From NCBI GenBank assembly GCA_964019415.1, contig CAXHTE010000090.1, positions 1 through 64,000 of the forward strand: DNA of 64,000 nucleotides, in the 5' to 3' direction. Below are positions 1-64,000 of the stretch, piece by piece (within the stretch, counting starts at the first letter, position 1; each line of letters starts with the position of its first letter). The notes beneath the pieces are model-generated. The model did not search any database, was not told where the DNA came from, and saw nothing but the letters and a program-made list of their open reading frames with translations. Origin of the DNA: Ianthella basta. Lineage: Eukaryota; Porifera; Demospongiae; Verongiida; Ianthellidae. The position numbers were made by a program, and so were the translations under genes.

Positions 1-1161
1 GAACTTTGACCCTCCATCCTTAAGCATTGGGGGGAGGGGCAAAATCAGCAACTTTGTCGACATCCTGCACATCGACGGTAAATTGTGAAACGTCGTCACC
101 GCTCAGAGAGATTGCTAGCAATGATCTCTCGGCACTTGCAGAAATTCAAGACAATACGCAGCTTAATGCTGCTTCTGCCCACCTAACCCATATAAATTAA
201 TACTTGGAAAATGCTGAGCTGGCTGAAAGAAGGCGAAGTTTGAGCGACTGCAGTACAGCGCGACTCGATTCTATCTCAACAACGACGACGAATATAACAT
301 CTACCAACATCTGAGATGTCATCACCACCAAGGAACGACTCAATTCTATAGGCTCAGCGTGCGACGATCCCGCAAACATGGTCCACACGCGAAGCTTCAA
401 TCCAGTCCAATTTGGTCGAGCATGACTTGCAGACTACTAGAAACGCATTGGACGTATAGCTCGACGATCAGCATGTAACAGTAAAGAAAAATAGAGCTAA
501 AGGTCTCCAAGGGGGTGGAGTCCTAGCAGCAATCAGGCCACAGATGAAGCTTAGTATCACCCAACACGCACGCACGCCGATCGCAGACTCACCGTGACTC
601 CCTCGAAGCTTGATAGCGTCCCTAGTTGCTCGCAGGGTGGGCTTCAGCGAGCAAACCGACGAGCTCACCCTGGCCTAGGAGATGAGACGGCCATCTTCTT
701 GATCAAATTCCAACTTCCAAACCAATGTTAAAATGGCGCATACTTACATACATACAATACATACGTGCATACATACATATATATGGGTATGCGTGTAGGA
801 GATGTCACATAGGCATCACACACTTGAGCGAGGTATAGCTATTGTGTGTGAATGTATGTGTACAGTAGGGCCGGTTGTCCTGACTGAATGGTTGAAATCA
901 GCTATTGGTAACTGATAGTCAAGCTAGTGATGTCGTTCTGTTGAGAGCTTTAGCCATTCTTCCTAGTTCCCATTGTCACTGCTTGAACTAGACTTGTAGC
1001 TGCCATAAAGAGTCACTAGCTCGATTATCGATTACTCATACCGATTACAACCATCCAGTTAGGGACTGCTAATGCAAAGGCACTGTATCCGTGAGTATAA
1101 GTGTGGTATGTTGCACACGTGAGTGAGTGAGTCAGCGAGTCAGTCTGTGAGCGAGTGTGTG

Positions 1162-1165
<4 letters not shown>

Positions 1166-1227
<62 letters not shown>
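1166..1227 (+). repeat. (TG)n microsatellite before the hammerhead
   Basis: A long perfect TG run. A second run at about 1360-1400 follows the ribozyme. The CA/TG flanking of hammerheads recurs in element B. Confidence 0.9.
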
Positions 1228-1228
<1 letters not shown>

Positions 1229-1251
1229 GGTGTTCAACTGCATGGGGTACG

Positions 1252-1310
1252 CTGCACTGACGAGGCCCAAAGAGGCTGAAACTCTGCTACTGTAGTAGCA
1301 GAGTCTGCAG
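1252..1310 (+). ncRNA. Hammerhead ribozyme, plus strand (A1)
   Basis: Stem I CTGCA/TGCAG encloses the core box CTGACGA, stem II GGCC-loop-GGCT (one G.U pair), the GAAAC box, a perfect stem III of about 9 bp (CTCTGCTAC/GTAGCAGAG), then the GUC cleavage triplet. An outer stem I extension (ATGGGG with CCCTAT) is possible. All invariant core positions of a hammerhead are present. Cleavage is predicted after GTC at about 1305. Confidence 0.85.
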
Positions 1311-1355
1311 TTCCCTATTATAGGGTATGCATTATGCATTACTGTGCACATGTCC

Positions 1356-1403
<48 letters not shown>

Positions 1404-2277
1404 TAGTATTGTAGCTCTCTCCGACATTATCTGCAGGTCTGCAGCTGACTGGAACCGTTTTATTGTCCTACGTGATGGAGAAGCAAAGAGAGTCATAGAA
1501 CACATTTAATTGAGACTTGCACCATTCATTGCATGCACACAACCGCACTGCACCTTCTTGCAATTGGTGTAACCCTTTACATCATTTAATTATTTGTTGC
1601 ACTAATGGTCTATATTAACCTGAGGTATTTGCATGAGCTGCAGGAGTCCCTGTTGATTAGTGCAATTGATCTAATATAACAGCTTGAGTAATTAATGTAG
1701 CTTGCATATCAATAAATATCAATATCAATAAATATTTAAGTGCACCGTACCCATAGGTACTAGGACACCACGTGGTCCAATGCAGCACTGCACAAATTAA
1801 AAAGGATAGGGATAATACTATACATTATTACCATATATTAAACTGAACACGGCATATTTGCTTGCACATGCACATTCACATTCAACAGCACATGACTCTG
1901 GTGGACAGGAGAGTGTTCACCAGTAATATTTAATGTTATGCACATACGGCTTGCTGCATACCTTTGGAAAAGCGCTGCTCGGTCGAATAGTATTTTGTTG
2001 CAGCTCCCGGATTGCGCAATCGCATAAATGGCTGCAGCCCCCGTCTTCTGCAAAATCGGCGTCGCCTGCCCGGTAAACGCAGAAAGGCTTCTGCACGAAA
2101 TTAGCTTCATTCGATAGCCATAGGAGATCAGTCTTGGTGTGTGATGTTTAGGCGCTTGGACTGCTTCATCGCCGTGCAGCACAAGGCTGTCTGCCTTGTC
2201 CCTGTACATAAGGTATAGCGGGGTCAAGGGTCACATGGGTGCTGCACCCATGTCGCGGCAGTCTTAAAAAAGAGTCG

Positions 2278-2331
2278 GGCGTGGGTATGCGTGTGTGTTT
2301 TCCAGGCGTGGGTATGCGTGTGTGTTTTCCA
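2278..2331 (+). repeat. 27-bp direct duplication
   Basis: Two adjacent copies of a GGCGTGGGTATGCG-type unit. A2 also has two and A3 has one, so the duplication marks the A1/A2 lineage. Confidence 0.85.
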
Positions 2332-2929
2332 GTGTTCTGTGCGCGTCTGGATGGTTCAACAGCAGATCTGTCGTCGGTGATGTCGGTTTTCGCTCCCATT
2401 CTGTCCTGGACCCGTGTCCAGGCTGAAAATCGGGCGTTAGGGCTCTAGCTCGCCGACAGCGGTTTGAACAGGGCTTCGGGGTTAGATTAGCAGTCGTGTG
2501 TGATAGTTGTCTCTTAGTTTTTGTGTGTTTTGACGGTTTTGATGACGATTTGACGGCGCCCATACGACGAGGTCATCGTTACGAGGCGTTCGTTCGCATT
2601 ACACTCCAGGGGGAGGTCATCTGGCGGAGTGGCCACACTCCTGGCACTTGCCTCTACCCTTCCGACATGCTGGTGCTCCCTTGTCTGCAAAGGCTCGTGC
2701 TGGCAGCAATGCGAGGCCACCTTACATAGCATATACGCAACCACACGCGCACTATCATAATAATAATTTTATCTTGCATGCAATATGGCCGAAGGTGGTC
2801 ATAAGGCAAGTGGAGAACATGCACATGCATGCAGTTGATACTTGATGGCCTTGGTATGCAGTCATGCATGCATTCACTCTTGCCCACACCTACCCACCCA
2901 CCCACACATACATGCAAACAATGCTGTAA

Positions 2930-2985
2930 CTGCAGACGGCTTCAATAATGAAGCCGTTTCGCCCTTCTGGGGCTCATCAGTGCAG
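2930..2985 (-). ncRNA. Hammerhead ribozyme, minus strand, upstream unit (A1)
   Basis: On the minus strand: CTGCA, CTGATGA, stem II GCCC/GGGC with a CAGAA loop, GAAAC, stem III CGGCTTCA/TGAAGCCG, GTC, TGCAG. It is the same family as the array at 3395-3890. The loop of stem III differs by one base from the array copies. Confidence 0.88.
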
Positions 2986-3021
2986 TGCTCAAGCCAATTC
3001 ACAGTCACACGCATGCACAGT

Positions 3022-3390
3022 CACACGCACAAGCAAGATGAGGCAAGATGTGGCAAGATTAGGTAAGATGAGGCAAGATATAGCAAGATTAAGCAAGATG
3101 AGGCAAATGAGGCAAAATGAGTCAAGATATTGCAAGATGAGGAAAGAAATAGCAAGATGAGGCAAGATGAGGCAAGATATAGCAAGATTAAGCAAGATGA
3201 GGCCAGATGAGGCAAGAAATAGCAAGATGAGTCAAGATATTGCAAGATGAGGCAAGAAATAGCAAGATGAGGCAAGATGAGGCAAGATATAGCAAGATAA
3301 AGCAAGATGAGGCAAGATATAGCAAGATGAGGCAAGATATTGCAAAGATGAGGCAAGAAATAGCAAGATGAGGCAAGATGTGGCAAGATT
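3022..3390. repeat. GCAAGATGAG-type minisatellite
   Basis: Roughly 10-bp degenerate units (GCAAGATGAG, GCAAGATATA, GCAAGAAATA) repeated for about 370 bp. The array lies between one complete hammerhead and the truncated first hammerhead of the 150-bp array. It therefore appears to have expanded inside a ribozyme unit and removed its cleavage side. Confidence 0.9.
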
Positions 3391-3394
3391 AGGG

Positions 3395-3890
3395 CTTCAA
3401 TAGTGAAGCCGTTTCGCCCTTCTGGGGCTCATCAGTGCAGTGCTTGCTCAAGCAAATTCACAGTCACACGCACTCGCCGCTGGAGCACCCGCCCACACCT
3501 ACCCACCCACACCTACACGCACACAATGCAAAAACTGCAGACGGCTTCAATAGTGAAGCCGTTTCGCCCTTCTGGGGCTCATCAGTGCAGTGCTTGCTCA
3601 AGCAAATTCACAGTCACACGCACTCGCCGCTGGAGCACCCGCCCACACCTACCCACCCACACCTACACGCACACAATGCAAAAACTGCAGACGGCTTCAA
3701 TAGTGAAGCCGTTTCGCCCTTCTGGGGCTCATCAGTGCAGTGCTTGCTCAAGCAAATTCACAGTCACACGCACTCGCCGCTGGAGCACCCGCCCACACCT
3801 ACCCACCCACACATACACGCACACAATGCAAAAACTGCAGACGGCTTCAATAGTGAAGCCGTTTCGCCCTTCTGGGGCTCATCAGTGCAG
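3395..3890 (-). ncRNA. Tandem hammerhead ribozyme array, 150-bp period (A1)
   Basis: Three complete minus-strand hammerheads lie at 3535-3590, 3685-3740 and 3835-3890. Each has CTGATGA, stem II GCCC/GGGC, GAAAC, an 8-bp stem III, a GTC site and a TGCAG stem I strand. A fourth motif at 3395-3440 lacks the cleavage site. Spacing is exactly 150 bp. A minus-strand transcript would be cut into 150-nt monomers. Dimeric or tandem hammerhead units of this size are typical of metazoan small retrozymes. No ORF is needed for them to spread. Confidence 0.85.
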
Positions 3891-4100
3891 TGCTTGCTCA
3901 AGCAAATTCATATAAATAAAAAAATAAATAAGGAGCACCATAATAATTTGGCTATAGGAGAAACACACAGGAACGCCTAACCACTAATTGTATTGTCATT
4001 TGTAAGCTGGAATCAGTGTGATTCGAATGAAAAACAACTAAATTCCTAACCCACCACCGACCCACCACAGGCATGCATGGCAAAGGGCATGCACGTACAA

Positions 4101-4310
4101 GGGGCCATCTTGTGGGAGGGACAACGCAATGACATCGCCCAACCTGGGGGACATTAGGCCAGGAATTAATCAGTTTGTTATTTGCTCAGTGGAGCTGTTT
4201 GTTGTGATTTGTGGTCGCAACAGTGGAGCTGTTTGTTGTGTTGTTGTGGTCGCAACCAGGAATGCAGATGGGACCATTTTGTGGGCGGGGTCTAGGCTAG
4301 CCCACAAAAG
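4101..4310 (+). promoter_or_regulatory. Promoter region of the A1 recombinase gene
   Basis: GGGGCCATCTTGTGGGAGGG at 4101 is nearly identical to the sequence just upstream of the B promoter TATA box. A second diverged version (GGGACCATTTTGTGGGCGGG) starts at about 4271. CACAAAAG at 4303-4310 occupies the place of the B-element TATAAAAG, 63 bp before the start codon. CCATCTTG resembles a YY1 site, by inference only. A 38-bp internal duplication lies at about 4180-4256. Confidence 0.6.
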
Positions 4311-4365
4311 GAGGCGCCCATACAGCCAGTGCATTAGTCCAAAGAGAAAGAAGCGCAAGTTGACA

Positions 4366-7300
4366 ATGGCGGGCGTAGAGGACCTCTTTTGGAAACTTCT
4401 GTGGAAATCGGCTTTTGCCCTGGCGGCACAGGGCTCACAAAGAGGTATGAGCAGTCCCTACAACACCACAATGGCCGGCTAACCTTAATCCCTAACAGTT
4501 TCAATCACTGATACCTTCAATACCAAGCCACCTATGTACGTACGTACGTACCTACCTAATATACCTACCTACCTACCTACCTACCTACCTACCTACCTAC
4601 CTACCTACCTACCTACCTACCTACCTACCTACCTACCTACCAAAGTAGCAATCACTGATACCTTCAGTACCAAGCCATCTACCTACCTACCTACCTACCT
4701 ACCAAAGTAGTAATCACTGATACCTTCAGTACCAAGCCATCTACCTACCTACCTACCTACCTACCTATACCTACCTTCCCACAGGCAGACAAGGAGGTGC
4801 ATCCATCCATGAGCACCCCACAGAGACTCCCCCACAACTCCACACCCCTGAGACCCTTCCCCACCCCACTGAGGCTCACCAACAGCCCTACCCCGCTGAG
4901 ACTGGCACAGAGCTCCAGCCTACCGAGACTCGCCCCCTCTCCACCGAGACGGGGACAGAGCACCCGCCCACTGAAGTGCCCACGGAGCACCAACCCATTG
5001 ATACTGGGACCGAGCACCCACCCACAGAGACGGCCACGGAGCACCAACCCACTGAGATGGCCACCGAGAACCCACCCACCAAGGCGTCCACAGAGCACTC
5101 GCCCACTGAGACCGGGACAGAACACCCACCCACTGAGACCGGGACAGAACACCCACCCACTGAGACCGGGACAGAACACCCACCCACTGAGACCGGGACA
5201 GAACACCCACCCACTGAGACCGGGACAGAACACCCACCCACGGAGACCGGGACAGAACACCCACCCACTGAGACCGGGACAGAACACCCACCCACGGAGA
5301 CCGGGACAGAACACCCACCCACTGAGACGGCCACAACACACCAATCCACCCCAACAAGGTCTCACACACACCAACCCATCCATCTTAAGAGAAACACTGC
5401 ATGCCCACCTCCCTCACACTGTTTACATTGCAACAGAAATTTCATAGCCATACATACATACATACAAGTGAATTGGCGGCATAAATGCATTACATATGCG
5501 GCTTCTCTCTTACGCAGCAGTGACAGTGATGGTGGTAGCGACTACCAGCCACCAGCCAAACGGCGGCATCAAGGGACTGCCTCCAATAAAGGAGGACGCA
5601 CGAGGAGCTACCTCGATATCCATGCTCCAGAGCATGAGGCACTACGCGAGAAAATGGACAAAATGAGGTGCTTTTTCACGGACCCGGTCAGCCTACAGAG
5701 GGGCCGGGACCCCATTGCATCAATCACATGGGAGAGAGTACAGCTGCACCATCTACGTAAGTCAGTGTACCTGCCACTTGTTACCCACCCATCCCCACGC
5801 ACACAGACTATGCCAGAGGCTCCACACTACGTACGTAGATCACACATCATGTCTGTCTACACACTGTACAATTGAGACCCCCTCACCCGCTAATCCCTTT
5901 CCCTCGCACACACTTAGTCTTCTTTGCATACGTAAAAGAAGAACAGCAGACCAGCCCCGCCCTTGAGTGCCTCTTGGACGCTGAAATGATTGAGGGGTTC
6001 GTGTTAACCCTGAAAGAAAAGCCTCTCCAGGGCATCACCATTTCACGATACCTCGAAAACCTGAGGTATGGCCTACGCTACCTCTACATAAAGGATGGAA
6101 AGGAGTACAGCGAGCAGGAGCACTACATAAACGTGGGCAGACTCGGGGAGCAGTGCCGTAGGCAGGTCGTCTCCTCTACAGCACGCCGAAGCTGGCAAGC
6201 ATTGCAAGCACAGCAGAAGTGGGCCGAATGGTGAGTCTGAGGGGGATTTGACAACTTTCAGTGGTGGGCTAAGTGTCAAAGCTATACCAAAGAGTTGCAT
6301 TGGAGCAACTCAAAGCCTTACATATACCTACTCCACGGCGTCCATGCCACCCTCCCCTACCCTCCTCCCTTCTCTATGCAGGGATGACATTCTGGCCGCA
6401 GTCAAAGAGCAGAAGGGTCTCTTTGAAGGAGCAACCCGCCCCCGCATAAAGGCCCAGGAGTCTCAGAAACTACTGGCCATGCTCTTCTACACCGCCCTCC
6501 CACCTGGCCGTGCAAAGGAGTTCCAAACGTTACACGTGGCCATCCACGACAAACTACCTATGCCAGTGGTGGACCAAGCGAGGCCAAACTGCCTCTACAT
6601 CACTACGGATGGCAGGCAAGCCTACCTTCTATTGGCCGATTACAAGACTCACAAGAGTTACGGGGACCACTTCCTCCCCCTGGACGATGACAGTCAGCTA
6701 TTGAGTCACCTTGTGATACACCTAAGTCACCACAGGGAGGTCCTGCTGGGAGCAGGACAACAGACCACTGCCCTCTTCTTAGTGAGTACAAGACATACAT
6801 ATAACTATATATATGGTACACCTATGCATGTATACACCACCACCGGAATCACCGCTATCACCATCACAGTGCAGTTGTCGTTCTCTAACTCAATTCTTTC
6901 TTTGGTACAGAACGATAGGGGAGCACCATACAGTGCCAGTTCGTGGACTGCCTACATTGAGGGAATCTTTGAACGCCACATTGCGAAAAAGATTGGCCCC
7001 ACTTTGCTGAGATCCATTTTCGTTACCCACTGTGAGAAGTCAAACCTTTCAGAAGCAGAAAAGGAGTCTATGGCCACAGCCATGCGGCACAGCAGGCGAG
7101 CGGTGAGCAAGCACTGACATGTGCATTCAAACCCTACTCACTCCATTGCAACCAGCATGCACAAACATATGTCCACCCATGAACCTATGCCTACCAACTT
7201 TAACGTGAATCCCTATCCACTCGTGAATATGCAGCAAAAAGAGCATTACGACAGACGCACACAGGTGGACAGGGAAAAGAAGGGCAGGAAGTACACCGGA

Positions 7301-7702
7301 GGCCTACTTGAGAAGGCCCTGTCCTCGGCAACCACCACCACTGAGGACTCGGCCGGGCCATCCACCAGAGAGCCACCAACTGACAGCGACAGTGACAGTG
7401 ACAACGAAGGACCTGATCTAGGAGACATTGTCGCAATCGTGCTGCCAGACTCCACCGCAGTGAAGCCAAAAGTTGACGTGGGCAAAGTCATGCGGATTGA
7501 CAAAGCCAAGACGACGCTCAGGTATTTGCCACTCAACCACGTTGGAGGTAACAGATACCACTGCAAACTCGGGGATATACGGAAAGCCACTGTGGATCAG
7601 TGGGTATATCCCGTAGATTTCCAGTACAAAGCCACAGAGAACACCTATCAACTCCTATCCACCCCAACAGAAATTCACCTACACAAACACCCACTTACAT
7701 GA
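4366..7702 (+). CDS. Tyrosine recombinase (Crypton-like), element A copy 1
   Basis: Likely catalyses integration and excision of element A by a tyrosine-recombinase mechanism. I assemble seven phase-compatible GT-AG exons: 4366-4444, 4785-5358, 5518-5756, 5918-6230, 6382-6781, 6911-7102 and 7235-7702, giving 754 aa. The start (MAGVEDLF) was chosen by alignment with element B and by promoter spacing. Residues 1-27 are helical (LLWKSAFALA). Residues about 30-217 form a Pro/Thr-rich linker with TETGTEHPP repeats. SDSDGGSDY starts near 218, followed by a basic patch and a SAM-like domain to about 400. The catalytic set is R445 (PPGRAKEF), K490/K493 (DYKTHK), R569 (LRSIFVTH), H595 (MRHSRR) and Y604 (KEHYDRR), with the canonical nine-residue H-to-Y spacing. 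The usual first box-II His is replaced. A C-terminal domain (LGDIVAIVLP...) ends the protein. Family membership is well supported; the Crypton assignment is inferred. Confidence 0.85.
4542..4768 (+). repeat. (CCTA)n microsatellite in recombinase intron 1
   Basis: ACCT/CTAC tetranucleotide runs interrupted twice by the same 40-bp sequence (CAAAGTAG...AAGCCATCT). It lies wholly inside the intron 4445-4784. Tract length differs between A1 and A3. Confidence 0.9.
5099..5335 (+). repeat. 27-bp coding minisatellite (TETGTEHPP) in exon 2
   Basis: In-frame 27-bp units encode nine residues each. A1 and A2 have two more units than A3 (exon 2 is 574 bp against 520 bp). The reading frame is kept, so the linker length varies without breaking the enzyme. 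Confidence 0.9.
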
Positions 7703-8440
7703 CTCTGTTTAAAATTTGCTATCACCCACTATCAACGACTGTACCTGTTGCATTAGCAATTTGTAATCATGACGGTAAGCATGTGTAGCGATCCATCCAC
7801 GACACCTAACTTCACGATGGCACCCGATTATGCGCAATAGAACGACGGCATAGAATAGAGACTAGGTAGCAAATTTGGGACCTAAATTGTCACTGAGGAG
7901 CAGCTGGTCTAACGCCACACAACACCTAACTACTACACATGTACATAGTCACTACGTGGTGCGTGCTGGGGGAGACTCACCTATGACCGACGCTAAGGCT
8001 GTGGCTCTTTGGCTGCATGTGCACAAGACAACACATATGTAAATGATTTCCGTACAACCAAACCTATCGGGCAAAACGTACTGTAGGCACAAGAGGACTT
8101 GATGGTGGGCCATAAGTGCATTCCTACGCAGATATGCTATGTTTCATAGGGCTAAAGCGCGTCCATGGCGCCTGATTCTGACTATACCCCAACTGCACCT
8201 TAGCAGAAAGGTCTACGGCGAGTCTACAGCGCCGTTTCTAGGGACAGGAGGCCTCCATGGTCATTTCTAGAGAGCTAAGGCTAGCATAGAATGCTTGCTG
8301 TGCATACAATACGTGGAATTGCAGCATAAAAGGACTGTGGCGAGTCTACAGCGACGTTTCAGGGCACATGAGGCCTCAATGTCTACTACAAGCGAGCTCA
8401 GACAAGTCTACAACGCACGCCTTCCGCGCTGAAGATAGAA
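7703..8440. other. 3' non-coding end of element A
   Basis: No gene seen. The last 250 bp contain repeated GGCGAGTCTACAGCG(C/A)CGTTTC motifs (about 8217 and 8339), possibly subterminal recombinase-binding repeats. The element ends at GAAGATAGAA before telomeric DNA in all three copies. Confidence 0.6.
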
Positions 8441-8448
8441 CCCTAACC
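8441..8448 (+). other. A1/A2 junction, candidate recombination core
   Basis: Only CCCTAACC separates the right end of A1 from the left end of A2 (TTGTGGTCG). A head-to-tail junction has the same sequence as a circular form would have. This single telomeric unit is therefore the likely crossover core matching telomeric target DNA. Confidence 0.6.
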
Positions 8449-8871
8449 TTGTGGTCGTGCTTGCCAAACCTTCATCCATCGAGAATCTTTAGCTGAACCT
8501 TTACCACTGTGGAACCTTTAGTTAAACCTTTACCCGTGTTGAACCTTTATCTACCCCTTGATCCTAACCCTAACCCTAACGTGACCCTTTGCTATCCCGT
8601 GTTCAGCAACCCCAAACTATCTACAACCCTTTGAGAAAAGCGCCTAACCCACCAAACCCTAACATTACACGCTAAAGCATAACATGCGCGCGCGTACACA
8701 CTTACTTTAGCGAAGACACGATGCCTGGGAAACCCTCCAGAGCGCCAGGAAAAAAAAACGCCGCGTGCACCAGCTTCTCGGAGGCCATTTTCTTCGTCGT
8801 CTTGGTAACCAAGCACGTGTGCCTTAGCACCGCCCCCTGGGCTGTGACGTCACGCAATGTATTAAAGATAG

Positions 8872-10052
8872 CATGGGTGCAGCACCCATGCGAACTTTGA
8901 CCCTCCATCCTTAAGCATTGGGGGGAGGGGCAAAATCAGCAACTTTGTCGACATCCTGCACATCGACGGTAAATTGTGAAACGTCGTCACCGCTCAGAGA
9001 GATTGCTAGCAATGATCTCTCGGCACTTGCAGAAATTCAAGACAATACGCAGCTTAATGCTGCTTCTGCCCACCTAACCCATATAAATTAATACTTGGAA
9101 AATGCTGAGCTGGCTGAAAGAAGGCGAAGTTTGAGCGACTGCAGTACAGCGCGACTCGATTCTATCTCAACAACGACGACGAATATAACATCTACCAACA
9201 TCTGAGATGTCATCACCACCAAGGAACGACTCAATTCTATAGGCTCAGCGTGCGACGATCCCGCAAACATGGTCCACACGCGAAGCTTCAATCCAGTCCA
9301 ATTTGGTCGAGCATGACTTGCAGACTACTAGAAACGCATTGGACGTATAGCTCGACGATCAGCATGTAACAGTAAAGAAAAATAGAGCTAAAGGTCTCCA
9401 AGGGGGTGGAGTCCTAGCAGCAATCAGGCCACAGATGAAGCTTAGTATCACCCAACACGCACGCACGCCGATCGCAGACTCACCGTGACTCCCTCGAAGC
9501 TTGATAGCGTCCCTAGTTGCTCGCAGGGTGGGCTTCAGCGAGCAAACCGACGAGCTCACCCTGGCCTAGGAGATGAGACGGCCATCTTCTTGATCAAATT
9601 CCAACTTCCAAACCAATGTTAAAATGGCGCATACTTACATACATACAATACATACGTGCATACATACATATATATGGGTATGCGTGTAGGAGATGTCACA
9701 TAGGCATCACACACTTGAGCGAGGTATAGCTATTGTGTGTGAATGTATGTGTACAGTAGGGCCGGTTGTCCTGACTGAATGGTTGAAATCAGCTATTGGT
9801 AACTGATAGTCAAGCTAGTGATGTCGTTCTGTTGAGAGCTTTAGCCATTCTTCCTAGTTCCCATTGTCACTGCTTGAACTAGACTTGTAGCTGCCATAAA
9901 GAGTCACTAGCTCGATTATCGATTACTCATACCGATTACAACCATCCAGTTAGGGACTGCTAATGCAAAGGCACTGTATCCGTGAGTATAAGTGTGGTAT
10001 GTTGCACACGTGAGTGAGTGAGTCAGCGAGTCAGTCTGTGAGCGAGTGTGTG

Positions 10053-10119
<67 letters not shown>

Positions 10120-10246
10120 GGTGTTCAACTGCATGGGGTACGCTGCACTGACGAGGCCCAAAGAGGCTGAAACTCTGCTACTGTAGTAGCAGAGTCTGCA
10201 GTTCCCTATTATAGGGTATGCATTATGCATTACTGTGCACATGTCC

Positions 10247-10294
<48 letters not shown>

Positions 10295-11143
10295 TAGTAT
10301 TGTAGCTCTCTCCGACATTATCTGCAGGTCTGCAGCTGACTGGAACCGTTTTATTGTCCTACGTGATGGAGAAGCAAAGAGAGTCATAGAACACATTTAA
10401 TTGAGACTTGCACCATTCATTGCATGCACACAACCGCACTGCACCTTCTTGCAATTGGTGTAACCCTTTACATCATTTAATTATTTGTTGCACTAATGGT
10501 CTATATTAACCTGAGGTATTTGCATGAGCTGCAGGAGTCCCTGTTGATTAGTGCAATTGATCTAATATAACAGCTTGAGTAATTAATGTAGCTTGCATAT
10601 CAATAAATATCAATATCAATAAATATTTAAGTGCACCGTACCCATAGGTACTAGGACACCACGTGGTCCAATGCAGCACTGCACAAATTAAAAAGGATAG
10701 GGATAATACTATACATTATTACCATATATTAAACTGAACACGGCATATTTGCTTGCACATGCACATTCACATTCAACAGCACATGACTCTGGTGGACAGG
10801 AGAGTGTTCACCAGTAATATTTAATGTTATGCACATACGGCTTGCTGCATACCTTTGGAAAAGCGCTGCTCGGTCGAATAGTATTTTGTTGCAGCTCCCG
10901 GATTGCGCAATCGCATAAATGGCTGCAGCCCCCGTCTTCTGCAAAATCGGCGTCGCCTGCCCGGTAAACGCAGAAAGGCTTCTGCACGAAATTAGCTTCA
11001 TTCGATAGCCATAGGAGATCAGTCTTGGTGTGTGATGTTTAGGCGCTTGGACTGCTTCATCGCCGTGCAGCACAAGGCTGTCTGCCTTGTCCCTGTACAT
11101 AAGGTATAGCGGGGTCAAGGGTCACATGGGTGCTGCACCCATG
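8872..11143. mobile_element. TIR-bounded element nested in A2, both ends visible
   Basis: The terminal inverted repeats each begin with the palindrome CATGGGTGCAGCACCCATG and continue (C/T)GA(A/C)C(T/C)TTGACCC. The match is about 28 of 32 positions over a 2.27-kb element. No clear target duplication and no transposase. The same insertion is in all A copies, so it entered before they diverged. Confidence 0.55.
10143..10201 (+). ncRNA. Hammerhead ribozyme, plus strand (A2)
   Basis: Same structure as the A1 copy at 1252-1310, with an intact core (CTGACGA, GAAAC, GTC). Flanked on both sides by (TG)n. Confidence 0.85.
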
Positions 11144-11820
11144 TCGCGGCAGTCTTAAAAAAGAGTCGGGCGTGGGTATGCGTGTGTGTTTTCCAGGCGT
11201 GGGTATGCGTGTGTGTTTTCCAGTGTTCTGTGCGCGTCTGGATGGTTCAACAGCAGATCTGTCGTCGGTGATGTCGGTTTTCGCTCCCATTCTGTCCTGG
11301 ACCCGTGTCCAGGCTGAAAATCGGGCGTTAGGGCTCTAGCTCGCCGACAGCGGTTTGAACAGGGCTTCGGGGTTAGATTAGCAGTCGTGTGTGATAGTTG
11401 TCTCTTAGTTTTTGTGTGTTTTGACGGTTTTGATGACGATTTGACGGCGCCCATACGACGAGGTCATCGTTACGAGGCGTTCGTTCGCATTACACTCCAG
11501 GGGGAGGTCATCTGGCGGAGTGGCCACACTCCTGGCACTTGCCTCTACCCTTCCGACATGCTGGTGCTCCCTTGTCTGCAAAGGCTCGTGCTGGCAGCAA
11601 TGCGAGGCCACCTTACATAGCATATACGCAACCACACGCGCACTATCATAATAATAATTTTATCTTGCATGCAATATGGCCGAAGGTGGTCATAAGGCAA
11701 GTGGAGAACATGCACATGCATGCAGTTGATACTTGATGGCCTTGGTATGCAGTCATGCATGCATTCACTCTTGCCCACACCTACCCACCCACCCACACAT
11801 ACATGCAAACAATGCTGTAA

Positions 11821-11876
11821 CTGCAGACGGCTTCAATAATGAAGCCGTTTCGCCCTTCTGGGGCTCATCAGTGCAG
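11821..11876 (-). ncRNA. Hammerhead ribozyme, minus strand, upstream unit (A2)
   Basis: Counterpart of 2930-2985. Complete core and cleavage triplet on the minus strand. Confidence 0.87.
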
Positions 11877-11912
11877 TGCTCAAGCCAATTCACAGTCACA
11901 CGCATGCACAGT

Positions 11913-12281
11913 CACACGCACAAGCAAGATGAGGCAAGATGTGGCAAGATTAGGTAAGATGAGGCAAGATATAGCAAGATTAAGCAAGATGAGGCAAATG
12001 AGGCAAAATGAGTCAAGATATTGCAAGATGAGGAAAGAAATAGCAAGATGAGGCAAGATGAGGCAAGATATAGCAAGATTAAGCAAGATGAGGCCAGATG
12101 AGGCAAGAAATAGCAAGATGAGTCAAGATATTGCAAGATGAGGCAAGAAATAGCAAGATGAGGCAAGATGAGGCAAGATATAGCAAGATAAAGCAAGATG
12201 AGGCAAGATATAGCAAGATGAGGCAAGATATTGCAAAGATGAGGCAAGAAATAGCAAGATGAGGCAAGATGTGGCAAGATT
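11913..12281. repeat. GCAAGATGAG-type minisatellite (A2)
   Basis: Counterpart of 3022-3390 with no difference noticed. Confidence 0.9.
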
Positions 12282-12285
12282 AGGG

Positions 12286-12781
12286 CTTCAATAGTGAAGC
12301 CGTTTCGCCCTTCTGGGGCTCATCAGTGCAGTGCTTGCTCAAGCAAATTCACAGTCACACGCACTCGCCGCTGGAGCACCCGCCCACACCTACCCACCCA
12401 CACCTACACGCACACAATGCAAAAACTGCAGACGGCTTCAATAGTGAAGCCGTTTCGCCCTTCTGGGGCTCATCAGTGCAGTGCTTGCTCAAGCAAATTC
12501 ACAGTCACACGCACTCGCCGCTGGAGCACCCGCCCACACCTACCCACCCACACCTACACGCACACAATGCAAAAACTGCAGACGGCTTCAATAGTGAAGC
12601 CGTTTCGCCCTTCTGGGGCTCATCAGTGCAGTGCTTGCTCAAGCAAATTCACAGTCACACGCACTCGCCGCTGGAGCACCCGCCCACACCTACCCACCCA
12701 CACATACACGCACACAATGCAAAAACTGCAGACGGCTTCAATAGTGAAGCCGTTTCGCCCTTCTGGGGCTCATCAGTGCAG
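12286..12781 (-). ncRNA. Tandem hammerhead ribozyme array, 150-bp period (A2)
   Basis: Complete minus-strand ribozymes at 12426-12481, 12576-12631 and 12726-12781. The leading motif near 12286 lacks its cleavage side, as in A1. Confidence 0.85.
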
Positions 12782-12991
12782 TGCTTGCTCAAGCAAATTC
12801 ATATAAATAAAAAAATAAATAAGGAGCACCATAATAATTTGGCTATAGGAGAAACACACAGGAACGCCTAACCACTAATTGTATTGTCATTTGTAAGCTG
12901 GAATCAGTGTGATTCGAATGAAAAACAACTAAATTCCTAACCCACCACCGACCCACCACAGGCATGCATGGCAAAGGGCATGCACGTACAA

Positions 12992-13201
12992 GGGGCCATC
13001 TTGTGGGAGGGACAACGCAATGACATCGCCCAACCTGGGGGACATTAGGCCAGGAATTAATCAGTTTGTTATTTGCTCAGTGGAGCTGTTTGTTGTGATT
13101 TGTGGTCGCAACAGTGGAGCTGTTTGTTGTGTTGTTGTGGTCGCAACCAGGAATGCAGATGGGACCATTTTGTGGGCGGGGTCTAGGCTAGCCCACAAAA
13201 G
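12992..13201 (+). promoter_or_regulatory. Promoter region of the A2 recombinase gene
   Basis: Same two GGNCCAT(C/T)TTGTGGG blocks and CACAAAAG (13194-13201), 63 bp before the start codon at 13257. Confidence 0.6.
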
Positions 13202-13256
13202 GAGGCGCCCATACAGCCAGTGCATTAGTCCAAAGAGAAAGAAGCGCAAGTTGACA

Positions 13257-16200
13257 ATGGCGGGCGTAGAGGACCTCTTTTGGAAACTTCTGTGGAAATC
13301 GGCTTTTGCCCTGGCGGCACAGGGCTCACAAAGAGGTATGAGCAGTCCCTACAACACCACAATGGCCGGCTAACCTTAATCCCTAACAGTTTCAATCACT
13401 GATACCTTCAATACCAAGCCACCTATGTACGTACGTACGTACCTACCTAATATACCTACCTACCTACCTACCTACCTACCTACCTACCTACCTACCTACC
13501 TACCTACCTACCTACCTACCTACCTACCTACCAAAGTAGCAATCACTGATACCTTCAGTACCAAGCCATCTACCTACCTACCTACCTACCTACCAAAGTA
13601 GTAATCACTGATACCTTCAGTACCAAGCCATCTACCTACCTACCTACCTACCTACCTATACCTACCTTCCCACAGGCAGACAAGGAGGTGCATCCATCCA
13701 TGAGCACCCCACAGAGACTCCCCCACAACTCCACACCCCTGAGACCCTTCCCCACCCCACTGAGGCTCACCAACAGCCCTACCCCGCTGAGACTGGCACA
13801 GAGCTCCAGCCTACCGAGACTCGCCCCCTCTCCACCGAGACGGGGACAGAGCACCCGCCCACTGAAGTGCCCACGGAGCACCAACCCATTGATACTGGGA
13901 CCGAGCACCCACCCACAGAGACGGCCACGGAGCACCAACCCACTGAGATGGCCACCGAGAACCCACCCACCAAGGCGTCCACAGAGCACTCGCCCACTGA
14001 GACCGGGACAGAACACCCACCCACTGAGACCGGGACAGAACACCCACCCACTGAGACCGGGACAGAACACCCACCCACTGAGACCGGGACAGAACACCCA
14101 CCCACTGAGACCGGGACAGAACACCCACCCACGGAGACCGGGACAGAACACCCACCCACTGAGACCGGGACAGAACACCCACCCACGGAGACCGGGACAG
14201 AACACCCACCCACTGAGACGGCCACAACACACCAATCCACCCCAACAAGGTCTCACACACACCAACCCATCCATCTTAAGAGAAACACTGCATGCCCACC
14301 TCCCTCACACTGTTTACATTGCAACAGAAATTTCATAGCCATACATACATACATACAAGTGAATTGGCGGCATAAATGCATTACATATGCGGCTTCTCTC
14401 TTACGCAGCAGTGACAGTGATGGTGGTAGCGACTACCAGCCACCAGCCAAACGGCGGCATCAAGGGACTGCCTCCAATAAAGGAGGACGCACGAGGAGCT
14501 ACCTCGATATCCATGCTCCAGAGCATGAGGCACTACGCGAGAAAATGGACAAAATGAGGTGCTTTTTCACGGACCCGGTCAGCCTACAGAGGGGCCGGGA
14601 CCCCATTGCATCAATCACATGGGAGAGAGTACAGCTGCACCATCTACGTAAGTCAGTGTACCTGCCACTTGTTACCCACCCATCCCCACGCACACAGACT
14701 ATGCCAGAGGCTCCACACTACGTACGTAGATCACACATCATGTCTGTCTACACACTGTACAATTGAGACCCCCTCACCCGCTAATCCCTTTCCCTCGCAC
14801 ACACTTAGTCTTCTTTGCATACGTAAAAGAAGAACAGCAGACCAGCCCCGCCCTTGAGTGCCTCTTGGACGCTGAAATGATTGAGGGGTTCGTGTTAACC
14901 CTGAAAGAAAAGCCTCTCCAGGGCATCACCATTTCACGATACCTCGAAAACCTGAGGTATGGCCTACGCTACCTCTACATAAAGGATGGAAAGGAGTACA
15001 GCGAGCAGGAGCACTACATAAACGTGGGCAGACTCGGGGAGCAGTGCCGTAGGCAGGTCGTCTCCTCTACAGCACGCCGAAGCTGGCAAGCATTGCAAGC
15101 ACAGCAGAAGTGGGCCGAATGGTGAGTCTGAGGGGGATTTGACAACTTTCAGTGGTGGGCTAAGTGTCAAAGCTATACCAAAGAGTTGCATTGGAGCAAC
15201 TCAAAGCCTTACATATACCTACTCCACGGCGTCCATGCCACCCTCCCCTACCCTCCTCCCTTCTCTATGCAGGGATGACATTCTGGCCGCAGTCAAAGAG
15301 CAGAAGGGTCTCTTTGAAGGAGCAACCCGCCCCCGCATAAAGGCCCAGGAGTCTCAGAAACTACTGGCCATGCTCTTCTACACCGCCCTCCCACCTGGCC
15401 GTGCAAAGGAGTTCCAAACGTTACACGTGGCCATCCACGACAAACTACCTATGCCAGTGGTGGACCAAGCGAGGCCAAACTGCCTCTACATCACTACGGA
15501 TGGCAGGCAAGCCTACCTTCTATTGGCCGATTACAAGACTCACAAGAGTTACGGGGACCACTTCCTCCCCCTGGACGATGACAGTCAGCTATTGAGTCAC
15601 CTTGTGATACACCTAAGTCACCACAGGGAGGTCCTGCTGGGAGCAGGACAACAGACCACTGCCCTCTTCTTAGTGAGTACAAGACATACATATAACTATA
15701 TATATGGTACACCTATGCATGTATACACCACCACCGGAATCACCGCTATCACCATCACAGTGCAGTTGTCGTTCTCTAACTCAATTCTTTCTTTGGTACA
15801 GAACGATAGGGGAGCACCATACAGTGCCAGTTCGTGGACTGCCTACATTGAGGGAATCTTTGAACGCCACATTGCGAAAAAGATTGGCCCCACTTTGCTG
15901 AGATCCATTTTCGTTACCCACTGTGAGAAGTCAAACCTTTCAGAAGCAGAAAAGGAGTCTATGGCCACAGCCATGCGGCACAGCAGGCGAGCGGTGAGCA
16001 AGCACTGACATGTGCATTCAAACCCTACTCACTCCATTGCAACCAGCATGCACAAACATATGTCCACCCATGAACCTATGCCTACCAACTTTAACGTGAA
16101 TCCCTATCCACTCGTGAATATGCAGCAAAAAGAGCATTACGACAGACGCACACAGGTGGACAGGGAAAAGAAGGGCAGGAAGTACACCGGAGGCCTACTT

Positions 16201-16593
16201 GAGAAGGCCCTGTCCTCGGCAACCACCACCACTGAGGACTCGGCCGGGCCATCCACCAGAGAGCCACCAACTGACAGCGACAGTGACAGTGACAACGAAG
16301 GACCTGATCTAGGAGACATTGTCGCAATCGTGCTGCCAGACTCCACCGCAGTGAAGCCAAAAGTTGACGTGGGCAAAGTCATGCGGATTGACAAAGCCAA
16401 GACGACGCTCAGGTATTTGCCACTCAACCACGTTGGAGGTAACAGATACCACTGCAAACTCGGGGATATACGGAAAGCCACTGTGGATCAGTGGGTATAT
16501 CCCGTAGATTTCCAGTACAAAGCCACAGAGAACACCTATCAACTCCTATCCACCCCAACAGAAATTCACCTACACAAACACCCACTTACATGA
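13257..16593 (+). CDS. Tyrosine recombinase, element A copy 2
   Basis: Exons 13257-13335, 13676-14249, 14409-14647, 14809-15121, 15273-15672, 15802-15993 and 16126-16593, giving 754 aa with no difference from the A1 protein seen. All catalytic residues (R445, K490/K493, R569, H595, Y604) are present and no frame is broken. This is the only window copy of the A gene inside a fully bounded, undiverged element. It is the best candidate for an active A recombinase. Confidence 0.86.
13433..13659 (+). repeat. (CCTA)n microsatellite in A2 intron 1
   Basis: Same length and interruptions as in A1. Identical microsatellite length implies a very recent duplication or an assembly duplication. Confidence 0.9.
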
Positions 16594-17331
16594 CTCTGTT
16601 TAAAATTTGCTATCACCCACTATCAACGACTGTACCTGTTGCATTAGCAATTTGTAATCATGACGGTAAGCATGTGTAGCGATCCATCCACGACACCTAA
16701 CTTCACGATGGCACCCGATTATGCGCAATAGAACGACGGCATAGAATAGAGACTAGGTAGCAAATTTGGGACCTAAATTGTCACTGAGGAGCAGCTGGTC
16801 TAACGCCACACAACACCTAACTACTACACATGTACATAGTCACTACGTGGTGCGTGCTGGGGGAGACTCACCTATGACCGACGCTAAGGCTGTGGCTCTT
16901 TGGCTGCATGTGCACAAGACAACACATATGTAAATGATTTCCGTACAACCAAACCTATCGGGCAAAACGTACTGTAGGCACAAGAGGACTTGATGGTGGG
17001 CCATAAGTGCATTCCTACGCAGATATGCTATGTTTCATAGGGCTAAAGCGCGTCCATGGCGCCTGATTCTGACTATACCCCAACTGCACCTTAGCAGAAA
17101 GGTCTACGGCGAGTCTACAGCGCCGTTTCTAGGGACAGGAGGCCTCCATGGTCATTTCTAGAGAGCTAAGGCTAGCATAGAATGCTTGCTGTGCATACAA
17201 TACGTGGAATTGCAGCATAAAAGGACTGTGGCGAGTCTACAGCGACGTTTCAGGGCACATGAGGCCTCAATGTCTACTACAAGCGAGCTCAGACAAGTCT
17301 ACAACGCACGCCTTCCGCGCTGAAGATAGAA
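16594..17331. other. 3' non-coding end of A2
   Basis: No gene seen. Same subterminal GGCGAGTCTACAGCG repeats as A1 (about 17108 and 17230). Confidence 0.6.
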
Positions 17332-17377
17332 CCCTAACCCTAACCCTAACCCTAACCCTAACCCTATCCCTAACCCT
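17332..17377 (+). repeat. Telomeric CCCTAA tract between A2 and B1
   Basis: About seven CCCTAA units with one CCCTAT variant. It joins the A right end (GATAGAA) to the B left end (GGCCCCCAG). Confidence 0.95.
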
Positions 17378-17588
17378 GGCCCCCAGTAACTTAACCCCTT
17401 GTAACCCTAACCTCACCCCACTTGTTTGCACTTCCCCACACCCCACACCAAAGGGTTACACAAAAGAGCCCTTCACCCTTTGTCACCCCAATGTAACCCT
17501 TTGCAAGCCTTTGTAACCCTTTGTGAAATCTTTGTAACCCTTAGTAAACCCTTTGTGAAACTTTGATAACCCTTTGCTCTGCATCCAG

Positions 17589-18839
17589 GGATGGCATTCT
17601 TCAGGCTGTGAAGCAGCAACAAAGAGCATTCAGTGATGCAGCTGGGAGTAGGAGGAAGGCCATGGAGTCACAGCGATTCCTTCTTCTTCTGTTCTACACT
17701 GCCCTTCCCCCCGGCCGCTCGAAAGAGTTTCAGACCCTGCACTACCGGATCCATGACACCTTGCCCCAACCTGCTGTGGACCCCGCGCAGGCCAACTGCC
17801 TGCACATAACCGATGATGGTAGGCAGGCCTACATCCTGCTAGGCGACTATAAGACCCACAAGTCCTATGGAGATCATTTCCAGCCACTTCGGGAGGGGCA
17901 GCTGCTGCAGCACCTGGCGCTGCACCTAAACACTCACCGACCAGCTTTGGTCGGCCCGGCCAGCACTACGACCCTCTTCCTGGTCAGTACACCCCCACAC
18001 ATACATAGTACACCCCCCACGAACACTTGCATTTAAATTGCCCCTCTTCCTCAGAATGAGAGGGGAGCACCCTATACAGCTGGCAGCTGGACCTCCTACG
18101 TTGAGGGCACCCTGGAGCGCCACACGGGCAGAAGGATAGGGCCCACCATGATCCGATCCATCTTTGTCACCCACTGCGAAAGGGTAGGCCTCTCAGAGGC
18201 AGAAAAGGAAGCAATGGCAGCATCTATGCGCCACAGCAGGAGAGCGGTGAGCGCCCCATGGACCAGGCACCATGGAGAGCACAGCAGATGCATTCACTCA
18301 ATTACCTACATACCTACATATGTGAAGTGACATGTGTCCCACCCCCACCCCTCTCGCAAATGTAGCAGAAGGAGCACTATGATAGAAGGTCACAGGTGGA
18401 CAGGGAGAGCAAGGGGCAAGACTACACTGCCCATCTGTTACAGAAGGCCCTTGCAACAGGGAATGGCCCCAAGGAACCTGAGGTGACCAGGGACCCCTCC
18501 CATCCCGGGCCTTCCCATTTGAATCAGGTGCCCACCAACAATGACAGCGACGCAGATTCAGATGGGCCGAACCTGGGAGATTTGGTGGCCATTGTGCTGC
18601 CAGGGTCAACACCAGTGAATCCAGTGGTTGAGTTAGGGAAGGTCTTGCGGATAAACCAGACCGACCTTAGCTACCTGCCCTTTCAGGATATCGGTGGTAG
18701 CAACTACCGCTGTACAGCAGGTCGGCTTGGGAAAGCGGCGCGAGACCGGATCGTGTTTCCGGTTGGGGTGAACTACAACCCCGACACCAAACTCTACACA
18801 CTGCTATCTGATAACATTGACATCCACAATGCCATCTAA
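17589..18839 (+). pseudogene. Orphan 3' half of the B recombinase gene (B1)
   Basis: Exons 17589-17982, 18055-18246 and 18366-18839 encode the catalytic core (PPGRSKEF, DYKTHK, LRS/IRSIFVTHC, MRHSRRA, KEHYDRR) and the C-terminal domain. The first exon starts at an acceptor (CATCCAG/GG) in phase 2, so it needs an upstream exon. Upstream lies only telomeric DNA and element A2, whose gene is already complete. It is a separated half created by the position of the element end, not a decayed copy: the frame is open throughout. It could be transcribed only by read-through or after circularisation. Confidence 0.8.
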
Positions 18840-18920
18840 CAGTCACCACACACACTTGCAGTACCACCCCCATCTTAAATGCATGTTCAGACGGGCCATG
18901 TAAACCCACATTTTCTTGCT

Positions 18921-18952
18921 GATTGAAGGAATTATTACAAATTCCTTCAATC
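18921..18952. repeat. 12-bp perfect inverted repeat
   Basis: GATTGAAGGAAT / ATTCCTTCAATC around an 8-nt spacer, 80 bp after the recombinase stop. Lost in B3, where the left arm is altered. Confidence 0.7.
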
Positions 18953-19120
18953 ACAATTTATGTAATTTAATTGAACAATATCCAATATCTATGCCCCAAT
19001 AACTGATTATAGATCCCGTTGCCATGGTAACGTGCATCTAAACGATGTTTCTAAACGTCGTAGACACCCCGGGTGTTGTTCCGCGCCGTGGTCTATTTCA
19101 ACTAGCCGTGTTCTAATTCG

Positions 19121-19228
19121 ACGCGCGGCATTCGCGCCTATGCTCTAAATAGCGATTTAGAGCATGGGCGTGGCACGCGCGGCGTTCGCGCCTATGCTCT
19201 AAATAGCGATTTAGAGCATGGGCGTGGC
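19121..19228. repeat. Two 54-bp direct repeats with internal palindrome
   Basis: Each unit contains ATGCTCTAAATAGCGATTTAGAGCAT, nearly self-complementary, with GCGCG flanks. Confidence 0.85.
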
Positions 19229-19670
19229 TTGGGCCCGTGGTCTATAGCAGAGAAACTGCAGCTGCGATAACAATAGTAGCTAATTCCACAACATACGATG
19301 CACAGTTCGCTCGGCTTACTTGTTTCGTCGACAAACAGAGTAACGCAACAATCTGGCATGCAGCGGCCTACGAACCAGAGCCGAGAAAGGAACTGGTTAC
19401 GAGCTGGGGACAGGCTCAGGACACCGCTCTGGGAAACGCTGTGGCTGACGGGGCTGACAGTGAATAAGCTTACGTTTAGCTTACACGCCGCATCCACTGC
19501 CGACCTTTAGAAACGTCTGCTGCGAGATGACAAACCCCATAACCAAACGACGTTTTCTCGGCCATTGTCAGAAATTGCTAACTACTTCCTGAAGACGCGT
19601 GATGACGCAAGTACGAGTAGTTAAACTGATTCGCTGCCGCTCCTTGCCCAATCGTTGGGATCTATAACAC

Positions 19671-19783
19671 TTAAATGCTGACCAATCGGTGTCTCTGAAG
19701 ATTTAGACCACTCGGCACTCGGGCGCTTCGCGCCCTCGTGCCTCGTGCTCTAAATCTCAGAGACACCTCTTGGTCAGCATTTA
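19671..19783. mobile_element. Foldback MITE, 113 bp
   Basis: Long near-perfect arms (TTAAATGCTGACCAA ... TTGGTCAGCATTTAA, then GTGTCTCTGA/TCAGAGACAC) close on a GC-rich hairpin (GGGCGCTTCGCGCCC). No coding potential. Confidence 0.75.
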
Positions 19784-20346
19784 ACTATTACAAAGTAGAA
19801 GACCTAGGTTCACAGCACTACCACGCACGCAAGAGAAGACGCACGCACGGACGTAAAAAAATTAAACACGCACACAGACCGCACATACAAGCTGTTATTC
19901 AGGCTACAATCGTGCATCACAGACTTAATTACAAAAATAATTGCAAAAACTACCATGAACTGTCGAGGGAGGAAAGAAACAGTTTAAAAATGGTATTAAA
20001 GGTAAAAGAAAAAGAACATAATAGAAAAAATCCATCACTAACCTGATCTTGCTGCCCTAGCACATGTTGTGGCCCAGAGTCCATCCCTCAGGGCGGCCAT
20101 TTGCAAACATGTGCTTCTTAGTAAAATCATATTCATAGCATTGGACGGCCATTTTTTGGGGTACGTGGTCATCGAATGACCTCAGAATATAATTAGGGTG
20201 TAGAATTAATCATTCTAGTGCATTAAATTTCATAATTAAACACGAATTTTAAAATGCATTCTAACAATATTAATTATAATCATTATTTTAGGGTGTAGGA
20301 GGAATAAAATAAATGCATATACATGACCGCATGTGTACACAATTTA
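19784..20346. other. B1 intergenic stretch without a supported gene
   Basis: AT-rich DNA. A 102-codon lysine/arginine-rich plus-strand ORF overlaps it, but it begins inside the MITE and resembles nothing I know, so I do not call it. Confidence 0.5.
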
Positions 20347-20523
20347 TACCGAGATGAACCCGGAAGAGAATCACCTTAATCCTCCCAAGGGGGTGATAAG
20401 GTGGCGGGTGTGTGTTCACCACGCAAGATGAGGAGTGCCATCATGGGAGAACGGGTCCAAGCATCATCTTTACACTCCCTTGGCGAGGATTAAGGTGATT
20501 CCTTTCGGGACCCATCTCAGTGT
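20347..20523. mobile_element. MITE with GAATCACCTTAATCCTC inverted termini
   Basis: Arms of about 35 bp (GAGATG...CCCG...GAATCACCTTAATCCTC and complement). A related copy in the other half of B lies at 25265-25440 and others in B3, so it is a repeated family. Confidence 0.7.
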
Positions 20524-20833
20524 AATCAGCTGCAGGCAGGAATGGCCCTGCCAAATCAGTGCTACTTCATTCCTCATGTGCCCGTCATGCGCGGATGGAT
20601 CCATCTGTGCATTATGGATGCATGCCCAGCATGATCGCACATGGGCGGATGCGATGGGATGCATCCACAATGAGTTTGGTACATGCCCACAAGCATGCTC
20701 CATGCATTAAGGTCAATGCATGAGAATGCACATGAGCATGCCATGCAAGTAAGAGTAATGTACATGGGCATGTCTGATTGTACATGCATGCATACCCTTC
20801 TCCTCAGCTCATGTCATGACAGTGCGCATGACC

Positions 20834-22618
20834 CCCGTGCATCTTGGCATGTCCACACGATGGATCATGCCGCGTGTACATTGAGATGGGAGCGCTGTAA
20901 GCAGGTGTTGGGGAAAATGCCATTAAAAAAAGTAAAGTCCAGACCGCCTCTCTCTCTCTCTCATCATGCATGGACGGATGCATAGATGGATCCATCCATG
21001 CATGATGGATGGATGGATGGATCCTGACATGGTACATTGATGCATTCCCCATGCGATTTGTACGGGACCATGTGCATGCTGTATGCATTGACATCCATGC
21101 ACACACCGCGCCATCCATCCATGTACAATGTCATGGGATGCTGCGGCTTGTACAATGCTGGCACCCCCAGGCCCCGCCCCCGTGCACCTTGGCATGTCCA
21201 CACGATGGATCATGCCGCGTGTACATTGAGATGGGAGCGCTGTAAGCAGGTGTTGGGGAAAATGCCATTAAAAAAAGTAAAGTCCAGACCGCCTCTCTCT
21301 CTCTCTCATCATGCATGGACGGATGCATAGATGGATCCATCCATGCATGATGGATGGATGGATGGATCCTGACATGGTACATTGATGCATTCCCCATGCG
21401 ATTTGTACGGGACCATGTGCATGCTGTATGCATTGACATCCATGCACACACCGCGCCATCCATCCATGTACAATGTCATGGGATGCTGCGGCTTGTACAA
21501 TGCTGGCACCCCCAGGCCCCGCCCCCGTGCACCTTGGCATGTCCACACGATGGATCATGCCGCGTGTACATTGAGATGGGAGCGCTGTAAGCAGGTGTTG
21601 GGGAAAATGCCATTAAAAAAAGTAAAGTCCAGACCGCCTCTCTCTCTCTCTCATCATGCATGGACGGATGCATAGATGGATCCATCCATGCATGATGGAT
21701 GGATGGATGGATCCTGACATGGTACATTGATGCATTCCCCATGCGATTTGTACGGGACCATGTGCATGCTGTATGCATTGACATCCATGCACACACCGCG
21801 CCATCCATCCATGTACAATGTCATGGGATGCTGCGGCTTGTACAATGCTGGCACCCCCAGGCCCCGCCCCCGTGCACCTTGGCATGTCCACACGATGGAT
21901 CATGCCGCGTGTACATTGAGATGGGAGCGCTGTAAGCAGGTGTTGGGGAAAATGCCATTAAAAAAAGTAAAGTCCAGACCGCCTCTCTCTCTCTCTCATC
22001 ATGCATGGACGGATGCATAGATGGATCCATCCATGCATGATGGATGGATGGATGGATCCTGACATGGTACATTGATGCATTCCCCATGCGATTTGTACGG
22101 GACCATGTGCATGCTGTATGCATTGACATCCATGCACACACCGCGCCATCCATCCATGTACAATGTCATGGGATGCTGCGGCTTGTACAATGCTGGCACC
22201 CCCAGGCCCCGCCCCCGTGCACCTTGGCATGTCCACACGATGGATCATGCCGCGTGTACATTGAGATGGGAGCGCTGTAAGCAGGTGTTGGGGAAAATGC
22301 CATTAAAAAAAGTAAAGTCCAGACCGCCTCTCTCTCTCTCTCATCATGCATGGACGGATGCATAGATGGATCCATCCATGCATGATGGATGGATGGATGG
22401 ATCCTGACATGGTACATTGATGCATTCCCCATGCGATTTGTACGGGACCATGTGCATGCTGTATGCATTGACATCCATGCACACACCGCGCCATCCATCC
22501 ATGTACAATGTCATGGGATGCTGCGGCTTGTACAATGCTGGCACCCCCAGGCCCCGCCCCCGTGCACCTTGGCATGTCCACACGATGGATCATGCCGCGT
22601 GTACATTGAGATGGGAGC
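20834..22618. repeat. 345-bp satellite array
   Basis: Five complete units plus a partial one, period exactly 345 bp. Units are rich in CATGCATCCATGGATGG palindromes and a (CT)n run. Open frames on both strands recur with the repeat and are not genes. Absent from B3. Confidence 0.95.
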
Positions 22619-23007
22619 TTATCCATGCGCACACCGTGCCATCCGTCCATGTACATAATGATAATTAATAGATGCAATAAAATCATTTCATATAAGAATA
22701 AAATGAAATCATAAAATCATATGCATGTATGTACAGTTGATGAAAGTCTGTCAGAGGGCGATCCACCCATTCAGGCCTTGGCGTGTCCCACCAGGAAGAC
22801 CAGTTTGTTGGAATACTGTGGGAGAGAAGGGGGAGAGGAAGGAGACAGGGGGTATATGGTGAAAGACAGCACCATGTGAATCCAATGTATTACAACATAT
22901 AACAATCACCACCATTCCTACATAGAGACAGCACTACCATGCTGTCTATACAAAAAGCATAACTCCATGTACGTGAAAAGATCACAGCACATATGCACAT
23001 AATCCAT

Positions 23008-23009
<2 letters not shown>

Positions 23010-23059
<50 letters not shown>
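23010..23059. repeat. (CA)n microsatellite
   Basis: Perfect CA run 60 bp before the hammerhead. Confidence 0.95.
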
Positions 23060-23120
23060 CCACACAAATGCATCAGACAGGTACAAGCACAATCGTCATG
23101 CACAAATACGGCATCAATTG

Positions 23121-23195
23121 CAGGGAACTGCAGACTATGGCACGAGTATGCCATAGTTTCGACCTGTTTGGGTCTCATCAGTGCAGCGTACCCTG
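23121..23195 (-). ncRNA. Hammerhead ribozyme, minus strand (B1, first)
   Basis: On the minus strand: outer stem I CAGGG/CCCTG, inner stem I CTGCA/TGCAG, CTGATGA, stem II GACC/GGTC with a CAAACA loop, GAAAC, stem III CTATGGCA/TGCCATAG, GTC cleavage site. Stem II differs from the A family (GCCC/GGGC) with pairing kept. Confidence 0.88.
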
Positions 23196-23250
23196 ACATT
23201 CCTACACACACAATCACACCCACAATCACACCCACACCCACACAAGCATA

Positions 23251-23440
23251 CTGTATACGCTTTAACGTTCGCGGGGTTAAACTTTCGTGGTTCGCGAGTT
23301 TTCACGTTTTTCGTGTTTTTACTTCCGCGGTTGCAGAGTCTCCAACAGGAGAAATAAAGCCTTGTGTAAGTTTTCGCGGGGTGAAACTTTCGCGGATGGT
23401 TGCTGATCCGCGAAAACCGCGAAAGTTAAAGCGTATACAG
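23251..23440. mobile_element. TA-flanked MITE with CGCGAAA repeats
   Basis: Terminal inverted repeats CTGTATACGCTTTAAC flanked by TA on both sides fit a Tc1/mariner-type target duplication. The interior repeats TTCGCGG/CCGCGAA in both orientations. Confidence 0.75.
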
Positions 23441-23570
23441 TACAATACATACATACATACATACATGTATACATCACGTGTAAGCAGGAACTGACAGCAA
23501 TAGGTACAGCACTACAGAACATTTAACCAAGAATTCCATGGTGATATATACATCACTATTGTCTGCCCTC

Positions 23571-23999
23571 AGGTACGACGGCGAGAACATTGGGCGATAT
23601 CTAAACCAGGGCGGCCTGCGGCAAGCCCTCTCCCTAATGGTTCGCCTTTGCCGGCAGCCAGGGCCTTTTCAATTCTCCCTAATTGAAGACAAGGCGCAGG
23701 CCCACTGCAACACACGCTTTTCATATCACAAACACGCTGGTGCAGTGGTCATCGCTGAGGAAAGAATAGAGCTACGGGAAGAGCCAGTCGAGCTGCTGGT
23801 GAACTACGGCATTGAAGATTACTGGCTGGGGTTCTTCGGGAGGCACGCCCTGGACTGGGGACTTGAGCACCCAATGGTGCGCTCAGTCCTGTGGTGTGCC
23901 TCCTCACCGCACAGTTCACTGGATGACCATTTGAAACAAGTCGTTTTGAGAGCCCTGCCACAAGGAGTGACTGTACCCCCAAACAATACCCCACCATAA
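23571..23999 (+). CDS. SET-domain-like exon (fragment or cargo gene), B1
   Basis: Open from a splice-acceptor-like CTGCCCTCAG at 23570 to a stop at 23997-23999, about 142 codons. The C-terminal part (NTRFSYHKHAGAVVIA ... ELLVNYG.EDYW) resembles the end of a SET methyltransferase domain: an N-x-x-F motif, a hydrophobic strand, an acidic residue pair and the final Y-G. No upstream exon with the N-terminal SET strands was identified with confidence, so this may be a captured 3' exon rather than a working enzyme. AATAAA lies about 150 bp after the stop. Absent from B3 and A. The family call is tentative. Confidence 0.45.
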   Translation, partial: RYDGENIGRYLNQGGLRQALSLMVRLCRQPGPFQFSLIEDKAQAHCNTRFSYHKHAGAVVIAEERIELREEPVELLVNYGIEDYWLGFFGRHALDWGLEHPMVRSVLWCASSPHSSLDDHLKQVVLRALPQGVTVPPNNTPP

Positions 24000-24150
24000 G
24001 GGAACACTTACACATACACACATACACACTTGAGCGATTGCACACATTGAAAGCCGTAAGGCCATGCAAACTTGATTCACTGTTTATCAAGTACTGTAAA
24101 AGTGAATACTGAAAGTTGGAGAGGTTGGGTATAAATGCATGCGGGCAGGG

Positions 24151-24156
24151 ACAATA
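24151..24156 (+). terminator. Polyadenylation signal AATAAA
   Basis: GACAATAAACCGG, about 150 bp after the SET-like stop codon. Confidence 0.4.
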
Positions 24157-24199
24157 AACCGGGAATCGAATTTGTCTGGCCTAACTTAGGGTTAAACAA

Positions 24200-24236
24200 C
24201 AACGCTATCAAACTAGCGGCTAGTTTGACAGCGTTG
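24200..24236. repeat. 18-bp perfect inverted repeat
   Basis: CAACGCTATCAAACTAGC and its complement, separated by one base. A cruciform-capable palindrome. Confidence 0.85.
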
Positions 24237-24299
24237 TGGCTTTGTTGAAAACGTCGGGGCCGAAAATATCATAGACCAGTGAAAGAAAAAGGTAATTCA

Positions 24300-25044
24300 A
24301 CTTATCTTGGCAAGGGATCCCTTTTTAGTGTGTCCAGGTTGCCACCGTCGACGCCATTCCCCGGCAGGCCTCCAATTCTTCTGTTTACGCCGCCATATTT
24401 CCAGACACGTGCACGCGTATGAATCGCGTGACAATTATCGAACGTACTTCCTATAATTATAGCCCCTCCGCTAGGGACACATTGAGGACTGCAGCAGACG
24501 CTGTGCACGCACTGAACAGCTGCAATCTTGTATGTGCAATCCATGACATGCATGCACAGCAGAGATGTAAAAATGAAATGCATTTGCACATTTTTTCTGG
24601 AGTCATTTTATGCAATTTTGCAAGGGCCCTATTAACCTGCATGTGGGACGTGCACCTCCCCGAATGGAGCATGCTGCAGCCCCAACTCTCAAATGCAGCA
24701 TGGTACCACTACATTGTGCGCCAGTGCATGCATGCTGCAGTGAATGGTCTGCAAACCTGCAGTTGAAGCTTGTGGGCGGAGTCCTCTTAAGTACAGCAGC
24801 ATAGCAGTTTGGCTGAGGAGTGCCGCATGATGCTGGTTTTGTATGCCTGCCTTGAGCATGCAATTTCAAGTGTACCATGCAATTTTGGCCTATTCAGATC
24901 CCATTTTGCTCTGTCACTTTTGAAGGCCCAAAAGTGCACCTTATGTATACAAGGATAGGGGCTGCTGTAAGCAGAACCTGGCATGTATAGGCATTTATAT
25001 TATTCCTCCGACAGGCAAAATCACGTGACCATTACGTAATATTT
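24300..25044. other. B1 non-coding stretch with a single foldback arm
   Basis: No supported gene. 24833-24985 is similar to one arm of the foldback element at 43091-43429 (AAGTGTACCATGCAA..TTGGCCTATTCAGATCC). Confidence 0.6.
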
Positions 25045-25105
25045 GTCTGACCATGGATAATATATTCATAGGGGGAGGGTATGAATACATTATCCATGGT
25101 CAGAC
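25045..25105. repeat. 26-bp inverted repeat
   Basis: GTCTGACCATGGATAATATATTCAT and near-complement around a GGGGGAGGG spacer. Confidence 0.8.
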
Positions 25106-25264
25106 AGCCATACCAACTATATTGGCGCAAGTCAGTGGTATGGCAGGTCTTGTGCCTTAAAACCCCACCACCCCCTCACTCCTCATGCATCCATCATGCC
25201 CAGATGGATCCATCTGCGCGTGACGGGTACATGAGAAGTGAGGGGGCACTGATTTGGCAGGGCC

Positions 25265-25440
25265 GCTGAGATGGGTCCCGAAAGGAATCACCTTAATCCT
25301 CGCCAAGGGAGTGAAAAGATAATGCTTGGACCCGTTCTCCAATGATGGCACTCCTCATCTTGCGTGGTGAACGCACACCCACCACCTTATCACTCCTTTG
25401 GAGAGGGTTAAGGTGATTCTCTTCAGGGCCCATCTTGGTG
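25265..25440. mobile_element. MITE, GAATCACCTTAATCCTC family, second copy
   Basis: Same family as 20347-20523 with diverged arms. Confidence 0.7.
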
Positions 25441-25727
25441 TAATTGCATACGCACACATGGGGACAATCTCCTTAAAAATGCGCCACCCCCCTTACTCCT
25501 CATGCAGCCATCATGCCCAGAGGAATCCCTCTGGGCATGATGAGTTATGGGTATAATAACAAGAAAATTAATATAAAATAATTCAATATACTGTAAATAA
25601 TATTCAATACACTGTAAATTACTGCATAATTATAGGAAAAAGCAGGTTAAGGTTACTGTCTTTGGTGAACATCTTGCATCCTGCATGAGGAGAACGGAGA
25701 CTGCTGAGACATGCACACACTCACATG

Positions 25728-25728
25728 T

Positions 25729-25820
<92 letters not shown>

Positions 25821-25962
25821 CCACACAAATGCATCAGACAGGCACAAGCACAATCGTCATGCACAAATACGGCATCAATTGCAGGGAACTGCAGACTATG
25901 GCACGAGTATGCCATAGTTTCGACCTGTTTGGGTCTCATCAGTGCAGTGTACCCTGACTTTC

Positions 25963-26024
<62 letters not shown>

Positions 26025-26041
26025 GTCCTTTCAATGGATGT

Positions 26042-26100
<59 letters not shown>

Positions 26101-26116
26101 TGTGTGTGTGTGTGTG
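25728..26116. repeat. (CA)n / hammerhead / (CA)n / (TG)n block
   Basis: CA runs at about 25730-25818 and 25965-26021 flank a ribozyme, followed by a TG run at 26043-26116. Confidence 0.9.
25882..25956 (-). ncRNA. Hammerhead ribozyme, minus strand (B1, second)
   Basis: Same core as 23121-23195 with one substitution (TGCAGTG for TGCAGCG) outside the catalytic core. Confidence 0.88.
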
Positions 26117-26300
26117 AAAATGAACGTGTACATAATATTGCCACCAACACCGCCCCCACAATCCATTTACACACAGATTACACACCTTCTAGTGATTACC
26201 ACCCTACCTATATGTCGACACTTTCCCTAACCTTATATGGTGCCTGTGGATAGGGCACACATTTGCAGGCACAGACATCAAAGGCTAGCATGGCATGCAG

Positions 26301-26340
26301 GGGCCATCTTGTGGGAGGGGCAAGGGCCCAGCTATAAAAG
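26301..26340 (+). promoter_or_regulatory. Core promoter of the B recombinase gene (B1)
   Basis: GGGGCCATCTTGTGGGAGGGG is followed by TATAAAAG at 26333-26340, 62 bp before the start codon at 26395. The upstream block is shared with element A. Confidence 0.75.
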
Positions 26341-26394
26341 GGGCTGCAAGTGGAGGTGCTACATCCATGTCTAAGACCCAGGACAAAGGCAACC

Positions 26395-29259
26395 ATGTCC
26401 AACGCCCAGTCTCCAGAGGAAATGATGCAGCTGGTGTTGAGGGCTGCTTTTGCTTTAGCCACCAGGGCACAGGGAGGTCCTCCTGACAGTCTGCAGAGCA
26501 AGGATGCAGTTGAACCACCAACACCAGAGCCAGTTATTCCACCAAGACAGGATCCAGTTAACCCACCAACACTGGATCCAATTAGCCCACCAAGAAAGGA
26601 TCCAATTAGCCCACCAAGACAGGATCCAGTTAACCCACCAACACTGGATCCAGTTAACCCACCAACACTGGATCCAGTTAACCCACCAAGGAAGGATCCA
26701 ATTAGCCCAGCAAGACAGGATCCAGTTAACCTACCAACACAGGATCCAGTTAACCCACCAACACAGGATTCAGTTGGCCCACCAACACCGGAGCCGGTTA
26801 TCCCAGCAAGACAGGGTCCAGTTAACCCACCAACACTGGATCCAGTTAGCCCAGCAAGACAGGGTCCAGTTAACCCACCAACACTGGATCCAGTTAACCC
26901 ACCAACACTGGATCCAGTTAGCCCACCAACACTGGACCCAGTTAGCCCACCAAGACAGGATCCAGTTAGCCCAGCAAGACAGGACCCAGTTAACCCACCG
27001 AGACTGGATCCAGTTAGCCCACCAACACACTCGCCCTCTCCCCCCTGCCCCTCCTCAGACAGTGATGACGACGACTATGAGCCAGTACCTAAGATGCCGC
27101 GGCGAGACAAGGGAGGGCGGGCAAGGAACTACCTGAACGTCCATCAGTACCCAGCCCTAGAGAGTCGGATGGAGCAGATGAGAAGCTTCTACGTGGATCC
27201 TGTCAGTCTGCGGAGGGAGGGCGATGCCATCAGTCTCGTGACATGGAACAAGGTCTCCCTCCACATTCTGTGTGAGTCACCTCCATATGGGGAGAGGGTG
27301 TGGCTGCAATGATTTTCATTTGTCAGTAATTATACTTGACTCTTAATTAACAATGCCTTGCCATGGAGTTGTTGTAATGGGAATCATGACTGTCAGATAG
27401 AACTTAGGTGGGTGCTCACTGATGCCCATCTGCCTGTCCACCTCCAGTGTTCCTGGCCTATGTTAAAGACACCCTGGGCAAGACACCAACACTAGACTGT
27501 CTGAGGAGTGAAGAGATGATCCAACAGTTTGTCCAGTCTCTAGTGAAGAAAGGGATACTAGGCAGCACCATAGCCCAGTACGTGGACCACCTCCAATACG
27601 GCCTACGCTACCTCTACTGCAAAGATCACATTAAGAACTACAAGCAGGAGGAACTTTACATCACTCTGGCCAGGCTGCGGGAAAAGTTCCGCAAGCAAAC
27701 TGCGCATTCGACAGCTCAGCAGAGCTGGCAAGCTCTGGAGGCAAAGAACAAGTGGATCGAATGGTGAGTAACTGTCAACGTTTCACTCCCTAACCCTGGC
27801 CCCCAGTAACTTAACCCCTTGTAACCCTAACCTCACCCCACTTGTTTGCACTTCCCCACACCCCACACCAAAGGGTTACACAAAAGAGCCCTTCACCCTT
27901 TGTCACCCCAATGTAACCCTTTGCAAGCCTTTGTAACCCTTTGTGAAATCTTTGTAACCCTTAGTAAACCCTTTGTGAAACTTTGATAACCCTTTGCTCT
28001 GCATCCAGGGATGGCATTCTTCAGGCTGTGAAGCAGCAACAAAGAGCATTCAGTGATGCAGCTGGGAGTAGGAGGAAGGCCATGGAGTCACAGCGATTCC
28101 TTCTTCTTCTGTTCTACACTGCCCTTCCCCCCGGCCGCTCGAAAGAGTTTCAGACCCTGCACTACCGGATCCATGACACCTTGCCCCAACCTGCTGTGGA
28201 CCCCGCGCAGGCCAACTGCCTGCACATAACCGATGATGGTAGGCAGGCCTACATCCTGCTAGGCGACTATAAGACCCACAAGTCCTATGGAGATCATTTC
28301 CAGCCACTTCGGGAGGGGCAGCTGCTGCAGCACCTGGCGCTGCACCTAAACACTCACCGACCAGCTTTGGTCGGCCCGGCCAGCACTACGACCCTCTTCC
28401 TGGTCAGTACACCCCCACACATACATAGTACACCCCCCACGAACACTTGCATTTAAATTGCCCCTCTTCCTCAGAATGAGAGGGGAGCACCCTATACAGC
28501 TGGCAGCTGGACCTCCTACGTTGAGGGCACCCTGGAGCGCCACACGGGCAGAAGGATAGGGCCCACCATGATCCGATCCATCTTTGTCACCCACTGCGAA
28601 AGGGTAGGCCTCTCAGAGGCAGAAAAGGAAGCAATGGCAGCATCTATGCGCCACAGCAGGAGAGCGGTGAGCGCCCCATGGACCAGGCACCATGGAGAGC
28701 ACAGCAGATGCATTCACTCAATTACCTACATACCTACATATGTGAAGTGACATGTGTCCCACCCCCACCCCTCTCGCAAATGTAGCAGAAGGAGCACTAT
28801 GATAGAAGGTCACAGGTGGACAGGGAGAGCAAGGGGCAAGACTACACTGCCCATCTGTTACAGAAGGCCCTTGCAACAGGGAATGGCCCCAAGGAACCTG
28901 AGGTGACCAGGGACCCCTCCCATCCCGGGCCTTCCCATTTGAATCAGGTGCCCACCAACAATGACAGCGACGCAGATTCAGATGGGCCGAACCTGGGAGA
29001 TTTGGTGGCCATTGTGCTGCCAGGGTCAACACCAGTGAATCCAGTGGTTGAGTTAGGGAAGGTCTTGCGGATAAACCAGACCGACCTTAGCTACCTGCCC
29101 TTTCAGGATATCGGTGGTAGCAACTACCGCTGTACAGCAGGTCGGCTTGGGAAAGCGGCGCGAGACCGGATCGTGTTTCCGGTTGGGGTGAACTACAACC
29201 CCGACACCAAACTCTACACACTGCTATCTGATAACATTGACATCCACAATGCCATCTAA
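26395..29259 (+). CDS. Tyrosine recombinase reconstituted across the B1/B2 junction
   Basis: Exons 26395-27271 and 27448-27763 lie at the right end of B1. Exons 28009-28402, 28475-28666 and 28786-29259 lie at the left end of B2. Joined by GT-AG splicing they give 750 aa in frame. The intron 27764-28008 contains the B1/B2 junction. The start fits a CAACCATGT context 62 bp after the TATA box. Domains: N-terminal helix (LVLRAAFALA), a PPTLDPVN linker of about 24-bp units to residue 215, SSDSDDDDY near 219, a basic patch, SAM-like to 397, R441, K486/K489, R563, H589, Y598, and a C-terminal LGDLVAIVLP domain. All exons after the first have A counterparts. Whether this tandem gene is expressed is not shown. 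Confidence 0.82.
26512..27030 (+). repeat. 24-bp coding minisatellite (PPTLDPVN) in exon 1
   Basis: Units such as GATCCAGTTAACCCACCAAC keep frame. Order and number differ strongly in B3 (45815-46540). Confidence 0.9.
27788..27797 (+). other. B1/B2 junction within intron, candidate recombination core
   Basis: CCCTAACCCT alone separates the B right end (GTTTCACT) from the B left end (GGCCCCCAG). As for A, one telomeric unit is shared. It lies inside the intron of the recombinase gene. Confidence 0.6.
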
Positions 29260-29540
29260 CAGTCACCACACACACTTGCAGTACCACCCCCATCTTAAAT
29301 GCATGTTCAGACGGGCCATGTAAACCCACATTTTCTTGCTGATTGAAGGAATTATTACAAATTCCTTCAATCACAATTTATGTAATTTAATTGAACAATA
29401 TCCAATATCTATGCCCCAATAACTGATTATAGATCCCGTTGCCATGGTAACGTGCATCTAAACGATGTTTCTAAACGTCGTAGACACCCCGGGTGTTGTT
29501 CCGCGCCGTGGTCTATTTCAACTAGCCGTGTTCTAATTCG

Positions 29541-29648
29541 ACGCGCGGCATTCGCGCCTATGCTCTAAATAGCGATTTAGAGCATGGGCGTGGCACGCGC
29601 GGCGTTCGCGCCTATGCTCTAAATAGCGATTTAGAGCATGGGCGTGGC
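29541..29648. repeat. Two 54-bp direct repeats (B2)
   Basis: Counterpart of 19121-19228. Confidence 0.85.
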
Positions 29649-30090
29649 TTGGGCCCGTGGTCTATAGCAGAGAAACTGCAGCTGCGATAACAATAGTAGC
29701 TAATTCCACAACATACGATGCACAGTTCGCTCGGCTTACTTGTTTCGTCGACAAACAGAGTAACGCAACAATCTGGCATGCAGCGGCCTACGAACCAGAG
29801 CCGAGAAAGGAACTGGTTACGAGCTGGGGACAGGCTCAGGACACCGCTCTGGGAAACGCTGTGGCTGACGGGGCTGACAGTGAATAAGCTTACGTTTAGC
29901 TTACACGCCGCATCCACTGCCGACCTTTAGAAACGTCTGCTGCGAGATGACAAACCCCATAACCAAACGACGTTTTCTCGGCCATTGTCAGAAATTGCTA
30001 ACTACTTCCTGAAGACGCGTGATGACGCAAGTACGAGTAGTTAAACTGATTCGCTGCCGCTCCTTGCCCAATCGTTGGGATCTATAACAC

Positions 30091-30203
30091 TTAAATGCTG
30101 ACCAATCGGTGTCTCTGAAGATTTAGACCACTCGGCACTCGGGCGCTTCGCGCCCTCGTGCCTCGTGCTCTAAATCTCAGAGACACCTCTTGGTCAGCAT
30201 TTA
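30091..30203. mobile_element. Foldback MITE (B2)
   Basis: Counterpart of 19671-19783. Confidence 0.75.
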
Positions 30204-30766
30204 ACTATTACAAAGTAGAAGACCTAGGTTCACAGCACTACCACGCACGCAAGAGAAGACGCACGCACGGACGTAAAAAAATTAAACACGCACACAGACC
30301 GCACATACAAGCTGTTATTCAGGCTACAATCGTGCATCACAGACTTAATTACAAAAATAATTGCAAAAACTACCATGAACTGTCGAGGGAGGAAAGAAAC
30401 AGTTTAAAAATGGTATTAAAGGTAAAAGAAAAAGAACATAATAGAAAAAATCCATCACTAACCTGATCTTGCTGCCCTAGCACATGTTGTGGCCCAGAGT
30501 CCATCCCTCAGGGCGGCCATTTGCAAACATGTGCTTCTTAGTAAAATCATATTCATAGCATTGGACGGCCATTTTTTGGGGTACGTGGTCATCGAATGAC
30601 CTCAGAATATAATTAGGGTGTAGAATTAATCATTCTAGTGCATTAAATTTCATAATTAAACACGAATTTTAAAATGCATTCTAACAATATTAATTATAAT
30701 CATTATTTTAGGGTGTAGGAGGAATAAAATAAATGCATATACATGACCGCATGTGTACACAATTTA

Positions 30767-30943
30767 TACCGAGATGAACCCGGAAGAGAATCACCTTAAT
30801 CCTCCCAAGGGGGTGATAAGGTGGCGGGTGTGTGTTCACCACGCAAGATGAGGAGTGCCATCATGGGAGAACGGGTCCAAGCATCATCTTTACACTCCCT
30901 TGGCGAGGATTAAGGTGATTCCTTTCGGGACCCATCTCAGTGT
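30767..30943. mobile_element. MITE, GAATCACCTTAATCCTC family (B2)
   Basis: Counterpart of 20347-20523. Confidence 0.7.
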
Positions 30944-31253
30944 AATCAGCTGCAGGCAGGAATGGCCCTGCCAAATCAGTGCTACTTCATTCCTCATGTG
31001 CCCGTCATGCGCGGATGGATCCATCTGTGCATTATGGATGCATGCCCAGCATGATCGCACATGGGCGGATGCGATGGGATGCATCCACAATGAGTTTGGT
31101 ACATGCCCACAAGCATGCTCCATGCATTAAGGTCAATGCATGAGAATGCACATGAGCATGCCATGCAAGTAAGAGTAATGTACATGGGCATGTCTGATTG
31201 TACATGCATGCATACCCTTCTCCTCAGCTCATGTCATGACAGTGCGCATGACC

Positions 31254-33038
31254 CCCGTGCATCTTGGCATGTCCACACGATGGATCATGCCGCGTGTACA
31301 TTGAGATGGGAGCGCTGTAAGCAGGTGTTGGGGAAAATGCCATTAAAAAAAGTAAAGTCCAGACCGCCTCTCTCTCTCTCTCATCATGCATGGACGGATG
31401 CATAGATGGATCCATCCATGCATGATGGATGGATGGATGGATCCTGACATGGTACATTGATGCATTCCCCATGCGATTTGTACGGGACCATGTGCATGCT
31501 GTATGCATTGACATCCATGCACACACCGCGCCATCCATCCATGTACAATGTCATGGGATGCTGCGGCTTGTACAATGCTGGCACCCCCAGGCCCCGCCCC
31601 CGTGCACCTTGGCATGTCCACACGATGGATCATGCCGCGTGTACATTGAGATGGGAGCGCTGTAAGCAGGTGTTGGGGAAAATGCCATTAAAAAAAGTAA
31701 AGTCCAGACCGCCTCTCTCTCTCTCTCATCATGCATGGACGGATGCATAGATGGATCCATCCATGCATGATGGATGGATGGATGGATCCTGACATGGTAC
31801 ATTGATGCATTCCCCATGCGATTTGTACGGGACCATGTGCATGCTGTATGCATTGACATCCATGCACACACCGCGCCATCCATCCATGTACAATGTCATG
31901 GGATGCTGCGGCTTGTACAATGCTGGCACCCCCAGGCCCCGCCCCCGTGCACCTTGGCATGTCCACACGATGGATCATGCCGCGTGTACATTGAGATGGG
32001 AGCGCTGTAAGCAGGTGTTGGGGAAAATGCCATTAAAAAAAGTAAAGTCCAGACCGCCTCTCTCTCTCTCTCATCATGCATGGACGGATGCATAGATGGA
32101 TCCATCCATGCATGATGGATGGATGGATGGATCCTGACATGGTACATTGATGCATTCCCCATGCGATTTGTACGGGACCATGTGCATGCTGTATGCATTG
32201 ACATCCATGCACACACCGCGCCATCCATCCATGTACAATGTCATGGGATGCTGCGGCTTGTACAATGCTGGCACCCCCAGGCCCCGCCCCCGTGCACCTT
32301 GGCATGTCCACACGATGGATCATGCCGCGTGTACATTGAGATGGGAGCGCTGTAAGCAGGTGTTGGGGAAAATGCCATTAAAAAAAGTAAAGTCCAGACC
32401 GCCTCTCTCTCTCTCTCATCATGCATGGACGGATGCATAGATGGATCCATCCATGCATGATGGATGGATGGATGGATCCTGACATGGTACATTGATGCAT
32501 TCCCCATGCGATTTGTACGGGACCATGTGCATGCTGTATGCATTGACATCCATGCACACACCGCGCCATCCATCCATGTACAATGTCATGGGATGCTGCG
32601 GCTTGTACAATGCTGGCACCCCCAGGCCCCGCCCCCGTGCACCTTGGCATGTCCACACGATGGATCATGCCGCGTGTACATTGAGATGGGAGCGCTGTAA
32701 GCAGGTGTTGGGGAAAATGCCATTAAAAAAAGTAAAGTCCAGACCGCCTCTCTCTCTCTCTCATCATGCATGGACGGATGCATAGATGGATCCATCCATG
32801 CATGATGGATGGATGGATGGATCCTGACATGGTACATTGATGCATTCCCCATGCGATTTGTACGGGACCATGTGCATGCTGTATGCATTGACATCCATGC
32901 ACACACCGCGCCATCCATCCATGTACAATGTCATGGGATGCTGCGGCTTGTACAATGCTGGCACCCCCAGGCCCCGCCCCCGTGCACCTTGGCATGTCCA
33001 CACGATGGATCATGCCGCGTGTACATTGAGATGGGAGC
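31254..33038. repeat. 345-bp satellite array (B2)
   Basis: Same unit count and boundaries as in B1. Confidence 0.95.
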
Positions 33039-33427
33039 TTATCCATGCGCACACCGTGCCATCCGTCCATGTACATAATGATAATTAATAGATGCAATAA
33101 AATCATTTCATATAAGAATAAAATGAAATCATAAAATCATATGCATGTATGTACAGTTGATGAAAGTCTGTCAGAGGGCGATCCACCCATTCAGGCCTTG
33201 GCGTGTCCCACCAGGAAGACCAGTTTGTTGGAATACTGTGGGAGAGAAGGGGGAGAGGAAGGAGACAGGGGGTATATGGTGAAAGACAGCACCATGTGAA
33301 TCCAATGTATTACAACATATAACAATCACCACCATTCCTACATAGAGACAGCACTACCATGCTGTCTATACAAAAAGCATAACTCCATGTACGTGAAAAG
33401 ATCACAGCACATATGCACATAATCCAT

Positions 33428-33479
<52 letters not shown>

Positions 33480-33540
33480 CCACACAAATGCATCAGACAG
33501 GTACAAGCACAATCGTCATGCACAAATACGGCATCAATTG

Positions 33541-33615
33541 CAGGGAACTGCAGACTATGGCACGAGTATGCCATAGTTTCGACCTGTTTGGGTCTCATCA
33601 GTGCAGCGTACCCTG
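33541..33615 (-). ncRNA. Hammerhead ribozyme, minus strand (B2, first)
   Basis: Counterpart of 23121-23195, core intact. Confidence 0.88.
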
Positions 33616-33670
33616 ACATTCCTACACACACAATCACACCCACAATCACACCCACACCCACACAAGCATA

Positions 33671-33860
33671 CTGTATACGCTTTAACGTTCGCGGGGTTAA
33701 ACTTTCGTGGTTCGCGAGTTTTCACGTTTTTCGTGTTTTTACTTCCGCGGTTGCAGAGTCTCCAACAGGAGAAATAAAGCCTTGTGTAAGTTTTCGCGGG
33801 GTGAAACTTTCGCGGATGGTTGCTGATCCGCGAAAACCGCGAAAGTTAAAGCGTATACAG
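33671..33860. mobile_element. TA-flanked CGCGAAA MITE (B2)
   Basis: Counterpart of 23251-23440. Confidence 0.75.
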
Positions 33861-33990
33861 TACAATACATACATACATACATACATGTATACATCACGTG
33901 TAAGCAGGAACTGACAGCAATAGGTACAGCACTACAGAACATTTAACCAAGAATTCCATGGTGATATATACATCACTATTGTCTGCCCTC

Positions 33991-34419
33991 AGGTACGACG
34001 GCGAGAACATTGGGCGATATCTAAACCAGGGCGGCCTGCGGCAAGCCCTCTCCCTAATGGTTCGCCTTTGCCGGCAGCCAGGGCCTTTTCAATTCTCCCT
34101 AATTGAAGACAAGGCGCAGGCCCACTGCAACACACGCTTTTCATATCACAAACACGCTGGTGCAGTGGTCATCGCTGAGGAAAGAATAGAGCTACGGGAA
34201 GAGCCAGTCGAGCTGCTGGTGAACTACGGCATTGAAGATTACTGGCTGGGGTTCTTCGGGAGGCACGCCCTGGACTGGGGACTTGAGCACCCAATGGTGC
34301 GCTCAGTCCTGTGGTGTGCCTCCTCACCGCACAGTTCACTGGATGACCATTTGAAACAAGTCGTTTTGAGAGCCCTGCCACAAGGAGTGACTGTACCCCC
34401 AAACAATACCCCACCATAA
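33991..34419 (+). CDS. SET-domain-like exon (B2)
   Basis: Same reading frame and acceptor-like start as 23571-23999, with no difference seen. The same caution applies: only the C-terminal SET-like part is recognisable. Confidence 0.42.
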   Translation, partial: RYDGENIGRYLNQGGLRQALSLMVRLCRQPGPFQFSLIEDKAQAHCNTRFSYHKHAGAVVIAEERIELREEPVELLVNYGIEDYWLGFFGRHALDWGLEHPMVRSVLWCASSPHSSLDDHLKQVVLRALPQGVTVPPNNTPP

Positions 34420-34619
34420 GGGAACACTTACACATACACACATACACACTTGAGCGATTGCACACATTGAAAGCCGTAAGGCCATGCAAACTTGATTCAC
34501 TGTTTATCAAGTACTGTAAAAGTGAATACTGAAAGTTGGAGAGGTTGGGTATAAATGCATGCGGGCAGGGACAATAAACCGGGAATCGAATTTGTCTGGC
34601 CTAACTTAGGGTTAAACAA

Positions 34620-34656
34620 CAACGCTATCAAACTAGCGGCTAGTTTGACAGCGTTG
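34620..34656. repeat. 18-bp perfect inverted repeat (B2)
   Basis: Counterpart of 24200-24236. Confidence 0.85.
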
Positions 34657-35464
34657 TGGCTTTGTTGAAAACGTCGGGGCCGAAAATATCATAGACCAGT
34701 GAAAGAAAAAGGTAATTCAACTTATCTTGGCAAGGGATCCCTTTTTAGTGTGTCCAGGTTGCCACCGTCGACGCCATTCCCCGGCAGGCCTCCAATTCTT
34801 CTGTTTACGCCGCCATATTTCCAGACACGTGCACGCGTATGAATCGCGTGACAATTATCGAACGTACTTCCTATAATTATAGCCCCTCCGCTAGGGACAC
34901 ATTGAGGACTGCAGCAGACGCTGTGCACGCACTGAACAGCTGCAATCTTGTATGTGCAATCCATGACATGCATGCACAGCAGAGATGTAAAAATGAAATG
35001 CATTTGCACATTTTTTCTGGAGTCATTTTATGCAATTTTGCAAGGGCCCTATTAACCTGCATGTGGGACGTGCACCTCCCCGAATGGAGCATGCTGCAGC
35101 CCCAACTCTCAAATGCAGCATGGTACCACTACATTGTGCGCCAGTGCATGCATGCTGCAGTGAATGGTCTGCAAACCTGCAGTTGAAGCTTGTGGGCGGA
35201 GTCCTCTTAAGTACAGCAGCATAGCAGTTTGGCTGAGGAGTGCCGCATGATGCTGGTTTTGTATGCCTGCCTTGAGCATGCAATTTCAAGTGTACCATGC
35301 AATTTTGGCCTATTCAGATCCCATTTTGCTCTGTCACTTTTGAAGGCCCAAAAGTGCACCTTATGTATACAAGGATAGGGGCTGCTGTAAGCAGAACCTG
35401 GCATGTATAGGCATTTATATTATTCCTCCGACAGGCAAAATCACGTGACCATTACGTAATATTT

Positions 35465-35525
35465 GTCTGACCATGGATAATATATTCATAGGGGGAGGGT
35501 ATGAATACATTATCCATGGTCAGAC
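35465..35525. repeat. 26-bp inverted repeat (B2)
   Basis: Counterpart of 25045-25105. Confidence 0.8.
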
Positions 35526-35684
35526 AGCCATACCAACTATATTGGCGCAAGTCAGTGGTATGGCAGGTCTTGTGCCTTAAAACCCCACCACCCCCTCACT
35601 CCTCATGCATCCATCATGCCCAGATGGATCCATCTGCGCGTGACGGGTACATGAGAAGTGAGGGGGCACTGATTTGGCAGGGCC

Positions 35685-35860
35685 GCTGAGATGGGTCCCG
35701 AAAGGAATCACCTTAATCCTCGCCAAGGGAGTGAAAAGATAATGCTTGGACCCGTTCTCCAATGATGGCACTCCTCATCTTGCGTGGTGAACGCACACCC
35801 ACCACCTTATCACTCCTTTGGAGAGGGTTAAGGTGATTCTCTTCAGGGCCCATCTTGGTG
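35685..35860. mobile_element. MITE, GAATCACCTTAATCCTC family, second copy (B2)
   Basis: Counterpart of 25265-25440. Confidence 0.7.
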
Positions 35861-36148
35861 TAATTGCATACGCACACATGGGGACAATCTCCTTAAAAAT
35901 GCGCCACCCCCCTTACTCCTCATGCAGCCATCATGCCCAGAGGAATCCCTCTGGGCATGATGAGTTATGGGTATAATAACAAGAAAATTAATATAAAATA
36001 ATTCAATATACTGTAAATAATATTCAATACACTGTAAATTACTGCATAATTATAGGAAAAAGCAGGTTAAGGTTACTGTCTTTGGTGAACATCTTGCATC
36101 CTGCATGAGGAGAACGGAGACTGCTGAGACATGCACACACTCACATGT

Positions 36149-36240
<92 letters not shown>

Positions 36241-36301
36241 CCACACAAATGCATCAGACAGGCACAAGCACAATCGTCATGCACAAATACGGCATCAATT
36301 G

Positions 36302-36376
36302 CAGGGAACTGCAGACTATGGCACGAGTATGCCATAGTTTCGACCTGTTTGGGTCTCATCAGTGCAGTGTACCCTG
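36302..36376 (-). ncRNA. Hammerhead ribozyme, minus strand (B2, second)
   Basis: Counterpart of 25882-25956, flanked by (CA)n on both sides. Confidence 0.88.
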
Positions 36377-36382
36377 ACTTTC

Positions 36383-36444
<62 letters not shown>

Positions 36445-36461
36445 GTCCTTTCAATGGATGT

Positions 36462-36520
<59 letters not shown>

Positions 36521-36720
36521 TGTGTGTGTGTGTGTGAAAATGAACGTGTACATAATATTGCCACCAACACCGCCCCCACAATCCATTTACACACAGATTA
36601 CACACCTTCTAGTGATTACCACCCTACCTATATGTCGACACTTTCCCTAACCTTATATGGTGCCTGTGGATAGGGCACACATTTGCAGGCACAGACATCA
36701 AAGGCTAGCATGGCATGCAG

Positions 36721-36760
36721 GGGCCATCTTGTGGGAGGGGCAAGGGCCCAGCTATAAAAG
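36721..36760 (+). promoter_or_regulatory. Core promoter of the B2/B3 recombinase gene
   Basis: Same CCATCTTG block and TATAAAAG (36753-36760), 62 bp before the start at 36815. Confidence 0.75.
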
Positions 36761-36814
36761 GGGCTGCAAGTGGAGGTGCTACATCCATGTCTAAGACCCA
36801 GGACAAAGGCAACC

Positions 36815-39800
36815 ATGTCCAACGCCCAGTCTCCAGAGGAAATGATGCAGCTGGTGTTGAGGGCTGCTTTTGCTTTAGCCACCAGGGCACAGGGAGGTCC
36901 TCCTGACAGTCTGCAGAGCAAGGATGCAGTTGAACCACCAACACCAGAGCCAGTTATTCCACCAAGACAGGATCCAGTTAACCCACCAACACTGGATCCA
37001 ATTAGCCCACCAAGAAAGGATCCAATTAGCCCACCAAGACAGGATCCAGTTAACCCACCAACACTGGATCCAGTTAACCCACCAACACTGGATCCAGTTA
37101 ACCCACCAAGGAAGGATCCAATTAGCCCAGCAAGACAGGATCCAGTTAACCTACCAACACAGGATCCAGTTAACCCACCAACACAGGATTCAGTTGGCCC
37201 ACCAACACCGGAGCCGGTTATCCCAGCAAGACAGGGTCCAGTTAACCCACCAACACTGGATCCAGTTAGCCCAGCAAGACAGGGTCCAGTTAACCCACCA
37301 ACACTGGATCCAGTTAACCCACCAACACTGGATCCAGTTAGCCCACCAACACTGGACCCAGTTAGCCCACCAAGACAGGATCCAGTTAGCCCAGCAAGAC
37401 AGGACCCAGTTAACCCACCGAGACTGGATCCAGTTAGCCCACCAACACACTCGCCCTCTCCCCCCTGCCCCTCCTCAGACAGTGATGACGACGACTATGA
37501 GCCAGTACCTAAGATGCCGCGGCGAGACAAGGGAGGGCGGGCAAGGAACTACCTGAACGTCCATCAGTACCCAGCCCTAGAGAGTCGGATGGAGCAGATG
37601 AGAAGCTTCTACGTGGATCCTGTCAGTCTGCGGAGGGAGGGCGATGCCATCAGTCTCGTGACATGGAACAAGGTCTCCCTCCACATTCTGTGTGAGTCAC
37701 CTCCATATGGGGAGAGGGTGTGGCTGCAATGATTTTCATTTGTCAGTAATTATACTTGACTCTTAATTAACAATGCCTTGCCATGGAGTTGTTGTAATGG
37801 GAATCATGACTGTCAGATAGAACTTAGGTGGGTGCTCACTGATGCCCATCTGCCTGTCCACCTCCAGTGTTCCTGGCCTATGTTAAAGACACCCTGGGCA
37901 AGACACCAACACTAGACTGTCTGAGGAGTGAAGAGATGATCCAACAGTTTGTCCAGTCTCTAGTGAAGAAAGGGATACTAGGCAGCACCATAGCCCAGTA
38001 CGTGGACCACCTCCAATACGGCCTACGCTACCTCTACTGCAAAGATCACATTAAGAACTACAAGCAGGAGGAACTTTACATCACTCTGGCCAGGCTGCGG
38101 GAAAAGTTCCGCAAGCAAACTGCGCATTCGACAGCTCAGCAGAGCTGGCAAGCTCTGGAGGCAAAGAACAAGTGGATCGAATGGTGAGTAACTGTCAACG
38201 TTTCACTCCCTAACCCTAACCCTAACCCTAACCCTAAGGGACTCTTATTCTAACCCTAAAGGACATCCAACTCACATGAGGGACTTGAATGGAAGCATTC
38301 AAATTATTCTAAGTGTCTAACCCTAACCCTAACCCTAACCCTAAGGGACTTTACCTTAACCCTAAAGGACACTTTCTTCACAACAATCACAAACTGTAAC
38401 AAACCCTAACCCTAACCCTAAGGGACTCTTATCCTAACCCTAAAGGACATCCCAGCCAACCTGTAACCCTAACATGCCCTGAGGGACAACAATTTTTGTA
38501 ATGTCCCCAATAGGTCAAACTTACCCAGGGACACTCCCGCATAATTGTCCCCAATAGCATAAATGGGACCCCATGGGGTCCCACATGAGGGACACACAAA
38601 TGTTAATGTCCCCCATAGGTACCCTAACCCTAACACCTATGGGGGACATTTGCCCAATTGATGACTATGAATTAATCAGTTAGACAGAGAAATACATTAT
38701 TGCAATATAAAACGTGACATCATTAATACTATGAGGGACATTTACCACAATTACCCCCAACTCTCAGCTTAACTGAAAGTGACTGAAATACTTAGTGCAA
38801 TTTCCAATTCCAGCCCCGACCCTAACCCTGAGGGACACCAAAGCATATGTCCCTCATCCGGGCGATGGACATGAGGGACATTTAGCAACACCGAGGGACA
38901 CTGCAGAATTGAGGGACACTAATCAATGTCCCCCAGGGCCTCCCAATACACCTGAGGGACATTAAGCAATTTTCACACAACCTCTGGGGGACAACAGGGG
39001 ACATTTAGGGAGGCCCCTGGGGGACATGTCCCTAGATTACCAGGGCCCTAACCCTAACCCTAACCCTAACCCTAACCCTAAACCCGGGCCCCCGGTAACT
39101 TAACCCCTTGTAACCCCAACCTCACCCCACTTGTTTGCACTTCCCCACACCCCACACCAAAGGGTTACACAAAAGAGCCCTTCACCCTTTGTCACCCCAA
39201 TGTAACCCTTTGCAAGCCTTTGTAACCCTTTGTGAAATCTTTGTAACCCTTAGTAAACCCTTTGTGAAACTTTGATAACCCTTTGCTCTGCATCCAGGGA
39301 TGGCATTCTTCAGGCTGTGAAGCAGCAACAAAGAGCATTTAGCGATGCAACTGGGAGTAGGAGGAAGGCCATGGAGTCACAGCGATTCCTTCTCCTCCTG
39401 TTCTACACTGCCCTTCCCCCCGGCCGCTCGAAAGAGTTTCAGACCCTGCACTACCGGATCCATGACACCTTGCCCCAACCTGCTGTGGACCCCGCGCAGG
39501 CCAACTGCCTGCACATAACCGATGATGGTAGGCAGGCCTACATCCTGCTAGGCGACTATAAGACCCACAAGTCCTATGGAGATCATTTCCAGCCACTTCG
39601 GGAGGGGCAGCTGCTGCAGCACCTGGCGCTGCACCTAAACACTCACCGACCAGCTTTGGTCGGCCCGGCCAGCACTACGACCCTCTTCCTGGTCAGTACA
39701 CCCCCACACATACATAGTACACCCCCCACGAACACTTGCATTTTAATTGCCCCTCTTCCTCAGAATGAGAGGGGAGCACCCTATACAGCTGGCAGCTGGA

Positions 39801-40540
39801 CCTCCTACGTTGAGGGCACCCTGGAGCGCCACACGGGCAGAAGGATAGGGCCCACCATGATCCGATCCATCTTTGTCACCCACTGCGAAAGGGTAGGCCT
39901 CTCAGAGGCAGAAAAGGAAGCAATGGCAGCATCTATGCGCCACAGCAGGAGAGCGGTGAGCGCCCCATGGACCAGGCACCATGGAGAGCACAGCAGATGC
40001 ATTCACTCGATTACCTACATACGTGAAGTGACATGTGTCCCACCCCCACCCCTCTTGCAAATGTAGCAGAAGGAGCACTATGACAGGAGGTCACAGGTGG
40101 ACAGGGAGAGCAAGGGACAAGATTACACTGCCCGTCTGTTACAGAAGGCCCTTGCAACAGGGAATGGACCCAAGGAACCTGACGTGACCAGGGACCCCTC
40201 CCAGCCCGGGCCTTCCCATTTGAATCAGGTGCCCACCAACAATGACAGCGACGCAGACTCAGATGGGCCGAACCTGGGAGATTTGGTGGCCATTGTGCTG
40301 CCAGGGTCAACACCAGTGAATCCTGTGGTCGAGTTAGGGAAGGTCTTGCGGATAAACCAGACCGACATTAGCTACCTGCCCTTTCAGGATATCGGTGGTA
40401 GCAACTACCGCTGTACAGCAGGTCGGCTTGGGAAAGCGGTGCGAGACCGGATCGTGTTTCCGGTTGGGGTGAACTACAACCCCGACACCAAACTCTACAC
40501 ACTGCTATCTGATAACATTGACATCCACAATGCCATCTAA
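36815..40540 (+). CDS. Tyrosine recombinase split between B2 and B3 by a telomeric intron
   Basis: Exons 36815-37691 and 37868-38183 (right end of B2) and 39298-39691, 39764-39955 and 40067-40540 (left end of B3). Phases match, giving 750 aa. The joining intron (38184-39297, 1114 bp) holds the B2 end, a telomeric tract, 810 bp of GAGGGACA-rich DNA, a second telomeric tract and the B3 start. The B3 half differs from B1/B2 by a few residues (for example AHLL to ARLL, EPEV to EPDV, KAARD to KAVRD), with catalytic residues kept. In B3 the intron before 39764 has lost its in-frame stop (ATTTAA to ATTTTA), so reading through it is possible. Confidence 0.7.
38208..38236 (+). repeat. Telomeric CCCTAA tract after B2
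   Basis: Nearly five CCCTAA units directly at the B right end. Confidence 0.95.
38237..39046. repeat. GAGGGACA-rich degenerate repeat with interspersed telomeric units
   Basis: Recurrent GAGGGACA, AAGGGACT and GGGGGACAT motifs, plus CCCTAACCCTAAGGGAC stretches near 38320 and 38400. No gene. It looks like eroded or variant telomere-associated sequence trapped between B2 and B3. Confidence 0.7.
39047..39085 (+). repeat. Telomeric CCCTAA tract before B3
   Basis: About six CCCTAA units ending in CCCTAAACCC at the B3 left end. Confidence 0.95.
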
Positions 40541-40689
40541 CAGTCACCACACACACTTGCAGTACCACCCCCATCTTAAATGCATGTTCAGACGGCCATG
40601 TAAACTCTCATTTTATTGCTGATTGCTGATATTATTACAAATTCCTTCAATCACAATTTATGTAATTTAATTGAACAATATCCAATATC

Positions 40690-40970
40690 AGAAAGGGTTG
40701 GTTCTCTAATACCAGCTTCACAACAGGGTTGAAAACATTGCCGACGTTTCGACCAGATGCTCTGGTCTTCTTCAGGGCGAAGATATCGGTGGTAGCAACT
40801 ACCGCTGTACAGCAGGTCGGCTTGGGAAAGCGGTGCGAGACCGGATCTTCGCCCTGAAGAAGACCAGAGCATCTGGTCGAAACGTCGGCAAGGTTTTCAA
40901 CCCTGTTGTGAAGCTGGTATTAGAGAACCAACCCTTTCTGATGCCTGAGCCAGCTGAGAAGCCCTCACTT
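40690..40970. mobile_element. 281-bp foldback insertion with captured recombinase sequence
   Basis: Flanked by a 14-bp duplication CAATATCCAATATC (40676-40689 and 40971-40984). Arms of about 90 bp are inverted copies containing CTGAAGA...GGTCGAAACGTC, similar to a hammerhead core. Between the arms, 40782-40847 is identical to 40388-40453 in the last recombinase exon of this B copy. Extra sequence (about 30 bp) lies only on the right. A long target duplication and an asymmetric tail favour a target-primed reverse-transcription origin, perhaps Penelope-like, over cut-and-paste. Confidence 0.75.
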
Positions 40971-40984
40971 CAATATCCAATATC

Positions 40985-41554
40985 TATGCCCCAATAACTG
41001 GTTAAAGTATAAGACCAAGGTTAATTCACAGGACTACCACGCACGCAAGAGAAAACGCACGCACGGACGTAAACACGCACACAGACCGCACATACAAGCT
41101 GCTCTTCAGGCTACAATCTTGCATCACAGACTTAATTACAAAAATAATTGCAAAAACTAGCAGTAACTGTCAAGGGAGAATAGAATTAGTTTAGAACAGG
41201 TATTACAAGTAAAGGAAAACGGACAGAATAGAAAAAATCCATTGCTAACCTGGTCTTGCTGCCCTAGCACATGTTGTGGCCCAGAGTCGATCCCTCAGGG
41301 CGGCCATTTGCAAACATGTGCTACTTAGTAAAATCATATTCATAGCATTGGACGGCCATTTTTTGGGAGGTACGTGGTCATCGAATGACCTCAGAATATA
41401 ATTAGGGTGTAGAATTAATCAGTCTAGTGCATTAAATTTCATAATTAAACACGAATTTTAGAATGCATTCTAACAATATTAATTATAATTATTATTTTAG
41501 AGTGTAGGGAGAATAAAATAAATGCATATACACGACCCCATGTGCACACAATTT
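40985..41554. other. B3 non-coding stretch
   Basis: Diverged counterpart of about 19800-20340 of B1. The foldback MITE at 19671 is missing. No gene seen. Confidence 0.6.
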
Positions 41555-41733
41555 ACACTGAGATGGGCCATGAAGAGAATCACCTTAATCCTCCCCTAGG
41601 GAGTGATAAGGTGGCGGGTGTGCGCTCACCACGCAAGATGAGGAGTGCCATCATGGGAGAACGGGTCCAAGCATCATCTTTTCACTCCCTCGGCGAGGAT
41701 TAAGGCGATTCCTTTCGAGACCCATCTCAGTGT
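41555..41733. mobile_element. MITE, GAATCACCTTAATCCTC family (B3)
   Basis: Same family as 20347-20523, with several substitutions. Confidence 0.7.
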
Positions 41734-43090
41734 AATCAGCTGCGGGTAGGAATGGCCCTGCCAAATCAGTGCCCCTCACTCCTCATGTACCCATCATGCG
41801 CGGATGGATCCATCTGTGAATGATGGATGCATGCCCAACATGATTGCACATGGGTGGATGCGATGGAATGCATCCACAATGAGTTTGGTCCATGCCCATG
41901 TGCATGCTCCATGCATTGAAGTCAATGCATGAGAATGCACATGAGCATGCCATGCAAGGAAGAATTATGTACATGGGCATGTCTGATTGCATGCATACCC
42001 TTCCCCTAAGCCCATGTCATGACACTGCGCTTGACCCCATGCGTCATCATGCATCTTGGATGCGATGGATCCCATGACCTTGGGGTGACAAATGTATATT
42101 AAGGCAATACATGTATATACACTGCTTATAGGCTGTAAGCAGGTGCCGGGGGAAACCCCCCTCACAAACCTCCAGTCATCACTTCTGATGCATCCCACAT
42201 GCACAGATGGATCCCTCTGGGCATGTGGGATGCATTGATGGATCCATCCATGCATGATGGATGGATGTATCATGAAATGGTACATTGTCAGATGTGCCAT
42301 GATGCCTTCCCGATGCTGTCCACCTTCTTATAATTAGCTGCATACAGTCTTCAAGCAGGTGACAAAGACAATGCCCCAAACAAACTTGCGGCAGTTGTTC
42401 CCACATAGACAGCACTGCCATGCTGTATGTTCAAATGCCACTGTTGGACCCCATGAATAGCTCATGTGGACAGCCATCTAATTGCATTCCTAGCTAGCTA
42501 ATTGGCACCCCATCTAGAGCTTCTCATTAGCATTCTATCACACATGAACATTAGACACTGTCTGCCTTCCTGCATGCAGTCTGTAAGCAGGTGACAGAGA
42601 CAATGCCCCATGCAAACCAACTGGCGGCGGTTGTTCTGAAGTGGGCCGGGCGCAAATGTGTGAAAGAATATATAAAATTTTAGAAAGTCCTCCAGCAGCA
42701 GTACATATCAGCTCTTGCACAACTAGCCCAACTATAACTCCACCCACCCCCACGCCCTTTCGCCATGCATCTTGACACGTCCAGCCATTGGACCATGCAA
42801 TGCAAGTGGAAATAGGGATGGCTGCATGTAGGTCCCCAGGGCAAGTCCCCTCACCAAGACCCGGCCATCACTCCTGATGCATCCATCATGCACAGATGAA
42901 TCCCTCTGGGCATGATGGATACACGTGTCATGACATTGCACATGACCCCATGTGTCATCACGCATCTTCGATGCGATGGATCCCATGCATGACCTTGGGA
43001 ATACATGTACATTGCAATGTACCAGCCTGTCCTGCTAGCCCCTCCCAGTATACAATGTCCTGCTTACCCCTCCACTTGGAGATGCATTAG
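41734..43090. other. B3 internal repeat-rich DNA without genes
   Basis: CATGCATGGATGG-rich DNA. 42129 onward is homologous to 61556 onward. No supported coding sequence. Confidence 0.6.
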
Positions 43091-43429
43091 TAATTTGGCC
43101 GGGGATTGCGGCAGGTTGGATTTTTTGAAATATGCGCTGGAGCACGCAATGTCAAGTGTACCATGCAAATTTGGCCTATTCAGATCCGCCTTTGCTTGTA
43201 CACTTTTGAAGGCCAAAAATGCACCCTTATGTATGGGAAGATGGACTGCTCCAGGTTCTGCTTGTAGCAGCCCCTATCTTCATGTGCGTAAGGGTGCATT
43301 TTTGGCCTTCAAAAGTGTACAGGCAAAGTCGGAACTGAATAGGCAAAATTTGTATGGTACACTTGACATTGCGTGCTCCAGCGCATATTTCAAAAACTCC
43401 AACCTGCCGCCATCCCCGGCCGAATTATA
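43091..43429. mobile_element. Large foldback element, about 160-bp arms
   Basis: TAATTTGGCCGGGG...GCACCCTTATG is repeated in inverted orientation around a short loop (GGAAGATGG...CTGCTTGTAGCAG). A second copy lies at 62522-62860 and a half copy in B1/B2. Confidence 0.85.
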
Positions 43430-43502
43430 GAGGTCCCTAACCTTAGCCCCGCCCACAAGCCTCAACTGCAGATTTGCAGCCCATTTACGCCCAATGACGC
43501 AT

Positions 43503-44543
43503 GGGTCATGTGCAACGTCATGACACATGCATCCCACATGCCCAGAGGGATCCATTTGTGCATGATGGGTGCATGAGGAGTGAGGGGGTGGTGAGTTTTA
43601 GGGGATTGTCACCCATCTGTATCTACATCTATATACCCCCAATATGTCCCTACGTGCATGGCATGATCCATGTGCATGATGCATGAGGACACATGGGCTC
43701 ATGTGCAATGTCATGACACATGCATCCCACATGCCCAGAGGGATCACTCCATGCATGATGGATGCACGAGGAGTGAGGGGGTGGTGAGTTTTAGGGGATC
43801 GTCACCCATCTGTATCTACATCTATATACCCCCAATATGTCCCTACGTGCATGGCATGATCCATGTGCATGATGCATGAGGACACATGGGCTCATGTGCA
43901 ATGTCATGACACATGCATCCCACATGCCCAGAGGGATCACTCCATGCATGATGGATGCACGAGGAGTGAGGGGGTGGTGAGTTTTAGGGGATCGTCACCC
44001 ATCTGTATCTACATCTATATACCCCCAATATGTCCCTACGTGCATGGCATGATCCATGTGCATGATGCATGAGGACACATGGGCTCATGTGCAATGTCAT
44101 GACACATGCATCCCACATGCCCAGAGGGATCACTCCATGCATGATGGATGCACGAGGAGTGAGGGGGTGGTGAGTTTTAGGGGATCGTCACCCATCTGTA
44201 TCTACATCTATATACCCCCAATATGTCCCTACGTGCATGGCATGATCCATGTGCATGATGCATGAGGACACATGGGCTCATGTGCAATGTCATGACACAT
44301 GCATCCCACATGCCCAGAGGGATCACTCCATGCATGATGGATGCACGAGGAGTGAGGGGGTGGTGAGTTTTAGGGGATCGTCACCCATCTGTATCTACAT
44401 CTATATACCCCCAATATGTCCCTACGTGCATGGCATGATCCATGTGCATGATGCATGAGGACACATGGGCTCATGTGCAATGTCATGACACATGCATCCC
44501 ACATGCCCAGAGGGATCACTCCATGCATGATGGATGCATGTCT
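43503..44543. repeat. 193-bp satellite array
   Basis: About five units with period 193 bp, each with GAGGAGTGAGGGGGTGGTGAG and TATCTACATCTATATACCCC. Related units occur at 62931-63440. Confidence 0.95.
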
Positions 44544-44556
44544 TGGATGCATGCAT

Positions 44557-44640
44557 CTTGCGCGGTGAACGCACACCCGCCACCTTATCACTCCCTTGGG
44601 AGGATTAAGGTGAGCCTCTTCAGGGCCCATCTCAGTGTCA
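44557..44640. mobile_element. Truncated MITE, GAATCACCTTAATCCTC family
   Basis: Only the right part of the element is present. Confidence 0.55.
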
Positions 44641-44728
44641 ATTGTGTACGGCTACGGTCTTCGGTGAACATCTTGCATCCTGCATGAGGAGAACAGAGAC
44701 CGCTGAGACATGCACACACACTCACAGG

Positions 44729-44753
44729 TGCACACACACACGCACACACACAC

Positions 44754-44843
<90 letters not shown>

Positions 44844-44991
44844 ACACACACACACACACACAAATGCATCAGACAAGCACAAGCACAATCGCCAAGCTCA
44901 AATATGGCATCAATTGCAGGGAACTGCAGACTATGGCATGAGTATGCCATAGTTTCGACCTGTTTGGGTCTCATCAGTGCAGTGTACCCTG

Positions 44992-45082
<91 letters not shown>

Positions 45083-45114
45083 CCATTGAAGGGACGTGTG
45101 TGTGCGTGCGTGTG

Positions 45115-45195
<81 letters not shown>
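44729..45195. repeat. (CA)n / hammerhead / (CA)n / (TG)n block (B3)
   Basis: Same layout as 25728-26116 with longer, interrupted runs. Confidence 0.9.
44917..44991 (-). ncRNA. Hammerhead ribozyme, minus strand (B3)
   Basis: Core as in B1. The stem III loop change (CGAGTA to TGAGTA) adds one possible base pair. All core bases are unchanged. Confidence 0.87.
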
Positions 45196-45196
<1 letters not shown>

Positions 45197-45404
45197 TGTG
45201 TCACACGAGTGGATTAGTCGGTTCCAACATATGCACATAATATTGCCACCAACACCGCCCCCACAATCCATTTACACACAGATTACACACCTTCGAGTGA
45301 TTACCACCCTACCTATATGTTGACACTTTCCCTAACCTTATATGGTGCCTGTGGATAGGGCACACACTTGCAGGCACAGACATCAAAGGCTAGCATGGCA
45401 TGCA

Positions 45405-45445
45405 GGGGCCATCTTGTGGGAGGGGCAAGGGCCCAGCTATAAAAG
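45405..45445 (+). promoter_or_regulatory. Core promoter of the B3 5' half-gene
   Basis: GGGGCCATCTTGTGGGAGGGG and TATAAAAG (45438-45445), again 62 bp before the start codon. Confidence 0.7.
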
Positions 45446-45499
45446 GGGCTGCAAGTGGAGGTGCTACATCCATGTCTAAGACCCAGGACAAAGGCAACC

Positions 45500-47274
45500 A
45501 TGTCCAACGCCCAGTCTCCAGAGGAAATGATGCAGCTGGTGTTGAGGGCTGCTTTTGCTTTAGCCACCAGGGCACAGGGAGGTCCTCCTGGCAGACAGCA
45601 GAGCAAGGATGCAGAAGAAAGCTCAGCAGAACACTCCAAAGGTAAATGGTAATCCAACCATGCCTCACAAAGTTCTTGACAGCTTGCTGACTGGGTTAAC
45701 TGGATCTAGTGTTGGTGGCATGACAACTGCACTACCAATCATTCACATGCCGGCGGTACTCACTACAAAACTGCTATCCATCTAATAGGTGTTGCCTCTA
45801 CTGCCATCCTACCAACACCGGAGCCAGTTATCCCACCAGGACAGGATCCAGCTAACCCACCAACACAGGATCCAGCTGTCCCACCAAGACAGGAGCCGGA
45901 TAGCCCACCAACACAGGATCCAGCTGTCCCACCAAGACAGGAACCGGATAGCCCACCAAGACGGGATCCAGTTAACCCACCAACACTGGATCCAGTTAAC
46001 CCACCAACACTGGAGCCAGCTATCCCACCAAGACAGGATCCAGTTGGCCCACCAACACAGGATCCAGTTAACACAATAAGACAGGATCCAGATAGCCCAC
46101 CAAGACAGGATCCAGTTAACCCACCAAGACTGGATCCAGCTATCCCACTAACACAGGATCCAGTTAACCCAATCAGACAGGATCCAGACAGCCCACTAAG
46201 ACAGGATCCAGTTGGCCCACCAAGGCAGGATCCAGCTATCCCACCAACACAGGATCCAGTTAACCCGCAAAGACTGGATCCAGCTAGCCCACCAACACAG
46301 GATCCAGTTAACCCGCAGAGACTGGATCCAGCTAGCCCACCAACACAGGATCCAGTTAACCCACCAAGACTGGATCCAGCTATCCCACCAAGACAGGATC
46401 CAGTTAACCCACCAAGACAGGATCCAGTTAGCCCACCAACACAGGACCCAGTTAACCCACCGAGACTGGATCCAGTTAGCCCAGCAAGACAGGACCCAGT
46501 TAACCCACCGAGACTGGATCCAGTTAGCCCACCAACACACTCGCCCTCTCCCCCCTGCCCCTCCTCAGACAGTGATGACGACGACTATGAGCCAGCACCT
46601 AAGATGCCGCGGCGAGACAAGGGGGGACGGGCAAGGAACTACCTGAACGTCCATCAGTACCCGGCCCTAGAGAGTCGGATGGAGCAGATGAGAAGCTTCT
46701 ACGTGGATCCTGTCAGTCTGCGGAGGGAGGGCGATGCCATCAGTCTCGTGACATGGAACAAGGTCTCCCTCCACATTCTGTGTGAGTCACCTCCATATGG
46801 GGAGAGGGTGTGGCTGCAATGATTTTCATTTGTCAGTAATTATACTTGACTCTTAATTAACAATGCCTTGCCGTGGAGTTGTTGTAATGGGAATCATGAC
46901 TGTCAGATAGAACTTAGGGTGGGTGCTCACTGATGCCCATCTGCCTGTCCACCTCCAGTGTTCCTGGCCTATGTTAAAGACACCCTGGGCAAGACACCAA
47001 CACTAGACTGTCTGAGGAGTGAAGAGATGATCCAACAGTTTGTCCAGTCTCTAGTGAAGAAAGGGATACTAGGCAGCACCATAGCCCAGTACGTGGACCA
47101 CCTCCAATACGGCCTACGCTACCTCTACTGCAAAGATCACATTAAGAACTACAAGCAGGAGGAACTTTACATCACTCTGGCCAGGCTGCGGGAAAAGTTC
47201 CGCAAGCAAACTGCGCATTCGACAGCTCAGCAGAGCTGGCAAGCTCTGGAGGCAAAGAACAAGTGGATTGAATG
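45500..47274 (+). pseudogene. Orphan 5' half of the B recombinase gene (B3)
   Basis: Exons 45500-45641, 45789-46781 and 46959-47274 encode the N-terminal helix, a PPTQDPVN-type linker, SDSDDDDY, the basic patch and the SAM-like domain, ending at a donor (GAATG/GTGAGT). Downstream are only 24 bp of element, telomeric repeats and A3, so no catalytic half follows. Unlike B1/B2 it has an extra GT-AG intron (45642-45788) after residue 47. Joining is in frame (leftover G + GT), giving GVASTAILPTPEP. The linker is about 85 aa longer than in B1. If transcribed it would yield a truncated DNA-binding product or splice into A3. Confidence 0.75.
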
Positions 47275-47298
47275 GTGAGTAACTGTCAACGTTTCACT

Positions 47299-47336
47299 CC
47301 CTAACCCTAACCCTAACCCTAACCCTAACCCTAACC
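47299..47336 (+). repeat. Telomeric CCCTAA tract between B3 and A3
   Basis: About six units. B right end at left, A left end (TTGTGGTCG) at right. Confidence 0.95.
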
Positions 47337-47759
47337 TTGTGGTCGTGCTTGCCAAACCTACATCCATCGAGAATCTTTAGCTGAACCTTTACCACTGTGG
47401 AACCTTTAGTTAAACCTTTACCCGTGTTGAACCTTTATCTACCCCTTGATCCTAACCCTAACCCTAACGTGACCCTTTGCTATCCCGTGTTCAGCAACCC
47501 CAAACTATCTACAACCCTTTGAGAAAAGCGCCTAACCCACCAAACCCTAACATTACACGCTAAAGCATAACATGCGCGCGCGTACACACTTACTTTAGCG
47601 AAGACACGATGCCTGGGAAACCCTCCAGAGCGCCAGGAAAAAAAAACGCAGCGTGCACCAGCTTCTCGGAGGCCATTTTCTTCGTCGTCTTGGTAACTAA
47701 GCACGTGTGCCTTAGCACCGCCCCCTGGGCTGTGACGTCACGCAATGTATTAAAGATAG

Positions 47760-48940
47760 CATGGGTGCAGCACCCATGCGAACTTTGACCCTCCATCCTT
47801 AAGCATTGGGGGGAGGGGCAAAATCAGCAACTTTGTCGACATCCTGCACATCGACGGTAAATTGTGAAACGTCGTCACCGCTCAGAGAGATTGCTAGCAA
47901 TGATCTCTCGGCACTTGCAGAAATTCAAGACAATACGCAGCTTAATGCTGCTTCTGCCCACCTAACCCATATAAATTAATACTTGGAAAATGCTGAGCTG
48001 GCTGAAAGAAGGCGAAGTTTGAGCGACTGCAGTACAGCGCGACTCGATTCTATCTCAACAACGACGACGAATATAACATCTACCAACATCTGAGATGTCA
48101 TCACCACCAAGGAACGACTCAATTCTATAGGCTCAGCGTGCGACGATCCCGCAAACATGGTCCACACGCGAAGCTTCAATCCAGTCCAATTTGGTTGAGC
48201 ATGACTTGCAGACTACTAGAAACGCATTGGACGTATAGCTCGACGATCAGCATGTAACAGTAAAGAAAAATAGAGCTAAAGGTCTCCAAGGGGGTGGAGT
48301 CCTAGCAGCAATCAGGCCACAGATGAAGCTTAGTATCACCCAACACGCACGCACGCCGATCGCAGACTCACCGTGACTCCCTCGAAGCTTGATAGCGTCC
48401 CTAGTTGCTCGCAGGGTGGGCTTCAGCGAGCAAACCGACGAGCTCACACTGGCCTAGGAGATGAGACGGCCATCTTCTTGATCAAATTCCAACTTCCAAA
48501 CCAATGTTAAAATGGCGCATACTTACATACATACAATACATACGTGCATACATACATATATATGGGTATGCGTGTAGGAGATGTCACATAGACATCACAC
48601 ACTTGAGCGAGGTATAGCTATTGTGTGTGAATGTATGTGTACAGTAGGGCCGGTTGTCCTGACTGAATGGTTGAAATCAGCTATTGGTAACTGATAGTCA
48701 AGCTAGTGATGTCGTTCTGTTGAGAGCTTTAGCCATTCTTCCTAGTTCCCATTGTCACTGCTTGAACTAGACTTGTAGCTGCCATAAAGAGTCGCTAGCT
48801 CGATTATCGATTACTCATACCGATTACAACCATCCAGTTAGGGACTGCTAATGCAAAGGCACTGTATCCGTGAGTATAAGTGTGGTATGTTGCACACGTG
48901 AGTGAGTGAGTCAGCGAGTCAGTCTGTGAGCGAGTGTGTG

Positions 48941-49031
<91 letters not shown>

Positions 49032-49158
49032 GGTGTTCAACTGCATGGGGTACGCTGCACTGACGAGGCCCAAAGAGGCTGAAACTCTGCTACTGTAGTA
49101 GCAGAGTCTGCAGTTCCCTATTATAGGTTATGCATTATGCATTACTGTGCACATGTCT

Positions 49159-49206
<48 letters not shown>

Positions 49207-50055
49207 TAGTATTGTAGCTCTCTCCGACATTATCTGCAGGTCTGCAGCTGACTGGAACCGTTTTATTGTCCTACGTGATGGAGAAGCAAAGAGAGTCATA
49301 GAACACATTTAATTGAGACTTGCACCATTCATTGCATGCACACAACCGCACTGCACCTTCTTGCAATTGGTGTAACCCTTTAAATCATTTAATTATTTGT
49401 TGCACTAATGGTCTATATTAACCTGAGGTATTTGCATGAGCTGCAGGAGTCCCTGTTGATTAGTGCAATTGATCTAATATAACAGCTTGAGTAATTAATG
49501 TAGCTTGCATATCAATAAATATCAATATCAATAAATATTTAAGTGCACCGTACCCATAGGTACTAGGACACCACGTGGTCCAATGCAGCACTGCACAAAT
49601 TAAAAAGGATAGGGATAATACTATATATTATTACCATATATTAAACTGAACACGGCATATTTGCTTGCACATGCACATTCACATTCAACAGCACATGACT
49701 CTGGTGGACAGGAGAGTGTTCACCAGTAATATTTAATGTTATGCACATACGGCTTGCTGCATACCTTTGGAAAAGCGCTGCTCGGTCGAATAGTATTTTG
49801 TTGCAGCTCCCGGATTGCGCAATCGCATAAATGGCTGCAGCCCCCGTCTTCTGCAAAATCGGCGTCGCCTGCCCGGTAAACGCAGAAAGGCTTCTGCACG
49901 AAATTAGCTTCATTGGATAGCCATAGGAGATCAGTCTTGGTGTGTGATGTTTAGGCGCTTGGGCTGCTTCATCGCCGTGCAGCACAAGGCTGTCTGCCTT
50001 GTCCCTGTACATAAGGTATAGCGGGGTCAAGGGTCACATGGGTGCTGCACCCATG
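47760..50055. mobile_element. TIR-bounded element nested in A3
   Basis: Same palindromic termini as 8872-11143. The longer TG tract accounts for most of the size difference. Confidence 0.55.
49055..49113 (+). ncRNA. Hammerhead ribozyme, plus strand (A3)
   Basis: Core identical to the A1 copy despite substitutions nearby (for example TATAGGTTATGC for TATAGGGTATGC just outside). Confidence 0.85.
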
Positions 50056-50705
50056 TCGCGGCAGTCTTAAAAAAGAGTCGGGCGTGGGTATGCGTGTGTG
50101 TTTTCCAGTGTTCTGTGCGCGTCTGGATGGTTCAACAGCAGATCTGTCGTCGGTGATGTCGGTTTTCGCTCCCATTCTGTCCTGGACCCGTGTCCAGGCT
50201 GAAAATCGGGCGTTAGGGCTCTAGCTCGCCGACAGCGGTTTGAACAGGGCTTCGGGGTTAGATTAGCAGTCGTGTGTGATAGTTGTCTCTTAGTTTTTGT
50301 GTGTTTTGACGGTTTTGATGACGATTTGACGGCGCCCATACGACGAGGTCATCGTTACGAGGCGTTCGTTCGCATTACACTCCAGGGGGAGGTCATCTGG
50401 CGGAGTGGCCACACTCCTGGCACTTGCCTCTACCCTTCCGACATGCTGGTGCTCCCTTGTCTGCAAAGGCTCGTGCTGGCAGCAATGCGAGGCCACCTTA
50501 CATAGCATATACGCAACCACACGCGCACTATCATAATAATAATTTTATCTTGCATGCAATATGGCCGAAGGTGGTCATAAGGCAAGTGGAGAACATGCAC
50601 ATGCATGCAGTTGATACTTGATGGCCTTGGTATGCAGTCATGCATGCATTCACTCTTGCCCACACCTACCCACCCACCCACACATACATGCAAACAATGC
50701 TGTAA

Positions 50706-50761
50706 CTGCAGACGGCTTCAATAATGAAGCCGTTTCGCCCTTCTGGGGCTCATCAGTGCAG
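50706..50761 (-). ncRNA. Hammerhead ribozyme, minus strand, upstream unit (A3)
   Basis: Counterpart of 2930-2985, complete. Confidence 0.87.
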
Positions 50762-50806
50762 TGCTCAAGCCAATTCACAGTCACACGCATGCACAGTCAC
50801 ACGCAC

Positions 50807-51177
50807 AAGCAAGATGAGGCAAGATGTGGCAAGATTAGGTAAGATGAGGCAAGATATAGCAAGATTAAGCAAGATGAGGCAAATGAGGCAAAATGAGTCA
50901 AGATATTGCAAGATGAGGAAAGAAATAGCAAGATGAGGCAAGACGAGGCAAGATATAGCAAGATTAAGCAAGATGAGGCCAGATGAGGCAAGAAATAGCA
51001 AGATGAGTCAAGATATTGCAAGATGAGGCAAGAAATAGCAAGATGAGGCAAGATGAGGCAAGATATAGCAAGATAAAGCAAGATGAGGCAAGATGAGGCA
51101 AGATATAGCAAGATGAGGCAAGATATTGCAAAGATGAGGCAAGAAATAGCAAGATGAGGCAAGATGTGGCAAGATTA
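50807..51177. repeat. GCAAGATGAG-type minisatellite (A3)
   Basis: One extra unit and one substitution relative to A1. Confidence 0.9.
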
Positions 51178-51180
51178 GGG

Positions 51181-51676
51181 CTTCAATAGTGAAGCCGTTT
51201 CGCCCTTCTGGGGCTCATCAGTGCAGTGCTTGCTCAAGCAAATTCACAGTCACACGCACTCGCCGCTGGAGCACCCGCCCACACCTACCCACCCACACCT
51301 ACACGCACACAATGCAAAAACTGCAGACGGCTTCAATAGTGAAGCCGTTTCGCCCTTCTGGGGCTCATCAGTGCAGTGCTTGCTCAAGCAAATTCACAGT
51401 CACACGCACTCGCCGCTGGAGCACCCGCCCACACCTACCCACCCACACATACACGCACACAATGCAATAACTGCAGACGGCTTCAATAGTGAAGCCGTTT
51501 CGCCCTTCTGGGGCTCATCAGTGCAGTGCTTGCTCAAGCAAATTCACAGTCACACGCACTCGCCGCTGGAGCACCCGCCCACACCTACCCACCCACACAT
51601 ACACGCACACAATGCAATAACTGCAGACGGCTTCAATAGTGAAGCCGTTTCGCCCTTCTGGGGCTCATCAGTGCAG
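51181..51676 (-). ncRNA. Tandem hammerhead ribozyme array (A3)
   Basis: Complete ribozymes at 51321-51376, 51471-51526 and 51621-51676. Changes relative to A1 (AAAAACTGCAG to AATAACTGCAG, CCTACACG to CATACACG) fall between ribozymes, not in them. Confidence 0.85.
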
Positions 51677-51886
51677 TGCTTGCTCAAGCAAATTCATATA
51701 AATAAATAAATAAATAAGGAGCACCATAATAATTTGGCTATAGGAGAAACACACAGGAACGCTTAACCACTATTTGTATTGTCATTTGTAAGCTGGAATC
51801 AGTGTGATTCGAATGAAAAACAACTAAATTCCTAACCCACCACCGACCCACCACAGGCATGCATGGCAAAGGGCATGCACGTACAA

Positions 51887-52096
51887 GGGGCCATCTTGTG
51901 GGAGGGACAACGCAATGACATCGCCCAACCTGGGGGACATTAGGCCAGGAATTAATCAGTTTGTTATTTGCTCAGTGGAGCTGTTTGTTGTGATTTGTGG
52001 TCGCAACAGTGGAGCTGTTTGTTGTGTTGTTGTGGTCGCAACCAGGAATGCAGATGGGACCATTTTGTGGGCGGGGTCTAGGCTAGCCCACAAAAG
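51887..52096 (+). promoter_or_regulatory. Promoter region of the A3 recombinase gene
   Basis: CCATCTTG block at 51887 and CACAAAAG at 52089-52096, 63 bp before the start. Confidence 0.6.
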
Positions 52097-52151
52097 GAGG
52101 CGCCCATACAGCCAGTGCATTAGTCCAAAGAGAAAGAAGCGCAAGTTGACA

Positions 52152-55100
52152 ATGGCGGGCGAAGAGGACCTCTTTTGGAAACTTCTGTGGAAATCGGCTT
52201 TTGCCCTGGCGGCACAGGGCTCACAAAGAGGTATGAGCAGTCCCTACAACACCACAATGGCCGGCTAACCTTAATCCCTAACAGTTTCAATCACTGATAC
52301 CTTCAATACCAAGCCACCTATGTACGTACGTACGTACCTACCTAATATACCTACCTACCTACCTACCTACCTACCTACCTACCTACCTACCTACCTACCT
52401 ACCTACCTACCTACCTACCTACCTACCTACCTACCTACCAAAGTAGCAATCACTGATACCTTCAGTACCAAGCCATCTACCTACCTACCTACCTACCTAC
52501 CAAAGTAGTAATCACTGATACCTTCAGTACCAAGCCATCTACCTACCTACCTATACCTACCTTCCCACAGGCAGACAAGGAGGTGCATCCATCCATGAGC
52601 ACCCCACAGAGACTCCCCCACAACTCCACACCCCTGAGACCCTTCCCCACCCCACTGAGGCTCACCAACAGCCCTACCCCGCTGAGACTGGCACAGAGCT
52701 CCAGCCTACCGAGACTCGCCCCCTCTCCACCGAGACGGGGACAGAGCACCCGCCCACTGAAGTGCCCACGGAGCACCAACCCATTGATACTGGGACCGAG
52801 CACCCACCCACAGAGACGGCCACGGAGCACCAACCCACTGAGATGGCCACCGAGAACCCACCCACCAAGGCGTCCACAGAGCACTCGCCCACTGAGACCG
52901 GGACAGAACACCCACCCACTGAGACCGGGACAGAACACCCACCCACTGAGACCGGGACAGAACACCCACCCACTGAGACCGGGACAGAACACCCACCCAC
53001 TGAGACCGGGACAGAACACCCACCCACGGAGACCGGGACAGAACACCCACCCACTGAGACGGCCACAACACACCAATCCACCCCAACAAGGTCTCACACA
53101 CACCAACCCATCCATCTTAAGAGAAACACTGCATGCCCACCTCCCTCACACTGTTTACATTGCAACAGAAATTTCATAGCCATACATACATACATACATA
53201 CAAGTGAATTGGCGGCATAAATGCATTACATATGCGGCTTCTCTCTTACGCAGCAGTGACAGTGATGGTGGTAGCGACTACCAGCCACCAGCCAAACGGC
53301 GGCATCAAGGGACTGCCTCCAATAAAGGAGGACGCACGAGGAGCTACCTCGATATCCATGCTCCAGAGCATGAGGCACTACGCGAGAAAATGGACAAAAT
53401 GAGGTGCTTTTTCACGGACCCGGTCAGCCTACAGAGGGGCCGGGACCCCATTGCATCAATCACATGGGAGAGAGTACAGCTGCACCATCTACGTAAGTCA
53501 GTGTACCTGCCACTTGTTACCCACCCATCCCCACGCACACAGACTATGCCAGAGGCTCCACACTACGTACGTAGATCACACATTATGTCTGTCTACACAC
53601 CGTACAATTGAGACCCCCTCACCCGCTAATCCCTTTCCCTTGCACACACTTAGTCTTCTTTGCATACGTAAAAGAAGAACAGCAGACCAGCCCCGCCCTT
53701 GAGTGCCTCTTGGACGCTGAAATGATTGAGGGGTTCGTGTTAACCCTGAAAGAAAAGCCTCTCCAGGGCATCACCATTTCACGATACCTCGAAAACCTGA
53801 GGTATGGCCTACGCTACCTCTACATAAAGGATGGAAAGGAGTACAGCGAGCAGGAGCACTACATAAACGTGGGCAGACTCGGGGAGCAGTGCCGTAGGCA
53901 GGTCGTCTCCTCTACAGCATGCCGAAGCTGGCAAGCATTGCAAGCACAGCAGAAGTGGGCCGAATGGTGAGTCTGAGGGGGATTTGACAACTTTCAGTGG
54001 TGGGCTAAGTGTCAAAGCTATACCAAAGAGTTGCATTGGAGCAACTCAAAGCCTTACATATACCTACTCCACGGCGTCCATGCCACCCTCCCCTACCCTC
54101 CTCCCTTCTCTATGCAGGGATGACATTCTGGCCGCAGTCAAAGAGCAGAAGGGTCTCTTTGAAGGAGCAACCCGCCCCCGCATAAAGGCCCAGGAGTCTC
54201 AGAAACTACTGGCCATGCTCTTCTACACCGCCCTCCCACCTGGCCGTGCAAAGGAGTTCCAAACGTTACACGTGGCCATCCACGACAAACTACCTATGCC
54301 AGTGGTGGACCAAGCGAGGCCAAACTGCCTCTACATCACTACGGATGGCAGGCAAGCCTACCTTCTATTGGCCGATTACAAGACTCACAAGAGTTACGGG
54401 GACCACTTCCTCCCCCTGGACGATGACAGTCAGCTATTGAGTCACCTTGTGATACACCTAAGTCACCACAGGGAGGTCCTGCTGGGAGCAGGACAACAGA
54501 CCACTGCCCTCTTCTTAGTGAGTACAAGACATACATATAACTATATATATGGTACACCTATGCATGTATACACCACCACCGGAATCACCGCTATCACCAT
54601 CACAGTGCAGTTGTCGTTCTCTAACTCAATTCTTTCTTTGGTACAGAACGATAGGGGAGCACCATACAGTGCCAGTTCGTGGACTGCCTACATTGAGGGA
54701 ATCTTTGAACGCCACATTGCGAAAAAGATTGGCCCCACTTTGCTGAGATCCATTTTCGTTACCCACTGTGAGAAGTCAAACCTTTCAGAAGCAGAAAAGG
54801 AGTCTATGGCCACAGCCATGCGGCACAGCAGGCGAGCGGTGAGCAAGCACTGACATGTGCATTCAAACCCTACTCACTCCATTGCAACCAGCATGCACAA
54901 ACATATGTCCACCCATGAACCTATGCCTACCAACTTTAACGTGAATCCCTATCCACTCGTGAATATGCAGCAAAAAGAGCATTACGACAGACGCACACAG
55001 GTGGACAGGGAAAAGAAGGGCAGGAAGTACACCGGAGGCCTACTTGAGAAGGCCCTGTCCTCGGCAACCACCACCACTGAGGACTCGGCCGGGCCATCCA

Positions 55101-55438
55101 CCAGAGAGCCACCAACTGACAGCGACAGTGACAGTGACAACGAAGGACCTGATCTAGGAGACATTGTCGCAATCGTGCTGCCAGACTCCACCGCAGTGAA
55201 GCCAAAAGTTGACGTGGGCAAAGTCATGCGGATTGACAAAGCCAAGACGACGCTCAGGTATTTGCCACTCAACCACGTTGGAGGTAACAGATACCACTGC
55301 AAACTCGGGGATATACGGAAAGCCACTGTGGATCAGTGGGTATATCCCGTAGATTTCCAGTACAAAGCCACAGAGAACACCTATCAACTCCTATCCACCC
55401 CAACAGAAATTCACCTACACAAACACCCACTTACATGA
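52152..55438 (+). CDS. Tyrosine recombinase, element A copy 3
   Basis: Exons 52152-52230, 52571-53090, 53254-53492, 53654-53966, 54118-54517, 54647-54838 and 54971-55438. The protein is 736 aa, 18 fewer than A1/A2 because two 27-bp linker units are missing. All GT-AG sites and catalytic residues are conserved. Substitutions include MAGV to MAGE at residue 4 and STARRSW to STACRSW in the SAM-like domain. The intact frame despite divergence suggests it was functional until recently. Confidence 0.84.
52339..52556 (+). repeat. (CCTA)n microsatellite in A3 intron 1
   Basis: Same interruptions as A1 with a different number of units. Confidence 0.9.
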
Positions 55439-56176
55439 CTCTGTTTAAAATTTGCTATCACCCACTATCAACGACTGTACCTGTTGCATTAGCAATTTGT
55501 AATCATGACGGTAAGCATGTGTAGCGATCCATCCACGACACCTAACTTCACGATGGCACCCAATTATGCGCAATAGAACGACGGCATAGAATAGAGACTA
55601 GGTAGCAAATTTGGGACCTAAATTGTCACTGAGGAGCAGCTGGTCTAACGCCACACAACACCTAACTACTACACATGTACATAGTCACTACGTGGTGCGT
55701 GCTGGGGGAGACTCACCTATGACCGACGCTAAGGCTGTGGCTCTTTGGCTGCATGTGCACAAGACAACACATATGTAAATGATTTCCGTACAACCAAACC
55801 TATCGGGCAAAACGTACTGTAGGCACAGGAGGACTTGATGGTGGGCCATAAGTGCATTCCTACGCAGATATGCTATGTTTCATAGGGCTAAAGCGCGTCC
55901 ATGGCGCCTGATTCTGACTATACCCCAACTGCACCTTAGCAGAAAGGTCTACGGCGAGTCTACAGCGCCGTTTCTAGGGACAGGAGGCCTCCATGGTCAT
56001 TTCTAGAGAGCTAAGGCTAGCATAGAATGCTTGCTGTGCATACAATACGTGGAATTGCAGCATAAAAGGACTGTGGCGAGTCTACAGCGACGTTTCAGGG
56101 CACATGAGGCCTCAATGTCTACTACAAGCGAGCTCAGACAAGTCTACAACGCACGCCTTCCGCGCTGAAGATAGAA
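55439..56176. other. 3' non-coding end of A3
   Basis: No gene seen. Almost identical to 7703-8440. Confidence 0.6.
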
Positions 56177-56193
56177 CCCTAACCCTAACACTA
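56177..56193 (+). repeat. Short telomeric tract after A3
   Basis: CCCTAACCCTAACACTAA, degenerating into unique sequence. Confidence 0.85.
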
Positions 56194-56821
56194 ATATGTG
56201 CATTATGTGCTTAGGCATGCGACACAAAGTTGCAGCCAAGGTTCCCTACTTGGATACCACCTGGAACAATGGGAAAAAGAGCAAATGTACATGTCAAGTT
56301 CACTAAAGAGGACTCACTTCTACAAGCTAGTAATGGTAAGGCATGAACAAAACCACATTCAGCAAAATCCCCAAGAGTCCCACGGTGAACTGCACAAAGG
56401 TGCGCGGCCGCTCACTGCAAAACAAAACCCAAAGCAACAAAGCAGTCCTAGCTACCGAAAAAGGGACAGGGGCGAATTTGGCAGCCCGTTAAGAGCAAAA
56501 GTATCAAAAGCACCATAACCAAAATGTGGCCCAGAGCCCACGGACCTCAGAGGCCCGGAATATCCGCAGTGGTGAGCCATTTTGCCAGGAAGAGTGGCCC
56601 AAAAGTGGAATGAAAGGTGGCCCAAAAACTAGAAAGTGGCACATTTTGGTGGCCCAGAATCTCAAAAGTGGCACATTTTGAAATGGGCCAAAGTGACCCA
56701 AAATTGTCTAGGGTGGCCCGGAAATCCGCCCAGTGGCCCAAAATTGCGGCGGAGTGGCCCATTACGACAAAACGGTGGCCCAAAACGGCCTCCGGTGGCC
56801 CGAAATGGGCCACTAACGATG
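56194..56821. repeat. Unique segment followed by GTGGCCCAAAA-type degenerate repeats
   Basis: 56194-56520 contains a 106-codon open frame of no recognised family that I do not call. 56580-56821 repeats GTGGCCCAAAA / GTGGCACATTTTG motifs. Confidence 0.6.
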
Positions 56822-56854
56822 GCCCTAACCCTAACCCTAACCCGAACCCTAACC
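56822..56854 (+). repeat. Telomeric tract before the solo A fragment
   Basis: Five CCCTAA-like units with one CCCGAA variant. Confidence 0.9.
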
Positions 56855-56988
56855 TTGTGATCGTGCTTGCCAAACCTTCACCCATCGAGAATCTTTAGCT
56901 GAACCTTTACCACTGTGGAACCTTTAGTTAAACCTTTACCCGTGTTGAACCTTTATCTACCCCTTGATCCTAACCCTAACCCTAACGT
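56855..56988 (+). mobile_element. Solo left-end fragment of element A
   Basis: 134 bp matching 8449-8582 with few changes. It stops exactly at the internal telomeric repeat of A (CCTAACCCTAACGT), after which the sequence is unrelated. Confidence 0.85.
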
Positions 56989-57021
56989 AACCCCGACCCA
57001 CCCTAGTATCATCCTAAGGCA

Positions 57022-57420
57022 CCCTAGTTGCACCCTAGGATTGACAGAAAGTCTTAGAACGTGAATGGGGTGACATAGGGTTGTACTAGGGTGCCTTAGG
57101 GTAGTACTAAGGTGCCTTAGGGTTTGCCCAGGGTGTCTCATTGTCCCAAGGCGCCCTAGTTGCACCCTAGGATTGACAGAAAGTCTTAGAACGTGAATGG
57201 GGTGACATAGGGTTGTACTAGGGTGCCTTAGGGTAGTACTAAGGTGCCTTAGGGTTTGCCCAGGGTGTCTCATTGTCCCAAGGCGCCCTAGTTGCACCCT
57301 AGGATTGACAGAAAGTATTAGGACGTGAATGGGGTGACATAGGGTTGTACTAAGGTGCCTTAGGGTTTGCCCAGGGTGTCTCATTGTCCCAGACACCCTA
57401 GTTGCACCCTAGGATTGACA
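57022..57420. repeat. 132-bp tandem repeat with CCCTAG/TTAGGG-like motifs
   Basis: Units start at 57022, 57154, 57286 and 57396. The third is 22 bp shorter. Each holds TTGCACCCTAGGATTGACAG and GTGCCTTAGGGT motifs. Confidence 0.9.
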
Positions 57421-57540
57421 GATTGCTCACAATGAAGCTTGGAACAGGCTGCAGGCAGCACTTAGTACCATTGGTGTTAATAGTGCTAAATTGTTGAGGT
57501 CAGGACAGGAGGACAAAAAATTGGCTTCTCAGACAGAGGC

Positions 57541-57547
57541 TATATAA
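57541..57547 (+). promoter_or_regulatory. TATA box of the C recombinase gene
   Basis: TATATAA, 66 bp before the chosen start codon, close to the 62-63 bp seen in B and A. The CCATCTTG block is not seen here. Confidence 0.5.
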
Positions 57548-57606
57548 CAGTAGTCTGAAGCCAGAACAGTACTACAGAAGAAGGAAGGAGAATTTCAAAG
57601 ACGAAT

Positions 57607-60376
57607 ATGACAAACTTACCTCTATCTTGCTGGACTCCACAACTGACACTGCCTCCCGGTCTCCCACTGCCTCCCGGTCCCCCACCACCTCCCGGTCCTC
57701 CACCACCTCCCGGCCTCCCACTGCCTCCCGGTCCACCACTGCCTCCCGGTCCCCCACTGCCTCCCGGTCCCCCACTGCCTCCCGGTCCCCCACTGCCTCC
57801 CAGTTTCCTGCTGCCTCCAGGCCCACTACTGCAGCTGCCTCCCGGTCCCCCACTTCCTCCTGGTCCCCCACTGCCTCCCGGTCCCCCACTGCCTCCTGGT
57901 CCCCCACTGCCTCCCGGTCCCCCACTGCCTCCCGGTCCCCCACTGCCTCCCGGTCCCCCACCGCCTCAGGGTCCCCCACCGCCTCCCGGTCCCCCACCAC
58001 CTCCCGGTCCCCCACTGTCTCCTGGTCCCCCACCGCCTCCCGGTCTCCCACTGCCTCCTGGTCCCCCACCGCCTCCCGGTCTCCCACTGCCTCCCAGTCC
58101 CCCACTGCCTCCTGGTCCCCCACCACCTCCCGGTCCCCCACTGTCTCCTGGTCCCCCACTGCCTCCTCAGTCACTTTCATCATATCTTCCATCAAGTCCT
58201 TCTCCATCACTTTCTCCTACTCTTCAGTCGGCAGGGAATGGAGCCACACAATCCAGTGAGAGTGACAGCAGCAGAAACAGTGAGAGTGACAGCAGCAGAA
58301 ACAGTGAGAGTGACAGCAGCAGAAACAGGGAGAGTGACAGCAGTAGTGAGTATTTACCTCCTTCGCCAAAGCAAAGGAAAAGGAGGTACAATGACTTCAG
58401 TGGACATCCAACAGTGACCACTGAGATGGAGCAATTGGAGGACTTCTTCTGCTCTCCGAATAACCTGTTGAGGGAGGGGCATGCAGTCTCCCGAGAAACA
58501 TGGAGAAAGATGAGGCTACATTTTCTCCTTCTACTTACATTTGCACAAGATGAGAAGAAAGTGGAGCCCACAATGAATGTAGTGGAAGATCGGGAAATGG
58601 TGGGCAGCTTCTTGAAATGGCTACAGAAGGATAGGGCACTACGGGCTTCTACCTTGGGCACCTACACAGACCATTTAATTAATGGATTAAGATTCAGCTG
58701 CAGCCGCACGGGAACTGACTACAAATGTCATCCCATGTACAGATGGCTCACCGCAAAGAGCAAGGAGTACCGTCAAACGACACACTCCACTGCACGTGAC
58801 AGCTGGCAGAGCCTAGCACAGAAGAAACAGTGGATAGACTGGTATGTTCTGTGTGTATGTATGTGTGAATGTACTTAGTACTATTTACATTATGTCTGTA
58901 TACATGAATGCGTGCATGCATGCATGTATGTATGTATGTATGTATGTATGCATGTATGTAAGTATGTATGTACGTAAGTTTGGTCTGTGTGTGTGTGTGA
59001 GAGAGAGAGAGAGAGTACAATTAAGGGAGAAAGTGCTACAGCATTTTTTGTACGTAGGTTTAGAAGTTAATCTTGACTTCTCGTGTCATGCAGGACAGAG
59101 GTACTGGATACGGTGGCAAACTGCAAGGAGGACTTCGAAAAAGAAGACGACTCCAGACGAAAAGCAGTGCTGTCACAAAAGCTGCTCGCTTTGCTATTCT
59201 ACACCAACTTGCCCCCACAACGGTGCAAGGAATATCAAAGCCTCCAGTACAAAATACACAAGAGGCGAGTGCTACCACCACCAGGAGATCGGGATCCTAG
59301 CAGTCTCAACTGCCTCCACATTCTGGAAGATGGCAGTGCAGCATACCTATCCCTGGCTGAGTACAAAACACAGAAAGCACATGGTGATGATTACCTGCCA
59401 CTTCTGTCAGATTCTCCTTTGCTGGAGCACCTCAGCATTCACATTCACCAACACAGACCAAATCTGCAGGGGAAAAAAATGTGACAATCTGTTTGTCACA
59501 GAAAGGGGGAATCCCTTTCCCATCTCCATGTGGACGAATTACATACAGGGCATCTTCCAGCACTACACTGGCCACAAAATCGGCCCCAGTCGCCTGCGAT
59601 CCATCTTCACAACATTCAATGAAAAGCAGGAAGATGTATCAGAGCCGCTGAAGGTCTCACTGGCATCTTGCATGAAGCACTCCCGCGAAACAGTAAGCTG
59701 CACATTCACAAACATTGGGTTGCAAATATTTGCACTTTTACCATGATTTTCAACCACTGTGCAGCAGAAAAGAGACTATGACAGAAGAACTCTCCTCGAC
59801 AAGAGGCAGGCTGGGCAGGCATACACCAACGACCTCCTTAAAACCAGAATGGAGTGGGGACACACCTCAAAAGTATGTCATACGAGTGCACTTTAGAGGA
59901 TGCACTAGGGCATGCACATCACCCTACTGTCACATCCCCTCTCCAAACTGCAGCAGGAGCACTATGCCATAGCATCAGGAGGTGGTAGCAAGAGGTCAGC
60001 CACAAGTAAGGACCTCTCGAGCTCCCAGCCTGGACCTTCAAGGGTGATCACCCCCACTGACAGCGATGACAACGAAGACAGGGCTGGCCTGGGAGATTTG
60101 GTAGTCATTGTGTTACCTGGATCAACAGCCATCCAGCCCTTGGTAGAGCTGGGCCAGGTCGTGAGAATCAGTGCAGATCAGGCGCAGTACCGCTACGTGC
60201 CATTCCAAAATGTCAGTGGCAACACCTACCGATGCCAAGTGGGACACGTGGGCCGGGCAGCACTACAGGACATAGTCTTCCCAGTGGGAGCAGAGTACGA
60301 TGAAGAGGTCAAGGCATACAGACTACTGGTGAACCCCCTGGACATCCACAATGTCAAGCATACCGACATTCAATAG
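57607..60376 (+). pseudogene. Tyrosine recombinase, element C (one-base frameshift)
   Basis: Exons 57607-58841, 59094-59692, 59765-59872 and 59954-60376 give 2365 nt, one more than a multiple of three. The frame breaks at an A7 run (59473-59479), where a TGA follows at 59482, and resumes in the next frame. The architecture matches A and B: a PPGPPLP linker to about residue 205, SESDSS repeats near 217, a basic patch (PKQRKRR), a SAM-like domain, R455 (PPQRCKEY), EYKTQK, LRSIFTT, MKHSRET, KRDYDRR and a C-terminal LGDLVVIVLP domain. It lacks introns equivalent to those of A after the basic region and inside the catalytic domain. The frameshift may be real decay, a sequencing error in the homopolymer, or programmed slippage. 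Confidence 0.78.
57650..58180 (+). repeat. 18-bp coding minisatellite (PPGPPL) of element C
   Basis: CCTCCCGGTCCCCCACTG units keep frame. The antisense and second-frame ORFs across it are shadows. Confidence 0.88.
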
Positions 60377-61408
60377 ATGACTTACATTACCTCTTCATTT
60401 CCCTATTTGCTTTGGGTAACTTTACAAATTACTAGTTTGCTCTCATTTCAGTATCATTTCACATTTCAGTCGTCTTAAATATCAATGACTGATTAGCTAT
60501 ATAGCTGATTGGTTAATACTTTCAACGAAAAACTCCAATGCATGACATGCCTCGTCACACAGTGTATTTGTCAATTCAGGCATGCTGAGTAGATAGAATT
60601 TCCAGAACAATGATAATACGCAGCTAGGATATTCAATTTCAAGGTGGCAAAGACACTTAGATGGAAATGCCCTACATCTGAGCTCTTTGTTGACACCAGT
60701 GTCTAACAACTTTACAATGCAATTATATTAACCCTTAGGTCCCATCCCCCACAGCACTATCATACCTCAAAGGATTCCTGCCAATCTGTCTCAAGGCGTT
60801 CGCCATTTTTGTCACTACAAAATGTTATTCATAGGCAACAAATTGAGACAATAACGATATTCATAGTGATGGCTGGTAACCCTTCTTAGGGTAAAAAAAT
60901 TGTCTAAGAAGAGCTGCAACTGAAACGAATTCGATCGATTAGAAGGAGCACGAAGCCCCCTAATCCCTTCTACGCGTAAACTGAGCGAACGCGAACAAGA
61001 CACGCGTTGAGCTGCTTCTATCTGCATTAACGCAATTAATACAGTTGGACTTGTATTTACCGCATGCAGGATTGATACACTGTACAAATGTCCAGGTCTG
61101 CTTGTAGCAGCTCCTATCTGACCATACATTATCTGCCTTTTTGGGACAGTGCCTGCACATGTAAGGGGGGGCCCGAGGGCGCATACTTACACAAGCAATT
61201 GTGATGACCATAATCAAGTCAATATTATTTCGCCAACAGCTTGCGGCACTCCCTGGTGGAACCCCGCCCACTGACAAATTTGCAAAATTCAAAGTCCATT
61301 CTCTAGGTGGATTTCACTCTAATGCAATATTCACTCGTGCCACGCAATAGTGCAGTGTCACAGCTGTATCACGGTGCAATATCAGCATGTCACTTCTCAT
61401 CTGCAGGT
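60377..61408. other. Non-coding DNA after the C gene
   Basis: AT-rich, no supported gene. I could not locate the right end of element C. Confidence 0.5.
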
Positions 61409-62521
61409 TCAAATGCCACTGTTGGACCCCATGAATAGCTCATGTGGACAGCCATCTAATTGCATTCCTAGCTAGCTAATTGGCACCCCATCTAGAGTTT
61501 CTCATTAGCAATCTATCACACATGAACATTAGACACTGTCTGCCTTCCTGCATACAGGCTGTAAGCAGGTGCCGGGGGAAACCCCCCTCACAAACCTCCA
61601 GTCATCACTTCTGATGCATCCCACATGCACAGATGGATCCCTCTGGGCATGTGGGATGCATTGATGGATCCATCCATGCATGATGGACGGATGTATCATG
61701 AAATGGTACATTGTCAGATGTGCCATGATGCCTTCCCGATGCTGTCCACCTTCTTATAATTAGCTGCATACAGTCTTCAAGCAGGTGACAAAGACAATGC
61801 CCCAAACAAACTTGCGGCAGTTGTTCCCACATAGACAGCGCTGCCATGCTGTATGTTCAAATGCCACTGTTGGACCCCATGAATAGCTCATGTGGACAGC
61901 CATCTAATTGCATTCCTAGCTAGCTAATTGGCACCCCATCTAGAGCTTCTCATTAGCAATCTATCACACATGAACATTAGACACTGTCTGCCTTCCTGCA
62001 TGCAGTCTGTAAGCAGGTGACAGAGACAATGCCCCATGCAAACCAACTGGCGGCGGTTGTTCTGAAGTGGGCCGGGCGCAAATGTGTGAAAGAATATATA
62101 AAATTTTAGAAAGTCCTCCAGCAGCAGTACATATCAGCTCTTGCACAACTAGCCCAACTATAACTCCACCCACCCCCACGCCCTTTCGCCATGCATCTTG
62201 ACACGTCCAGCCATTGGACCATGCAATGCAAGTGGAAATACGGATGGCTGCATGCAGGTCCCCGTGGTAAGTCCCTTCACAAATACCCAGCCATCCCTCC
62301 TGATGCATCCATCATGCACAGATGGATCCCTCTGGGCATGATGGATGCACGTGTCATGACATTGCACATGACCCCATGTGTCATCTCGCATCTTCGATGC
62401 AATGGATCCCATGCATGACCTTGGGAATACAGGTAACACACATTGCAATGTACCAGCCTGTCCTGCTAGCCCCTCCCAGTATACAATGTCCTGCTTACCC
62501 CTCCACTTGGAGATGCATTAG

Positions 62522-62860
62522 TAATTTGGCCGGGGATTGCGGCAGGTTGGATTTTTTGAAATATGCGCTGGAGCACGCAATGTCAAGTGTACCATGCAAA
62601 TTTGGCCTATTCAGATCCCACTTTGCTTGTACACTTTTGAAGGCCAAAAATGCACCCTTATGTATGGGAAGATGGGCTGCTCCAAGTTCTGCTTGTAGCA
62701 GCCCCTATCTTCATGTGCGTAAGGGTGCATTTTTGGCCTTCAAAAGTGTACAGGCAACGTCGGATCTGAATAGGCAAAATTTGTATGGTACACTTGACAT
62801 TGCGTGCTCCAGCGCATATTTCAAAAACTCCAACCTGCCGCCATCCCCGGCCGAATTATA
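62522..62860. mobile_element. Large foldback element, second copy
   Basis: Same arms as 43091-43429 with a few substitutions. Confidence 0.85.
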
Positions 62861-62930
62861 GAGGTCCCTAACCTTAGCCCCGCCCACAAGCCTCAACTGC
62901 AGATTGCAGCCCATTTACGCCCGATGACGC

Positions 62931-63440
62931 ATGGACTCATGTGCAATGTCATGACACATGCATCCCACATGCCCAGAGGGATCCATTTGTGCATGATGGG
63001 TGCATGAGGAGTGAGGGGGTGGTGAGTTTCTAGGGGATTGTCCCCCATCTGTATCTACATCTATATACCCAATATGTCACTACGTGCATGGCATGATCCA
63101 TGTGCATGATGCATGAGGACACATGGGGTCATGTGCAATGTCATGACACATGCATCCCACACGCCCAGAGGGATCACTCCATGCATGATGGATGCACGAG
63201 GAGTGAGGGGGTGGTGAGTTTTAAGGAATTGTCCCCCATCTGTATCTACATCTATATACCCAATATGTCCCTACGTGCATGGCATGATCCATGTGCATGA
63301 TGCATGAGGACGCATGGGCTCATGTGCAATGTCGTGACACATGCATCCCACATGCCCAGAGGGATCACTCCATGCATGATGGATGCATGAGGAGTGAGGG
63401 GGTGGTGAGTTTTAGGGGATTGTCCCCCATCTATATCTAC
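62931..63440. repeat. About 2.5 units of the 193-bp satellite family
   Basis: Spacing of about 191 bp. The units are more diverged from each other than those in B3. Confidence 0.85.
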
Positions 63441-63515
63441 ATCTATATGCCCAACATGGATCATGCCATGCACGTAGGGACATATTGGGTATATAGATGT
63501 AGATATAGATGGGGG
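63426..63515. repeat. Satellite-derived inverted repeat
   Basis: CCCCCATCTATATCTACATCTATAT is repeated in reverse complement at 63489-63515, around ATGGATCATGCCATGC. Confidence 0.8.
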
Positions 63516-63588
63516 ACACACACACAACCACACAAATGCATCAGACAAGCACAAGCACAATCGTCAAGCACAAATATAGCATCAATTG

Positions 63589-63663
63589 CAGGGAACTGCA
63601 GACTATGGCACGAGCATGCCATAGTTTCGACCTGTTTGGGTCTCATCAGTGCAGCGTACCCTG
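63589..63663 (-). ncRNA. Hammerhead ribozyme, minus strand (distal copy)
   Basis: Core complete. The stem III loop (CGAGCA) differs from B1 and B3 while the stem is kept. Only a short CA run flanks it. Confidence 0.87.
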
Positions 63664-64000
63664 CGCATGTGGGACATGACCGCAGCTAGCCCAATTTGTT
63701 TATTTTAGCGTGAACCGTGCGGTTTCATCACATTCTTCGGCGTTACCGTGGTTACGCATGTGACAGCGTGTGATGTGCGCGTGACTCGCAAGACGAATTG
63801 TACGGGACCAGTGACCGACGGGATGTTCAAGGTACTGGGGGGGGGCATCCAAATAAAATACAATAAAAATTTAAGTCACTGACAATGGAACACAAAAACA
63901 ATCTTCTTAATAAGATAAAACGATTTCTTCTTGTTTTTGTCTAATCTATTATACATGGTTTGAATCTTTTTTATCTCAGTCTCGGCAAGCTGCATGAGGG
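63664..64000. other. Unassigned right edge
   Basis: No gene, repeat or telomeric tract recognised. Confidence 0.5.

Follow-up and report, generated by a model that had tools for sequence, protein, structure and literature searches.

The window, by which we mean the whole 64,000-nucleotide stretch of DNA analysed here, contains elements of three related families, designated A, B and C, which are bordered in several places by tracts of the telomeric unit CCCTAA. The features that define its layout are the following:

1 to 8440, + strand: partial family A copy, identical to the element at 8441-17331 and joined to it head-to-tail with one CCCTAA
8441 to 17331, + strand: family A element with one core, 8,891 bp; the related gene is internal and unsplit, and was modelled from an internal exon on
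17332 to 17377, + strand: CCCTAA-type tract between family A and B copy 1
17378 to 27787, + strand: B copy 1 (subtype B1, 10,410 bp), with exons 3-5 at its left end and exons 1-2 at its right end; flanked on the left by a CCCTAA tract and on the right by B copy 2
27798 to 38207, + strand: B copy 2, a repeat 100% identical with copy 1; its right end is in a CCCTAA tract
38208 to 38237, + strand: five CCCTAA units after B copy 2
39046 to 39081, + strand: six CCCTAA units before B copy 3
39087 to 47298, + strand: B copy 3 (subtype B2, 8,212 bp), inserted singly between two CCCTAA tracts, with the gene halves at opposite ends
47299 to 47334, + strand: six CCCTAA units separating B copy 3 from an A-type left end
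56847 to 64000, + strand: family C element, extent given up to the window end; the related gene is internal and unsplit, with a frame break near 59480

Self-comparison of the window places copies 1 and 2 of B within a direct repeat of 10,431 bp with 0 mismatches, and identifies copy 3 as a diverged relative of both. At the DNA level, subtypes B1 and B2 have both terminal regions and a few internal stretches in common, and much of the interior is different. At the start of each B copy stand exons 3-5 of a recombinase-like gene, and the copy finishes 24 bp past the splice donor of exon 2. These termini agree with the original prediction, in which all three B left ends start with recombinase 3' exons and all three right ends lie 24 bp after the donor. 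It had placed the left end of copy 3 at 39086, within the range of 39082-39087 found here: the alignment to copy 1 starts at 39087, the last telomeric unit ends at 39081, and the first base may also be 39082. The B1 interior holds three open reading frames of at least 120 amino acids, a count in which a gene in small exons could be missed, and the longest of them (153 amino acids) has no significant Pfam match; this content lends no support to a reading of B as a DIRS/Ngaro-type retroelement, in which a reverse transcriptase would stand beside the recombinase. The frame at 33958-34419 is SET-like by impression only, with no support from Pfam.

Where copies 1 and 2 meet, the two halves of the gene lie next to each other across the junction of the elements:

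26395 to 27271, + strand: exon 1 of the B recombinase-like gene; 24-bp repeats code for a proline-rich N-terminal region
27448 to 27763, + strand: exon 2 (N-terminal part); an unspliced reading meets W-stop (IEW-stop) directly after the donor
27764 to 28008, + strand: split intron, 245 bp, containing the B/B junction
27764 to 27787, + strand: right terminus of B, 24 bp after the donor
27788 to 27793, + strand: CCCTAA core, one telomeric unit, a single copy shared at the junction
27798 to 28008, + strand: left terminus of B with AACCYTT repeats, in the intron between the core and exon 3
28009 to 28402, + strand: exon 3, with the first Arg box and the Lys box of the catalytic part
28475 to 28666, + strand: exon 4, with the second Arg box and the His box
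28786 to 29259, + strand: exon 5, with the Tyr box HYDRR and the C-terminal region; stop at 29257-29259

In this gene model the five exons form one open chain, in phase, for a protein of 750 residues, with the donor at 27763/27764 and the acceptor at 28008/28009; CACT, CCCTAA and CCCTGGCCCCC follow one another across the junction at 27784-27804. The split divides the N-terminal part of the protein from the part with all catalytic motifs. As had been anticipated from the first inspection, the only complete B gene of the window is the one that crosses its one B/B junction. Exon 1 of copy 3 contains stops in frame unless a further intron is assumed. A TATA-like box was noted at 26333-26339, upstream of exon 1.

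The catalytic boxes occur in the order RxKE, KTxK, [TS]xxR, M[RK]H[ST]R and then YDRR, and are conserved in families A, B and D, the last being a fourth family on contig C47 for which the joint before the Tyr box was made by hand. Family C has the same motifs in the pieces used, without the Tyr box. We take the motifs of B, A and D to be the R, K, R, H and Y boxes of tyrosine recombinases. At the position three residues before the second Arg this family has Thr or Ser, where tyrosine recombinases usually have His. No significant match to the B protein was found in Pfam, NCBIfam, PHROGs or PDB sequences; 0 Pfam families were returned for B, the Crypton-type domain model (presumably DUF3504 in Pfam) included. 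The best profile scores were those of Phage_int_SAM_5 (E 0.16, in one of two A1 members) and of an unrelated model (E 0.059), neither of them significant. When compared by hhalign to Escherichia coli XerC/XerD/FimB/FimE, the profile aligned colinearly over about 240 columns with an E of 0.0044 and a probability of 7.9%, and with other settings gave an E of 0.00045, a probability of 33% and a score of 35.3, against 21.3 for the best of 100 column-shuffled controls and 17.8 for the reversed one. The AlphaFold model of the B protein (pLDDT 46) was too poor to use, and none of 131 pattern matches to possible relatives in viral contigs was confirmed. On the motifs and the weak profile comparison, the B protein is likely, although not proven, to be a tyrosine recombinase; the name given to it in the original prediction thus has motifs and profile alignment in its favour, and the lack of a significant database match against it.

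The B ends were surveyed across a eukaryotic assembly of 209,087,449 bases in 96 contigs, in which the window lies on contig C85. A search for light-harvesting proteins gave none, and one for cadherins scored 150 domains out of 580 candidates, several of them within very long open frames, which points to an animal or a near relative of animals, possibly a sponge. Right ends were sought with a query of exon 2 joined to the right-end sequence (75 candidates, 40 of them scored) and left ends with exon 3 (43 candidates, 40 scored), so all counts are lower bounds. The standard right terminus at CCCTAA was present in 38 of the 40 scored right ends, extending genome-wide what had been proposed from the three window copies; one exception, on C13, has CCCTGA in place of the core, and the other, on C19, is truncated. 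Right ends were followed directly by a B left end in 13 cases, by a CCCTAA tract and a family A left end in 10, by at least two CCCTAA units and something else in 13 (among them L036, where a 14-unit tract also leads to an A end), and by one CCCTAA and something else in two. Among the 40 scored left ends, 37 had the standard terminus at CCCTAA, with a CCCTAA tract as neighbour in 22 and a B right end in 15; the three without the standard sequence are L076-L078, for which exon 2 was not found within the stretch read. Searched for by itself, the left-end sequence matched 40 times (40 of 42 candidates scored), each time adjoining an exon-3 match when compared by eye.

For pairing with right ends, four of these 40 left ends (on C2 and C11, decayed or partial) were dropped and 36 tested. 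Of the 36, 33 had a right end at a distance of up to 18 kb, giving 16 single insertions and 17 copies in head-to-tail arrays. All 16 single insertions carry the gene halves at opposite ends, 7.5-16 kb apart, which answers the question raised in the original prediction of how single genomic copies are arranged; 15 of them have standard ends on both sides, and the remaining one has a truncated right end. Among the 40 right and 40 left ends scored there was no instance of the contrary case that it had named, a B whose gene is uninterrupted and whose ends lie elsewhere, nor did any scored B copy have exons 2 and 3 together without a core between them. Because of the 16 single insertions, we rejected the idea that the B boundaries are a mere reading of one tandem repeat. 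An assembly artefact was likewise rejected, given many copies on several chromosome contigs and on unplaced contigs. A few long single insertions may hold nested insertions, and one 15.8-kb pairing in an array probably passes over a junction missing from the list.

Exactly one CCCTAA is present in all 13 B/B right-end junctions, and the tracts beside other elements hold 1 to 14. A single unit is what is expected from a circle junction or from recombination at one core, and the CCCTAA core fits both B subtypes as well as family A. In each of the 15 head-to-tail loci inspected, the split intron measures 245 or 246 bp. The reading frame of exons 2-5 runs through to the expected stop at 11 of 13 B/B junctions with full coverage, and the splice signals and the phase across 27763/28009 are kept there; the other two are L066, with a frame-shifted exon 3, and L063, in which exon 3 could not be followed. 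Coverage was partial at two more junctions, L003 and L042. The array on C67 has five units of 7,937-7,943 bp and two others of 7,557 and 8,134 bp, and that on C47 has four units of 7,872-7,974 bp.

Comparing B1 with B2 in the window copies, we counted 4 synonymous and 1 nonsynonymous differences in the 185 codons of the 5' half, and 12 synonymous and 6 nonsynonymous in the 353 codons of the 3' half. The totals of 16 and 7 give a nonsynonymous share of 7/23, against a neutral share of about 0.76 derived from the sites of exons 2-5 (p=4e-6, one-sided). The B copies fetched from the genome, leaving out gapped, short or less than 97% identical matches, have 24 synonymous and 20 nonsynonymous variants (pN/pS 0.26, p=9e-6), a count that includes the B1/B2 differences, so that the two tests are not independent. 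The B gene is under constraint, which speaks for a function that has been kept, and change between B1 and B2 is mostly synonymous in both halves. For exon 2 alone, the fetched copies have 3 synonymous and 4 nonsynonymous variants, one of them a stop, which makes the 5' half, with its few sites, the weaker case for selection.

The related families show the same gene undivided. That of family A encodes a protein 57% identical to B over the part compared, has the same exon layout, and lies wholly inside the element, about 0.7 kb from the A right end; that of family D, located by colinear tblastn pieces only, is in one piece. A protein search with exon 3 of C gave 117 matches; counted by hand, they comprise 36 of B-type, 10 of D-type and 2 of C-type, with A-type making up most of the others. 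At the matching protein position, A, C and D all have an intron, and there is no telomeric tract in it. The intron used by B is thus older than the split, and by parsimony the split would be the derived state. Between A and C, the 146-bp left end is 98% identical and little else matches at the DNA level, so that end modules can apparently pass between families, and such a passage may be the route by which a B end came into the intron. Within the leftmost 250 bp, A, B1, B2 and C have 5, 5, 5 and 4 copies of the heptamer AACCYTT, against 2, 0, 1 and 2 over the remainder of each element (Fisher p 2e-5 to 8e-9), counts that amount to two independent cases since A and C share left ends, as do B1 and B2, and that concern a motif picked after viewing. 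In B, this array sits inside the split intron.

We think it quite probable that B is a Crypton-like DNA transposon of telomeric repeats whose own recombinase gene harbours the attachment site in one of its introns, and which works by way of the joined gene. B would leave as a circle, in which the junction of right end, CCCTAA and left end forms the intron, and a circle or a head-to-tail pair, once spliced, would give the full enzyme. This enzyme would then recombine the CCCTAA core with a CCCTAA unit of the telomere in a Campbell-type integration. Exons 3-5, which hold all catalytic motifs, would thereby be parted from exons 1-2, which come with the TATA-like box and code for the N-terminal part. 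Because the insertion parts the gene, a single copy should be unable to make the enzyme, and its renewed movement would need a tandem neighbour or B array, a circle, a related enzyme (from A or D) or telomere recombination. A site in an intron would keep the protein free of site sequence and tolerant of changes in the site. For the first escape of a single copy, B alone gives no explanation.

A passenger role can be set against this proposal: B would be moved in trans by the A or D enzymes, or by telomere recombination, with its split gene unneeded and its intronic ends a frozen accident. Such a role would suit three observations: A and D, whose related genes are unsplit, sit in the same arrays; A and B have the CCCTAA core and left-end AACCYTT repeats in common; and two of the 13 fully covered junctions, L066 and L063, deviate. 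We consider it unlikely, given that change between B1 and B2 is mostly synonymous in both halves though both subtypes are already split, that the other 11 junctions are open, and that the 36 B-type exon-3 matches of the hand count are without stops, which do occur in at least two decayed B-like matches. Still less can be said for the idea that the two halves are separate proteins and that splitting is itself the function, with a small N-terminal product of exons 1-2, which might be a repressor, and a catalytic fragment from exons 3-5. The stop met by unspliced exon 2 right after the donor (IEW-stop) and the position of the split, between the N-terminal part and the part holding all catalytic motifs, are what this idea would lead one to expect; the splice signals at 27763 and 28009 and the phase kept in 11 of 13 junctions are not, and we regard it as the least probable of the explanations.

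It is also highly improbable that the intronic CCCTAA is only a recombination hotspot, with tandems arising from homologous recombination or rolling replication at telomeres and the true ends of B elsewhere. The near-constant array units on C67 and C47 are such as amplification would give, and telomeric tracts are also present within the terminal regions of elements in the window. Yet the single insertions have standard ends on both sides or, in the one case, a truncated right end; B1 and B2 have both ends in common and interiors that largely differ; no (CCCTAA)x2 tract lies inside any B copy of the window; and no scored B copy has other ends, the decayed ones (C13, C19 and L076-L078) apart. 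The survey has already largely refuted this explanation. A further question within the preferred reading, that of a B working through its joined gene, is whether the intron would act as a sensor of DNA topology, such that the enzyme is made only in a circle or tandem and is off when B is inserted alone. We judge the chances of this to be even. The idea of a switch is complicated by the unsplit A and D genes in the same arrays, which could act in trans. Family A, too, forms head-to-tail arrays (the window copies, and regularly spaced ones on C74 and C23); tandems are therefore not confined to the split family, and A needs none to restore its gene.

Bacterial insertion sequences that form circles have a promoter at the circle junction, and expression of their mobility gene needs the two ends joined; where those circles assemble a promoter, B would assemble an intron. 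Like HeT-A/TART and other telomeric retrotransposons, MoTeR and FoTeR among them, B is found in chromosome-end arrays of mobile elements. Expression from the HeT-A promoter depends on a head-to-tail neighbour; unlike in HeT-A/TART, which are retroelements, in B the coding sequence itself is divided. A further likeness, already drawn to the SSV type in the original prediction and apt in our view, is to the 'suicidal' integrases (SSV-type, pTN3 and pT26-2), for which a review (PMC8371274) describes a site inside the gene, such that integration separates the N-terminal from the catalytic C-terminal part, a circular form with the whole gene, and related enzymes elsewhere that could rescue excision. 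In B as in these archaeal integrases, the attachment site is inside the gene and the halves are at opposite ends once inserted. In the archaeal enzymes, unlike in B, the site is translated within the protein, and tRNA genes are the targets named for the pT26-2 group; the B site is in a spliceosomal intron, matches the telomeric repeat, and belongs to a eukaryotic host.

According to the review, self-disrupting recombinases are exclusively archaeal (PMC8371274), and searches of open-licence PMC papers showed neither eukaryotic self-splitting integrases nor telomere-inserting tyrosine-recombinase elements. B looks like a eukaryotic counterpart of the 'suicidal' integrases, one in which a eukaryotic lineage would have reached the archaeal self-disrupting layout by another route, with an intron hosting the attachment site. 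Should the topology sensor be real, then, as far as PMC8371274 and the open-licence PMC searches show, no self-splitting integrase would have been known outside archaea before B, and none that uses splicing. The unsplit sister families in the same genome serve as controls, and the case makes the persistence of such elements testable. Cryptons are recombinase-only eukaryotic DNA elements with a circle as proposed intermediate (PMC3212892); in the same paper those of fungi have 4- or 6-bp direct repeats at their ends and no long terminal repeats, and in those of animals terminal repeats were not found. B resembles fungal Cryptons in its 6-bp CCCTAA direct repeat and its lack of long terminal repeats, and differs from Cryptons in its telomere target, in a gene split by its ends and in the 7.5-16 kb between them. 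A provirus of Ectocarpus is described (PMC13236599) with a tyrosine recombinase of minimal att homology and a CC dinucleotide as target, and the word 'split' is absent from the main text of that paper.

From this arrangement it seems that retroelements are not the sole builders of subtelomeres, some of which would also consist of recombinase-driven insertions into telomere repeats, a point of relevance to telomere maintenance and to the evolution of chromosome ends. Contig C2 has telomere repeats at its start, with an A left end 751 bp from that start, and telomere repeats with some variant units at its end. These are the two tips with telomere repeats among the seven contig tips read; the five others (C7, C11, C20, C13 and C19) are without them and end in elements or other sequence, those of C7, C11 and C20 beginning inside elements. 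A hand count puts 16 of the 40 right ends no more than 60 kb from the end of a chromosome contig whose length is known, with the other 24 on unplaced contigs, further in, or on C23. The gene reads inward in 15 of these 16 near-end copies, the exception being the decayed copy on C13.

Head-to-tail arrays also occur in family A, which has an unsplit recombinase-like gene, both in the window (1-17331) and on contig C74, where the spacing is regular, near 8.9-9.0 kb. The A/A junction in the window (within 1-17331) contains one CCCTAA only. When DNA of families A and C was compared, we found a 146-bp left end common to C (56848-56993) and A (8442-8587) with 98% identity, and little match beyond it. 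Near-identical ends on DNA that is otherwise little alike suggest that terminal modules were exchanged between these families.

Separately, the reading frame of the window's C gene is broken in the 59480 region, near a run of A; this break may be natural or a sequencing error.

The interior of subtype B1 contains the following features:

20832-22618, 5.2 near-identical repeats of a 345-bp unit, inside B1 copy 1
31252-33038, 5.2 near-identical repeats of a 345-bp unit, inside B1 copy 2
33958-34419, ORF of 153 aa, inside B1

A Pfam search with this 153-aa ORF gave no significant match. Between B copies 2 and 3, the stretch at 38208-39081 consists of ~850 bp with many degenerate CCCTAA and GAGGGACA repeats. 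Both of its edges were found again adjoining B at two places on contig C67 (L011 and L041), and the stretch is probably another short element.

A fourth related family, D, also has an unsplit recombinase-like gene, with 10 copies counted by hand among the matches of the genome-wide protein search with C exon 3. On contig C47, D adjoins B:

C47:50001-54000 (L086), region with D in opposite orientation to the adjoining B

A further place on contig C67 (L003, 1376-4767) is an apparent A/B recombinant, in which A-gene sequence is followed by the final 74 bp of B exon 2, the last exon before the B right end, and then by a B/B junction.
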